Shown: piece by piece, positions 1 to 64,000 of the stretch
Layout: each line of letters starts with the position of its first letter
How positions within the stretch are numbered: the first letter of the stretch is position 1
NCBI GenBank assembly: GCA_028015205.1
Contig: CM051521.1
Coordinates: 125,248,614 to 125,312,613, forward strand
Source of the DNA: Mytilisepta virgata
Lineage: Eukaryota; Mollusca; Bivalvia; Mytilida; Mytilidae
Direction of reading: 5' to 3'
Length of the DNA: 64,000 bases
Notes under the pieces: generated by a model
Told to the model about the DNA's origin: nothing
Database searches by the model: none
Seen by the model: only the letters and a program-made list of their open reading frames with translations
Made by a program: the position numbers and the translations under genes

Positions 1-246
1 TTTAAAGAATATTAACTTTATATATACAGTTATATTCTTATTGTTTGCTATGATAGTATATATTTTTTCAATGGTTTCCGGACTAGTTAATAGAACAGAT
101 AATAATGACCGAAACATTAACGAATAGATAATTATGCAAAAAGAAATATATAGATAGAAATAAAGGATAATGATGGTGCTCATAATATTTAAAAATTGTT
201 TAAGAATAGATAAAAGATAAAAGAATGAATCCTGTTATTTTCAGTA

Positions 247-898
247 ATGACAGCCACGAATAGAACATTATTACACTTTGGTTTGATAGCAGATCTACAG
301 TATGCAGATATCGATGACGCTTACAATTTTGATAAGACGAAAAAACGCTACTATAGAAACGCCCTTAGCCTCCTTCCTAATGCCATGAAAGAATGGAAAC
401 GACGTGATATAAAATTCATATTACAGCTTGGTGATTTAATTGACGGTTTTTGTAAACGCACTGAAGAACCAGTTATTTGTTTGAATCGTATCATGGACGT
501 ATTCGATGGAGAGAGATGGCCGGTCTATCATGTAGTGGGTAACCATGAATTGTATAACTTTAACAAAAATGAACTGTATGTTTCTCGCCTGTTTAAAACT
601 TTACCCCCAAACAGCAAGGCTTATTATAAAACAGAACTGTATCCAGATCTGAAGTTGTGCGTTCTGAATACTTACGAAATTTCGACACTTGGTTCAATTG
701 AGGGAACTGTTGAGTACGAACGTGCTTATAATGTACTCAGACAAAATCCTAACAAAGATAAGAATGACCCAACTGGTTTGATATCTACCCAAAGGAGACT
801 GGCGCGTTATAATGGTGGCGTTTCAGAGGAACAATTGGAATGGTTAAAAATGGAATTGGCGTCCGCTGTAAAGCGGCAACAGAACGTCATTGTTATAG
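247..898 (+). CDS. ADPRM: ADP-ribose/CDP-alcohol diphosphatase copy 1, coding exon A
   Basis: Encodes residues 1-217 of a calcineurin-like metallophosphatase, the Mn-dependent ADP-ribose/CDP-alcohol pyrophosphatase family, which hydrolyses ADP-ribose and CDP-alcohols in the cytosol. Visible metal-site motifs are GLIADLQYAD near the N-terminus (Asp16), GDLIDG at 62-67 and GNHE at 98-101. The ATG at 247 follows a splice acceptor-like 'ttttcag' by two bases, so a 5' UTR exon probably lies upstream, outside the window. The donor is 'ATAG|GTAATG' after 898 (phase 1), joining the exon at 7798 to give 316 aa; vertebrate ADPRM is about 340 aa. The frame runs past the donor to a stop at 927, but that tail is intronic. 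The intron is 6.9 kb because a foldback element is inserted in it. The family assignment rests on motif pattern and overall similarity recalled from knowledge. Confidence 0.92.
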
Positions 899-1487
899 GT
901 AATGTATTACACGGTCGTCTGCTGTAGGGCCCCTGAAAAACATCCATATTAGGGCTTTTCACAAAAGAGATCAATGGGTATCCTACTTGTAACACTTGTA
1001 AAAAAGACATTTAACTATAATCATCAGTTTAAAAAAAAGAAGATGTTTTAATAATACAAAATTAACGAAATGTAAAGACATTCACCATGTTCTAAAAATC
1101 TGATAGTCCAAAAAGGTACATGCCCTCTAGAAACCAAAAACAAAGAACTGCCAGAAAAAAACAAAAAGGACAAAATAGAATGTTTAAAGTTGTTAGGATT
1201 TTGTATTGGCTTGAAATTGATATTGTGATGGTGTAAAAATTAATAGAAACGATAACCAGGTAACATGAATAGCTCTGTACTTACGAAATCTTTCAAATTT
1301 TGAGCATATTATACGATATAACTTGGTTTGGGTCAGTTTGCGCATAATAAACCCCGAAGCGGTTTATGAATACCGTAAACTGACCAAAACCAGGTTATTG
1401 AAGTATAACATGTTCAAAAATTGGAAACATATTCCTAATAGTTTATTTTCAAAACAGAAGTACAATGATTCCTCGATTCAAGCATTG

Positions 1488-1745
1488 GAAGTAGTGGATT
1501 TCCCCGCCATTTGTTTACGGAAGTGACGTCAGTCACGTGCTGGGGCCCGGATGTGATGGAATTTTCCGCCATTTTCCCATTATTCGTTTACGGTAGTGAC
1601 GTCAGTCGCAAGCTAGGACCCGGATGTGTCGTCTGCGCATGTTCAGGCGGAACCGGAAATCGTTTATGCGCATGAGCAACCGGAAGTAGTGGTTTCTCGT
1701 CATTTTTCTTATTTCTTTACGGAAGTGACGTCAGTCACGTGCTGG
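1488..1745. promoter_or_regulatory. Cluster of CRE, E-box and ETS-like motifs, left arm of foldback
   Basis: Three ~75-bp repeats each carry a TGACGTCA palindrome (about 1526, 1598 and 1727), with CACGTG nearby in two of them and GGAAGT/CCGGAAGT-type ETS cores, plus GCGCATG at about 1636 and 1667. This is a motif observation only; regulatory activity is inference. Confidence 0.4.
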
Positions 1746-2059
1746 GACCCGGCTGTGCTATGCTTGACCAGAATTCTGATTGGATTATCTCTCTTTTCCA
1801 ACGCTTCTCGGTCGTCTCTGGGTCTTTCATCGGTCTGTAAAGGGTAAGGGTCTCTAGGGTCTGATACTCTCACTTTTATGTCGAAGTTCGAGAGTATACG
1901 AAGTACAGAAAAACTGTTGGATTATGTCCCTTTTCCCGCGCTTTTCCCAACGGGTGATGTTTTCCCTTCCTTCAAGGGAGGACCAAAGGTGGGATTGGAT
2001 TAGGTCACTGGAGGGGTGTCTTATCAACGGCGGTCCATTTCATTGCTCTATGATGCACT

Positions 2060-2760
2060 TTCTCCTCTTGCTCAATGGCGCTCTTCGCTGCTCGTCGCTG
2101 TTCATCGCTACTCATGACTATACGCACGTGCTCATTATGGTTTTTTTTTTGGGTGCTACTTGTCGCTCTTTTCGCTGCTGATGCTGCTCCTGCTGTTTGT
2201 TGCTGTTCGTCATCGCTGCTCTTCTCTTGCTCATCGCTGTTTTTTCTTGCTCTTTGCTGTTCATCGTTAATCATAACTATACTCACGTGCTCACTTCAGG
2301 TTTTTGGGGCTACTTGTCACTGTTTTTGCTGCTGCTGCTGCTCTTGTTGCTTGTTGCTGTTCGTCATCGCTGCTCTTCTCTTGCTCATCGCTGTTTTTCT
2401 CTTCCTCTTTGCTGCTCATCACTAATCATGACCTTACTCGCATGCTCATTTCGGTCCTGCTGCTTGTTGCTATTTGTCATCGGTGCTCTTCTCATGCTCA
2501 TCGCTGTTTTTCTCTTGCTCTTTGCTGCTCACCGCTAATCATGACAGTACTCGCGTGCTCATTTCGATTTTTTGGGGGCTACTTGTTGCTGTTTTCGCTG
2601 CTACTGTTGCTCCTGTTGCTTGTTGCTGTTCGTCATCGCTGCTCTTCTCTTGCTCATCGCTGTTTTTCTCTTGCTCTTCGCTGTTCATCGCTACTCATGA
2701 CCTTACTCGCGTGCTCATTTCGGTTTTGGGGCTGCTGCTGCTGGTAGTGGTCGATTGTTG
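2060..2760 (+). repeat. Satellite blocks of the foldback left arm
   Basis: Tandem blocks of roughly 110-160 bp built on words such as 'ttctcttgctcatcgctg', 'tactcgcgtgctcatttcgg' and 'cttgttgctgttcgtcatcg'. The pyrimidine-rich strand lacks stop codons, which explains the long Leu/Ser/Cys-rich frames seen in all three phases. I do not regard these as genes. Confidence 0.85.
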
Positions 2761-3070
2761 TTAGTCAAAAATTGGATCTGTGCGAGAGCACCCTTAAATC
2801 CAGGTCATTTGAAAGGCCACTCTGCATTTATCCAGGCTTGTGACTGACTATCATAAGATAGGCTGCATTAATCCTCCTCAATTTTTTAAGGCCATTCTGC
2901 ATTTGTCCAGGCATGTGACTGGCTATATATATGTATAAACATATATAGGCTGCATTACCCTCCTTCCCTTTCTTGTTATATTTTTTCTGTTTTTCTTTGT
3001 AATATGTTCCAATTCCTCCGTCACACAGAGTCATTGCTGTCTTCAGCTGGTGGTGGGTCGTAGTCGTTCA

Positions 3071-3580
3071 TTACACGGTTAAGCATTTTCGTTTTTCTAC
3101 GGCATATTCCCATGATTCTTTTGATTCTTCTCTCGGGCGTTTAGCCGTTTTCTCGATCTTTCTATGTAGAGGGTCTTTATTCATGTCTTGATGCCAGGAC
3201 ATCAGTCCGATGTAATGCTTTCGCATTTCGTCTCTATATGAGTCAAACATGTCTCTATATGCTGTCAAGCGTGCCTTGTCGTCTTCCATTCCGATTTCGA
3301 CTAGTTCTTTTACTTTCTGTGAGTATTCCGGTTGATGTACTTAAAATGTTGTATTCAAAATGACTTCCCATGCGGACTGTTCGCATTGCTCTTCGGAGTC
3401 TTCATTGGATTAATGGTCACTGCTTTGTTCCGATTCCTCGTCATCGGCTTCTGTGGTGGTGTCTGAGACTGAATCACTACAGTCTGTTGAATCCTCTTCC
3501 ATACCGTGTGCATTCTTTTTGTGTCACACTAGGTTGAAGTTTCGCTTGGACTGGTATCCACATATGTCACAGGTATACAT
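3071..3580 (-). pseudogene. Decayed ORF with C2H2 finger and acidic/charged tail (foldback left arm)
   Basis: Read on the minus strand from 3580, an ATG opens a frame beginning MYTCDICGYQ, followed by spaced histidines, giving a Cys-x2-Cys ... His-x4-His zinc-finger pattern. An in-frame stop falls inside the finger just before the first histidine, and a second stop ends the following Asp/Glu/Ser-rich stretch near 3403. A charged helical segment (MEDDKARLTAYRDMF..., 72 codons) remains open at 3289-3071. The right arm carries the mirror copy at 4376-4920, also broken. The preceding minus-strand ORF (4039-3581) ends with TAA directly before this ATG in the same frame. Function is unknown; a DNA-binding element-encoded protein is inference. 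Confidence 0.5.
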
Positions 3581-4039
3581 TTAAGACGTCTTTCTTTCCT
3601 GGGATTCGATAGTAGAATGAGCTCCAGTCGTCCAGCAAGTGCTTATATTAGCTACAGGTTCCTCAACGGCTTGTTGATTCATACACGAACGTTTGGCAAA
3701 GTATTCGATTCGAGATTGTTGCAGTTCAGATTTCACTTTTCTGATGAGGTCTCTATTAAGTCTTGTCCACTCTCTGTCAATCCTTCTACACCCCTTGCAG
3801 ATATTCATGTTTTCGTAGAATTCCGCAAAGCTCTTGTTCATTTGACACTTTGTACATTGCTTGTTTGGATCCACTTTGCTGGGTCCTCCACTTGTGTTGT
3901 CCAGCCGTTTGGTTCTCTTCACTTTGGTTGGAAGTATTTTCCTTATCATTTCTGGTTTTGCTTTGGATATAGGAAGATCCACAGGTATAAAATAAATAGC
4001 AGGAATCAATAAACCAACGAAAGGCGTTTTCGATTCCAT
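3581..4039 (-). CDS. Zinc-ribbon-like ORF spanning the foldback loop
   Basis: A 152-codon open frame whose N-terminal two thirds lie in the unique loop and whose C-terminal part lies in the left arm. It contains CTKCQMNKSFAEFY followed by CKGC, a two-knuckle Cys-x2-Cys pattern with an aromatic SFAEFY spacer, then a basic helix (RRIDREWTRLNRD). This knuckle arrangement resembles zinc ribbons in phage and element-encoded nucleases, but no catalytic motif is visible. It is the only sizeable ORF in the single-copy centre, so it may be what remains of the element's own gene. Start is uncertain. I do not recognise the protein and cannot say whether it is expressed. Confidence 0.4.
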   Translation of the reverse strand: MESKTPFVGLLIPAIYFIPVDLPISKAKPEMIRKILPTKVKRTKRLDNTSGGPSKVDPNKQCTKCQMNKSFAEFYENMNICKGCRRIDREWTRLNRDLIRKVKSELQQSRIEYFAKRSCMNQQAVEEPVANISTCWTTGAHSTIESQERKTS

Positions 4040-4375
4040 TGATACGTGTGTGTTGTTTGACGGTCTTCAAACAACTGACGAAATTAAACAAAACCTCTGA
4101 TTATATTTTCGTTAAAAGCTTTCCATTGGTGTCATAGTGACGAAGATTGCTTTTGTCTATTCATTCAGACCACACAGTTTGCTGTCCGTTGTTGCTGCTC
4201 CTGCTGCTGAGTAGTTGAAGGTGGGATTCTCACAGTTTCATTATAAATCACCTCCTTTGCCAAACGTTCGTGTATGAATCAACAAGCCTTTGGGGAACCT
4301 GTAGCTAATATAAGCACTTGCTGGACGACTGGAGCTCATTCTACTATCGAATCCCAGGAAGGAAAGACATCTTAA

Positions 4376-4920
4376 ATGTATACCTGTGACATATGTGGAT
4401 ACCAGTCCAAGCGAAACAAAAAGAATGCACACGGTGTGGAAGAGGATTCCAGACTGGAACAGACTGTAGTGATTCAGTCTCAGACACCACCACAGAAAAC
4501 GATGACGAGGAATCGGAACAAAGCAGTGACCATTAATCCAACGAAGACTCCGAAGAGCAATGCGAACAGTCCCAATGCGAAGTCATTTTGAATAGAACAT
4601 TTTAAGTACATCAACCGGAATACTCACAGAAAGTAAAAGAACTAGTCGAAATCGGAATGGAAGACGACAAGGCACGCTTGACAGCATATAGAGACATGTT
4701 TGACTCATATAGAGACGAAATGCGAAAGCATTACATCGGACTGATGTCCTGGCATCAAGACATGACTAAAGACCCAGAATAGAATGATCAAGAAAACGGC
4801 TAAACGCCTGAGGGAAGAGGAAGACTACGAATCAAAAGAATCATGGGAATATGCCGTAGAAACACGAAAATGTATGCTTAACCGTGTAATGAACGACTAC
4901 AACCCACCACCATCTTAAGA
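4376..4920 (+). pseudogene. Mirror copy of the C2H2-finger ORF (foldback right arm)
   Basis: Plus-strand counterpart of the minus-strand ORF at 3580-3071. It begins with the same MYTCDICGYQ finger half, but a small deletion removes the region holding the first zinc-binding histidine and changes frame, so the open frame (4376-4591) ends after 71 codons. The later charged segment (from about 4657, starting MEDDKARLTAYRD) is also present but shifted and interrupted. The two arms are broken differently, showing that they diverged after the palindrome formed. Confidence 0.5.
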
Positions 4921-5189
4921 TAGCAATGACTCTGTGTGACGGAGGAATTGGAACATATTACAAAGAAAAACAGAAAAAATATAACAAAAAAGGGAAGGAG
5001 GGTAATGCAGCCTATATATGTTTAAACATATATATATAGCCAGTCACAAGCCTGGACAAATGCAGAGTGGCCTAAAAAAAATTGAGGAGGATTTATGCAG
5101 CCTATCTTATGATAGTCAATCACAAGCCTGGATAAATGCAGAGTGGCCTTTCAAATGACCTGGATGTAAGGGTGCTCTCGCACAGATCC

Positions 5190-5715
5190 AATCTTTGACT
5201 AACAACAATCGACCACTACTAGCAGCAGCAGCCCCAAGACCGAAATAAGCACGCGAGTAAGGTGATGAGTAGCGATGAACAGCAAAGAGCTAGAGTAAAA
5301 AAGCGATGAGCAAGAGAAGAGCAGCGATGACGAACAGCAACAAGCAACAGGAGCAACAGGAGCAACAGCAGCAGCGAAAACAGCAATAAGTAGCCCCCCC
5401 CAGAAAAACGAAATGAGCACGCGAGTTAGGTCATGATTAGCGGTGAGCAGCAAAGAGCAAGAGAAAAACAGCGATGAGCAAGAGAAGAGCAGTGATGACA
5501 AACAGCAACAAGCAGCAGGACCGAAATGAGCACGCGAGTATAGTCATGAGTAGCGACGAAAAGCAAAGAGCAAGAGAAAAACAGCGATGAGCAAGAGAAG
5601 AGCAGCGATGACGAACAGCAACAAGTAGCCCCAAAAAACTGAAATAAGCATGTGTTTATAGTCATGAGAAGCGATGAACAGCGACGAGCAGCGAAGAGCG
5701 GCATGGAGAAAAAGA
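5190..5715 (-). repeat. Satellite blocks of the foldback right arm, inner set
   Basis: Reverse complement of the 2060-2760 satellite: repeated 'cagcgatgagcaagagaaga', 'gagcacgcgagta' and 'aacagcaacaagcagc' words in about three blocks. It ends in the outer-terminus-like segment 5735-5945. Confidence 0.85.
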
Positions 5716-5734
5716 AGAGAAACGAAGTGCATCA

Positions 5735-5945
5735 TAGAGCAATGAAATGGACCACCGAGACCTATATAGACCGATGACAGACCCAGAGTTGACCAAAAAG
5801 CGCAGGAAAGGGAGATAATCCAATCCGAATCTGGTCAAGCATGACATATCCGGTGCCAACACGTGACTAACGTCACTTCGTTAAACAAATAATGGGAAAA
5901 CCGACTACTTCCAGTTGCGCATGCGCCTAAATCACTTCCGGATCT
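5735..5945. repeat. Internal second copy of the foldback terminus
   Basis: Carries the same order of landmarks as the outer right arm at 6720-7150: cat-cat-agagcaatgaaatgg, the 'gggagataatccaatccgaat' stretch, 'ggtcaagcat', a CACGTGAC motif, then TTGCGCATGCGC. The satellite then restarts at about 5946. The right arm therefore contains a nested partial duplication, consistent with unequal exchange or a nested insertion of the same family. Confidence 0.7.
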
Positions 5946-6710
5946 GGGATGTAATGGTGCTTTCGCACAGATCCAATCTGTGACTAGCGACAATCGACCA
6001 CCATTAGCAGCAGTAGCAAAAACAGCGACAAGTAGCACAAAAAAACCGAAATGAGCACCTGAGTATAGTCATGAGAAGCGGTGAACAGCAAAGAGTAAGA
6101 GAAAAACAGCGATGAGCAAGAGAAGACCAGCGATGACAAACAGCAACAAGCAGCAGGAGCAGCGAAAACAGCGACAAATAGCCCAAAAAACTGAAATGAG
6201 CACGTGAGTCTAGTCTTGAGTAGCGATGAACAGCAAAGAGCAAGAGAAAAACAGCGATGAGCAAAAAAAAAAGAGCAGCGATGACGAAGACCAACAAGCA
6301 GCAGCAGCGAAAACAGTGACAAGGAGCCCCAAAAACTGAAATGATCACGCCAGTATAGTCATGATTAACGATGAACAGCAAAGAGCAAGTGAAAAACAGC
6401 GATGAGCAAGAGAAGACCAGCGATGACGAACAGCAACAAGCAGCAAGAGCAGCAGCAGCAGCAGCAAAAACAGCGACAAGTAGCCCAAAAAACCTGAAGT
6501 GAGCACGTGAGTATAGTCATGATTAACGATGAACAGCAAAGAGCAAGAAAAAAACAGCGATGAGCAAGAGAAGAGCAGCGATGACGAACAACAACAAGCA
6601 GCAGCAGCAAAAACAGCGACAAGTAGCACAAAAAAAAAAACCGAAATGAGCACGTGAGTATAGTCATGAGTAGCGATGAAAAGCGACGAGCAGCGAAGAG
6701 CGGCATGGAG
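5946..6710 (-). repeat. Satellite blocks of the foldback right arm, outer set
   Basis: About five more blocks of the satellite found at 2060-2760 and 5190-5715, in the minus orientation. Their extra copies explain most of the length difference between the arms. Confidence 0.85.
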
Positions 6711-7064
6711 CAAGAGAAGAAAGTGCATCATAGAGCAATGAAATGGACCGCCGTTACTAAGACACTCCTCCATTGACCTAATGGTGACAGCATCAGCTGC
6801 AGGTAAGGGGACATAATCCAATCCTACCTTTGGTCCTCCCTTGAAGGAAGGGAAAACATCACCCGTTGGGAAAAGCGCCTGAAAAGGGAGATAATCCAAG
6901 TTTCTCTGTACTTCATATACTCTCGGACTTCGACATAAAAGTGAAAATATCAGACCCTAGAGACCCTTACCCTTTACAGACCGATGAAAGACCCAGAGAC
7001 GACCGAGAAGCGTTGGAAAAGGGAGATAATCCAATCCGAATTCTGGTCAAGCATAGCACAGCCG

Positions 7065-7450
7065 GGTCCCAGCACGTGACTGACGTCACTTAGAAATAGA
7101 AAAATGGCGAGTAACCACTACTTCCGGTTGCTCATGCGCACAAACAACTTCCGGTTCCGCCTGAACATGCGCAGACGACACATCCGGGTCCCAGTTCGCA
7201 ATTGACGTCACAACCGTAAACAAATAATGGGAAAATGGCGGGAAATTCTATCACTTCCGGTTGCACATGCGCGCAAACCTTTTCCGGAAACTTCCGGTTC
7301 CGGGTACGCATGCGCATACCACACATCTGGGCCCCAGCACGTGAGTGACGTCACTTCCGTAAACAAATGGCGGGGAAATCCACTACTTCCGGTTGCGCAT
7401 GCGCGCAAATCACTTCCGGAACTTCTGATTCCGGTCATGTGACTTCCTGT
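7065..7450. promoter_or_regulatory. NRF1/CRE/ETS/E-box motif cluster, right arm of foldback
   Basis: Contains three TGACGTCA sites (about 7081, 7204 and 7348), CACGTG sites (about 7073 and 7340), at least five ACTTCCGG or reverse ETS cores, and TGCGCATGCGCGC near 7400, matching the palindromic NRF1 consensus, with variants near 7130, 7267 and 7304. This combination is typical of metazoan TATA-less housekeeping promoters. It lies ~400-700 bp upstream of ADPRM copy-1 exon B. Promoter function is inference. Confidence 0.45.
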
Positions 7451-7797
7451 TCCCATGCTCCACATCAGCTGCACCTCAAATCATAACTGAACTGTCCCCA
7501 TATACTACTCATCAATAATGACACTGCTGTTTTGAACAATTTACAAGTGGCGGATTAATTCGCTGGTGATGTCACAAGACCAGACCAGGTTTAACAGTAT
7601 AACCAGTGTTGCTCTATGCTGCTCAGCCAATCAAAATGCAGTATTCAAATCAAATTAAATTATTCATAGAAGACTTTATTTTTTAGCTCTTACTTTCGCA
7701 TACGTTTTCTTCTGCCCTTTATTATTTTAGCCTATTTTTTGTAATTTTTTATATGTTGTGAGTTTATCAGGCACTGACCGAGTCTTCTTCGTTTTAG

Positions 7798-8096
7798 GCC
7801 ATAACCCAGTGTTGCCAGAAGCAGCCATTGATGAATGTTTGTGTTGGAACTATATTGAGGTTTTAAAGATCTTGGATGATTTTCATACTTGTGTGGTATG
7901 TTATATTTGTGGTCATGATCATGACGGCGGGTATGTAGTAGACCAAAACGGAATCCATTACATCACGATGCCCGGCGCTATAGAACATCCTAGCTCTTAC
8001 GCCATAGGACATTTGTATCAGGAGTCTATATATATTGAAGGAAAGGGAGACATGTTTAATGTGACCTGCCCGTTGAGATATAAGCTACAGTCTTGA
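7798..8096 (+). CDS. ADPRM: ADP-ribose/CDP-alcohol diphosphatase copy 1, coding exon B
   Basis: Preceded by a good acceptor ('cttcgttttag'), it completes the split glycine codon and encodes residues 218-316. The first residues GHNPVLPEA supply the metallophosphatase GH(N) motif, and CGHDHDGGY at 255-263 is the final GHxH metal-binding motif, so the catalytic set begun in exon A is complete. The stop is TGA at 8094-8096 after RYKLQS. A possible polyadenylation signal, AATAAA, is at 8236-8241. The splice phase (1 then 2 nt) matches exon A exactly. Confidence 0.92.
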
Positions 8097-8235
8097 TGAT
8101 CATGTTGTGTTTTTAGTGTTTCTTATTTTAAGTGTGCATTATTGATCCATTCCAGGCTTATATATGACAGCAAAGGCAGGGGTTATCTAGAAGTTATATT
8201 GGGTTTCAGATGTATTTTCAAGATTGAATTTGTTA

Positions 8236-8241
8236 AATAAA
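8236..8241 (+). terminator. Candidate polyadenylation signal, ADPRM copy 1
   Basis: AATAAA 140 bp after the stop codon, within 3' UTR sequence shared with copy 2 (13770-13775). Confidence 0.5.
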
Positions 8242-8509
8242 AATATTTGTTTTTATATTGTGACTTTTATTTATATTATGATACCACTAAACATGTTGCT
8301 AATTTGAAACTCCCTCAAAAAGCAAATAAACATTGCAGGTTATAATGTTATTTTATCCTTTATTCAAGTCAATAAAGTTCGGCATTATGTTGCTTAAAAG
8401 ATCAATTAAAGACCCACTTAAATCTTCATTTTAAATATAATACAGCTGATGTAAGGATATACTGGTGTCAAAATGTCAACAAACGTAACTAATAGATAAG
8501 TAATCCATA

Positions 8510-10085
8510 TAATACACACTTTACTATTTGTAGTGACTAGTTACAACAGTGACTGTATATAGTCAACAAAGGTAGTGTTTATATCAGATACTAATATGCT
8601 ATTTGTAGTGTCCAGTTATGACAGTGACTTTATACTGTCAACTAGGAAAGTGTTTAAAGTAGACTCTTTACTATATGTACATGTAGTGACCACTTATTAC
8701 GATGACTCTATACTGTCGAAAGTGGTAGTGTTTAAAGCAGACACTTTACTAATTGTAGTGAATAGTTATGACAACCACTGTATACTGTCAACAAGGGTAG
8801 TGTTTAAAGTAGACTTGCAGGCTTTACTATTTGTAGTGACTAGTTTTGACACTGACTGTATACTGGTCGACTTGACTAATCGATCAATCTGATCCCAATA
8901 GAGTTTGATCGATACGTGTTCGATTAATTGTCCTCATCAATTGATGAGTGTTCGATAAATGATCGATAAGTTTAATCGAGTAGTCAAGACTGGACACCGT
9001 CAACAACGGTAATGTTAAAAGCAGACTTAATTATCTGTAGTGACTAGTAATGGCATTGACAGTGTACTATCGATACGGGTAGTGTTTAACGCAGAGACTT
9101 TAGTAGTTTTAGTCACTAGTTCTGACAATGTCTGTATACTATCAACAACGGTAGTGTTTAAGGCAGATACATTACCGTTTGTTGTGACTCGCTATGACGC
9201 CGATGGTATACTGTTTCCAATGGTAGTAGTTTAAAGCAGAGACTTAACTATTTTTAGTGACTAGTTATGACTCTGATTTTATACTGTCAGCAAGGGTAGT
9301 GTGTAAAGCAGATACTTGACTATTTGTAGTGACTAGTTATGACACTATGTCAATAAGGGTGACTTTAGTAGTTGTAGTGACTAAATGTGACAATGACTTA
9401 ATACTGTCAACTCAACAACGGTAGTGTTTAATGCAGAGAATTTACTATTTGTTGTGACTACCTATGACACCGACTGTATACTGGTTACAACTGTAGTATT
9501 TACAGAAGAGACTTTACTATTTGTAGTGACAAGTAATAAAACTGACTGTATACTGCCAAAAATGGTAGTGTTTAAAGCAGACATAATTATTAGTAGTGAA
9601 ATGTTATTACACTGACTATATACTGTCAAAAATGTTATTTTTTAAAACATAGACTGTACTATTACTAGTGACCGGTTATGACAATGACAGTATACTGTCA
9701 GCAATGATAGTGTTTAAATCATATCTTACTATTTGTAGTGACTAGTTATGACATTGTATGCTGTCAGCAATGTAGTGTTTAAAGCAGATTTTACTACTTG
9801 TAGTGACGAGTTATGTCACTGACTGTATACTGCCCGACTTGGAAGAGTTTAAAGCAGAGACTGTACTATTTGTAGTGACTTGTTTTGACACTGACTGTAC
9901 TTTACTATTTGTAGTGAAAAGTTTTGACACTGACTTTACTATTTGTAGTGACTTGTTTTGACGCTGAATTTACTATTTGTAGTGACTTGTTTTGACACTG
10001 ACTTTACTATTTGTAGTGACCAGTTATGATAATAACTGTAAACTGCCAACAATCGTAGTGTTTAAAGCAGACATTTTAATAGTCT
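8510..10085 (+). repeat. ~72-bp minisatellite array, copy 1
   Basis: About twenty diverged units built on 'tttactatttgtagtgac', 'tagttatgacactgactg', 'tatactgtcaacaa' and 'gtagtgtttaaagcagac'. Several shorter units near 9870-10020 have lost the middle. Because 72 is divisible by three, the plus strand shows repeated open peptides of the type VVFKADTLLFVVTSYDTDC; these are repeat translations, not recognised proteins. Confidence 0.9.
8871..8988. mobile_element. Small hairpin insertion inside minisatellite copy 1
   Basis: Unrelated to the minisatellite unit; begins CTTGACTAATCGATCA and ends with the near inverse ...TTAATCGAGTAGTCAAG. The same hairpin sits at the same place in array copy 2 (14395-14526), so it predates the segmental duplication. 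MITE-like; family unknown. Confidence 0.55.
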
Positions 10086-10554
10086 AGCTATATAAACAAT
10101 ACATAGTCATTGTCGGAAAATATATAATTTATTTGGGCGAGCTTTAGAAACATGAGAGATCGCCCCGCCCCATTTTGCACCGGCCTGTCTATCTGATAAA
10201 TATTGAACGGTCCCTAATCTATATTTATTAGTCTAAGTATAATTTATAAATAACAAATGATTTAAGGTTATCAAAATTTCAGGAACGTGCGTTAATTTCA
10301 TATAACACCGTGGTGTTGTGAAATTCAAGAATTGAGTCAGTTTCTATTTATATTACTCCTACTTTCATTTTGTACTACCACTGTTGAGAGTACCACAAAA
10401 TCAGGTTAGTTAATTTTAAAGTCTTTTAAAGCAGATTTGTCGGCGGTATTTTGATGGAATGTACGTATTGGTGTACATTTTTTCAATCGGTTAAATCTAC
10501 AAATACATTCATTATCTTTAAATAGAACATACAGGTACAAAATCGTCAACAAAA

Positions 10555-10718
10555 TAGCAATTCTAGTTAACTCTTGGTGCAGCACTGGGCGGAAACATCG
10601 ATTGTAAACATTATATCTGGTACCAAAATCGTCTATAGATAGGTGATAAATATGTTTTAACCCAGTTTTTAAATAACTCCCGGAAAAACAGCTCCGCCGG
10701 AGTTAGTTGGAATTGCTA
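10555..10718. mobile_element. MITE-like hairpin
   Basis: Left end TAGCAATTCTAGTTAACTC pairs with the reverse complement of the right end (GAGTTAGTTGGAATTGCTA). About 164 bp, no coding capacity. Confidence 0.5.
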
Positions 10719-10820
10719 AACAATGTACTTGTGTAAATGATATGTTTATAAGGACGATCCGATCAAAAACTGACCGAACTATAGCCTTTGACTGTGTTAT
10801 AAATAACACCCACAGGTGCC

Positions 10821-11048
10821 CGACTTCTGGATATTTATTTTTTGTTTTGTTTTGTTGTTGTCTTATTTCATGGGTACTTTTAATAAATATTAACCATAAG
10901 AACGAATATCAATGTGCTATATGGCTTTTTTAGTATAAGGACGTGGATATAGCACATTGATAATAAACGCAGAATATTCGTTCTTATGGTAAATATTTAT
11001 TAAAACTATTCATGAAATAAGACAAAAAAAAACAATATCCAGAAGTCG
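10821..11048. mobile_element. Long-armed hairpin (foldback MITE)
   Basis: Arms of about 100 bp, 10821-10921 and 10950-11048, are near-perfect reverse complements. Matching landmarks are CGACTTCTGGATATT with AATATCCAGAAGTCG, CTTATTTCATG with CATGAAATAAG, and CAATGTGCTATAT with ATATAGCACATTG. The loop is about 28 bp. Confidence 0.75.
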
Positions 11049-11481
11049 AGCCGCTGTGATAACGTCCAGAAAAATATAAAGCATATAAATATGTGTAAAT
11101 TTAACAGTTGTACATCAAACTCATACTATCAAAATTATCGTGAATAGCCCCCCCCCCTCTCCAATTTCGTACTAAATGTAAAAGAATAACAAAATTTAGG
11201 CTTTAAAAAAATAAACGGCTCAATTTTATCAGTTTTAAAAGAATATTATCTTTATATATACAGTTATATTCTTATTGTTTGCTATGATAGTATATATGTT
11301 TTCAATAGTTTGCGGAGTCGTTAATAGAACAAACAATAATCACCGAAACATTAACGAATAGATAATTATGCAAAAATAAATATAAAGATAGAAATAAAGG
11401 ATAATGATGGTGCTCATAATATTTAAAAAATTGTTTAAGAATAGATAAAAGATAAAAGAAATAATCCTGTTATTTTCAGTA

Positions 11482-12133
11482 ATGACAGCCACGAAGAGAA
11501 CATTATTACACTTTGGTTTGATAGCAGATCTACAGTATGCAGATATCGATGACGGTTACAATTTTGATAAGACAAAAAAACGCTACTACAGAAACGCCCT
11601 TAGCCTCCTTCCTAAAGCCATGAAAGAATGGGAACAACGTGATATAAAATTCATCTTACAGCTTGGTGATTTAATTGACGGTTTTTGTAAACGCGCTGAA
11701 GAGCCAGTTATTTGTTTGAATCGTATCTTGGACGTATTCGATAGAGAGAGATGGCCGGTCTGTCATGTAGTGGGTAACCATGAATTGTATAATTTTAAGA
11801 AAAATGAACTGTATGTTTCTCGCCTGTTTAAAACTTTACCCCCAAACAACAAGGCTTATTATAAAACAGAACTGTATCCAGGGCTGAGGTTGTGCGTTCT
11901 GAATACTTACGAAATTTCGACACTTGGTTCAGTTGAGGGAACTGTTGAGTACGAACGTGCATATAATGTACTCAGACAAAATCCTAACAAAGATAAGAAT
12001 GACCCAACTGGTTTGATATCTACCCAAAGGCGACTGGTGCGTTTTAATGGGGGCGTTTCAGAGGAACAATTGGAATGGTTAAAAATGGAGCTGGCGTCAG
12101 CTGTAAAGCAGCAACAGAACGTCATTGTTATAG
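11482..12133 (+). CDS. ADPRM: ADP-ribose/CDP-alcohol diphosphatase copy 2, coding exon A
   Basis: Same length (652 nt) and splice phase as copy 1, with intact GLIADLQYAD, GDLIDG (62-67) and GNHE (98-101). It differs from copy 1 at about 17 of 217 residues, including N5K, A25G, N45K, K51E, R52Q, G88R, Y94C, N106K and D133G, none in the metal-binding motifs. The ATG is again two bases after a 'ttttcag' acceptor. The donor 'ATAG|GTAATG' follows 12133. The frame continues past the donor only because of the inserted element in the intron. The retained motifs and frame suggest both paralogues are, or recently were, functional; expression of either is not shown by sequence. Confidence 0.92.
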
Positions 12134-12144
12134 GTAATGTATTA

Positions 12145-12530
12145 TCGTACTTCCCTGCGTATATATCACCCTGCTCATCCGCTCTGTAATCTCTGTATTT
12201 AAAAGGCTTTTAGGATTAGCGACGTCACAATATGAGAGCAGGACTTATTAGCGACGTCACAATGTGAGAGCAGACGTTATCAAGCTAACCTACAGGAGAA
12301 CAAAAAAGCGTAAAAAATGTCTTATACAGGGGCGACTAAAATATACTGAATTTGTATGATAAACAGATTATCGGTTTTTCTGCGTAAATATATTGTAAAA
12401 TATCAGCCGCTCGACACAATATGAATCTTAGGCTGGTTCGCTGCGCTCACTCGCCAAATATCTTCATATTGTGGCTCGCGGCTGATATTTCACGATATCA
12501 ATGTGCAGAAAACCCGATAATCTATTCTTA
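12145..12530. mobile_element. 386-bp insertion in the ADPRM copy-2 intron, flanked by TTA
   Basis: Copy 1 reads 'ggtaatgtattacacggtcg' here; copy 2 reads the same with 386 extra bases after 'gtatta', and TTA is repeated at both borders (12142-12144 and 12528-12530). A 3-bp TTA duplication fits PIF/Harbinger-type insertion, but I see no clear terminal inverted repeat for the whole insert. Its 3' half is a hairpin (12365-12523). Its 5' half has two 'ttagcgacgtcacaat' repeats (12218 and 12248). Confidence 0.7.
12365..12523. mobile_element. Hairpin MITE family member A
   Basis: Arms of ~65 bp: AGATTATCGG...TTTTCTGC...AATATCAGCCGC...CAATATGAA on the left, with the inverse on the right ending CCGATAATCT. 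The same landmarks in the same order occur at 35872-36025, so this is a repeated family. Confidence 0.65.
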
Positions 12531-13336
12531 CACGGTCGTCTGCTGTAGGGCCCCTGAAGAACATCCATATTAGGGCTTTTCACAAAAGAGATCAATGGGT
12601 ATCCTACTTGTAACACTTGTAAAAAAGACATTTAACTATAATCATCAGTTTGAAATAAAGAAGATGTGTTAATAATACAAAATTAACGAATTGTAAATAC
12701 ATTCACCATGCATGTTCTAAAAATCTGATAGTCCAAAAATGTACATGCCTTCTAGAAACCAAAAATAAAGAACGGCCAGAAAAACCCAAAAATGCCAAAA
12801 TAGAATGTTTAAAGTTGTTAGGATTTTGTATTGGCTTGAAATTAATATTGTGATGGTGTAAAAATTAATAGAAACAATAACCAGGTACTAGCACGAATAG
12901 CACTGTACTTACGGAATCTTTCTTATTTTTGAACATATTATACGATATAAGCTGGTTTGGGTCAGTTTGCGTATAATAAACCCCAAAGCCTTTATGAATA
13001 CCGCAAAATGACCAAAACCAGGTTATTGAAGTATAACCTGTTCAAAAATTGGAAACATTCCTTATCGTTTAATTTCCAAACAAAAGTACAATGATTCTTC
13101 GATTAAAGCATCAATAATGACGCAGGTGATGTCACAAGACCAGACCAGGTTAAACAGTATAACCAGTGTTGCTCTATGCTGCTCAGCCAATCAACATGCA
13201 GTATTCAAATCAAATTAAATTATTTATAGAAGACTTTAGTTTTTAGCTCTTACTTCGCATACGTTTTAGCATATTCTTTGTACATTTTTATATGGTGTGA
13301 GTTTATCAGGCACTGACTGAGTCTTCTTCGTTTCAG

Positions 13337-13635
13337 GCCATAACCCAGTGTTACCGGAAGCGACCACTGATGTGTGTTTGTGTTGGAACTATATTGAGGT
13401 TTTAAAGATCTTGGATGATTTTCAGACTTGTGTTGTATGTTATATTTGTGGTCATGACCATGACGGCGGGTATGTAGCAGACAAAAACGGGATCCATCAC
13501 ATCACGATGCCCGGCGCTATAGAACATCCTAGCTCTTACGCCATAGGACATTTGTATCAGGAGTCTATACATATTGAAGGAAAGGGAGACATGTTTAATG
13601 TGACCTGCCCGTTGAGATATAAGCTACAGTCTTGA
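13337..13635 (+). CDS. ADPRM: ADP-ribose/CDP-alcohol diphosphatase copy 2, coding exon B
   Basis: Follows the acceptor 'cttcgtttcag', completes the split glycine codon and encodes residues 218-316, with GHNPVLPEA and CGHDHDGGY intact. About eight residues differ from copy 1, such as EATTDVC versus EAAIDEC and several Tyr/His changes. The stop TGA ends at 13635. The intron is 1.2 kb against 6.9 kb in copy 1. A candidate AATAAA lies at 13770-13775. Confidence 0.92.
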
Positions 13636-13769
13636 TGATTGTGTCTTTAGGGTTTCTTATTTTAAGCGTGCATTATTGATCCATTCCATGAATATATATG
13701 ACAGCAAAGGCAGGGGTTATCTAGAAGTTATATTGGGTTTCAGATGTATTTTCAAGATTGAATTTGTTA

Positions 13770-13775
13770 AATAAA
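13770..13775 (+). terminator. Candidate polyadenylation signal, ADPRM copy 2
   Basis: AATAAA about 135 bp after the stop, in the same context as in copy 1. Confidence 0.5.
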
Positions 13776-14394
13776 AATATTGTTTTTATGTTGTGACTTT
13801 TATTTATATAATGATACCACTGATCATGTTGCTAATTTAAAACTCCCTCAAAAAGCAAATTAACATTGCAGGTTATAATGTTATTGTATCCTTTAATCAA
13901 GTCAATAAAGTTCGGCATTATATTGCTTAAAAGATCAATTGAAGACCAAGTTAAATCTTTATTTTAAATATAATACAGCTGATGTAAGGATATACTGGTG
14001 TCAAAATGTCAACAAACGTAACTAATAGATAAGTAATCCATATAATACACACTTTACTATTTGTAGTGACTAGTTACAACAGTGACTGTATATAGTCAAC
14101 AAAGGTAGTGTTTATATCAGATACTATTTTACTATTTGTAGTGTCCAGTTATGACAATGGCTTTATACTGTCAACTAGGAAAGTAGACTCTTTACTATAT
14201 GTACATGTAGTGACCACTTATTACGATGACTGTATACTGTCAAAAGTGGTAGTGTTTAAAGCAGAGACTTTACTAATTGTAGTGAATAGTTATGACAACC
14301 ACTGTATACTGTCAACAAGGGTAGTGTTTAAAGTAGACTTGCAGGCTTTACTATTTGTAGTGACTAGTTTTGACACTGACTGTATACTGGTCGA

Positions 14395-14526
14395 CTTGAC
14401 TAATCGATCAATCTGATCCCAATAGAGTTTGATCGATAAGTGTTCGATTAATTGTCCTCATCAATTGACGAGTGTTCGATAAATGATCGATAAGTGATCG
14501 ATGATCAGTTTAATTGAGTAGTCAAG
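14395..14526. mobile_element. Small hairpin inside minisatellite copy 2
   Basis: Orthologous to 8871-8988, with a short extra 'tgatcgatgatcag' stretch near its right arm. Confidence 0.55.
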
Positions 14527-16074
14527 ACTGGATACTGTCAACAACGATAATGTTAAAAGCAGACTTTTCTATTTGTAGTGACCAGTTATGATAATGACTG
14601 TATGCTGCCAACAATAGAAGTGTTTAAAGCAGACTTAATTATTTGTAGTGTCTAGTAATGGCATTGACCGTGTACTATCAATACGGGTAGTGTTTAATGC
14701 AGACACTTTAGTAGTTTTAGTCACTAGCTGTGACAATGTCTGTATACTATCAACAGTATAGTGTTTAAGGTAGATACATTACTTTTTTTTGTGACTCGCT
14801 ATGACGCCGATGATATACTGTTAACATGGTTAATGTTTAACTATTTGTAGTGACTAGTTATTACTCTGACTTTATACTGTCAGCAAGGGTAGTGTTTAAA
14901 GCAGATTTTACTATTTGTAGTGACTAGTTATGACAATGTATGCTGTCAGCAAAGATAATGTTTACAGGAGAAACTTTACTACTTGTAGTGACTAGTTATG
15001 ACACTGAAGGTATGCTGCCCGACTTGGAATTGTTTAAAGCAGACTTTACTATTTGTAGTGACTAGTTATGACATTGTATACTGCCAACCGTAGTGTTTAA
15101 AGCAGATACTTTACTATTTGTAGTGGCTAGTTATGACTCTGATTTTATACTGTCAGCAAGGGTAGTGTTTAAAGCAGATACTTTACTATTTGTAGTGACT
15201 AGTTATGACACTGACTGTGTAAAGTCAATAAGGGCAGTGTTTAAAGCAGAAACTTTAGTAGTTGTAATGACTTATGTGACAATGACTTTATACTGTCAAC
15301 CCAACAAAGATAGTGTTTAATGCAGAGAATTTACTATTTGTTGTGACTAGCTATGACACCGACTGTATACTGTTTACAACAGTTGTGTTTACAGAAGAGA
15401 CTTTACTATTTGTAGTGACTAGTAATAAAACTGACTGTATACTGTCAAAAATGGTAGTGTTTAAAGCAGACTTAATTATTTGTAGAGAAATGTTATTACA
15501 CTGACTATATACTGTCAAAAATATTAGTGTTTAAAGCATAGACTGTACTAATACTAGTGACCGGTTATGACAATGACTGTATACTGTCAGCAATTGTAGT
15601 GTTTAAAGCAGATTTTACTATTTGTAGTGACTAGTTATGACACTGTATGTTTTCAGCAGTGGTAGTGTTTAAAGCAGATTTTACTACATGTAGTGACTAG
15701 TTATGTCACAGACTGTATACTGCCCGACTTGGAAGTGTTTAAAGCAGAGACTTTACTATTTGTAGTGACTTGTTTTGACACTGACTGTACTTTACCATTT
15801 GTAGTGACTTGTTTTGATACTGACTGTACTTTACTATTTGTAGTGACGTGTTTTGACACTGACTTTACTATTTGTAGTGACCAGTTATGATGATAACTGT
15901 AAACTGCCAACAATCGTATTGTTTAAAGCAGACACTTTATAGTTGTAGTGACTAGTTATGACACTTTATGCTGTCAACAACGGAAATGTTTGAAGCAGAA
16001 ACCTTACTACTTGTAGTGACTAGCTATGACACTGGTTGTATACTGTTTACAACTCTAGTTTACTGTTTGAAGTA

Positions 16075-16195
16075 GAATAGAGAATGGAAACGGGGAATGT
16101 GTCAAAAAGACAACAACCTGACCAGCGAGCAGAAATCAGCTCAAGGCTACCAATGGGTCTCCAACGCAGCGAGAAAATCCCGCACCCGGTATACT
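16075..16195 (+). repeat. METGNV-type interspersed fragment
   Basis: Starts 'gaatggaaacggggaatgtg' and reads [17 protein letters not shown] in one frame. Related fragments occur at about 20,970-21,115 (minus), 27,765-27,830 (plus) and 60,929-60,985 (plus). I recall this as a very common mussel repeat. It splits the minisatellite here. Confidence 0.75.
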
Positions 16196-16299
16196 GTTAA
16201 CAATAGTAGTGTTTAAAGTAGAGACTTTATTATTTATAATGATTAGTTATGACAATGGCTGTATACTGTCAAAAGTGTAGTGTTTAAAGCAGAGACTTT

Positions 16300-16575
16300 A
16301 CAATTTGTAGTGACTCGGTACGACACTGTTTACTGTCAACAAGGTTAGTGTTTAAAGCAGAGACTTTACAATTTGTAGTGACTCGGTACGACACTGTTTA
16401 CTGTCAACAAGGTTAGTGTTTAAAGCAGAGACTTTACAATTTGTAGTGACTCGGTATGACACTGTTTACTGTCAACAAGGTTAGTGTTTAAAGCAGAGAC
16501 TTTACAATTTGTAGTGACTCGGTACGACACTGTTTACTGTCAACAAGGTTAGTGTTTAAAGCAGAGACTTTACTA
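16300..16575 (+). repeat. Homogenised 68-bp sub-array
   Basis: Four nearly identical units (only 'ggtacgac' versus 'ggtatgac' differs) containing 'agagactttacaatttgtag' and 'ctgtcaacaaggttag'. The low divergence compared with flanking units indicates recent local expansion. Confidence 0.85.
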
Positions 16576-16784
16576 TTTGTTTTGACTAGTGACGACAATC
16601 ACTGTTCACTGTTAATAACGGTAGTGTTTATACTGACTTCATGTAGTAAGGACACTGATTGGTTTAGATATACAAGTAGGGTTTAAAGAGACACTTGACT
16701 GTTTGCAGAAAGTAGTTACGAAATCAAAAAGTTACTGTGTACAATGGTCGTGTTACACATAGGAACTTGGCTGTTTGCAGTGAC

Positions 16785-17105
16785 TAGTTGCACCATTGAT
16801 TAGTAGTGTTGACTGTTTGGAGTGACTAGTTACACCACTGATTAGTAATTTTGACTGTTTGGAGTGACTAGTTACACACTGATTAGTAATGTTGACTGTT
16901 TGGAGTGACTAGTTACAACACTGATTAGTAATTTTGACTGTTTGGATTGACTAGTTACATCACTGATTAGTAATATTGACTGTTTGGAGTGACTAGTTAC
17001 ACCACTGATCAGTAATGTTGACTGTTTGGAGTGACTAGTTACACCAGTGATTAGTAATGTTGACTGTTTGGAGTGACTAGTTACACCACTGATTAGTAAT
17101 GATCT
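16785..17105 (+). repeat. ~42-bp tandem repeat
   Basis: Seven to eight copies of 'ttgactgtttggagtgacta' followed by 'gttacaccactgattagtaa'. It shares the 'agtgactagtta' core with the 72-bp unit, so it is probably a shortened derivative. Confidence 0.85.
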
Positions 17106-17281
17106 TCAGTAAGTGTTTTGTGATTATAGAGACAAGCTTTGATACTGAATGGTTACTGTCTTCGGTTTATTAAACATGCACTTGACTATAGCTATTTGTA
17201 CGGACTAGTTATGACACTGGTTTTGAAAATAGACACTTTACTGTTTGTAGCAACAAATTATGACACAGATATATTTGTAGG

Positions 17282-17436
17282 ATAACTAATTCAAGAATTT
17301 GAATATCGCAAAATAGTCAAAGAGTGACCAAAACCACCTTAATTCACGAATGCGCACAGCGCATGGGGGATTAATTATTATTGTTTTCCGGTCACGAGTT
17401 GAATATTTTCGATATTCAAATTCTCGAATTAGTTAT
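17282..17436. mobile_element. MITE-like hairpin
   Basis: Terminal inverted repeat ATAACTAATTC(A/G)AGAATTTGAATATCG, found as the inverse at 17,408-17,436; total 155 bp. Confidence 0.65.
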
Positions 17437-17799
17437 ACTGTTTATTACATTGATAAAATAGACAAAAATGCTTCAAGTGTCATATTTCCCTTAGATCTCT
17501 TCCTGAATCTTTCGACGTCACAAACGTCATTTGTTAGTAACGCCCTTGACGACGTTCTTTCACCGAGTGAAAATATCTAATTTATTTTCACTGGAAATTA
17601 CGATAAATCACCATCATCAATGTAATAAAAAAATGTTATAAATGGATGCGAGGTTAACATACATGAGAAACTAACCCTTGCAAAATGTCTATATTAAAAC
17701 TGTTAACTGAACAGTGCTACTACTGCAACTCCCATCCACTTTCAATTGAGAGATGGACCACATGCGAGTTGAGTATATGATGTTTAATTTAAACTAGAT

Positions 17800-18745
17800 G
17801 TACTGTGAGCAAAGCTCACAAAGGATACCCCCCCGCTTTGAAGTCCAATTACCTCCCTTGTGTGATATCGGAAAGCAAAGATTTTTCTTCATGCACATCT
17901 TTGGATGATGTACTTCCTTTCTGTAAAGTTTTGTTGAAATCCATTGAGTGGTCTAGGAGGAGTTGCGCTTACGAGGTTCATATATAATGTATAAGCCAAA
18001 AAAAATAGAAGTCCAATTATCTCCCTTGTGTGAAATCGGAAAGCAAAGATTTTTATTCATGCACATCTCTGGATGATGTACTTCCTTTCTGTAAAGTTTT
18101 GTTGAAATCCATTGAGGGGTCTAGGAGGAGTTGCGCTTACGAGGTTCATACATAATGTATAAGCTAAAAAAAATAGAAGTCCAATTATCTCCCTTGTGTG
18201 ATATCGGAAAGCAAAGATTTTTCTTCATGCACATCTTTGGATGATGTACTTCCTTTCTGTAAAGTTTCGTTGAAATCCATTGAGCGGTCTAGGAGGAGTT
18301 GCGCTTACGAGGTTCATATATAATGTATAAGCGAAAAAAAATAGAAGTCCAATTATCTCCCTTGTGTGAAATCGGAAAGCAAAGATTTTTCTTCATGCAC
18401 ATCTCTGGATGATGTACTTCCTTTCTGTAAAGTTTCGTTGAAATCCATTGAGCGGTCTAGGAGGAGTTGCGCTTACGAGGTTCATATATAATGTATAAGC
18501 CAAAAAAAAATAGAAGTCCAATTATCTCCCTTGTGTGAAATCGGAAAGCAAAGATTTTTCTTCATGCACATCTCTGGATGATGTACTTCCTTTCTGTAAA
18601 GTTTCGTTGAAATCCATTGAGCGGTCTAGGAGGAGTTGCGCTTACAAGATATATGGACAGACGGACAGACGGACAGACGGACGGACAAGGTGATTCCTAT
18701 ATACCCCCCCAAACTTTGTTTGCGGGGGGGGGGGGGTATAACAAA
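17800..18745 (+). repeat. 168-bp tandem repeat element with C/G-tract end
   Basis: Five units with period 167-169 bp (starts at 17840, 18009, 18176, 18344 and 18513) containing 'gaagtccaattatctccctt' and 'ggtctaggaggagttgcgct'. It begins with 'actgtgagcaaagctcac' and ends with (GGACAGAC)n and a C7/G14 pair flanking 'aaactttgtttg'. A diverged relative with the same start and the same acagacgg/C-tract end occurs at 38,025-38,285. Confidence 0.85.
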
Positions 18746-19040
18746 CCTTTAATACGATGTATAAGATGGAGATTATTTACTGGTGGTTAACTGGTAACTA
18801 TACAAGGTCTAGAGAAAAAAATCACAAACAGTAATTGATCATCATGGCAGTTTAAGATGGACCTAGTAGTTGCTCTGAACAGACAGACATAACCTCCCAC
18901 CAATATGCACACTACGTTCTAACAATTTACCAGCACAGTCAAAATTCTTTGTATGTTCAAAGGGACATAAATCTGACTCACTTGAAGGTCTTATTCAAAG
19001 GAATACTTATCAGACAAATTCCAAAAAATCTGACAAACTA
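18746..19040. other. No gene seen
   Basis: AT-rich sequence without ORFs or clear repeats. Confidence 0.5.
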
Positions 19041-19044
19041 AACT

Positions 19045-19695
19045 AGAGACTCTCAAGAGCCTGTATCGCTCACTTGGATTTAACTTGTCCACCTTGAGCA
19101 GTACTGAAAATTTAAGTGTAGCTGTTATCTTGGCTTGTTTTCCCATAGGATACAATGTTAAACAAAGCTAGGCTGTGGTGACCATCTTAGTTGACAGTCC
19201 AGGTTATCAAACACAATTCTGAAAGAGGACCATCTGAGGACTATTGCTGGCATTAGTATGGTTCCAAATGACCAAGTCAAAGGTATGATGATCTGCATAT
19301 TAAATTTTCCCATAGGGTCCTATGTTAAATGATGGCCATCTTTGCTGACATTCCGGGTCACTGGACATAATTCAGAAAGAGGACCACTTTAGATCCATTT
19401 CTGCCAAGTTTGGTTCGAATTGGCTCAGTGGTTTTAGACAAGAAGATCTTTAAGTAAATTTTCCATAGGATCCTATGTTAAACTAAGTTCGGCTCTGGTG
19501 GCCATCTTGGATGACGGGTGGGGTCATCGGATACATTTCTTAAAGAGGACCACCTAAGGACCATTGCTGCCACGTTTTGTTCCAATTGGCCCAGTGGTTT
19601 CAGAGATCTTTAAAGGAAAGTTTACCGACGACAGAAGGACGCCAAGCGATGGCAATAGCTCACATGGCCTTATAGGTTAGGTGAGCTAATAAAAG
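19045..19695 (+). repeat. 'Ctcacctg' interspersed element, copy 1
   Basis: Begins near 'gagactctcaagagcctgta' followed by 'tcgctcacttgg' and ends '...gacgccaagcgatggcaata' then 'gctcacatggccttataggttaggtgagctaa'-type text. Relatives at 24,950-25,655, 38,683-39,647, 50,442-51,740 and 60,872-61,260. Ends are short inverted repeats around AGCTCACCTG. Internal phrases include 'ggtcctatgttaaa' and 'gtggccatcttgg'. Confidence 0.75.
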
Positions 19696-20965
19696 GAATT
19701 GTGCTGATCGAGTTGAACGAGGAAACTCAACAGGAACATCCACATGCAATCTGTAAATCAGAATCTAACAAACCATGGCAAGAGTTGTGCCGACAAGATA
19801 CTCAATTTTTTTTCTATGTTTAAAGGGCATTAACTATGGAGATTCAATGGACCAAATCATGCATGAATATCTGCCCATAACAATTTAAGAATATACCGGT
19901 ACCAACTTTCATAAACATCTTGCAATCCTGACAAGGTTCATGCAGCAGTCATAATTTCTAAATTTAAAGATCCATCACTGTGGAAAACTTAGTTAACCAG
20001 AATCCTTTTTATTGGGCTGTTTTCACATTATGGTCTGTTGTTCTACAAAGCTTCATGCAGACAATTAATTTTAAATTGGTATGGCCAAAGTGATCAAAGA
20101 TTTACCCCTAAACTTTGAGGGCCATAATAAATTATTAATTCAGATCGTTGAGTTCAAGAGATGACTTCATAATTTGTAATCTATAGTAAATTAACTTTAA
20201 CTGCTTAAGATTTAGATTTTCTGTTGTAGTGTTTTGTATCATCATTCTCCTGACTGCCTTTTCCTTGGACTTCAAATTTGTGAACTTTTCCCATTTTTTG
20301 TCGCTTCGGTATTCTTTTGCAGATATTTTATAAACATCTAATAAAATAAAGTATAGTGGTGAAACTATTTCAACACTGAGCAGCTTAACTGTTGAAACAT
20401 CACCTTTTTTGGCCGTGACTTACTGATATACACATTTTTAGTGTATTAAAATTTGCATCACAATATATCAGGGTTCCCACCTTTTTTTCCCCATAATTTC
20501 ATGACTTTCCAGGACTTATTAAGAATTTTCTGTGAACTTGTGATGTCAAACTTTGAGTTGTCAGTGTGAAGGGTTTTTCCATCAGAATATGCAATGTGTA
20601 TAGTAATAAATACACTGCCCATGACATCTTTCATTATTATTGGTTCAACAGGTTCAATAGTTTATGTTGATTTGAAACATTTTATGAAGGTCCAATAAAT
20701 ATACAGTATATGTCAGAAATATAGTTTATTTGTATAACCCTTAAAAACAGGTAGAAAGGAGAGGTTTATCGAGGATTTCTCATCTGCTTGTGAGCAATTA
20801 CAAACAAGCTTTATATTTTCTGACAATGTACTTATATTTTGTTTATCCAGCAACATTAAAATATCTGTTATAGAGAAAATGCATGAAAATGGGGTATTTC
20901 TAAGATTTGAATAAAATTGTTTTTTTGGTTTGTAATCTATGAAAAATATAATAAACACTATATGA
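19696..20965. other. Intergenic, no gene recognised
   Basis: AT-rich, no splice-compatible ORF with recognisable content. Includes a tract 'caccttttttttcccc'-like near 20,480. It lies downstream of ASH2L (which reads leftward) and downstream of ADPRM copy 2. Confidence 0.5.
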
Positions 20966-21115
20966 ACCAGAACAAGGGTACAAGGAGACTTTATTAGGTT
21001 TTTCTTGCTGTATTGAAGACCCATTGGTGGCCTTGGGCTGTTTTCTGCTCTTTGATCGGGTTGTTGTCTCTTTGTTACATTCCCCGTTTCCATTCTCTAT
21101 TCTATTGAAAACAAT
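20966..21115 (-). repeat. METGNV-type interspersed fragment (minus)
   Basis: Reverse complement of the 16,075 repeat: [17 protein letters not shown] on the minus strand, ending in the 'gggtcttcaatacagcaag' stretch. The 126-codon minus frame 21093-20713 starts in this repeat and is not treated as a gene. Confidence 0.75.
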
Positions 21116-21303
21116 ATTAGACACACTATATTGGTCAGCTAAGTGTTACTATAGGATAGATTACTTTGTCCAACATTATTGTGTAAAGTATAATAACCTA
21201 AGCCCCTTTATTACTGTTTAGAGTGTGTAAGTTGCATTTTGTCTTAAGTATGATGGATGAACATGTAAAAAAAATACTATGTACAAGATTTGTAAAAATA
21301 TAT

Positions 21304-21309
21304 TTTATT
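21304..21309 (-). terminator. Candidate polyadenylation signal of ASH2L
   Basis: AATAAA on the minus strand (tttatt on plus), about 207 nt after the ASH2L stop. Other candidates exist further left. Confidence 0.35.
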
Positions 21310-21515
21310 CAATGGCAATATTGTTATATAAATAGATATATGCAACATGCCATGTTTTCCAGTTCATATTTTGTCAGTTTATATTCCATATTTGTCATGA
21401 TGCTTACTACCATATTTCTAAACCATTATAATTTTCACATATTTCATTTGTATTTCTCTGATTTTATGCTGGTTCTATGTATAAATTACAGCCATTCATT
21501 CTCTATATTTTACTC

Positions 21516-21608
21516 TCAGAATTCTGGAAGTTTGCCTTCATTTTCTATATGATAAATTAAATCAGCTAGGGCATATTCTACCATAGTTTGTGAGGCTGCC
21601 TCAGACAT
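21516..21608 (-). CDS. ASH2L: ASH2L terminal coding exon
   Basis: Acceptor 'tttttgcag' then [17 protein letters not shown]..., ending in TGA (plus-strand tca at 21516-21518). Thirty residues including the DPY30-binding helix. A damaged partial copy of this exon lies just upstream at 21651-21697. Confidence 0.93.
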   Translation of the reverse strand: MSEAASQTMVEYALADLIYHIENEGKLPEF

Positions 21609-24600
21609 CTGCAAAAAGAAAGTTACAAACTATTTAAAGCATTTACTTGGGCATATTCTACCATAGTTTACGAGGCTGCTTCAGACATCCCTCATATTTT
21701 CTGAAAAAATATTTTCATTTAATCTTCTTTGATTTCTGAGAGAAGGACATACATATATACAGATAAGGATAACAGGATTTGCTCCTCACAGATGGGGAAA
21801 ATATCTCCAAAATAAAAATTAAATATGAAATTGGTTAAAATACTGAAATATATGCTTAAATGCTTCAATTTTTTCCATATATCCAAACAGAAACTTTAAT
21901 CAAAAGTGAATTACTCAAGAAAACAGACGACATACTAAGTCATTATAATGGTAAAATCAATGTACTCTATGTCAATACTTACAGGTCTAAAGTCTTTTAA
22001 ACCTTGAGGTGGACACTTAAATTCTGGTCCAAAATTCATCCTTACCTGAACAAAAAGAAAATTCATTCTATATACACAAATCTAAAAAATGTATAGATTA
22101 CCGGGTATAACTAATTATAGTATTTATAATTGTCATTTAAATTCAATGTACAGTTACTGATCTGTGATGTACCATATAAGATGATGAAAGTGTTGATATA
22201 TCATAAAAATATCACAAACATATAGGTATCTGAGAAATGGACCTAATCATAAATACTTAAGCACGAAAAATAGGTCATACCGATCCAATTGTTGGAAAAA
22301 ATGAATTACATGATGTAAGGGGATTATACTGATGAAGTATCATTGATGAAATAAAATGTAAAACTTTTATAGGAATCACTTGTGTGTTAAATGAAGGCCA
22401 CTGTGATCCTAATGTTGTTGTATAATATCATTGATGTATCTTAATGGGTTTCTGAGAAATAGACCTAAACACAAAAATTTAATCTCAGGTACAGACAGAC
22501 AACGGTATATTTATGCCCCATCCACATTTGTTTAATGGGGGCATAAAGAACAGCAACGATTATCAATTGCTGGTATGTATATATCTTGTGTAAGTTTTTG
22601 GTACATGTTAACAAGGACTGTGAAATAATGCTGATGAAGAAACAGTGGGATGTAGAGTGCACACAACAGTTTTTCTTAGAACTTTTCATGACGTCATGAA
22701 TTGAAGGAACATACTCAAAAGATTGATAGCTGGACAATTGGCTGTATCATATACCCATAGACAACCATATATCAAACACTGTATATAAGTATTTTTAAGG
22801 AATTCCTTTCCAAATTCTTACCGTTACAGAAAGATAACTGACAAAAAATAGGCCTCCCCCCTTCAAATATTTCAAAAACAGACCAACCTCAGAGCATCCT
22901 AGCAAAGATTCCTGTGTAATTTAGAGAACTGAGTATATATGTTTTCCAAAGTACACATTCAACTGGTTTCAGCACATGTAGTTTCAGGGTACATTCGCCC
23001 CCTTTTAAAATTGCTACATGAAGTGGTATAAAAATGTTGTGTTTTCACCTACACTATTTTTGGATGTTTTCAGAGTACATGTAGTCTCCCATTAATAAAA
23101 CTTTTCTGAAAATAATTACTTTTTTACATTTCATGCATTTTTTTAAACTTAAAATAAAGCCAAGACTCTAATTTAAATAATGAAACCAAAAAACAATCAG
23201 AAATCAATATCTAGAACTTATAAATAGAGGGAATTCCATACCTATGACATCATATATTTATAATTTAGGGGAAAATCACTGGAATTTTATACGAAACTGT
23301 TGTTTGCATTCTGTAGTGATTTTGTTCATTTGTATGTTCTGTTAAATCATTGAGCAAGGATCTATGGGAACAGTGGAAATCAAATAAACTAGATTAAACC
23401 TATTATACATCTTTTATTAAAAAAATTTCTGTGGCTTACTGTGTTTTCTCATTTTTGAGTCCCCTGTACATCTTTCAAAAACTAACCTTTTTTTATATAC
23501 ATTTCGTGATGCAATAAACAGTTTGTTTCATACTACTGGTTATATATCACTATTACAGATCACAGATTAATTATAATTTCTTATTTGTCTATTGCCAATA
23601 GATTTTATGGGGTATCATGATTTCTTTCATTTTTATAATATACAGCTGATTCTCATTGTCTCGAAATTGTTTCCAAATTTCGGTTATGTCAACAACAAAA
23701 AATTCTGGTCCCGAGCAGAGGAGAGTATAATCTATGTATTTTTATTCAATAAGTCAAAATTTCTGGTATGTCAAACTAATATTACGTACCCAGGAAATAT
23801 AATTAGTGCAAAATAAACTCATTATGTCGAATTCATTAATTATCTTTACAGGTGAACCAAATATACAAATCTGTCAATCATTAACCTGTGGGGAATTGAT
23901 GCCAGAAATATCGTTTGATTTGAATTGTGTTTTGATAACAATCTTGTTTCGACTTACATGTTTATTAGGTTGTAAAAATTAAACCTTATTGCGGATTTTA
24001 TAATAAAAATAACTCTTACAACAATAAAATGAAGGTTTTTTATAAAGTACGAGTAAACGTCCTATTGTATTGTATAAAATTTGGATTGTGTTAATGAGGC
24101 GTGACTTGCCGAAAAAGAATTTGCAAAATTAATTTAGGTCAACGTTAAAGGATATCTACTTAAAGAAATAAATTCTAATTAAAATCAATAACCTTATATC
24201 TAGACTTAATGAGACAATTGTCATTAATCAAAATTATTTACTGGTGGCCATCTTCAACTTGCAACAGGGTGTAAATTGTTTTCCGTATATGAAGGCATTA
24301 TTGTGATTTCAACCCTGTTCAACCACTTAAACTTATTGAGATTTTTTACTTATGATTTGACATGGATTGATTATGTCCTTTCTTTTATATCATAATGCAC
24401 AAAAACATCTCTTAATATTCATATGTACTGTCAAGTATCTTCTTATCTATATTCTGGTTAAAAGTTTAGAAAAATTTAATTGACATTTTGAGCAAGTTTG
24501 ATAAGAAGCACGAGAATCAAACAATAAATCATCAAACAAGTAAAAACAATCATTGAACACATGATCTTACAAAATGAATCTGGAAGTCAGTAAGTTTTTA

Positions 24601-27600
24601 TCTCCCTTGTCCAAAACTCAACGATATCCAATTCCTTTTTAGTCGAACTTCGGCTATCTGGAAACGATTTCCATGGTCCCTTGCACTTTGAGATAACGAG
24701 AATCAGCTGTACATGTGCTTAAGTTTTTCAAAATGATTTCTTTATTTGAAGTCAAATTAGACTTACTCTGCAGTTTTTATACACTGATACTGCTGGGTAG
24801 TAAACTCCCTCAAAAACGTCTTCAAATGCAACACCTTGTGAGACACCATTCTTATACATAATCATCTGAAATTACAGAAATAATAGTTTAGTCCAATATA
24901 TTAATTTTATATCTTACACCACACTGGCATAATGTACTAAGAATACTAACAAGAGGCTCCCAAGAGCCTGAATGCTCATCTGTTATTTTTTGTGTAGATC
25001 TTGCATCAATGATTATTTTTGGTAAATTGTAGGGTCCTAAACCCAAATATATACAGTTGCTAGGGACTTTTTCATAGTTGCTATGGACTTTTTTCAATTA
25101 CCTTGACTCTTGACCTTTCTTTGACTTGTACAAGTAAATTATAGGTTCCTTAACCCAAATATATATGGTTGCTAGGGACTTTTTCATCAGTTGCTATGGA
25201 CTTTTTCAATGACCTTGACCCTTGAGCCTCCATTTTACTTGTACATCTACCATTTAATTCATTTCAGGTTATGCTCTAAATATCTGTGACAATATGTCAG
25301 ACCATTGTTTTTACTGATAATTACTGTTAACATGTAAATAATCTTTCAAGGGCAAAAACTCCTATAAGTAGATCTTGACCTGATGAACATTTTTATGCAG
25401 CCAGTGTTGCTCTGAATGCTTTATTTTTTCAGATATAAGCCAAAAACTGCAGTTTGCCCCTATGTTCTATTTTTAGCCATGGTGGCCATGTTTCTTAACG
25501 GACAAGAAAATAAAACATACACTTCATTCTAGATATCCTAGGGATTATTCAGATTAACTATTGCTGTAATTGGGTCAGTGGTTTCAGAGGTGAAGATCTT
25601 TGAAAAAGTTTAAGACGGACGGATGCCAAGTGATGGCAAAAGCTCACATGTCTAGTAACTGATGATGATCCCCTCCCTTATTGATGTGGTAGGGATACAG
25701 TTTTGCTGTTTGCCATACCTCTGTTCATTAATGTCCAGGATCATCTCAGCAACCACAAATCAAAGAATCTTGGCACAATATTAACAATAGTAATGAATAA
25801 AGATTGTGTATCAGATTTCAAAATTATTATAATTTCCCTACAGGCTGAATTATGGACAAAAATGAATTTCATGTTATAAAGAAAATCTGTGAAATGTTCT
25901 AAAGTACTAGGGATAGATAGCTGAAACTTGAAAAAGAACTAACAATATAGATACCGGTACCAACTTGACCAAAGACATCAGAACCCCTGGAGAAATATTC
26001 CTGAGGGGTCCAGAAGGCGAAAAATTTGATTGTCCTCGAACTCCTCTTAAGACTATTTGAAATAGGATAATGAAAATTGGTATGTAACAAGCATCCCCTA
26101 CCGGCTTGAGCGGATGGAGAACACATCAAATGCTCTTTGACTATTATCATGCAACCCCTGGGGGCATATTCCGAAGTGGTTCCAAAAAGAAGAGAAAAAT
26201 CAATAAATTCCACATAGCTGCCATGTTTCATTTTGAAACGTTATCTTCAGTTATCATGATCAAGGCTGGCTAGCCAAATGTTGGCCATTTTACTTTTTAT
26301 TGTTGTTTATATTCATTTCTACATGCATTACTGGCGGCCATCTTCAACTTGCAACAGGGTGTAAATTGTTTTCTGTATATGAAGGCATTATTGTGATTTC
26401 AACCATGTTCAACCACTTAAACCTACTGAGATTTTTTACTTATGATTTGACATGAATTGATTATGTCTTTTCTTTTATATCATAATGCACAAAAATATCT
26501 CTTAATATTCATATGTACTGTCAAGTATCTTCTAATCTATATCGTGGTTAAGAGTTTAAAGTATAATCTGCAGGTCATATGCATGATGAATGTGATACAA
26601 ATTTTCTCATTGTTATAAAGCATGATAATATCCTTTGTCATGGTATATATTATTATCAACAGGAAGAATACAATCTTACAAACATCCTGATAACACTACT
26701 ATATCTGGGATATTTCACTCCGGTTCAACTCTACTTCAATTTATGTAATTTTTATAATATGAAAAATATTTAAATTACATTATAAACAAGCCCCATTTAG
26801 CCAATATTAAAGAAACCTACTTTATAATTGTTTATCTCACTGACTACAGTTACAGTAGGTTTATTTTTATTCATGGTTTCATGTGCTGTCCTGATGAATT
26901 TGTGGGTTTGAAATTATCTAGTAACGTCAAAATCATCTTCACAAGTCAGGAACGTGCTAGGACACATTACCCAAGACCTGTGAGGATCAATGATATTATC
27001 CTGCAACTGGCCTATTTAGTAGACAAATAGAGGTTGTAGAATATTTTTTTAGATATTCATCTAGTAGCACAATATCATCTCCTGGTACCCTTGTCTTCAC
27101 TGGCAATTAAAGTTTGTATTGTGTTTGGTGTAGATAGGGCTTCGCAAATTTGACAGCATTTATGATATCATGTTCTCCCTAGATGCGCTTCCCTAAAATA
27201 AGCTAGAAATGCTCCCTTTTCATGATTTTTCCAGAAAAGATAATTTATTATTGCAGGATAAAAACAATATATATACATTGATGGAAAATACACAATGTAT
27301 TTGTATGCCACGAAACAGGTGAGAAATACTCGATAAACCTTACATTTCTGCCTGTTTCTAAGGCTTGTACATATGAAATCTATATTTTCTGACAATGTAC
27401 ATTGTATTTATATTTTAAATAAGTATTTCTCAAATACTCAAACTTTTGGTTTATCTGAACCCACAAAAAAATCTAGTTTAAACATATTTAATTGTTATAA
27501 AAAAAAAACACCTTGTTCAGACATGTATGAAATTTTCTCCATATATATTACAACGACTAGACCTTGCATTGCATATATTAATATACTGTACATGTACTAA

Positions 27601-30600
27601 ACATAACATTTAAAAGAAATAGTAAATCAGGTGATAAATTAGCCAAGTAGGAATCTACTTAATTTCCTAATACAAATTTAATCATTTTTTAAAATGACGT
27701 AATTCTGTTCAGTGGAAAAATGGCATAAATATATAATGAATAATAGATTTAAAAATAACACAGAATAGAAAATGGAAACGGGGAAGGTGTCAAAGAGACA
27801 ACAACCCGACCAAAGAGCAGAATATAAAAACATATACAGATGGAGATTCTACTGTAAAAACAAAAAAAAAGTCATTTTTATACGCATTTATGCCTTCCTC
27901 TGACCATCATAAAAAACTTCATTCTCACCTGACTTCCTCTACTGGGTTTTAATTTCTTCTCTGTTTCCGAAACATGATCTTTTTCTTCATAGTACAAATG
28001 ACTTTTAAATTTGACCAATGGCTGAAAAATAAAAGAAAACATGAGTATTAAACTTTCACATTACATGTAGACTTTTTATATATATATATATTTTCCATCT
28101 TTTTTTGTAAAACAGGCATAGAATCATATTTCAAAGCTTTGAACTGGTAATAAAAGAAATAAAAGTTTTCAGCTGTTAAAAAGAAAAGAATCTTCAAATC
28201 AAAGCTCACCTATGGATATGGGAGACAACTCTGACATAACTATTATCTGTCTTTATATACAATCCTCACTACTGATGGAGCTTTTAGAAACTAAAATTTC
28301 CAAAGTAATAATAATTGTACCGTTTGGAAAACCCTGTATAATTCTAAGCTGAGACAAAAAAGTAGTGTAAATCACAATAAAATATTAAGCAGTAAGTTAA
28401 TTTTCAAAGAGATATGGGGTGGCTTGACAAAATTTTCGCTTTTTTTTGGTATTGTTGTTTGCTATATGAAGAAATCAATTTATTTCTTTTTTCTTAAAAA
28501 AAAATAATACTTTTATTCTAAGAAACAGGAGTAAGTTTAGATAAGAATCTAAAATTTAGGGATTCAGATATTTGGTTTAGAAGATGTTGACCTACAGATG
28601 TCTGCATACCATTGAGAAGCAAAAACAGTTAGGCATTTTGGTATTTAAGTTTAGGAAGGACAAGAAATTTAGCATTTTTTCAGTGCATCTGCCCATATTA
28701 TGACCTATTATTGCTTAACGTTTTACAATTATCTCTGTCACCAAATTTTACATATTCTATAATATACCAATTATCAAAATAACTGCAAAAAGACAATATT
28801 GATGATTGTTTTACAGATTAGCAACATCAAACTGATTTTTAGTCCTTTGGATTTCGCACCTCCTATTTTTGAACTTTGTAAATTTTAAGAAAAATTTTTT
28901 TTGCTGCTTCATTTTGCAAATATGCTGAAAATTTGCCCTAAATTCTTCATTTTTCAAGAAATCAAAAATAAAAAGTTTCCACTCCTAAAATTACATGAAA
29001 ATAAGGATTTTTTCCACTTTTTGCAATAATTTAATTAAAAAACTAGTCCTCAAGAAAAAAAATATTTAAATTTGCTTACTCGGACCTATTTTTGCCATAA
29101 AAAATCCAAAGAACTAAAACTCAATTTGGAGTGGCCTTAGTAGAAAATAACTATTTACACCTCCCACTTTTGGGGTAAGACTCAACCCTTTTCCTCTGAA
29201 AAATTACTCAATTTTGGGGTAAATTATGAAATCTCACCCTCAACCATTTCAGACAAATCAAACATATGTTACACGCCTGTCTTGCAAAAAAGTTTTCAAC
29301 AGTTGTGTGATTATTTTTTTTAAAATCAACCTATTTCATCTATTTATCTTTAATAAAATCAAATAGTTTATTGATGAAAAACGATATATGTTGGCGAGCA
29401 TCAAGTACAATATAATATGATACAATACAATACAATGATACATTACATAAACTGTGTATAATATTTAGGGAATAATGATTTAATTATGCCTTACATATAT
29501 TATTTGCTTCTATTAAGTACTGGCATATTTGTTTTGTTTTCAGAGTATCTTTAGGGTTAAGGATCTCTCTGATAAAATAAATGAGATAATTCTATTAATT
29601 ATTGACTAAACTTATACAAAAATTATAGAAGATCAATCAGCTTTCACCTGGTGTATGTTGTTTATCTTGATAAAAAATAATTTGATGTTTTTATTACATA
29701 GGTGTAAATAGTTAACATGTACAGGTAAATTTATGTCAGAAAACAGCATTTAGTATGATTATATAAATCCTCAGAATTCATACACACAAGTGGTTTATTT
29801 AATAGATTTCAACCTTGAATGTTAAAAATCAACATTAAATAAAGAATCCAAGCTAATGTGGTATCTTATCTTGAGGTTTAGTTAAAAATACTGAATTACT
29901 TATAAAAGAAAGAATGTTCATACAATTTTTATCATTGTCAACTGTAAATAAATACTCTATAAGAAATAAAAACAACAAACCTTTTATGATAAAATTTTAG
30001 ATATGTGAATCACACACACACAAGATGACTAATCATTGAACATTATAATTTTTACTTGGTACAAGTGGAACTATTGATCTTTAAGTATCACAAAGGATTC
30101 AATTATCTGTCACATTTCTGGAAATTAAACTGTCTCAATAATTGTCATTGTGATGATTTTCAGCTTAAAAGTGTGTTTTTATTTAAAATGCATTATTTAA
30201 TTTAAACAGATTAGGATTTTTTTTAAATTTCACTGTCCGATTTCCAAGGAAAGACTATGCGTGAGAATCAATTAAGTTCTTCCTGAGGATAAAACATACT
30301 TAAGTAATTACAGCTATGGGATACACACAAAGGTCAGATTATAGCACTATAAGTACTGAGATTACATATTGCCATGGGATGATAATGATAATGCATTACA
30401 CACACACTAGGATGTATAATTTTGGAAGTGTACAGGGAGTGTGTATATAGTGTTTTTATTATGTATTTATTTCCTTGTATATAGAAAATGAAGTTATATT
30501 CGTTTCTGGGACGTCTTTATTTTCTAATATTTATTTACATCACATCTATATCATGGTCATTACCATTTCAAAGATCATCTTCTCATGTGGAATTAAATTA

Positions 30601-33600
30601 CAATAGAAAAAGGCACATCAATGGATACAAGGAAAATGTAAAATCAAAAGATGGGTTAAGATTTTTGTTAAAAGTGAAACCGAGATTTGATAAGGATTTT
30701 ATACTTGAAACAGAAACATTGGCACACATACAGGATGTAAGTACAACACACAAATATTCAGGAAATGTAATTGAATATAAAAATAGCCATGCAGAAGTGA
30801 GTCTAGCTGAAGCTTTGACTCAGGAGTCTGGTGATAAATCCTCGTTTAATATGGTCCTACCGATTGCAGGCACTTTAACAGTCTTATTTAGTATGTCCAT
30901 ATTAGTGGCTTTATTTCATTGTTGTTGTCGAAAACGACAAACTTCAGAGACAGAGGAGGTAAAAGATAATGAAAAACTTGTGGATTCTGGAAAGGATGAG
31001 TCGAAAGAAGATGAGAAATCTAAAGACCAAACTCAGGGGTATGTTTTAATTCTTATAACCTTCAGGGGTATGTTTTAATTCTTATAACCTATCATCTAAG
31101 AAGGGCACCTCATGAGAAATTTACCAAATGAAAATTTTTGTATTCATGTAACTCAACTTTTCACATGTACAGCAACCAAAAATTTTGTAAAAAATTTACA
31201 TATTTTCCAACAAGAATTGACCTTGCTGATTTTCAATGACACATGTTTAATTTTAAGATTTTTATAACATATGAAACTAACTATTTTTGTGAAATACCAT
31301 TGCAAAAATTCTTATCTTTTGACTGTTATTATTTTTATATCTTACTAAATCAAATGGGTTTATTTGAAACTCAAAAATGTGTTTGTTTGCTGATTGATTA
31401 GTGAATGATAAAATCTTTAGAAAAGTTCATAAAATAGTAATGGTCAACCCCAATAGTATCCCGAGTGACTGTTGATTGAACTGGGCCTACATTAAATCAT
31501 TATACACAGTAGACCATCTGCCAGTTGTAAGAACAATTTATCAACAATTTATTTTTATTCAAGGTGTCTGGAAGTGTTTGGATTTAAGATATTTCCCATA
31601 CAATTAGTAGATAACGGTCATCTTGGCAAACAGACAATAATGTAACATACCTTTACAAATTTGTGATACAAAACAGACCTTCAGACTTAGTCTGAGAGGT
31701 GGAGGGGTTCAATACATGTTTAACATGCTCTAAGAATGTCCATGTATTTTAATTGGCTGTTGATGTATTAATGGATGGTAAGGGCGAGGATTCAGGAGGA
31801 TAATATAAATATATATATCTAATAATAATACCATCTGGCATTGAGATATAAACACACTGCAAAATAATTAATCATACAGTGTCTGTAACATTCCACAAAA
31901 ATGTTTGTCATCCTGCTGATGTATGTTTACAGTTTTTATAATGATGGTTCATGTATAACCCCTGAGGTCGTTAACCCAATAGGGATATATCAGATTTATA
32001 CCATAATACTATAATTAATTTTGGAGGGTATGAAGAAGAAGATTTTATTAACCAATTAATGGGTCCATGGAGGGCATAGTTACAGTACAAAACAAATATG
32101 ATTGAGTTACATATATAAAACAAAGATGTATGACAAATGTATAGTATATAAAATAACCATGTAAATGTTATGATTTTAATCATAATCTATGATGAAGGAA
32201 ATATCTTATTACGATCTTTATACATGTACATGTTTTCCTATTAGCTAGTACTCCTGACTCTGTGAAGAAGGCACATATAGGACATAAAGATAAATATAAT
32301 ACTATTTTTGTACCATAAACTTTAATTTTCATGTAATCAAAGGAGTTTAAACAAATAATTTGCATTTAAGCTAAAATTGAAGAGTATATTTACAGATGGC
32401 AGATAGATGCAGCATCCATTTTTTTTGGGGGGGGGGGGGGGGAGCTGCTGAAACACGGCATGATCTTTGATACAAAGTTTGAAAGTTTCATATATTTAGC
32501 CTCGATATCAACAGAAATTTTAAATTAAAATATTACACATCATATCTTGTAAAGCCTATTAGTAACCATGGCAATAAAATTATCCTCTCCCTGGGAACTC
32601 CAAATAAACACTGTGATAGCAAATTACAGATTTTGATACAGTTTACTGCACAGTGTGAAAATTATAACATATTTGTATCTCACACCAGATGCTGAAGACG
32701 TAGGAGTATGAATAACTTGTTCAGTCATGTTTGTGTGGTATCCCTTCAGTCACATCAGCCATACTACTTGTGTGTGGTATCCCTTGAACTTGTTCAGTCA
32801 CATCAGCCATACTACTTGTGGGTGGTATCCCTTGAGTCACATCAGGCACACTACTTGTGTGTGGTATCCCTTGAACTTGTTCAGTCACATCAGCCACGCT
32901 ACTTGTGTGTGGTATCCCTTGAACTTGTTCAGTCACATCAGCCACACTACTTATGGGTGGTATCCCTTGAACTTGTTCAGTCACATCAGCCACGCTACTT
33001 GTGTGTGGTATCCCTTGAATTTGTTCAGTCACATCAGGCACACTACTTGTGTGTGGTATCCCTTGAACTTGTTCAGTCACATCAGCCACACTACTTGTGG
33101 GTGGTGAAATTACAGATATTGGATAACATGAGACAACAACCTAATGGTTTGAACATAGAGGAAATACTGATTACGTGTCATCATACAGTCTTTAACAATT
33201 TTTTCACAAAAAATTAAGCTACAATTATGGACATAATAATGAAATGACTTCTTACTTTTGTACATTATTTCAATTTTAAATATTTATCATTTTTGTACTT
33301 AGACCAGAAGATGGAGAGAAAGAAGCTACATCTATTAAATCTAAAATCAAGGCATTTGAAGGCATAATACCAACACAGCCATCACCAGGATTAGTCAGAC
33401 CTATGAAGAAAAGACCAGAGAGTGAAGCATTCAAAGCTTTAGAAAATCAGGGAATTCTCATAGGGGTGGTATGTAGACATTAGATCTATTGTAATCTACA
33501 TTTAGCAAAGTATACCCTTCAAACATGTGCTTTGGACAAACTTGAGATTAATGTATATGTATTGTCCACTGATAAATAAGTCTGGTCAGTCATTTTAATG

Positions 33601-36600
33601 GCCTATGATATGTAATGTGCAAGAAGCAGTTGGTGATATGAAAAAGAACAATTTTTAAAATAGAATTTTACTAGTAGTTGGAAAATATTTTCCCAAACAA
33701 TCTTAGTATTCACAATTTTGTCTCAATTATTTAAACAGGAAATATATCAAATGCACTCTAAATTACTGAAAAAGGGAAGTAACTCTTAACTAAGGAATAT
33801 TCTGTTTACAACCAATTCCAAAATAACTCTTTTAGAACTGCACACTTTGACAGTTGATTCACTTAAGAATATTCATTGTATTTCCAGACAAAAATATTCT
33901 GTGCAATTGTTGTAGACAGGTTCCACAAACCATCATAATTTCATTAACTGTCTATAAATATTTTTATTGATCAATGCACATCACCATACAACATCACACT
34001 ACAAAACGACTTTCATCTAAAAATCTTGTAATTTCTGTAGTAAACATTCATTTATTAAACATCTACATTGAATTATTCATAAGATATCTTCACTTCTATC
34101 AATGTCAGAGTATTTACAATGACTGTATACTGCATAATAATACATGACAAGATAAAAGCCTGTAGTCTTGTACAATCAAGCATGAATCAAACCTCCAATG
34201 TTGTTAACAGATTTATTCTATACTTCAAAAAATATTTGGTAATTTCTTGGTGGGTGTGTATTATATACATCTGTTTATATGATCATTACCATGGAAACTG
34301 TATCAACACACTTTTGTTTTCATAAAGAAAATTGATACAAAGTTTTTACTAACACAGATCTTCTATCTCTAATAATTAAACATCTCATGGTATAAAAAAT
34401 AAACAAAACTGCACTATGATCTGAAAATATGCACTGATAGTTAAACAGTAACATTTTATCATGCTTATAATAAAAACATAAACACCAATGAATTTTAAAA
34501 TCCTCCTTTATAAAGAATGATTATTTTCTATACACTTCTCACAACTTAAGACAATAATATCTTTGTAATACTGTCAACATGTTCTGAAAATATCAAAATC
34601 TTACTAATAAGTGCTTTTTCTTCAAATTCTTCTAATTGTGATATAGTCAAATCTGTGTATAAAGTGCATCAAAGGGACCATAGAAAACTGTACATGATGA
34701 GAGCAGGTGCCCTTTATATAGAGGCTCTGTTTATTACAGGGATATCTTCATACATGTATTTCCCTCTATATACAGGTGTCCTTTAAAGCAAATTTGACTG
34801 TATATGTAAATGTTTTTTTTATGTGGTTGGGACTGTTAATCCTTGTATAGACCAAATGCTGACCCTAACATGTAATCGGATGGTTGGGACTGTTAATCCT
34901 TGTATAGACCAAATGCTGACCCTAACATGTAATCAGATGGTTGGGACTGTTAATCCTTGTATAGACCAAATGCTGACCCTAACATGTAATCGGATGGTTG
35001 GGACTGTTAATCCTTGTATAGACCAGATGCTGACCCTAACATGTTATCAGATGTTGTCTCATTAACACTTATCAAATATCCGTAATTTTCATATACTTAG
35101 TGATTTAGATGATTCACCTGAAATTCAAAAATTTGCCATTTTTTTAATACTAGGTTATGAAAAAAATTTCTCTATTTTTATTCATTAAAAAAATAACATT
35201 CTGAAAGCACAAATCAATTTTATGTCTGATGTATAAATGACCTCGACCTTTATGACATTTTATCTATAATTATGACACTATTTATCCTGAAGGTTATAAT
35301 TATTGCAGATTTGTTGTGCCACTACAATTATGGTAGGCATGTCAACCCTACAGCTAATAGTTTATTATTAACATTAGATATGAATATTCCCTAGTGGGTT
35401 ACTACTTAAATTAGTTTATAAGTATTCCCTGATGTGTTATCATCAGAAATTAGTTTAAATGTATTCCCTGTGGAAATTTACATTCCATCTGATAATTAAT
35501 TCATATGAAAATTTAAACTGAAATTAGAAAAGCTGTTACTTTCCTAGGGTAAACATTGCTATTGGAGATATTTATTATCATAATCAAATTTTAACATTTT
35601 GTATGCTTCAGTAGAACAAATTGTAACTGCAAATATTTGTCAGGTTTTATTTCTCAATACATGCTGCTATCAATAAGAATGAACAATAGTGAATTTGGAA
35701 GCGGAAGCAAAACACTTTCACGATGTATCAGTAATTCTGCTTTTCTATCAAGCAACTCAGGATTCAATGTATAATTTTGAATTTTGTTACCAGTCAATAC
35801 GGTTGATTGATTAATTGAATGATGTTTGCCATATGATGGCGACCAATCAATATGGTGGATTAAATATGTCTGGATTATCAGGTTTGCTGCAGACTGTTAT
35901 CATAAAATATCAATTGTAAGTCAGTATATGAAGCCTTTTTGGCAAGTGAGCTTAGCGAACAAGCCAAAAGGCTTCATATTGTGATGAGTGGCTGATATGT
36001 TACAATATCTGCCTGCAGAGAATCCAATTTGTTTATTGTACTCTTAACAGGTGATTTTCTGCTGAAAATTCTGTTTTTCAAGTCCTAATAACTTGGTGTA
36101 CAACTTTGATACCATAGGGTTAAAACATTGTCAGTGATGACTTTGGGTCATCTGCCATTGCTGATTTTACATTCTGATTATCCTTAATTAACATTTGTGA
36201 CATCAGAACACCCAATATTGCTTTAAAACTTTTGCTGATATAAGTTCATTATTTTTTTAGGGAAAAAGTCCCTCCAGATTATCTAAGACACCAGAGGATG
36301 AAAACCAAAATGCAACATTAAATGAAGAAGTTCCCAAGACAGAAAAACCAAACGGAGACACAAATCCAGATGATGAACTTGGGTATAAATATTATAAATC
36401 TGGACTACATGTATTATATTTACTTGTGATTGTGGTAGTAATTTACTGACATAGCAACTACATGTATTATATTTACTTGTGATTGTGGTAGTAATTTACT
36501 GACATAGCAACTACTCAAAGACTTAATTCAAAATTAGGTTTCAAGTTACACATGCCACCTTGTGTATAAATGACTTACATATTATACATAAAAAGGCACC

Positions 36601-39600
36601 TATCAACTTTTTTGTGTATTATATGTCCCAAAAAACTGCTAAAAGTAAAAAAAAAATATAATTTTGGAACCAATTAATCAGGGAGGGTAGAGAGGAAGGT
36701 CAGCTGTATGCAATACAAGTCTGCTTGAAAAATCACCTCTAAGTCTACTGTCATCATAGATTATGATATTTATATCAAGTCAAGTTTGGAATCATGATAC
36801 AAATAAATAAACACTGTTAAAAAATTTCTGAAAGACTGACTGATCATATGCAGTAACTCATAGCTAATACATACATTTAGTATTACAACAACATGAACAA
36901 TTTTGCCTAATAATTTAATGACAATCCATCATTTTGTTGTGTATATCAGAGATGTTTTTGTTGAGGCACAACAGAGGTCAATTTTGATACACAGATATAC
37001 TCAATACACACAAATTCAAATGTATTATCTAAGTAGGCAATACATAAAATAATTTAAAAACTTTTTTTTCTGGAAATATGAAAATCTAATAAAAATAGGA
37101 AAATCATTCATTCAAAATTACACTATTCAGATGATCAAAAGATGAAATTATTGATTTCACACATTTCTTGAATACTTTTGAATTTCCTAATATTATATAA
37201 TCTTTTAACAATATGTATTCCAGAGGATACAAAGAGCCAGAGAACCCTGATGTTGTAATAGCAGATGTTGATGATGATGATGAGTTTGCAGTTATCAAGA
37301 GGGACACATCAGTATTAAGATCAGTTAGTATAAAACTATACCATTGACATTCATTAAGTTTCTCCATGGTACAAAATTAAGATCACAGTTTTGTTTATAC
37401 AACAAAAGTGTGTTTTATATCATATCCACAGTTTTTTCCCCTAGAAATTTTATGAAGCATAAGGAGATTGACTGAAAGGATGGTAGTCAAGTTTTCTGAA
37501 GGTTGGGGGTAAAAAAATTTATATAGTATTATAAGGAATTTTAAAATTTCAAGCATGGGGGCCTGAAATTAACGCCACCATGCATAAACCCTCTAGGGAA
37601 AACAATTCCAGTGGTGCATGAACAAACTGATGTATGGTGTCTCTACCTTGTATAATTAGGCATTTCCTCAAGTTTCTTCAAAAGGGGCTTTGTATATAAA
37701 GGAGAATCTTCAATCTTCATAAATGCATGAAAATTTATGCATACAAAAGGACAATTCAATATGTATGAAATGAATAATTCATAAAAATTTTCAAAAGTTG
37801 TCAAATGTGCAGCTGAAATATTATAGCTGCTCTCTCTATTGCATATTTTTCTAATATAGAAGTAGTAATTTAACAAAGATTTCAATATATACTGAACTTT
37901 TACCTCTCAAGTCAAATGCTGAAAAATTTTGAAATTCATGCAACACCTTTTTTTTTAAAATTTAAATTATATTAATCTATAGTCACTGTCAGTTTATAAA
38001 ATCTTTTAATAAAAAATTCAACATGTACTGTGAGCCATTGCTCACTAGTGATACCTCCGCTTTTCGATAAGGTCAAACAGGAAGTTGATGTCGCCTTGGA
38101 CTGAAAACGTATCCCATGATATGGTATACCTATAGAAGGCTTATATAGAATATCGAGTAGCTGTGATGAGTAGTTGCAGAGAAAAGTGTGATGAAAATTT
38201 TTTGTTACTGACAGACGGACAGACGGACAAAAGCAAGGACTGAACCACAAGGGTAAAACAGTATACCCCCCTCTCCCTTGGAATAAAAATACATAAAATT
38301 CATAAACTTCTGAATTTTCAGTTCCAGGTAAAATGATATTCATGAAGCAGCCTTAATCGGTTATGTCATCCTCATTATATAACTAGTTTTTGAAAGTATG
38401 TAAAAATCCTGCATGGGACCAGACCTGTAATAAAATATATTTATTAACCATCCAATATAAGGAATACAGGAATAGACTGACATTCAGTTAATAACACTGT
38501 AAACAATTGAACATTAAACATGTGTATTAAATTTTAGCACAAGAGAGCACCACCTCCAAAAAACAGAAACAGATCTTCTGCTGCAGTAAGGAGAAAACGT
38601 GCAAGGGAGACAAATGCAGATACTGTGAGTATAGCTTTGGTTGATGAAAGTTTCAATAAAAAAAATGTCAAAATATATTAACAAGAGGCTCCCATGAGCC
38701 TGAATCGCTCACCTGTTATTTTTTGTGTAGATCTTGCATCAATGATTATTTTTGCTATTTAATGTATACCGTCACATTTTTTCCTTAAAATTGACAGCTA
38801 TATTACAGGATCCTGAATTTAAATATTTATGGTTGTTAGGGACTATTTCATTGGTTGCTATGGATTTTTTCAATGACCTTGACTCTTGATCTTACTTTTT
38901 GACTTGTACAGATAAGTTATAGGGTTCTTTACCCAAATATATATGGTTGCTAGGGACTTTTTCATCAGTTGCTATGGACTTTTACTATCACCTTGACCCT
39001 TGGCCCTCCATTTTACTTGTACAGCTACCATTTAATTTATTTTAAGTTATGCTCTGTTACAGTATGTCAGACCATTATTTTAACTGATAATTACTGCTAA
39101 CTTGTAATAATCTTGAAAGGGTAAAAACTCCTTTAACGGGGTCATCTGATGATTTTGGTCATGTTGACTTATTTGTAGATCTTACTTTGCTAAACATGTT
39201 TGCTGTTGAGAGTTTGTCTTTATCTATCATAATATTCAAGTTAATAACATAAAACTGCAAAATTTCCTTAAAATTAACAATTCAGGGACAATAACCCAAC
39301 AAAGGGTTGACCGATTCATCTGAAAATTTCATGGCTGGTAGATCTTGGCCTGATGAACATTTGTACCTACTAAGAGTTTTGCTCTAAATGCTTTAGTTTT
39401 TTTTTAGATATAAGCCAAAAACTGCAGTTTACCCCCTATGTTCTATTTTTAGCCTTGATGGCCATGTTACTAGGTAGACAAGAAAATAAAACATAAACCC
39501 TAAGGATCTTTCAGACTAAGTACGCCTGTAATTGGTTCAGTGGTTTCAGAGGAGAAGATCTTTGAAAAATTTTATGACGGAGGAAGGGACGACACACATG

Positions 39601-42600
39601 AAGTGATGGCAAAAACTCACATGTCCTTTCAGGACAGGTGAGCTAAAAATTAGATAATGAAATCTGAAAATATGTCAAATTATGTGTGAGATCTCTTCTA
39701 AACCATTCATACTTAAGAAAATTATCAAGAACTAACCGTCACCCTCAAAAACTATAGGTACTTTGGGAAGTAATCAAGGAAATTAAACACACTTACACCA
39801 AAAAATAAAATAAAATAAAAAGTGTAATTGATATATAGTATTTATATATATATGTCCACATTTTGAATGATTTCTTTTATTTTCTTTCAGATTTTTAATG
39901 ATAGCTCAGATAATTCCTTTTTAAATGTACCAGATGATCTTGAAGTAGTGTATAATGACAAAAAATCCAATGCTAAAAGTGATTCCAAAAATAACTCTAC
40001 AGAACGGAATAAAAGTGATTCCAAAAATAACTCTACAGAACGGAATAAAAAAGATAAAAAGGATAAAAATGTCAACTCTTCAGAAAAAAATAAAAATAAA
40101 AAAGACAAAAATCAAACTAAGACAGACGTTCCAGAGATAAAGAGCATAGAGACTCCCGCTATAATCACCTCAGATCATAGTGATGATAAAATCATAGACC
40201 TATCTAAACAGGCAGTTCCACCAGAGGTCTTCTCTGGGGGTAATATATTTATGCACATAGATCCAACTGTGAAGAAAAATGCTCCTAAGATTGAAAAGAA
40301 ACCAGCAACACCACCTACCAGATTACGCACAAGTCAGTTAAGTAAGTATGCAAGGGATATAGTTACGATACTGTTGTAAAGTCATTAGAGATGGCATTTT
40401 TTGGAATTAATATTGATTCACTCATAGGGTCTTTGCATCGGAAATCAATACATTTATTCTAAAACCAGTTGTTGGCATGATACGGGTCATGTTCTTCTCG
40501 TATAATTTATGACAACATCATACTAAACCACTAACGGGAGGAATTGTGGCTGATTTTCTATATATGATAAAGATATAATCTTTCAATCAGTTTAATTGAG
40601 GTCTGGAGTTGGCATGTCAGTAACTGCTAGTAGTCCTTTGTTAATATATATTGATCATTGTCATTTTGCTTAGTTTCTTCTGTTACCTTTTTTAACATGT
40701 GTAATGCTGTGTGTTTGTTTATTCCACATTGGCTAGAGGTAGGGGGGGGAGGGTTGATATCTTACAAAAAATGTTTAAACCTCCCGCATTTTTGCGCCTG
40801 TCCTAAGTCAGAAACCTCTAGCCTTTGTTGGTCTTGTGTGTTTTTTGAATTTTGGTTCATTTGTATGTTTCGGAGTTTAGTGTGCCATCCGTTTTGCTGA
40901 ACTACTATGCATTATTGTTTAGGGACTTAAACATGTGAAAATTTGGTCTGCTACACAAAAAAGGTAGCTGATAGGTTTAGAATAATTTATTACATGTATA
41001 TAAAAATTCCATTTTGTATTATGAGTCAAATACTTCAAAAGTTTTAGAAGAAAAATATATTATCAAAAGTAAATGACCCATTTATTCTATATTTATAAAT
41101 TAATACATGACTAATCTGTATCCTTTCGGGTATCATCAAAAGGATCCCATATTGGACAGAGGGCTTGCCATAGCTCGATTTTGGTCAAGGGATAATACCC
41201 AGAACAATATGGATTAGGTCATGTATTAATCTGTTAATCATATATGCATCCAGTTTGATATGGTTATATCAGCCTGACCATGTGGGTACATTGGAATAGC
41301 ACTTGAATGTTGGGTTATTAGCCTGGGGTGTGTAAATATGGGTAGTTTTCTACCAGTTGTTACAGATACAAAAACCATTATATTTAGTAGTAAATGTATG
41401 ATAACTATTATTTTTATTATTATTACAATCTACAGACTCTTTTATTTTTTTATACTATTATTTAAAATTTACAGGTGTTGAAGAAAGAAAAGAAAAAGCT
41501 AAGTCTACTCCATTATTATCTGGTCATGAAGATCTTGCCAAAGGTAAGACTTCAGTTAAACACATATCTATTATTTTAATTAGTCTATTGAGACGTTGGC
41601 ATATTGACACCCACGCAATATCACCCCGTGACAATGATAGACGGACAATGATTACAGCACTTAATATTAGCCAATTTTACGATTGCTGCAATGACATCCA
41701 CGTCACACATATGGATTACTGCTGGAAATTCTCGCCTTGAACGAAGGTAAGTGTTGAAATTTTTGTAATTTGTATTGTTCTCCAGGTTGAGTCTCATAAT
41801 TATATTTTGACCATCCAATGACCCCTACATTTGGGCATTCGAAACAACTTTTTATCCATAGGCTTATCATTTTAACAAGTGGATCATGGACTGATTATAA
41901 TTTTTTAAAATACTTTCTGTGGAAAAAATAAATCGCTATCGCAGTAATCCATTGCCATTTGGTATGCAGTAATCATTATTTGACTTGTACCTGAATTGTA
42001 GTAAGCACTGGTATATTTACGATTTTGTGGATAATAATAAAGCATTCCCCATTAAATTAGACAAAATCAAATGATAAATAAACTGTTCAAATTTAAAGAG
42101 TCAATCCTGTCTTGAAAAACGGGCTGTGAACATGAACAGGTTGCATCAAAGTCGATTTTAAACACTTGTTTTCTTTGAATGTTCTGAAAGTGTGACATTT
42201 GTTTCAGATGCCCTAATGTAGGGGTCGTTGGATGGTCAATATATAATCCTGACATTCAACCTGGAAAACATTGCAAATTGCAAAAATATCAACACTAACC
42301 TTTGTCTGAGGCAAGAAATTCCAACAGTAATACATATGAGAGACTAGGGGCCTCGATGGCCGAGTGGTCTAGGTAGTTTGTCATGACTACTAATGGCCAC
42401 TAGCCTGTCAACACTGAGATTGTGAGTTTGAATCTCACCTGTGGCGGGGTGTGTTTGACTCTGATCTAAACTGACAAGGAATGCCAATTTTCCTACCGAA
42501 GGTCGTGGTTCTCTCAGGGTACTCCGGCTTCTTTCACCAATAAAAATTGGCCGCCGCGAAATAGACAAATGTGCTGAAAACGGCGTAAAACCCCAACTAA

Positions 42601-45600
42601 ACAAACAAACATATGAGCGACCCGGATTTCATCGCAACAATCGTAAAATCAGTTAGCATCATCCCATCTATCATTGACACACTCACAGGGTGAATATCCT
42701 TCATTTTCACATTTTGTTAAAGATTGATTTTCAGTAAGTTTACTTTTTTCAGCCATATCTTATTTTTGGAGAAAATAAATTTTCTTAGACAGGAATAAAC
42801 CTTTTAAAGCAAAACCAACTCTTTGTCAACAATAGTTGGAGTCAAGCTCACCTTTCAAAGAGATTAGCTAAAAAGCCACTACCCCAGTAAAATATACTGA
42901 CAATTAATGTCTGTATGTACATTTTTTCTATTAAAGTCACAGTGTGTTTATTGAGAGAACACTGAAAAAAAATAAATGAAAAATAGGAAACCAAGAAAAT
43001 GGTACACTGGAACCTTTGTAACCTGAACAGATATGGGACTTTAGAAATTGGGCCGTTTTGAGAGGTTCTGGACTATACTGAAATATGTCCTGAAGTAAAT
43101 TAACTGAAATATCAAAAGGCATGAAAATTACATATTTACTACATTTGCATTGTTTCTTCTTTAACTGTTATGTGTACTAGATCTCAGCCTTTAAGCTTCG
43201 TCATTAGTTTTTAGTAGAACGAAGTTTTACCTGTACACATCAATGAGGCTTTGTTTAAAATACACTACTCAACTAAGAGAATTAGAGTTTGGCCAGTTTT
43301 TAGAGTTTTATGTCAAAGGAATATATATGTTTTGGATCAGAAATTATCTCTGATATTCGGAATTCAAAGGGGCAGGTTTTTGGACGATTTATCTACCTGA
43401 AAACATAGGTGTAAATTCCAGACCAAAAGAAATTGTTCAGTTTGCAGAGGAATCCGGTTTTCAGAGGAGCCTGTCTAGGGTAGTTCCACTTTAATTAGTT
43501 GCTTTTTATAGTTACACAACTTTTATTTTCTTATTTCAGCTATAGGAAAACTGAGATCTCCAAGTACAGAGGTAATACTGTTTACTGTAAAAATAAGAAA
43601 TATCTTAAACCTGAGCTTATGCAATAGACTTTAGGCATTTTAAGTTTTCTAATTGGAGCCTTACACCACTTTCAGCACTATTGGCTATACTGAAGCAGCC
43701 AATACTTAAAAGTTTTAAACTTTGCATTTATGAAGTATTCCTTATAGCCTTTAAACTAGAAAATGTGTCTATAAGACACGAATGCCCCGCCCTAAAAACA
43801 GCCCAAGTGTTGCTGAACCGCGTTGTACTATACAAGAGGACTGTAGTGGTGAAATATCATTGATATATTACTATAGGTTTCTGAGAAATGAACCTAAAGG
43901 CAAAACTTAACCAAAGTCATTGAAGCATGGAATGTAGGTCATAGTGACCCAAGTGTTGCTGAACAGTGTTGTACTATACAAGAGGACTGTAGTGGTAAAA
44001 TATCATTGATATATTACTATAAGTTTCTGAGAAATGGAGCTAAACGCAAAACTTAACCGAATCGGGATTTACGTACGGACGTATGGACAAGGGTAAATCT
44101 ATATGCCCTAGCCACATTCGTGGCGGGGCATAAAAATGGCTTTATATGTTAAGTTTTTTATTACTGAATAAAGTTGCAACTTTTAGCATGGAAAATGGAA
44201 ATTGTTGTTAATTTACATCAGCTGAGGGAACTTTTCATGAGTTGGGATTCAACAAACTTACAATTTTAACAATTATTTTATATCATAATATTTATTCATT
44301 TGTGCAATGAGAAATATATTCAAAGATACAAAAATTCTGTTTATTTTTCAGAATACAAGTGACAAATTTTCAGGGAAGAATCGTTCCTCCACAGATATCT
44401 CATCAAGTACAGCAATATAAAGACAAAATCTGTCAACTCACATCACAGATTTCTCATCTAACATTATCATGTCATATAACACTTCAGCAGTATTTTGTGC
44501 TTTCATATGTAATTTAATGCATAACAGAATAATACTACTAGGATTACTGCCTCACTCCAAGTTACAATTATGACAAGAATGGAGACAAGTCTTAAATAAA
44601 TCAGTGTCTTTGTATGCAAATGAAAGATTATCTGCCCTTTTGCAGTATATGGTAGCTTGGTACAGGGAGGTAATCACACAAAAATAATATTCTCATTATT
44701 TTTACTTCATTGTACATTGAAACACTAAGCTGTAGAACTCCACATATTATACGTACTATAATTTTAACTAAATGACCATTACAATAACAATTTTACTAGG
44801 TGAATAACACTACTGCATACAAAAAGTTAAAATAAAGGAATGTGTCCATAATCCCCTTTAAGAAATAATCTTTATGTTTTTACAAACAAAAATAAGTTAT
44901 ATGTTTTCTTAAATGATTTTATCTCAATATTAATGATGTGTAGAAAAAAATTTCTTAGTAACAAATATTTTCACTTTTAATCCCAATATTTCAGAAGATA
45001 TTTTGATAATTCACCAATTTATTATAGTTGAATATATTTACAACTTCTCTATACAATGATCTGTAATTCCTGATCATGGATCTGAAATATTTATATGAAT
45101 TCCCTGATCATGGATCTGAAATATTTACATCCAAATAATCATCTTTTAATATGTATTTTCTTCCTTTCTGTTCACCAAAATATTGTGTTAATTTGTGCCA
45201 GCACACATAGCTTCCATTACTGTGCCAATATTATCCCACAAATATTGTGTTAATTTGTGCCAGCACACATAGCTTCAATTACTGTGCCAATATTATCCCA
45301 CATTTAAATAAAATATTGTAATTTTGTCTATGTCATTATTTTGTTATACTGGTATACATTTACTTGGACTACTCTGATACGATCACATTCTATTGGATAT
45401 TGTACAATGGTCAGATTTGCTTACTCAATAGAACTAGGTGTATTTGTGACATAACGTCCAAGTTTCTGTTAAAATGTGTACGATTATCAAGTTAATCAGC
45501 ATGTTACACCACATTATTTCTATTATTTAAATTGAAAATAATAAATAACCTAAACATACAAAGCCCATCAAAAATCCACATAAATACTGGAAATAATAAA

Positions 45601-48600
45601 TGTTCCATTTCAGTATTCAGATTTGTTATATGTGTACCTCATGTTTTAAAGAGTTTTTTGTTTGGTTTTCAGTTTATTTTAATTGTTGTCTATAATATGT
45701 AAACAGAAAGTAGCTAGGTTTCATTTTTGATAAATACATACAGGTATCAAATGTACTTGTCAAGGGAGATAATCAGGCATTCAAATGGAAAATATCACCT
45801 GATGAGACAGATCAGTATTATATTTACATGTCAATTCAGAAACCAATGCCATGTTTACATTACTATGAAAAAGGCATTATGAAGAACACAATAGTTGAGA
45901 CTTGCATTAGTGTTTTTTATTTTTTTGTTTTTTGTTTTGTTTTGTTTTGTTTTTTTTTGGGGGGGGGGGGTGTAGGGGTTATTAAGATCCTACTACAATT
46001 TATACAGAAATTTTTTTTATGTCCACTTATTATTGCAAATGATCAGAAATCAAGAATAATGTGAATTTTCGTTATATGATGCAATAGAATATAAGCAAGA
46101 ATTAAAAATACATGAGTTAATTACTGATATCATCACATTTTGTTAATATAAAAAAATGTAAACATTTCTGAATTTACAGTATATGAGTCACATTTATTAT
46201 TGCATGTGAGATCAGATATCATGGTATAAGTTTGTAAAACAGTTTATTTATCTAAATAACCATCACAATGTGAAATCATATATAATGTCATTCTTAAACA
46301 GTTCAGTAATCTAATATAAAATATCATGTGATATTTTCCACTTGATTCATTCGTCATTAACAATAGCTAATGGACATGCTCAACTGTCACCAGTACTTAT
46401 TAATCAGTAAATAAACTGCCGTCCTGTTTTCTTTAGCTTTGTCAGATCTTCCACTCACATTTTTATATTGTTGAGAGATATTTTTATATCTTGTTTAATA
46501 AAGTGCTTAGATTATACTAACGTGTTTTTGTAATAGCCAAAGAGAGAAGGTTGAAGAACATTTGGAGAACTCACTACTGTCAACTAGATAATACTTGTTG
46601 AAATATACATCAGCACCATAAATAAAGAATGTGCTTTTCTCTAAATTCTATGATTTTCATAAAATATGGTGATGGATGGATGGATGGATGGATGAATACC
46701 GTTTAACGTGCAGTTGATGAGAACATGTTGATATGACAATGAATATGATCCCTGCTTTGTACAAAACCGACATGCTGAGCCAGATTTTAATGTCTAGCTC
46801 ACGCAGGAAGGCATATCATCCCACTCGGACACATTATACTGACTCCGAGGCCGACCAGTAGACCTTTGATCTTACTCCTAGATGTCGGGTGCTTGGTGGA
46901 GAAAATATGGTGATCCAAAGTGAATTTCAGATGAAACATGAATCTGTCTGATTTTCCTTTTTGGAGTTCTCCATCAGCTGCACTGATCAGGATTTGAAAA
47001 TTTCGTAAGTGATGAACAAATTAGAGATTTTAAAAAGTTCATTTTTCCATGAAATTTTAAAAAGTGAGGAGTAATTAGGGCAACAAAAAATGTGAGATTT
47101 TACAGGATCAACCCTAAAAACTAATTTTGCTTAAAATTTAAGTTACATGTAATAAATTATTTGATACCAATTATAAAGAAAAACTGGAAATTATTTCAAC
47201 CTTTCTCTGAATTTCTGACAAAACGTCAGAAAATATCAAATTGTTGATTTTCATTTGTTATAATATTAACTTTCACAATAAAGTAACATCATAGTTAATT
47301 GTGCACTCTAGAGACTTGCTGTTCCACCTTAAGGTATTTGATATAATTACACAAAGGATAATTTTTTTTATGTTAATTTTACAATTTTCAAGTCCAATAA
47401 ACTATGTTGGAGAAATTTTATAGAAAATCAACTTACTCTGTCTTTATATGTGTCAGGTAATAACTTCTTTGCACTATGTGGTTCTGGTAAGTGGAGCATA
47501 AAACCAAGGACATCCCCTTCTGTGTACCCTCCATCAGCATAATGTTTCCCTCTGCTCTGGTGGAATCGTGTCCCCTTTCTTGATCTCCATGAATAACTGA
47601 ATTTGTCATATCCAGTGGGAGCTTGTAAATTACCTACAATGAGAAAATTGGTTTTGAAATTTTTGACATAATTTAGTGCAATGGGCTGCTGCTCATTACT
47701 ATGACCATACAAGACCCCTGAAATGTTATTAATTTTTTATCATGAAGGATCTCAATGAATATTGTTTCATTTAAGCTTTAATTTCACATGGATTTTAACT
47801 AAGATACTTTAAAAGTGAATATATTAAAAGAATTTGATAAGTACATATAATTTTGTAAAGTATACCACTTAGAAAAAAGTTTTAAGTTCAAGTAATAAAA
47901 TTACATTTCATCAGATGGGAAATATAAAGAAAATTTGTCAAGATGAAAATTATCTTGAGCTTACGGAAGTCAGACACATTCATTCAAATAGACTGATAGA
48001 TTGTTACCTAATGATAATGACCAGCCTATTCTAGAAGCAGTGTCTGCAGGCATTTCCTCTATCAAAACTTCGTAATACCAAGATCCACGACCAACACCTA
48101 AAAATGTTAACGCTATAATTTATCTGAACTGAATAAATTATTTTAGGATTCTCTTCTCTTTCATAATACGCAACAAACACCCCCAATTGATGAAAAATTA
48201 ACCATATATCAATTAATCCAGGAAATAAAAGTTTTAGGTAAAACAAGCTGAACTAGATGATCAAAAAAAGTAATAAATAGCTGAACATGCAAGCATTTTA
48301 TCTGTTCTTGTTCAATAATCATAAATATTTATCTCACTGGAAATGTTATTCTATTAACAGACTACTGAGGAGTCAAACATCTTCAACCCACTTCATTTTT
48401 TACACAATTTGTCTGAAATATTATCCAATAATACAATTTTATCAATGCTAAATTATTTCTTATAAACCATACCATTTGTAGCTCTAACCATGCTGTATCC
48501 CTTCTCCCCAGTAACGCTTAATCTGTCATCTGAAATCTTCAGCTGTGGGGCTGAAAAGGGTAAATAGAATTCATACTGCAAAAAACTCATTGAATTTTTA

Positions 48601-51600
48601 CAAAAGTTTTGATATACATTTTTTTAGTGGCTAGTAGGAGCCTGTCTCAATCATATGACCATAAAACAGGCATATTTTTGTTGTGAATATCTAAAGCACA
48701 ATACTGCACTATTTTCTTTTTTTACATTACTTGATATTATTCTACAAGACTGTACAACCTTTTGTCAATAATATGATTTGGCCAGTGTTTTCATCAAGAT
48801 ATACCATTGTATTTATTTCACTGTATTCTTTTTAAAAAAAACCATGGCAGCTGTTTTATTATATAAGTCTAGAAACATTTCATTCATTTTTGAAAAGGAT
48901 CAGACCATTTACTACAAAGTATTTTCCCAATGGACTAGGTGGTTCAGATCAAAAACCTTTACAGAAATTGTTCAACTGTATCCCAATTAACTGAATTTAG
49001 TCGTTACAGTTATTCTGACTGAGCAGTACTGTCATATATGTTAACTGATCATAATTCTGAATAGGATCCATCCAATGATTATTCCATTAAAATTTGGAGT
49101 CAATCTGCTTCAGGGATTTCAAACAGAGATATTTCAGGGAATTGAGGTCAAATGTTAAACAGACTTTAACTTGGATATAGCAGAATTGTTTAAGTTATCA
49201 AATAAATATTGCCATGTGACAGTTTTCTGTCTTCATGACAAGAACAAATTCAAGTTAATTCAAATATGGAGGTGTGTGATGGGAACATGATGACTGTCAT
49301 CTGAAAAAAGGTGGAGAACTGAGTAGAAACAGATTATTTAGCCTTCTGTATTAGCCATTCGCCTACTCTTTTTTGAGAACAACATGAGGGGTCATTAGTG
49401 ATGAAGGGGTGTGGCATTTTCTAAACACATCATTTGATATCACATCTCTCTGATTCCAACACTTGGAGAAGTGTGTGGGCAGCACTGTGGGTTGAGCTTT
49501 GTGACCCATCTTGGGTATCTAGGTATGTAACCTTACAGAAATTTATCTCTCTTATGTCTCCTTAATATGCTCTTACCAATGTGGTAGTGTTAGAACAGCG
49601 TGTTTCCTAGGTTAAATTTTACATTTGTAACCTACATTAAGTTCGTCTCCCTAACATTTTAGTAATATTCCTACCTCTATCATTTAGTGACAGTAAGACC
49701 TCTGTTCCAAGATAAGTTCGATATAAGTAACCGGGTATAGGTTTGCCTGCCCAATCCACACTTTCATCAAATGCTTGTCTGTTGGGAGCATGAGGATCAG
49801 ATTCTGCTAAAATGTATCTGTAGCCATCTTTGTTGAATGGATGTTCCAAAGGGTAGCCATGAACTGCTAACTTTGTACTTGGTCCTATATCACTGGAATT
49901 ATTATATTATATAAAGAAAAAAAATCATATGAAAAGGATAAGACATGGAGTACAATGTCAAAGAGACTACACCCCATCTCCAAACTGAACAGACATAATT
50001 AGTATTTTTATTTCAATTTTAATTTACTTTTCATGAAATTTGTCAACTTAAACATTTCTGACTTATGCATTTTTTTCTTTAACTGAATAGTAAATTAACG
50101 TTTTAAGCAAATTTAAGGAAATCTTGGAAATAGGACTGTTCTTTTCAATAATATTTTAAAATTCCATTTAATGTGTCGTCCATAAATTGTTTACCTCCTT
50201 TTTAATTTAAATCCAGGCTGAGAACTTTCTAAGGGTGCCTTCCTCTTTGCTCCTCTTCCTTTCCCTAAGAAAAATGAACTGCAATTTGAATTTTCTCTCT
50301 AAACAGTATCATTCAACAATTTGGAATGATTCCTGAATCTGATGTTTTTTAAATATTAGATAAGGCCATTTATTTTTAATTAATTGGTTTACGGATTATT
50401 TTTTTTTCAAAATAGGGTCAGTATGTTGGAAATTTTTTTTAAACAAGAGGCTCCCAGGAGCCTGAATCGCTCACCTGGTCCTTAAGCTTTAAGGGAGTCT
50501 TTCATGAGCTATTACCCCTATAATGGATCATCTGACAACTTCGACCCAATTTAGACTTTTGTAGAGCTCAATGAGCTGATTGTTTAAGCAAACAACAGCT
50601 TTTCTCTATCGACAATAGTTTTCATTCTATAGGGCAAAAACAAGAGAAAACGCTATTTTTGACATTTAAAGGGTCATCTATAAGGCATCAACAGTTATTT
50701 TGACATTTAAGGGACAAAACTTTAACTCCTAAAGGGCTCATTTAAACATTTTGCAAACTAAGGGAAATGCTGTGAAAATGGTCAATTTTGATGTTCTAAG
50801 GGGAATAACTCCTAAAAGGAATGATCATACAACTTAAGTACAAATTTTTTAAAAAAATCAAGAAAAAGGGCAATAACTCCTACATGGGTGGTTACATCTT
50901 CTTCAAAATTTCAAAGCAGGTAGATCTTGAGGTGTTGAACACTTTAGCTTCCCATCAGAATTTTGATATCTGTCACCATTTTTGAGTTATTTGCAAAAAA
51001 CTGCAATTTACCCCTATGTTCTATTTTTAGCCATGGCAGCCATGTTTTTTTACAAATCAAAAATCCAAACGATAGTTTAGTAGCACTCATGCCAAGGAAC
51101 AACTACACTAAGTTTGGTTGCAATTAAACTTATGGTGTAAGAGGAGTTAACGATTTTATTACAATGAATAAAGACTGCAAAAATGGTCAATTTTGACGAT
51201 CTAAGGGGAATAACTCCTAAAAGGAACGAACCTACAACTTCGATCCTGTTACAAATTTTGTAGATCTTTGTGTGCCTAACAATATGAAATTTAAATTTTT
51301 CAAATTTCCTTTATAGTATCCAAGATATTGAGCTTAATAAGTGCAAAATTTGGAAAAAATGCAGAAAAAGGGCAATAACTCCTGCATGGGTCGTTGGATC
51401 TTCTTCAAAATTTCAGGGCAGGTAGATCTTGAGGTGCTGAACACTTTTACCCTCTGCCAGAATTTTGATATCTGTTATGGTTTTTGAGTTATTTGCAAAA
51501 AACTGCAATTTACCCCTATGTTCTATTTTTAGCCATGGCGGCCATGTTTTTTTACAAATCAAAAATCCAAACGATAGTTTTGTAGCACATATACCAATAA

Positions 51601-54600
51601 ACAACTGTACGAAGTTTGGTTGCAATTGGACTTATGGTGTCGGACGAGTTAACGTTTGAAAAATTGTTAACAGACGACGACGACGACGGACGCCAAGTGA
51701 TGATAAAAGCTCACATGGACCTTTGGTCCAGGTGAGCTAAAAAGAGGGAAAATCACGTACAATGAAGGCTGATTATGAACAATCTTGGTTATATTGCCAA
51801 ATATACAAAGGTTCAAGTGATCAGTTCAAGACTTTTTGAATGTTCATTTTGCTGTCTTAGGCTTTTTTCTACCACTTTGCAACAATTGCTGTTTTCACTC
51901 TGTATTCTATATTAATATGCATGTCAGATCAAATATACTATAAGATTAAGCATTTATTTTATCAATTTTTAATGTTTCGATAAGACTTTTACATGTTGAT
52001 ACTTCAATATCAAATTGTTAAATCTGCCATCAACTACGATGACATACATTTTCACTTAGAAAATGAGTGGATTTGATATCTTACGGAATCAAGATATTCA
52101 TACAAAACAAACTTAAAAGCCGCATGGATTCTATTAGGAAATTTGTTTCATAAAACTTGTTTCAGAAATTGACATCAACTAATGGCTATAAATAGATTTT
52201 ATTTTTGGATCATGTTTACAAGTATTTTATTGATGGATAATCTATTTTTAGATGAATTGAAATATAATCTTTTATGAAAGTTGCTGAGAAATGGACTTAA
52301 CCAAGAAAAAGTGACAAAGTCACTCATAGATGAAATTGAAGTCAAGGTCCCAAGCCAGGTGTCAGACTGACATGTACCCACCAAGAACTATCTATTGACC
52401 AAATATGGTGGGTCTAGGTATTCTAGTGTGTGTAATGGACTAAACTGCGAAAATGTGACGCAAGCCACTCAAGCATGAAATTTAGGTCAAGGTCAAAAGG
52501 CAGGTGTCAGACTGACATGTACCTACAAAGAACTATCGATTGACCAAATACGGTGGGTCTAGGTATTACAGTTTCTGAGAATTGGACTTCACCATGAAAA
52601 ATTGACAAAGTCACTCGAGCATGAAATTGAGGTCAAGGTCCCAAGCCAGGTGTCAGAAAAAGAACTATCTATAGACTAATTATGGTTGGCCTAGGTATTA
52701 CAGTTGCTGAGAAATGGATTTAACTACAAAAATTGGACGCAGATTTTAAATTCATGTTTATGAAGTCAGTGAACCATGAAAATGAGGTCAGGGTCACAAG
52801 ACAAGTATAATGTGGCAAACCTTAAACGATAAGCTACCCTGTGGACCATAAATCTTAATTGTTTAAAAAAGTTTACGCCTTCGCCGTCGGAAAGTAATAC
52901 CTATATCTCACCTTCGTGACTTTTCGTCGCAGGCGAGACAAAAACCAAAATTTTCAATTTTATCCTTTAATCAGCAAAATCGGGTCGATGGATCCGTAAA
53001 CCAACTAATTAAAAATAAATGGCCTTAAAACTGTTATTTATTTTTTTTTATTATTGGCTAATTTTTGGAATTCTCATTGCCAAAGAAACCTGAAACTAGG
53101 TCCTGCATACTTTATAATGCTTATAGTGTTACATTGGTTTATCTTCATCACATACATAATAAAGCAATGTTGGGTACTTTTGCCCAGCTGATGATGCTCA
53201 AACATTCCAAAATAATTTTAAAACTATTTGATACACATGAAACTATTAACTGACTATTGCTGTACCATTATAACTCATGAGTATTTAGTTTTTCTAAAGG
53301 TGTTATTCTGGCAGCCCTAAAGGTAGGCCAAATAATTCTCTTAGTTTACCCTTTTGTGACATTTGCTGACCCCAAGAGTATTCTTTGAGGATCATAAATA
53401 TTTTGGTTCTCAATTTTAATGTTCTTGTAGCCAATGTGTTTCACTTGTAATTACTAGAAAAACTGTGTACACTTTCAATGGAGAGTCCTGGAGTTTCCAA
53501 ATGGTCTGACAAAACTGTGTACACTTTCAATGGAGAGTCCTGGAGTTTCCAAATGGTCTATCAGGCAAGTGATGCTTTAAAGCATTGTTCGCAAGGAAAG
53601 GGTTAATTAAGTAAATAAGTTTAAATAAGATATTACAACTTGTTCTTTACTATCTTTAGGAAGTAAATAATATGTTTAATTAAATAAAACCTTACCAGTG
53701 CCTTCAACTGCTACATATGTTTTTGCTGGTGGCTGTACAGTCTGGCTTGATTTTAGTGGTTCATAATTTGGTCCAACCTTTTCTAAATCCTACATTATAG
53801 AAAAATGTAGTTGTATTTAAAAAATAATATATTTTACACTGTATCATCTGTATTACACAGATTTCTTGGCAGTTGCAAATTAAAACTTAACTTGGCCTGT
53901 TGATTTCTTTTATGATTTTAAGCCATGTCTTAAAATTGTATGAATTTAAGTATAATAACATGTAACTATCTTTCATTAGACATTCCGTTTTGAACACCAT
54001 GTGTGTTGTCTGTAATAAACCACCCCTCACCTTTCCTCCTTTTCTAAAAATTTTATGGCATTCTGGTCGCTTAAGGATGTTCGCTGGTTATGTTTTTGAA
54101 TTTTTGTCAGATGTTCAGAATCATCTGGTTTATCCATTTGAATGCCATAAATTATTTTTCCAGCTAATACCCATTTTTTCTTTTCATAAATCTTTTGCAT
54201 GCAGAATAATAAGCCATTTGTTAAAATCTTATAAAATCATTGTTATTATTTAACAGTTTTTGAAAAATAAAACTTGTCAATGATAAAGCTATGAAAAATC
54301 AAGAGAGCATATTTTTCCCGCCAAATTTTCAATGGCTTATATCTCTAAAACAAGCACACAGACCTTAATTTTTTTCGCTCTTTAAGTTCCTTCATTAATC
54401 CACTATCAATATTTACCATTGTTATGAAAAGCTTGTTATTTTGAAACTGAGCAGCGAACATCCTTAAGGTATCCGTACCATAAATGACCACGTGATTATT
54501 TAAAAGTTCCCGGATGTTCCATACAACGCAATTGAAATGACCTCGGTAATTATCGGCAAACTTCGGAAATTCTAATATAACTAACTAATTTTTACAGACT

Positions 54601-57600
54601 CTGCATATAAGCAACACAGTGGGTTTCAACTTGAGAAAAATATATATACAAAATTCCAGCTTTAAATTGTTTGGTTCAGCCATTCACGGTCAAAAAGAGA
54701 TACAATGTTCGATCATGATCTATTATGGTCCGGATACCTTAACACAGCAAATAACATAAATTTTAGAAATGTTTCTATATTATGTTGACTTTTTTGGGCT
54801 GATATAAAGACAAAAACAACTCGATAACTTACAGGTATAATTAAACTGTAGTACTGGTCTACACCATTATCTTCTGTACAAACAAACAATCCTGTTTCCT
54901 TTGACTGAAAATACAAATGACCAATGTATATATTAAAATATTTCGGACTCAGAACTTTCTTAAAAAAAAAAAAAAAAATTCTGCATTTTTCCTAAATCTA
55001 TATTTAGCTCTAAAAATAAGAAATTAAAAAAATCCTGAAATTTATATTTTTAGAATTTATAATCAAGGATATTAAAAGCTGTATAAAATATGGCATAATT
55101 ACAATAAAATGCTCCGCTGGGCGCAGCTAGATACGACCGCAGATGTCGAACCCTGAATAGTTGGGGCAATTATGAACACAACATTCAAGCTTGATACAAT
55201 ACTGAATTTGGATTGTGAATAAATATTTGACACAGCATAGGTTTCTGACACAGAATGAATGTTGTCTAAGAACTTAAAAATTTTTAATTTACCTATTCAA
55301 ACCATATCAGTATTATTTGTTTTTATATATAAATCAGAAATAACGAATTTAAAATTTAAAATTGGGCACACATATCAATTTCTTGCTATTGCGCAATACT
55401 GTGCAATTGAAAATTTCTTGAAATATTTGACACATAATAGGTTTCTGACACAGAATAACTGAAATCAAAGAACTTAGAATTGGTCATATGATTTCAATTT
55501 ATATTCAATTTTTTGCTTCTTGTGAAATACAATATGCTGTGGAGAATTGCCCCCCCCCCCCCCCCAAAAAAAAAATAATAATTTACCCCTTTTTTTAGCT
55601 TTTGTGCAATACACTATGAAGTTGCACATTGACACCCCCCCCTCCCAAAAAAAACCCAAAAAACAATAAAATTTATTGTAACCCCCCCCACCTTTTTTTT
55701 GCTAAAAAAAATTTGAAATTTTCTTTTTAATTTATGAAATATGAAATGAGAAAAAAATTGCCCCCTCCCCAATTTCTCATTTACCACCCCCCCCCCCCCC
55801 CTAAATTTTGTTTTCACCCCCCCCCCCCCCCCCCCATTTCTTTATATTTTGCAACCATAACAGCCCATTTAAATACACCATAACGTATTAAAATAGAAAA
55901 TGACATCATAGTCATGGATGGCAAATTTTAAATATACATAATTTAAAAGCAGTTTAGATGAGATAAACAAAAAAGCTTCATCAGCACATTTTATATTGGC
56001 AAATTTCCAATGAAGTTCATTAAACTAGAGTTATTGGCAAATTTCCAATGGAATTTGTTAATAATAAAGTTTTGATAACAGGGCACACATATCAATTTCT
56101 TGCTATTGCACAATACTGTGCAATTGAAGATTTCTTGCTATTGCACAATACTGTGCAATTGAAAATTTCTTCAAATATTTGACACATAATAGGTTTCTGA
56201 CACAGAATAACTGAATGAATTTATATTCAATTTTTTGCTTCTTGTGCAATACAATATGCTGTGGAGAATTGCCCCCCCCCCCCCCCCAAAAAAAAAAAAT
56301 AATTTACCCCTTTTTTAGCTTTAATTTTGGACCCCGATTTGGGCCAACTTGAAAACTGGGCCCATAATAAAAAAACTAAGTACATGTTTAGATTCAGCAT
56401 ATCAAAGAACCCAAAGAATTCAATTTTTGTTAAAATCAAACTAAGTTTAATTTTGGACCCTTTGGACCTTAATGTAGACCAATTTGAAAACGGGACCAAA
56501 AATTAAGAATCTAAATGCACGGTTAGATTCGGCATATCAAAGAACCCCAATAGTTCAATTTTTGATGAAATCAAACAAAGTTTAATTTTGGACCCTTTTG
56601 GCCCCTAATTCCTAAACTGTTGGGACCAAAACTCAAAAAATTAATCCCAACCTTCCTTTTGTGGTCATAAACCTTGTGTTTAAATTTCATAGATTTCTAT
56701 TTACTTATACTAAAGTCATTGTGCAAAAACCAAGAAAAATGCTTATTTGGGCCCTTTTTTAGCCCCTAATTCCTAAACTGTTGGGACCAAAACTCCCAAA
56801 AACAATCCCAACCTTCCTTTTGTGGTCATAAGCCTTGTGTTAAAATTTCATAGATTTCTATTTACTTATATTAGAGTTATTGTGCGAAAACCAAGAAAAA
56901 TGCTTTTTGGGCCCTTTTTTGGCCCCTGATTCTTAAAACTGTTGGGACCAAAACTCCCAAAATCAATCCCAACCTTCCTTTTGTGGTCATAAACCTTGTG
57001 TTTAAATTTCATAGATTTCTATTAACTTATACTAAAGTTATAGTGCGAAAACCAAATGTATTTGGACGACGACGCTGACGACCGACGACGACGCCACCGC
57101 CGACGACGACGCCAATGTCATACCAATATACGACCGCAAAAATTTTGCGGTCGTATAAAAATAAATGACAATGGTTTTATCTTACTATATGTCACTTATT
57201 TTCCGAGACATTTAGTAACAGAATCTTGTGTTGTCTGGAAACTTCACTAACCTGTTTAAATTTTTTCCTGAGTAGTTTTTCAAGGAGCATTTAGTCTTTA
57301 ATGGCATTATTTGATTGTATTAAATTATACCACGTGATCATACTTTAGTGTTTTTAATCAACTGTTACCTACATTTTGAAATGATGTTGTCTAAAAGATG
57401 AGACCTCGTATCCTGTAATCTTCATACTATGATACAAATGAGAAAGCTGAATGCCATATACTAACATTAAATGTTTTAGCTACAGTAGCTTTACAAATGA
57501 GGAAGCCACATAATAAAATTAAATGACACCAATGTTTTAGCTACAGTAGCTTTACAAATGAGGAAGCCATATAATAACATTAAATGACACTTACCAATGT

Positions 57601-58791
57601 TTTAGCTACAGTAGCTTTACAAATGAGGAAGCCACTTAATAACATTAAATGACACTTACCAATGTTTTAGCTACAGTAGCTTTACAAATGAGGAAGCCAC
57701 ATAATAACATTAAATGACACCAACGTTTTAGCTACAGTAGCTTTACAAATGAGGAAGCCACATAATAACATTAAATGACACTTACCAATGTTTTAGCTAC
57801 AGTAGCTTTACAAATGAGGAAGCCACATAATAACATTAAATAACACTTACCAATATTTTAGCTACAGTAGCTTTACAAATGAGGAAGCCACATAATAACA
57901 TTAAATGACACTTACCAATGTTTTAGCTACAGTAGCTTTACAAATGAGGAAGCCACATAATAACATTAAATGAAACTTTCCAATGTTTTAGCTACAGTAG
58001 CTTTACAAATGAGGAAGCCACATAATAACATTAAATGACACTTACCAATGTTTTAGCTACAGTAGCTTTATAAAAGAGGAAGCCACATAATAACATTAAA
58101 TGACACTTACCAATGTTATAGCTACAGTAGCTTTACAAATGAGGAAGCCACATAATAACATTAAATGACACTTACCAATGTTTTAGCTACAGTAGCTTTA
58201 CAAATGAGGAAGTCACATAATAACATTAAATGACACTTACCAATGTTTTAGCTACAGTAGCTTTACAAATGAGGAAGCAACTTAATAACATTAAATGTCA
58301 CTTACCAATGTTTTAGCTACAGTAGCTTTACAAATAAGGAAGCCACATAATAACATTAAATGACACTTACAAATGTTTTAGCTACAGTAGCTTTACAAAT
58401 GAGGAAGCCACTTAATAACATTAAATGTTACTTACCAATGTTTTAGCTACAGTAGCTTTACAAATGAGGAAGCCATATAATAACATTAAATGACACTGAC
58501 CAATGTTTTAGCTACAGTAGCTTTACAAATGAGGAAGCCACATAATAACATTAAATGACACTTACCAATGTTTTAGCTACAGTAGCTTTACAAATGAGGA
58601 AGCAACTTAATAACATTAAATGACACTTACCAATGTTTTAGCTACAGTAGCTTTACAAATGAGGAAGCCACATAAAAACATTAAATGACACTTACCAATG
58701 TTTTAGCTACAGTAGTATGCCATGTCAGTTTCACCCTCCGAGGCATCGTAGTTAGGTTCTCCCATTGTTTGTCTATATATGGTATAATATC
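21516..58791 (-). CDS. ASH2L: ASH2L, SET1/MLL H3K4 methyltransferase complex subunit (12 C-terminal exons; gene span)
   Basis: Twelve minus-strand exons join without a frame break into ~420 residues that follow vertebrate ASH2L from the DIIPFIDK-like helix to the C-terminus. Recognisable stretches in order are [11 protein letters not shown] and MPRRV (end of the winged-helix DNA-binding region), a linker with [78 protein letters not shown] and LPDTYKDR (SPRY domain), [41 protein letters not shown], and a final [15 protein letters not shown] helix matching the DPY30-binding segment. ASH2L joins WDR5, RBBP5 and DPY30 in the nucleus and stimulates MLL/SET1 methylation of H3K4. The PHD-like N-terminus is not found in the window. 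Introns reach 19.4 kb; one contains a complete opposite-strand gene. The C-terminus ends ENEGKLPEF, shorter than the vertebrate tail. Confidence 0.95.
21651..21697 (-). pseudogene. Broken duplicate of the ASH2L terminal exon 5' end
   Basis: About 47 nt repeats the start of the last exon (plus-strand 'gggcatattctaccatagtt') with differences. On the minus strand, the codon for Gln7 has become TAA and the acceptor AG context is lost ('gaggg' before ATGTCT). The copy sits inside the intron between the last two exons and looks dead. Confidence 0.75.
21983..22045 (-). CDS. ASH2L: ASH2L coding exon (NFGPEFK segment)
   Basis: 63 nt, phase 0 at both ends, bounded by 'ttgttcag|GTAAGG' and 'AGACCT|GTAAGT'. 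Encodes [19 protein letters not shown] plus RP, corresponding to the SINFGP...YPP region of vertebrate ASH2L. Confidence 0.92.
23643..24709. mobile_element. Pogo/Tigger-like non-autonomous DNA element with TA target duplication
   Basis: The left end CAGCTGATTCTCATTGTCTC and the inverse right end (CAGCTGATTCTCGTTATCTC on minus) form a 20-bp terminal inverted repeat with two mismatches. TA flanks both sides (23641-23642 and 24710-24711). The 1067-bp interior has no transposase. The 'CAG...TTCTCGTTATCTCGAA' end style recalls pogo/Tigger elements of the Tc1/mariner group. Its right part contains the segment repeated at 26,328-26,552. Confidence 0.7.
24235..24470 (+). repeat. Direct repeat, copy 1 (~225 bp)
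   Basis: Nearly identical to 26328-26552, starting around 'ggccatcttcaacttgcaac' and ending around 'catatgtactgtcaagtatc'. The copy inside the pogo-like element suggests a captured or fragmentary second element at 26.3 kb. Confidence 0.8.
24767..24865 (-). CDS. ASH2L: ASH2L coding exon (YKNGVSQG segment)
   Basis: 99 nt, phase 0, acceptor 'taatttcag', donor 'TGCAGA|GTAAGT'. Encodes 33 residues with [17 protein letters not shown] and [11 protein letters not shown], matching the FYKNGVNQGVAY...FEGVYFPAISLYK region of the second half of the SPRY domain. Confidence 0.94.
24950..25655 (+). repeat. 'Ctcacctg' interspersed element, copy 2
   Basis: Starts 'caagaggctcccaagagcct' and ends 'gatgccaagtgatggcaaaagctcacatgt'-type text. 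Carries the phrase 'atggttgctagggacttttt' twice and 'ctatgttctatttttagcca'. Confidence 0.75.
25656..27764. other. ASH2L intron, no gene recognised
   Basis: Includes the second direct repeat (26328-26552). The remaining sequence is AT-rich without splice-consistent ORFs. Confidence 0.5.
26328..26552 (+). repeat. Direct repeat, copy 2
   Basis: Close copy of 24235-24470, same orientation, 2.1 kb away. Confidence 0.8.
27765..27830 (+). repeat. METGNV-type fragment
   Basis: Short plus-strand fragment starting 'aatggaaacggggaaggtgt' and ending 'ccgaccaaagagcag'. Confidence 0.7.
27929..28021 (-). CDS. ASH2L: ASH2L coding exon ([13 protein letters not shown] segment)
   Basis: 93 nt, phase 0, between 'tatttttcag' and 'AGTCAG|GTGAGA'. 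Encodes [15 protein letters not shown]...[10 protein letters not shown], the segment corresponding to LIKFKSYLYFEEKD in vertebrates. It follows the LPDTYKDR exon after a 19.4-kb intron containing the opposite-strand gene. Confidence 0.94.
28022..30487. other. Intron/intergenic sequence upstream of the nested gene
   Basis: AT-rich, with (TA)n near 28,078 and (CAATA)n near 29,420. No gene recognised. The promoter and any 5' UTR exon of the nested plus-strand gene should be here, but I see no decisive element. Confidence 0.45.
30488..31038 (+). CDS. Nested gene exon 1 (signal peptide, ectodomain, TM)
   Basis: The ATG opens the signal peptide. The donor 'CAGGG|GTATG' after 31038 leaves phase 2. 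The 29-bp segment holding this donor is directly duplicated (31033-31090), giving a second potential donor after 31067 that would shift frame. Confidence 0.75.
30488..44420 (+). CDS. Nested single-pass membrane protein gene (9 exons; gene span)
   Basis: A complete plus-strand gene inside the 28022-47436 ASH2L intron. Nine exons with consistent phases give 549 codons including the stop. Residues 1-24 ([20 protein letters not shown]...) form a signal peptide and residues ~25-120 a short ectodomain with no cysteine and no N-x-S/T site. Residues ~122-144 ([20 protein letters not shown]) form a transmembrane helix followed by HCCCRKR, a palmitoylation-like juxtamembrane motif. The ~400-residue tail is highly charged, with KSKIKAFEG, a basic RRKRAR patch, Lys/Asn/Ser-rich repeats ([12 protein letters not shown] twice) and a Ser/Thr-rich C-terminus ending [11 protein letters not shown] do not recognise a family. 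A membrane receptor-like or adhesion-linked role is only a guess. Confidence 0.75.
31039..33302 (+). other. Nested-gene intron 1
   Basis: Contains a G14 tract near 32,430 and the 48-bp minisatellite 32,720-33,105. No gene seen on either strand. Confidence 0.55.
32720..33105 (-). repeat. 48-bp minisatellite, open on both strands
   Basis: About eight units of 'gtgtggtatcccttgaactt' followed by 'gttcagtcacatcagccaca', with some 33-bp units. On the minus strand the repeat reads (A/P)[15 protein letters not shown] over 122 codons; the plus strand is open in at least two frames. It lies in an intron of both overlapping genes, with no splice sites making it an obvious exon. Confidence 0.85.
33303..33468 (+). 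CDS. Nested gene exon 2
   Basis: Acceptor 'tgtacttag', donor 'GGGGTG|GTATGT'. Encodes about 55 residues containing KSKIKAFEG and [19 protein letters not shown], the best conserved-looking part of the tail. Confidence 0.75.
34823..35050 (+). repeat. 57-bp tandem repeat, four copies
   Basis: Units of 'ggttgggactgttaatcctt' plus 'gtatagaccaaatgctgacc', nearly identical. Exactly 19 codons per unit, so one frame reads [18 protein letters not shown] repeatedly; judged a by-product of the period. Confidence 0.9.
35872..36025. mobile_element. Hairpin MITE family member B
   Basis: Arms begin GGATTATCAGGTTTGCTGCA and end with the inverse (TGCAGAGAATCC). The inner part pairs 'atatgaagcctttttggc' with 'gccaaaaggcttcatat', and 'ggctgatat' is also present. 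Same landmark order as 12365-12523. Confidence 0.7.
36261..36382 (+). CDS. Nested gene exon 3
   Basis: Acceptor 'attttttag', donor 'CTTGG|GTATAA' (phase 2). Encodes [16 protein letters not shown]... and an acidic end NPDDELG. Starts in phase 0 after exon 2. Confidence 0.7.
36404..36509 (+). repeat. 53-bp tandem duplication
   Basis: Two identical-looking copies starting 'actacatgtattatatttac', about 20 bp after the exon 3 donor. Confidence 0.9.
37224..37323 (+). CDS. Nested gene exon 4
   Basis: Acceptor 'gtattccag', donor 'GATCA|GTTAGT' (less usual but GT). Encodes [11 protein letters not shown] and an Asp-rich VDDDDEF stretch. Phases fit exons 3 and 5. Confidence 0.7.
37324..38537 (+). other. 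Nested-gene intron 4
   Basis: Contains a diverged 'actgtgagc...cagacggacagacgg...cccc' repeat at 38,025-38,285, related to the element at 17,800. No gene seen. Confidence 0.55.
38025..38285 (+). repeat. Relative of the 168-bp element (single copy)
   Basis: Starts 'gtactgtgagccattgctca' and ends with (acagacgg)n and a 'taccccc' tract, the same end structure as 17,800-18,745, without internal tandem copies. Confidence 0.6.
38538..38624 (+). CDS. Nested gene exon 5
   Basis: 87 nt, phase 0 both ends, acceptor 'aattttag', donor 'GATACT|GTGAGT'. Encodes [17 protein letters not shown] then RRKRAR, a strongly basic, possibly nuclear-localisation-like patch. Confidence 0.72.
38683..39647 (+). repeat. 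'Ctcacctg' interspersed element, copy 3
   Basis: Begins 'caagaggctcccatgagcct' and ends 'ggacaggtgagctaaaa'. Shares internal phrases with copies at 24,950 and 50,442. Confidence 0.8.
39891..40341 (+). CDS. Nested gene exon 6 (Lys/Asn/Ser-rich)
   Basis: Acceptor 'tttctttcag', donor 'AGTTAA|GTAAGT'. 451 nt, the longest cytoplasmic exon. It contains a tandem [12 protein letters not shown] duplication, a run of KDK/KNK lysine repeats, and a more ordered end ([17 protein letters not shown]). Starts in phase 0 and leaves phase 1. Confidence 0.75.
40641..40915 (+). repeat. Interspersed mussel-type repeat
   Basis: Contains 'gtgtttgtttattccacatt', a G7 tract, 'cctcccgcatttttgcgcct', 'gtcagaaacctctagccttt' and 'tttcggagtttagtgtg'. 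I recall this text as repeated across mussel genomes; it has only this copy in the window. Confidence 0.55.
41475..41543 (+). CDS. Nested gene exon 7
   Basis: Acceptor 'aatttacag', donor 'GCCAAAG|GTAAGA'. Encodes [19 protein letters not shown]. Phases 2/1 fit. Confidence 0.7.
41600..42695. mobile_element. Foldback element (~1.1 kb) interrupted by a SINE
   Basis: The left arm (about 41,603-41,850) and right arm (about 42,207-42,340 continuing at 42,618-42,690) are inverse copies. Paired landmarks are 'atgacccctacatttgggc' with 'gccctaatgtaggggtcgtt', 'tccaggttga' with 'tcaacctgga', and 'attttacgattgctgcaatg' with 'catcgcaacaatcgtaaaat'. The SINE at 42,341 splits the right arm. No coding capacity. 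Confidence 0.75.
42341..42608 (+). mobile_element. tRNA-derived SINE with 9-bp target duplication
   Basis: The head is tRNA-like: TGGCCGAGTGG (A box, ~42357-42367) and GTTTGAATCTC (B box, ~42426-42436). A central region with 'actccggcttctttcacca' and 'acggcgtaaaaccccaac' recalls the Meta-core SINEs of bivalves, and the tail is (AAAC)n. Target duplication ACATATGAG lies at 42332-42340 and 42609-42617. It is a polymerase III retroposon, not a functional tRNA gene. Confidence 0.85.
43540..43571 (+). CDS. Nested gene exon 8 (32 nt)
   Basis: Small exon between 'tatttcag' and 'ACAGAG|GTAATA', encoding [11 protein letters not shown] with the split first codon. Phases fit exons 7 and 9. Confidence 0.65.
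43870..44135 (+). repeat. Interspersed element ending 'ggcggggcataaa'
   Basis: Contains partial repeats of 'caagtgttgctgaacagtgt' and 'gtactatacaagaggactgt' (also at 43,800) and ends in a 'tatatgccctagccacattc' stretch. A relative occurs at 22,240-22,545. Confidence 0.65.
44352..44420 (+). CDS. Nested gene terminal exon
   Basis: Acceptor 'tatttttcag', then [19 protein letters not shown] and TAI, stop TAA at 44418-44420. Candidate polyadenylation signals AATAAA at 44595-44600 and 45307-45312. Confidence 0.7.
   Translation, partial: NTSDKFSGKNRSSTDISSSTAI
44595..44600 (+). terminator. Candidate polyadenylation signal, nested gene
   Basis: First AATAAA after the stop (175 bp). Another at 45307-45312. 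Confidence 0.35.
45064..45301 (+). repeat. Two local tandem duplications
   Basis: 'ccctgatcatggatctgaaa' occurs twice (about 45,072-45,125), and a ~61-bp unit starting 'aatattgtgttaatttgtgc' occurs twice (about 45,180-45,301). Confidence 0.85.
45302..47436. other. ASH2L intron, no gene recognised
   Basis: Contains (TTTTG)n/G-tract near 45,925-45,970, a (GGAT)n microsatellite at 46,672-46,694, and a possible interspersed element at 46,690-46,910 ('tagctcacgcaggaaggcat'). Confidence 0.5.
47437..47633 (-). CDS. ASH2L: ASH2L coding exon ([22 protein letters not shown] core)
   Basis: 197 nt with borders 'attgtag|GTAATT' and 'GACAGA|GTAAGT'. Encodes [18 protein letters not shown], then [25 protein letters not shown] and LPDTYKDR, the most diagnostic ASH2L SPRY block. 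Phase 2 in, phase 0 out. Confidence 0.96.
48008..48097 (-). CDS. ASH2L: ASH2L coding exon (GSWYYEV segment)
   Basis: 90 nt, borders 'atttttag|GTGTTG' and 'TCATTAG|GTAACA'. Encodes [19 protein letters not shown] and [10 protein letters not shown], matching the GAWYFEI...MPPDTAARLGWS strand pair of the SPRY fold. Confidence 0.94.
48473..48550 (-). CDS. ASH2L: ASH2L coding exon ([12 protein letters not shown] segment)
   Basis: 78 nt, borders 'cccttttcag' and 'ACAAATG|GTATGG'. Encodes [13 protein letters not shown] and [12 protein letters not shown], almost identical to vertebrate ASH2L. Confidence 0.95.
49675..49892 (-). CDS. ASH2L: ASH2L coding exon ([14 protein letters not shown] segment)
   Basis: 218 nt, borders 'taattccag|TGATAT' and 'GATAGAG|GTAGGA'. 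Encodes [20 protein letters not shown], then [33 protein letters not shown] and LLSLNDR. This is the conserved pre-SPRY block. Confidence 0.95.
50195..50264 (-). CDS. ASH2L: ASH2L coding exon (GRGAKRK linker)
   Basis: 70 nt, borders 'tttcttag|GGAAAG' and 'AAAGGAG|GTAAAC'. Encodes [18 protein letters not shown] and FKLKRS. The KGRGAKRK motif is shared with vertebrate ASH2L. Confidence 0.9.
50442..51740 (+). repeat. 'Ctcacctg' interspersed element, copy 4 (longest)
   Basis: Starts 'caagaggctcccaggagcct', then 'cgctcacctggtcc', and ends 'ggtccaggtgagctaaaa' after (GAC)n, so the ends are inverse around GCTCACCTGGTCC. A ~280-bp segment is duplicated inside (about 50,865-51,150 and 51,365-51,640). 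No ORF of note. Confidence 0.85.
52265..52945 (+). repeat. ~165-bp tandem element ending 'gtcgcaggcgagac'
   Basis: Three to four diverged units of 'agccaggtgtcagactgaca', 'aagaactatctattgaccaa' and 'gggtctaggtatt...gagaaatgga'. The end 'cttttcgtcgcaggcgagac' resembles both borders of the 147-bp element at 59,050-60,830, so the two are probably related. Confidence 0.65.
53462..53568 (+). repeat. 53-bp tandem duplication
   Basis: 'actgtgtacactttcaatgg' through 'tttccaaatggtct' appears twice in direct succession. Confidence 0.9.
53696..53789 (-). CDS. ASH2L: ASH2L coding exon (linker)
   Basis: 94 nt, phase 0 in, phase 1 out; borders 'ataatgtag' and 'GCACTG|GTAAGG'. Encodes [18 protein letters not shown] then [10 protein letters not shown]. 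The DL..(I/V)GP.Y pattern follows the vertebrate linker. Confidence 0.88.
53900..54070. other. Intron sequence between exon and MITE pair
   Basis: Nothing recognised. Confidence 0.4.
54075..54463. mobile_element. piggyBac-like MITE 1
   Basis: 389 bp with a perfect 12-bp terminal inverted repeat, GGATGTTCGCTG ... CAGCGAACATCC, flanked by TTAA at 54071-54074 and 54464-54467. TTAA duplication is characteristic of piggyBac-type transposition. No transposase. Confidence 0.75.
54468..54738. mobile_element. piggyBac-like MITE 2, abutting MITE 1
   Basis: 271 bp with ends GGTATCCGTACC ... GGTCCGGATACC (11/12 inverse match), flanked by TTAA at 54464-54467 and 54739-54742. The left TTAA is the same four bases that form the right TTAA of MITE 1. 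Confidence 0.75.
54833..54904 (-). CDS. ASH2L: ASH2L coding exon (SKETGLFV segment)
   Basis: 72 nt, phase 0 both ends, borders 'tattttcag' and 'ATACCT|GTAAGT'. Encodes [19 protein letters not shown] then SLIIP. The leading S-K-E follows the vertebrate pattern after the VAKTL-type helix; the rest of this linker is variable. Confidence 0.85.
54905..57150. other. ASH2L intron with repeated C-tract segments
   Basis: The block at 55,365-55,610 ('cacacatatcaatttcttgc', 'gtttctgacacagaataact', 'ctgtggagaattgcccc') is repeated at 56,080-56,330. Very long C tracts lie at 55,550-55,565, 55,788-55,801, 55,817-55,835 and 56,272-56,287. Frames on the minus strand here read Gly/Phe-rich junk. Confidence 0.65.
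56320..57155 (+). repeat. ~180-bp tandem element with (GAC)n and hairpin end
   Basis: Three units of 'cctaattcctaaactgttgg', 'caaccttccttttgtggtca' and 'ttcatagatttctatttact', preceded by 'ttaattttggaccc' copies. Ends in (GACGACGAC)n and the palindrome ATACGACCGCAAAAATTTTG...CGGTCGTAT. Confidence 0.75.
57462..58695 (-). repeat. 65-bp tandem array copying an ASH2L exon end and its 5' splice site
   Basis: Nineteen units directly abut ASH2L exon 58696-58791 on its intron side. Each unit, read on minus, is the exon's last 20 nt (CTACTGTAGCTAAAACATTG), then GTAAGTGTCATTTAATG, then 'ttattatgtggcttcctcat' and 'ttgtaaag'. Thirteen of the nineteen keep TTG|GTAAG; others have GGTGTC, GGAAAG or similar changes. 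Unit starts on the plus strand step by 65 (58,054, 58,119, 58,184 ... 58,704). The array therefore contains many extra potential donors for one exon. Confidence 0.93.
58696..58791 (-). CDS. ASH2L: ASH2L coding exon ([11 protein letters not shown], end of winged helix)
   Basis: 96 nt, phase 0, borders 'tttattgcag' and 'AACATTG|GTAAGT'. Encodes [19 protein letters not shown] and [13 protein letters not shown], matching the vertebrate DIIPFIDKYWE...MPRRV helix. A second frame reads [19 protein letters not shown] before a stop, but only the first frame joins the downstream exons. This is the most upstream ASH2L exon I can place with confidence. Confidence 0.93.
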
Positions 58792-59044
58792 CTGCAATAA
58801 ATACATATCAAACTAGTAGTAATTGTTATGCACAGCATAACAGATGTTCCTCCATTGTCCCATTGCTAGTCTAGCCCCAACTATAAATTTTTACGCATGT
58901 AGGAATTTTTTGGAATTATTATGATTTTTTTCAACTCTGACAGCAGTCATCTTTAATTTTTCAAAAAGGTTGTCTATACCATTTTCAACGGTGCTGAACA
59001 TTTCTACACTAAAATTGGGGCTGTCCAGAATTGTTTTCTATTTT

Positions 59045-60835
59045 TTTTTATAATTTTCGTCAAGCCTGCGACTTTAGTCGCAGAAAGCTCGACATAGGGA
59101 TGGTGATCCGGCCGCCGCGGCGGCGTTAACTTCTTAAAAGCTTTATATTTTAGAAGGTGGAAGACCTAGATGCTTTATACTTGGTATATAGATGCCTTAT
59201 GTTACAAAGTTTCCGTCTGTCATATGTACATTGTCCTTGACCTCATTTTCATGGTTCAGTGACTACTTGAAAAAAAAAGTTAACATTTTTTGTAATGTTA
59301 ATTTCTCTCTTATTATGAGTAATAGGATAACTATATTTGGTATGTGCGTACCTTACAAGGTCCTCATCCCTGTCAGACAGTTTTCAATTGACCTCGACCC
59401 CATTTCAAGGATCAGTGAACAAGGTTAAGTTTTGGTGGTCAAGTCCATATCTCAGATACTATAAGCAATAGGTCTACTATATTTGGTGTATGGAAGGATT
59501 GTAAGGTGTACATGTCCAATTGGCAGGTGTCATCTGACCTTGACCTCATTTTCATTGTTCAGTGGTTATAAGTTTTTGGGTTTTGCCTGTTTTTTTAATA
59601 CTGTATGCAATAGGTCTACTAAATTTGGTGTATGGAAGGATTGTAAGGTGTACATGTCCAACTGGCAGGTGTCATCCGACCTTGACCTCATTTTCATGGT
59701 TCAGTGGTTATAGTTAAGTTTTTGTGTTTTGGCCTGTTTTTCGAATACTGTATGCAATAGGTCTACTATATTTGGTGTATGAAAGGATTGTAACGTGTAC
59801 ATGTCCAACTGGCAGGTGTCATCCGACCTTGACCTCATTTTCTTGTTCAGTGGTTATAGTTAAGTTTTTGTGTTTTGGCCTGTTTTTCGAATACTGTATG
59901 CAATAGGTCTACTATATTTGGTGTATGGAAGGATTGTAAGGTGTACATGTCCAACTGGCAGGTGTCATCCGACCTTGACCTCAATTTTATGGTTCAGTGG
60001 TTATAGTTAAGTTTTTGTGTTTTGGCCTGTTTTTCGAAAACTGTATGCAATAGGTCTACTATATTTGGTGTATGGAAGGATTGTAAGGTGTACATGTCCA
60101 ACTGGCAGGTGTCATCCGACCTTGACCTCAATTTTATGGTTCAGTGGTTATAGTTAAGTTTTTGTGTTTTGGCCTGTTTTTCGAATACTGTATGCAATAC
60201 GTCTACTATATTTGGTGTATGGAAGGATTGTAAGGTGTACATGTCCAACTGGCAGGTGTCATCCGACCTTGACCTCATTTTCATGGTTCAGTTGTTATAG
60301 TTAAGTTTTTGTGTTTTGGCCTGTTTTTCGAATACTGTATGCAATAGGTCTACTATATTTGGTGTATGGAAGGATTGTAAGGTGTACATGTCAAACTGGC
60401 AGGTGTCATCCGACCTTGACCTCAATTTTATGGTTCAGTGGTTATAGTTAAGTTTTTGTGTTTTGGCCTGTTTTTCGAATACTGTATGCAATAGGTCTAC
60501 AATATTTGGTGTATGGAAGGATTGTAAGGTGTACATGTCCAACTGGCAGGTGTCATCCGACCCTGACCTCATTTTCATGGTTCAGTTGTTATAGTTAAGT
60601 TTTTGTGTTTTGGCCTGTTTTTCGAATACTGTATGCAATAGGTCTACTATATTTGGTTTATGGAAGGATTTTAAGGTGAATATGTCCAACTAGCAGGTGT
60701 CACCCGACCTTGACCTAATTTTCATGGTTCAGTGGTTATAGTTAAGTTTTTGTGTTTTGGCCTGTTTTTCGAATACTGTATGCAATATGTCTGATAGCAT
60801 TAGAAATGCACGACAGGCGAGACATTTTTGTGTGT
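59045..60835 (+). repeat. 147-bp tandem array and flanking ends
   Basis: Nine units of 'gcaataggtctactatattt', 'ggtgtatggaaggattgtaa', 'ccaactggcaggtgtcatcc' and 'ttttggcctgtttttcgaat'. Unit starts at 59900, 60047, 60194, 60341, 60488, 60635 and 60782 are exactly 147 bp apart. It begins with 'agcctgcgactttagtcgca' plus a 'ccggccgccgcggcggcg' patch and ends 'cgacaggcgagacatt'. Confidence 0.9.
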
Positions 60836-60871
60836 CAACTCTTGTTTAAATATTTAATGGGGCCATTTTAA

Positions 60872-61260
60872 CTAGAGGCTCTCAAGAGCCTGTATCGCTC
60901 ACCTGGATTTCACTTGTCCACCTTGATAGAATAGGGAATGAAAACGGGGAATGTGTCAAAAAGACAACCCAACCAAAGAGCAGGACTAACAATTTTAGTG
61001 TAGCAGTCATCTTGATAGGGGGATGGTGAAAAATGTTGCTCTTTTGAAAGATAACTCATCTAAGATCATTGCTGCCAATTTTCCTTTTAATATTGTATTT
61101 TGCTCAGTGGTTTTATAATAGATCTTCTATTAAACTAAGGTAAGCTGTGGAAGTCATATTGGTAGGCAGAGAGGGTAATCAGTTGTAGTTATGGGAAAGT
61201 TGCAACCATTTCAGCCAAATTTCCTTCAAATAGGCCTAACTTTATAGGTTTTTTTTATGT
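60872..61260 (+). repeat. 'Ctcacctg' element, copy 5 (partial) with METGNV insert
   Basis: Starts 'agaggctctcaagagcctgt', then 'cgctcacctgg'. A METGNV-type fragment (60,929-60,985) interrupts it shortly after the start. Confidence 0.7.
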
Positions 61261-63395
61261 GTTACTAGTTTGAACCTTTGCAACAATACATAGAAATCAG
61301 TGTAACTCAATTTTTTGTTTGTATTTTTTAGGGGGGAGGGGCAAATTCGAAAAAAAACAAATGTTCAATTTTTTTTCGATTATTTGACTTTTTTTCAAAT
61401 CCCCCCACCCTATTTTTTCCTTTTTTTCCACACAATATTTTCCCCAATCATTTGTGGCAGTAGATTTTGAGACTTTAAAATTTTGAAGTCCTCTGTTTAA
61501 ATATATGATAAATTGTATAATACATGTTAAAATCTGTATCACATGCTGTATCAACCTCGACCAATATCAGCCCTCTGGCTGATATTTGTTTCTCGCGTTG
61601 ATACAGAATGTGATACAGATTTTACCATTTATTATTCTCTATATACACCCATTATCAAATAAAAGTCTCTGATACTGATACTGATTTTGATGCACAAGAT
61701 GTGCACATTCTGTAAATTTATGACTTATCAGTTGTGCTCAAGGCCTAAAATGTTGAAAACCAAAACAACAATCCAAAAGGTTGAAGAGCAAATTTAAAAT
61801 GCCAAAATGACCAAAAGGGTTTAAGCCAAAACCACCTAACAATACAGCTAATGAGCTATGCCAAGGGAGATACAAAACCTTCTTCTGTGGGATATATTAA
61901 AATAAAAAGAATAATTTAATATTTAATTTTTATTATTTTAAGTATAGTATACAACAGAAGAATCAGAAATGCATTTCCTAAAAATATTAATCTGATCAAT
62001 TACAAAATGAAATGCACTGAAAATTACACACAAAGTTTGTGATGTCAACCTGGTCATATAAATCTAATATCTAAAACATAATTAATACAATTTGATGATT
62101 AAATTTTGTCTGGACGGAAAGGAATATTATGCTAACAATCATAATATCAAATATATTTAAACTGTCTTCTTTAAATTTATTCCACTAATGTCCATGAACT
62201 TCTACTATTTTTACAATTTCCAATGTAGCAAATTAACATCAATTTAATAATATAAGAATTTGAAAACTGAAAAAACTTAATATAAATATTATAGCTTGTT
62301 GAAGTTCAAGTCTGCAAGATGTACTATGTAGCTGAAATTAGTATTGAACTGGTAAACTTGTTCACCATTCAAGAATACAGTGAAACGAAGTTTGCCTGTT
62401 TGTATTTGCAATTATTTAAATAATGCTCTGAGAGTATCATGGTCAGGAATGTTTTGGTGTTATAAAGTATTATCATGGTGTTTGTATGTGGCTATTGATC
62501 TGGTGACATTTAAATTTCCTGGTTTTCCAGACTAGAACTGGATATTTCCAGTTTCCATTGATGTATGCAGGTTATTATGCAAGGTACAATGTATCTATCA
62601 CCACCTGCAGTTTGTATAATTTGTACCTTGAATTTTTTTGTCACCTTAAGCACCTTCTATATTATTTAAAAGTACAACCATGTGTTAAACATGCTGATCA
62701 TCTTATCTCAGGCATATCTAACTTAAACTGCAAAGAAAAACAGTGCATGTACCAGTATGTAAATATTAGTTATGTTTGTCTCCTTGAAAACTTGAACTAT
62801 ATTAAACAGTATAACTTTTTAAACTGGAAACAATGATCATAAAATAAAAATACTATTACTATTGTCTTTAACTCTAAAATTCACAATGTATGAGTAGGGA
62901 TGCATGAGAATTGAGATACATAAACTGTCAGTAAATACATTTCTAAGTGTCTCTAATTTAAGTACTTTTTGTACATTAGATGTATAATATCATCAGGGAT
63001 AATGGTATTTTTACACTCATAAATTAAAGTAGTAAACTAAATCAATTATAAAGTTAATAAGTATAAAAAATAAGTTAATAAGTATAAAAAATATTTTGCA
63101 CTAATTAATCACAAGGACATTTCCTAATGCTTTAAAATGATCATAAAAAAATCAAGCAATTCATAAATAGATAACACTGATATTTACAAAGCAGAAAATG
63201 TGAAAGTCAATAAAAAAGCAACCATTTCATAACCAAAAGAGTGAAAATTTTTATTAGCACTAATCATTAAGCCAATGTCTTTAAATTTCATATATATAAA
63301 ATGTAACATCTGCATATGGAAAGTAACTATCAATAATACCAGTCAACTTATTCAGTAAATTTCCTCTTTAAACAATGGCTGAATTTAACAATTAC
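61261..63395. other. ASH2L upstream intron, no gene recognised
   Basis: AT-rich. Contains a G-tract near 61,330, the hairpin at 61,528-61,624, and otherwise no splice-consistent coding sequence I could identify. Confidence 0.5.
61528..61624. mobile_element. Short perfect-armed hairpin
   Basis: 'TAAAATCTGTATCACATGCT' ... 'AATATCAGCC' pairs across a 4-bp loop (CTCT) with 'GGCTGATATT' ... 'GTGATACAGATTTTA'. Shares the AATATCAGCC/GGCTGATATT core with the MITEs at 12,365 and 35,872. Confidence 0.65.
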
Positions 63396-63434
63396 CTTGC
63401 ATGCAGTCAAAGTCAATCCTTTTACAAAATATGT
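63396..63434 (-). CDS. Possible 39-nt ASH2L exon
   Basis: Bounded on minus by 'gtttttacag' and 'GCAAG|GTAATT', length divisible by three, and it would join the 58,791 exon in phase, giving TYFVKGLTLTACK before DIIPYID. The expected ASH2L sequence there (a TMFSKDK-like stretch) does not match well, so this may be a chance splice-site pair or an exon read in another frame. Confidence 0.25.
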
Positions 63435-64000
63435 CTGTAAAAACAAAATGACATAACATTGTTGATTCCGTATTATAATCAGCATATTTAAAGAAACTTT
63501 CAATTAGTAAACTGCTGAAGAAAAATTATTATTTATATATATAAATCAGATTGTTTCAGCAGTTAAGATTTACATACAACCATTACATTTGGTGTAAAGT
63601 CCAATAGGTAAGCAACACATAGCTTTCAAATCAAATACAGTTTAATACAATATATTATCCTTATCAGCACTTTCTATGAATTTATGAGTTACACATTTAC
63701 AAATTAATTTAACAAATATCTTAAATCCTAAGAAACCAAATTTCAAATTTATACATTTTTGTTTAATTTGAAGAACTCCAATAAAGATTTAAGTAAAATA
63801 CTAGTTACAAATAAAGAAACTGAATCATTATGTCTAATAATACATGAAAAAGAAAACAATTTTTATAGAAAAGGATCAACTTACACTTCAGAAACAATAT
63901 AATGCAGATACAATTTGCATTATAAAAGTAATGTATATTGTACATGAATGGTTTGTGCAACTATCAAATTGTATTTAATACAGTTTTTAATATAAATTCA

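Follow-up and report, generated by a model that had tools for sequence, protein, structure and literature searches.

A minisatellite across an ASH2 exon-intron boundary in the mussel Mytilisepta virgata repeats the end of the exon together with its donor site

What becomes of splicing when the donor of a coding exon is followed, within its own intron, by a long row of near copies of itself? A 64,000-nt stretch of the genome of the bivalve Mytilisepta virgata (contig CM051521.1, positions 125,248,614 to 125,312,613; hereafter the window) raises this question at an exon of ASH2, where one acceptor and one authentic donor are accompanied by thirteen donor copies with the same core, the copies lie mostly at 65-nt steps, and use of any donor but the first would show as the same stop. 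The locus can thus serve as a naturally occurring experiment on how 5' splice sites compete. The first-pass annotation, made from the sequence alone, had described approximately 19 units repeating the last 20 nt of the exon with its donor, thirteen of them retaining TTG/GTAAG, and both counts held. TRF placed the array at 57470-58715 (period 65, 19.3 copies, 94% matches, score 2261), and the anchor CTACTGTAGCTA was found 20 times on the minus strand, at the authentic exon end (58715) and in 19 copies downstream, the unit being composed of the last 20 nt of the exon and ~45 nt of intron. The core TTGGTAAG was present at 14 of the 20 anchors, i.e., in 13 of the 19 copies, and GT at +1/+2 was retained in 17/19; the last copy (57488) has no donor, and both 61-bp copies carry an identical 4-nt deletion inside GTAAGT that leaves a GT in place. 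The 18 complete copies were 88-100% identical (mean 95%, gaps taken as differences), and adjacent copies were as divergent as copy pairs in general (3.35 differences with gap columns included), so that no gradient of homogenisation was found between neighbouring copies, which were no more alike than others. Each copied exon piece is preceded by the acceptor-like end TTTGTAAAG, which reads AAG rather than YAG. The span given for the array in that annotation, 57462..58791, has the exon inside it. Coordinates are collected in Table 1.

The assignment of the exon to ASH2L proved right, as evidenced by a full-length match of its 32 residues to the ASH2L chains 3rsn (E 3.3e-06) and 3s32 (E 3.7e-06). 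Eleven ASH2 exons could be given set limits, spanning 58791 to 21983. A search with the protein from ten of them found 931 relatives (E no higher than 0.001), and the best among the 120 listed was an ASH2-like protein of Mytilus californianus (84% identity), followed by two sequences at 81-82% and then Magallana gigas at 73%. Residues 1-136 of the Mytilus protein had no convincing match within the 64-kb window, and no ASH2 exon was found in the 5.2 kb upstream of exon Ea; the upstream ASH2 exons should therefore lie beyond 64000, with an upstream intron of at least 5.2 kb. In one relative (P0003, 82% identity) the three residues TWH are missing immediately ahead of the segment that the array copies, which might mark a rearrangement at the corresponding site in another mussel. 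The intron just upstream of exon Ea holds an array of its own, with a 147-bp unit (59456-60792, 9.1 copies, 95% matches).

Table 1. Positions of the ASH2 exons and of the parts of the repeat array in the window
Feature	Positions	Strand	Remarks
ASH2 exon Ea	58696..58791	-	96 nt, phase 0-0; acceptor TTATTGCAG; authentic donor TTG/GTAAGTGT at 58695
Repeated exonic piece	58696..58715	-	CTACTGTAGCTAAAACATTG, last 20 nt of exon Ea
Complete copies downstream of exon Ea (18)	57489..58650	-	16 of 65 bp, 2 of 61 bp (starts 57740, 57549)
Terminal 19th copy	57462..57488	-	donor absent; 13 nt missing between two CATT repeats
ASH2 intron containing the array	54905..58695	-	3791 nt
ASH2 exon Eb	54833..54904	-	72 nt, phase 0-0; next exon after Ea, starts 54904
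ASH2 exon Eb2	53696..53789	-	94 nt
ASH2 exon Ec	50264-50195	-	
ASH2 exon Ed	49892-49675	-	
ASH2 exon Ee	48550-48473	-	
ASH2 exon Ef	48097-48008	-	
ASH2 exon Eg	47633-47437	-	
ASH2 exon Eh	28021-27929	-	
ASH2 exon Ei	24865-24767	-	
ASH2 exon Ej	22045-21983	-	
C-terminal ASH2 coding stretch	21525..21688	-	tblastn only, approximate limits

Joining the first donor to the start of the next exon, which the first-pass annotation had rightly set at 54904, left the reading frame open, and among the donors tried it was the only one to do so: all of the other GT-bearing donors (17/17) gave VSVI and then a stop. The earlier expectation that a distal donor leads to a stop was therefore correct, and read-through of the first donor spells the same V S V I and stop. 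Inclusion of the 20-nt piece as a microexon, tried for 1 to 6 pieces, in every case gave LL and then a stop (CTA CTG TAG). Because a prompt stop follows from every distal donor or microexon, the array could only lower output, and it cannot add useful protein variety. The joint between exons Ea and Eb was free of insertions in all 27 relatives aligned across it (of 120 listed and 931 found), which is the product expected from the first donor. Tandem units thus span an authentic boundary that is kept and coding, and many of them keep their splice signals, features shared with the exon-intron-boundary minisatellites called 'mirages' in lancelets; the exon end and donor are also repeated more than ten times, as in a donor VNTR of the type known from human CBS. 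The array adds a gene and, to judge by the literature searched, a phylum to those known to carry minisatellites of this boundary-spanning kind.

The array is probably a splicing-silent passenger, with the first donor winning by exon definition. Its seed would have been a tandem duplication spanning the junction between the 3' end of the exon and the beginning of the intron, and the array would then have grown inside the intron by slippage or unequal exchange, the copied donors being carried along as passengers. Exon definition would pair the exon's acceptor with the first and nearest donor, which matches U1 at least as well as any copy does, and splicing would remove the entire array along with the intron; on established knowledge of nonsense-mediated decay, the rare use of a copy would produce an early-stop transcript that is cleared by that pathway. 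The earlier view that the array was seeded at the exon/intron junction fits the structure of the unit and its surroundings. The terminal flank TTTCTCATTTGTATCATAG resembles the unit's TTCCTCATTTGTA and then diverges, and at the unit junction AAG is followed by the CTACTG of the exon. This suggests that three intervening bases were left where intron sequence became rejoined to the exon, in which case the acceptor-like AAG would be a by-product of the join. The two 4-nt deletions in GTAAGT and the 13-nt deletion between CATT repeats are such as slippage would produce. Within the window, no further copies of the unit were found beyond 12-nt matches, and none of the 19 other exon edges (10 exons) was copied, except for one 16-nt match at the Ec acceptor. 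An exact-match search of viral_contigs, which may omit near records, did not return the unit, and known RNA families gave 0 matches at gathering scores.

The placement of the array is no great surprise in DNA so rich in repeats. Thirty merged tandem arrays with a period of 20 or more occupy 11,046 of the 64,000 bases (17%), and when one unit per array was placed at random, at least one of 22 exon edges was covered in 41% of trials, a crude estimate (0.41) that rests on random placement and on the edges of 11 exons, the twelfth stretch (21688-21525) being left uncounted; with whole arrays, an exon edge was covered in 90% of trials. Apart from the ASH2 array, none of the 30 touches any of the 11 exons.

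Several other features were observed in the window. Two similar open frames on the plus strand (229-927 and 11449-12189) encode a calcineurin-like phosphoesterase domain (PF00149), and two pairs of 300-nt segments are 96% (188-487 versus 11423-11722) and 95% identical (8240-8539 versus 13773-14072), as would be seen after a tandem duplication. Downstream of each phosphoesterase frame is a degenerate block of 72-bp repeats (8517-10075 and 14206-15869), the two blocks sharing a similar consensus (GGTAGTGTTTAAAGCAGA...). Arrays of related 21/113/145-bp units at 2089-2724 and 5287-6720 have consensus units that are reverse-complementary to each other, and a 168-bp array is found at 17840-18645 (4.8 copies at 97%). 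A 161-aa open frame on the minus strand (3581-4066) contains motifs of the CxxC type and matched no Pfam family (E up to 0.001).

The array need not be silent. If the share of splicing taken by the copies grew with their number, stop-bearing ASH2 transcripts would accumulate and allele length would set ASH2 dosage. The authentic donor forms a U1 duplex of approximately -11 kcal/mol that no copy betters; of the 10 other donors in ASH2, 9 are weaker and that of Eh is its equal (-11.2). Among the 266 GT sites between the end of exon Ea and the next exon, however, 12 sites including the authentic donor tie for the best U1 match, so that competition between donors is possible. Predicted accessibility was likewise no obstacle to the copies, with 6, 9 and 11 of the 13 intact copies more open than the authentic donor under three settings. 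Shielding of the copies by RNA structure had been considered because in 57-nt contexts a copy folded at -12.9 kcal/mol (z -1.88) versus -8.6 kcal/mol (z -0.35) for the authentic donor; it was dropped when, in longer contexts, the copies proved no less open than the authentic donor. All such splicing errors would end at one stop. The human CBS 31-bp VNTR, written c.1444_1467+7(16_21) (PMC2630376), has the same anatomy, and according to two secondary sources CBS activity falls as repeats rise (PMC5188458, PMC1395315). A copy-number-dependent leak is therefore a serious rival to a silent array.

Three observations nevertheless make such a leak unlikely. The copied donors show no sign of constraint in a comparison of 18 copies (excluding the authentic unit and the last copy, which is broken), although its 24 substitutions in total give it small power: 3 of 162 cells were substituted in donor columns -3 to +6 against 21 of 1008 elsewhere (Fisher P 1.0), and 4 of 360 in the 20 exonic columns against 20 of 810 (P 0.18). 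The array thus has the premature stop in the alternative product that marks a poison exon or NMD switch, but not the constraint on alternative splice sites, a comparison of low power within one array. In addition, the introns on both sides of exon Ea are long and exon definition should apply, which favours the first donor. This is the setting of five mammalian-cell minigenes in which the upstream of two identical strong donors was used exclusively (PMC9225289); in the same work, weakening the donors caused larger exons to be skipped, and intron definition favoured the downstream donor. Finally, RT-PCR in lancelets is reported to suggest that mirages do not disturb regular splicing (PMC3087553, PMC3902484). 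The decoy or dosage role raised by the first-pass annotation is possible but draws no support from the sequence, in which the copied donors show no sign of constraint and the flanking introns are long. By analogy with CBS, a further step may be imagined in which the array acts as a length-variable splicing rheostat, the number of decoy donors setting the share of stop-bearing transcripts and so tuning ASH2 dosage in mussels. We consider this doubtful; if it were true, minisatellite alleles would tune the dosage of an H3K4 methyltransferase cofactor, much as the CBS VNTR may act on its own gene.

U1 protects against premature polyadenylation, and the array could in principle have been selected to gather U1 snRNP near the start of the intron, marking the exon or guarding against such polyadenylation. 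The sites in the intron that match U1 best do lie in the array, and 8 AATAAA/ATTAAA words occur in the intron downstream of it, but the TTGGTAAG core is lost in 6 of the 19 copies and the donor columns are as variable as the rest, and we hold selection of this kind to be very improbable. Tandem arrays are often mis-sized in assemblies, and the unit number, or the array itself, might be wrong, as one lancelet mirage is reported to appear misassembled in the draft genome (PMC3087553). Against this, private and shared variants run through the copies in an ordered array that ends in a degenerate copy and a flank that has diverged; neither a simple collapse nor a loop would leave such a pattern, and the chance of an artefact appears slim. 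It is scarcely credible that an intron or exon is being born here, with the AAG and donor of each unit framing a nascent 20-nt exon: the AG and mostly GT around the 20 nt that had led the first-pass annotation to suggest microexons are present, and mirages have been proposed as a source of new introns (PMC3087553), but the acceptor is AAG and not YAG, any inclusion reads into the CTA CTG TAG stop with no full protein, and introns between neighbouring copies would be only 45 nt (41 in two).

The first-pass annotation had regarded a satellite seeded by an exon/intron junction as unusual, a claim weakened by the known systems that share this anatomy. Lancelet (amphioxus) mirages, in which exon-intron boundaries are duplicated in minisatellite fashion, occur in Adh3, the globins BflGb6 and BflGb9, and troponin C, with imperfect repeats similar to them in PGBD5, and their length is reported to be unstable (PMC3087553, PMC3902484). 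The ASH2 array resembles them in that tandem copies span the boundary, many units keep AG/GT and the authentic boundary is intact, and it resembles BflGb9 in particular in that the 3' boundary of the exon is copied. It differs in its units, those of BflGb6 numbering 6 and 3 at 150-160 bp, that of BflGb9 measuring 157 bp and those of Adh3 10-72 bp; mirages also occur in another phylum and other genes, and they are backed by RT-PCR and allele data, whereas the ASH2 array is known from one sequence. We read the CBS notation as 16-21 repeats of a unit made of 24 nt from the exon end and 7 nt from the start of the intron. Copied donors and a nearly equal number of repeats (19 versus 16-21) are thus common to both loci, while the CBS unit is shorter, known to be polymorphic and linked to enzyme activity, and gene and phylum differ. 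Human genes in segmental duplications have internal tandem repeats at exon-intron boundaries, where the ASH2 minisatellite units also lie, but those repeats are reported to change introns and isoforms (PMC2812944), whereas every change tried in ASH2 gives a stop. For molluscs, literature titles and the openings of abstracts, with partial journal coverage and hence as weak evidence, yielded no boundary-spanning minisatellite; the intronic repeats described in two molluscan papers, a 27-bp repeat in abalone and tandem repeats in Mytilus lysozyme introns, are not said there to span a boundary, nor are any repeats in passages of the three reports considered (PMC6905558, PMC12294457, PMC3448621). 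The ASH2 array suggests that boundary-spanning minisatellites, known from lancelets and humans, occur in molluscs too.
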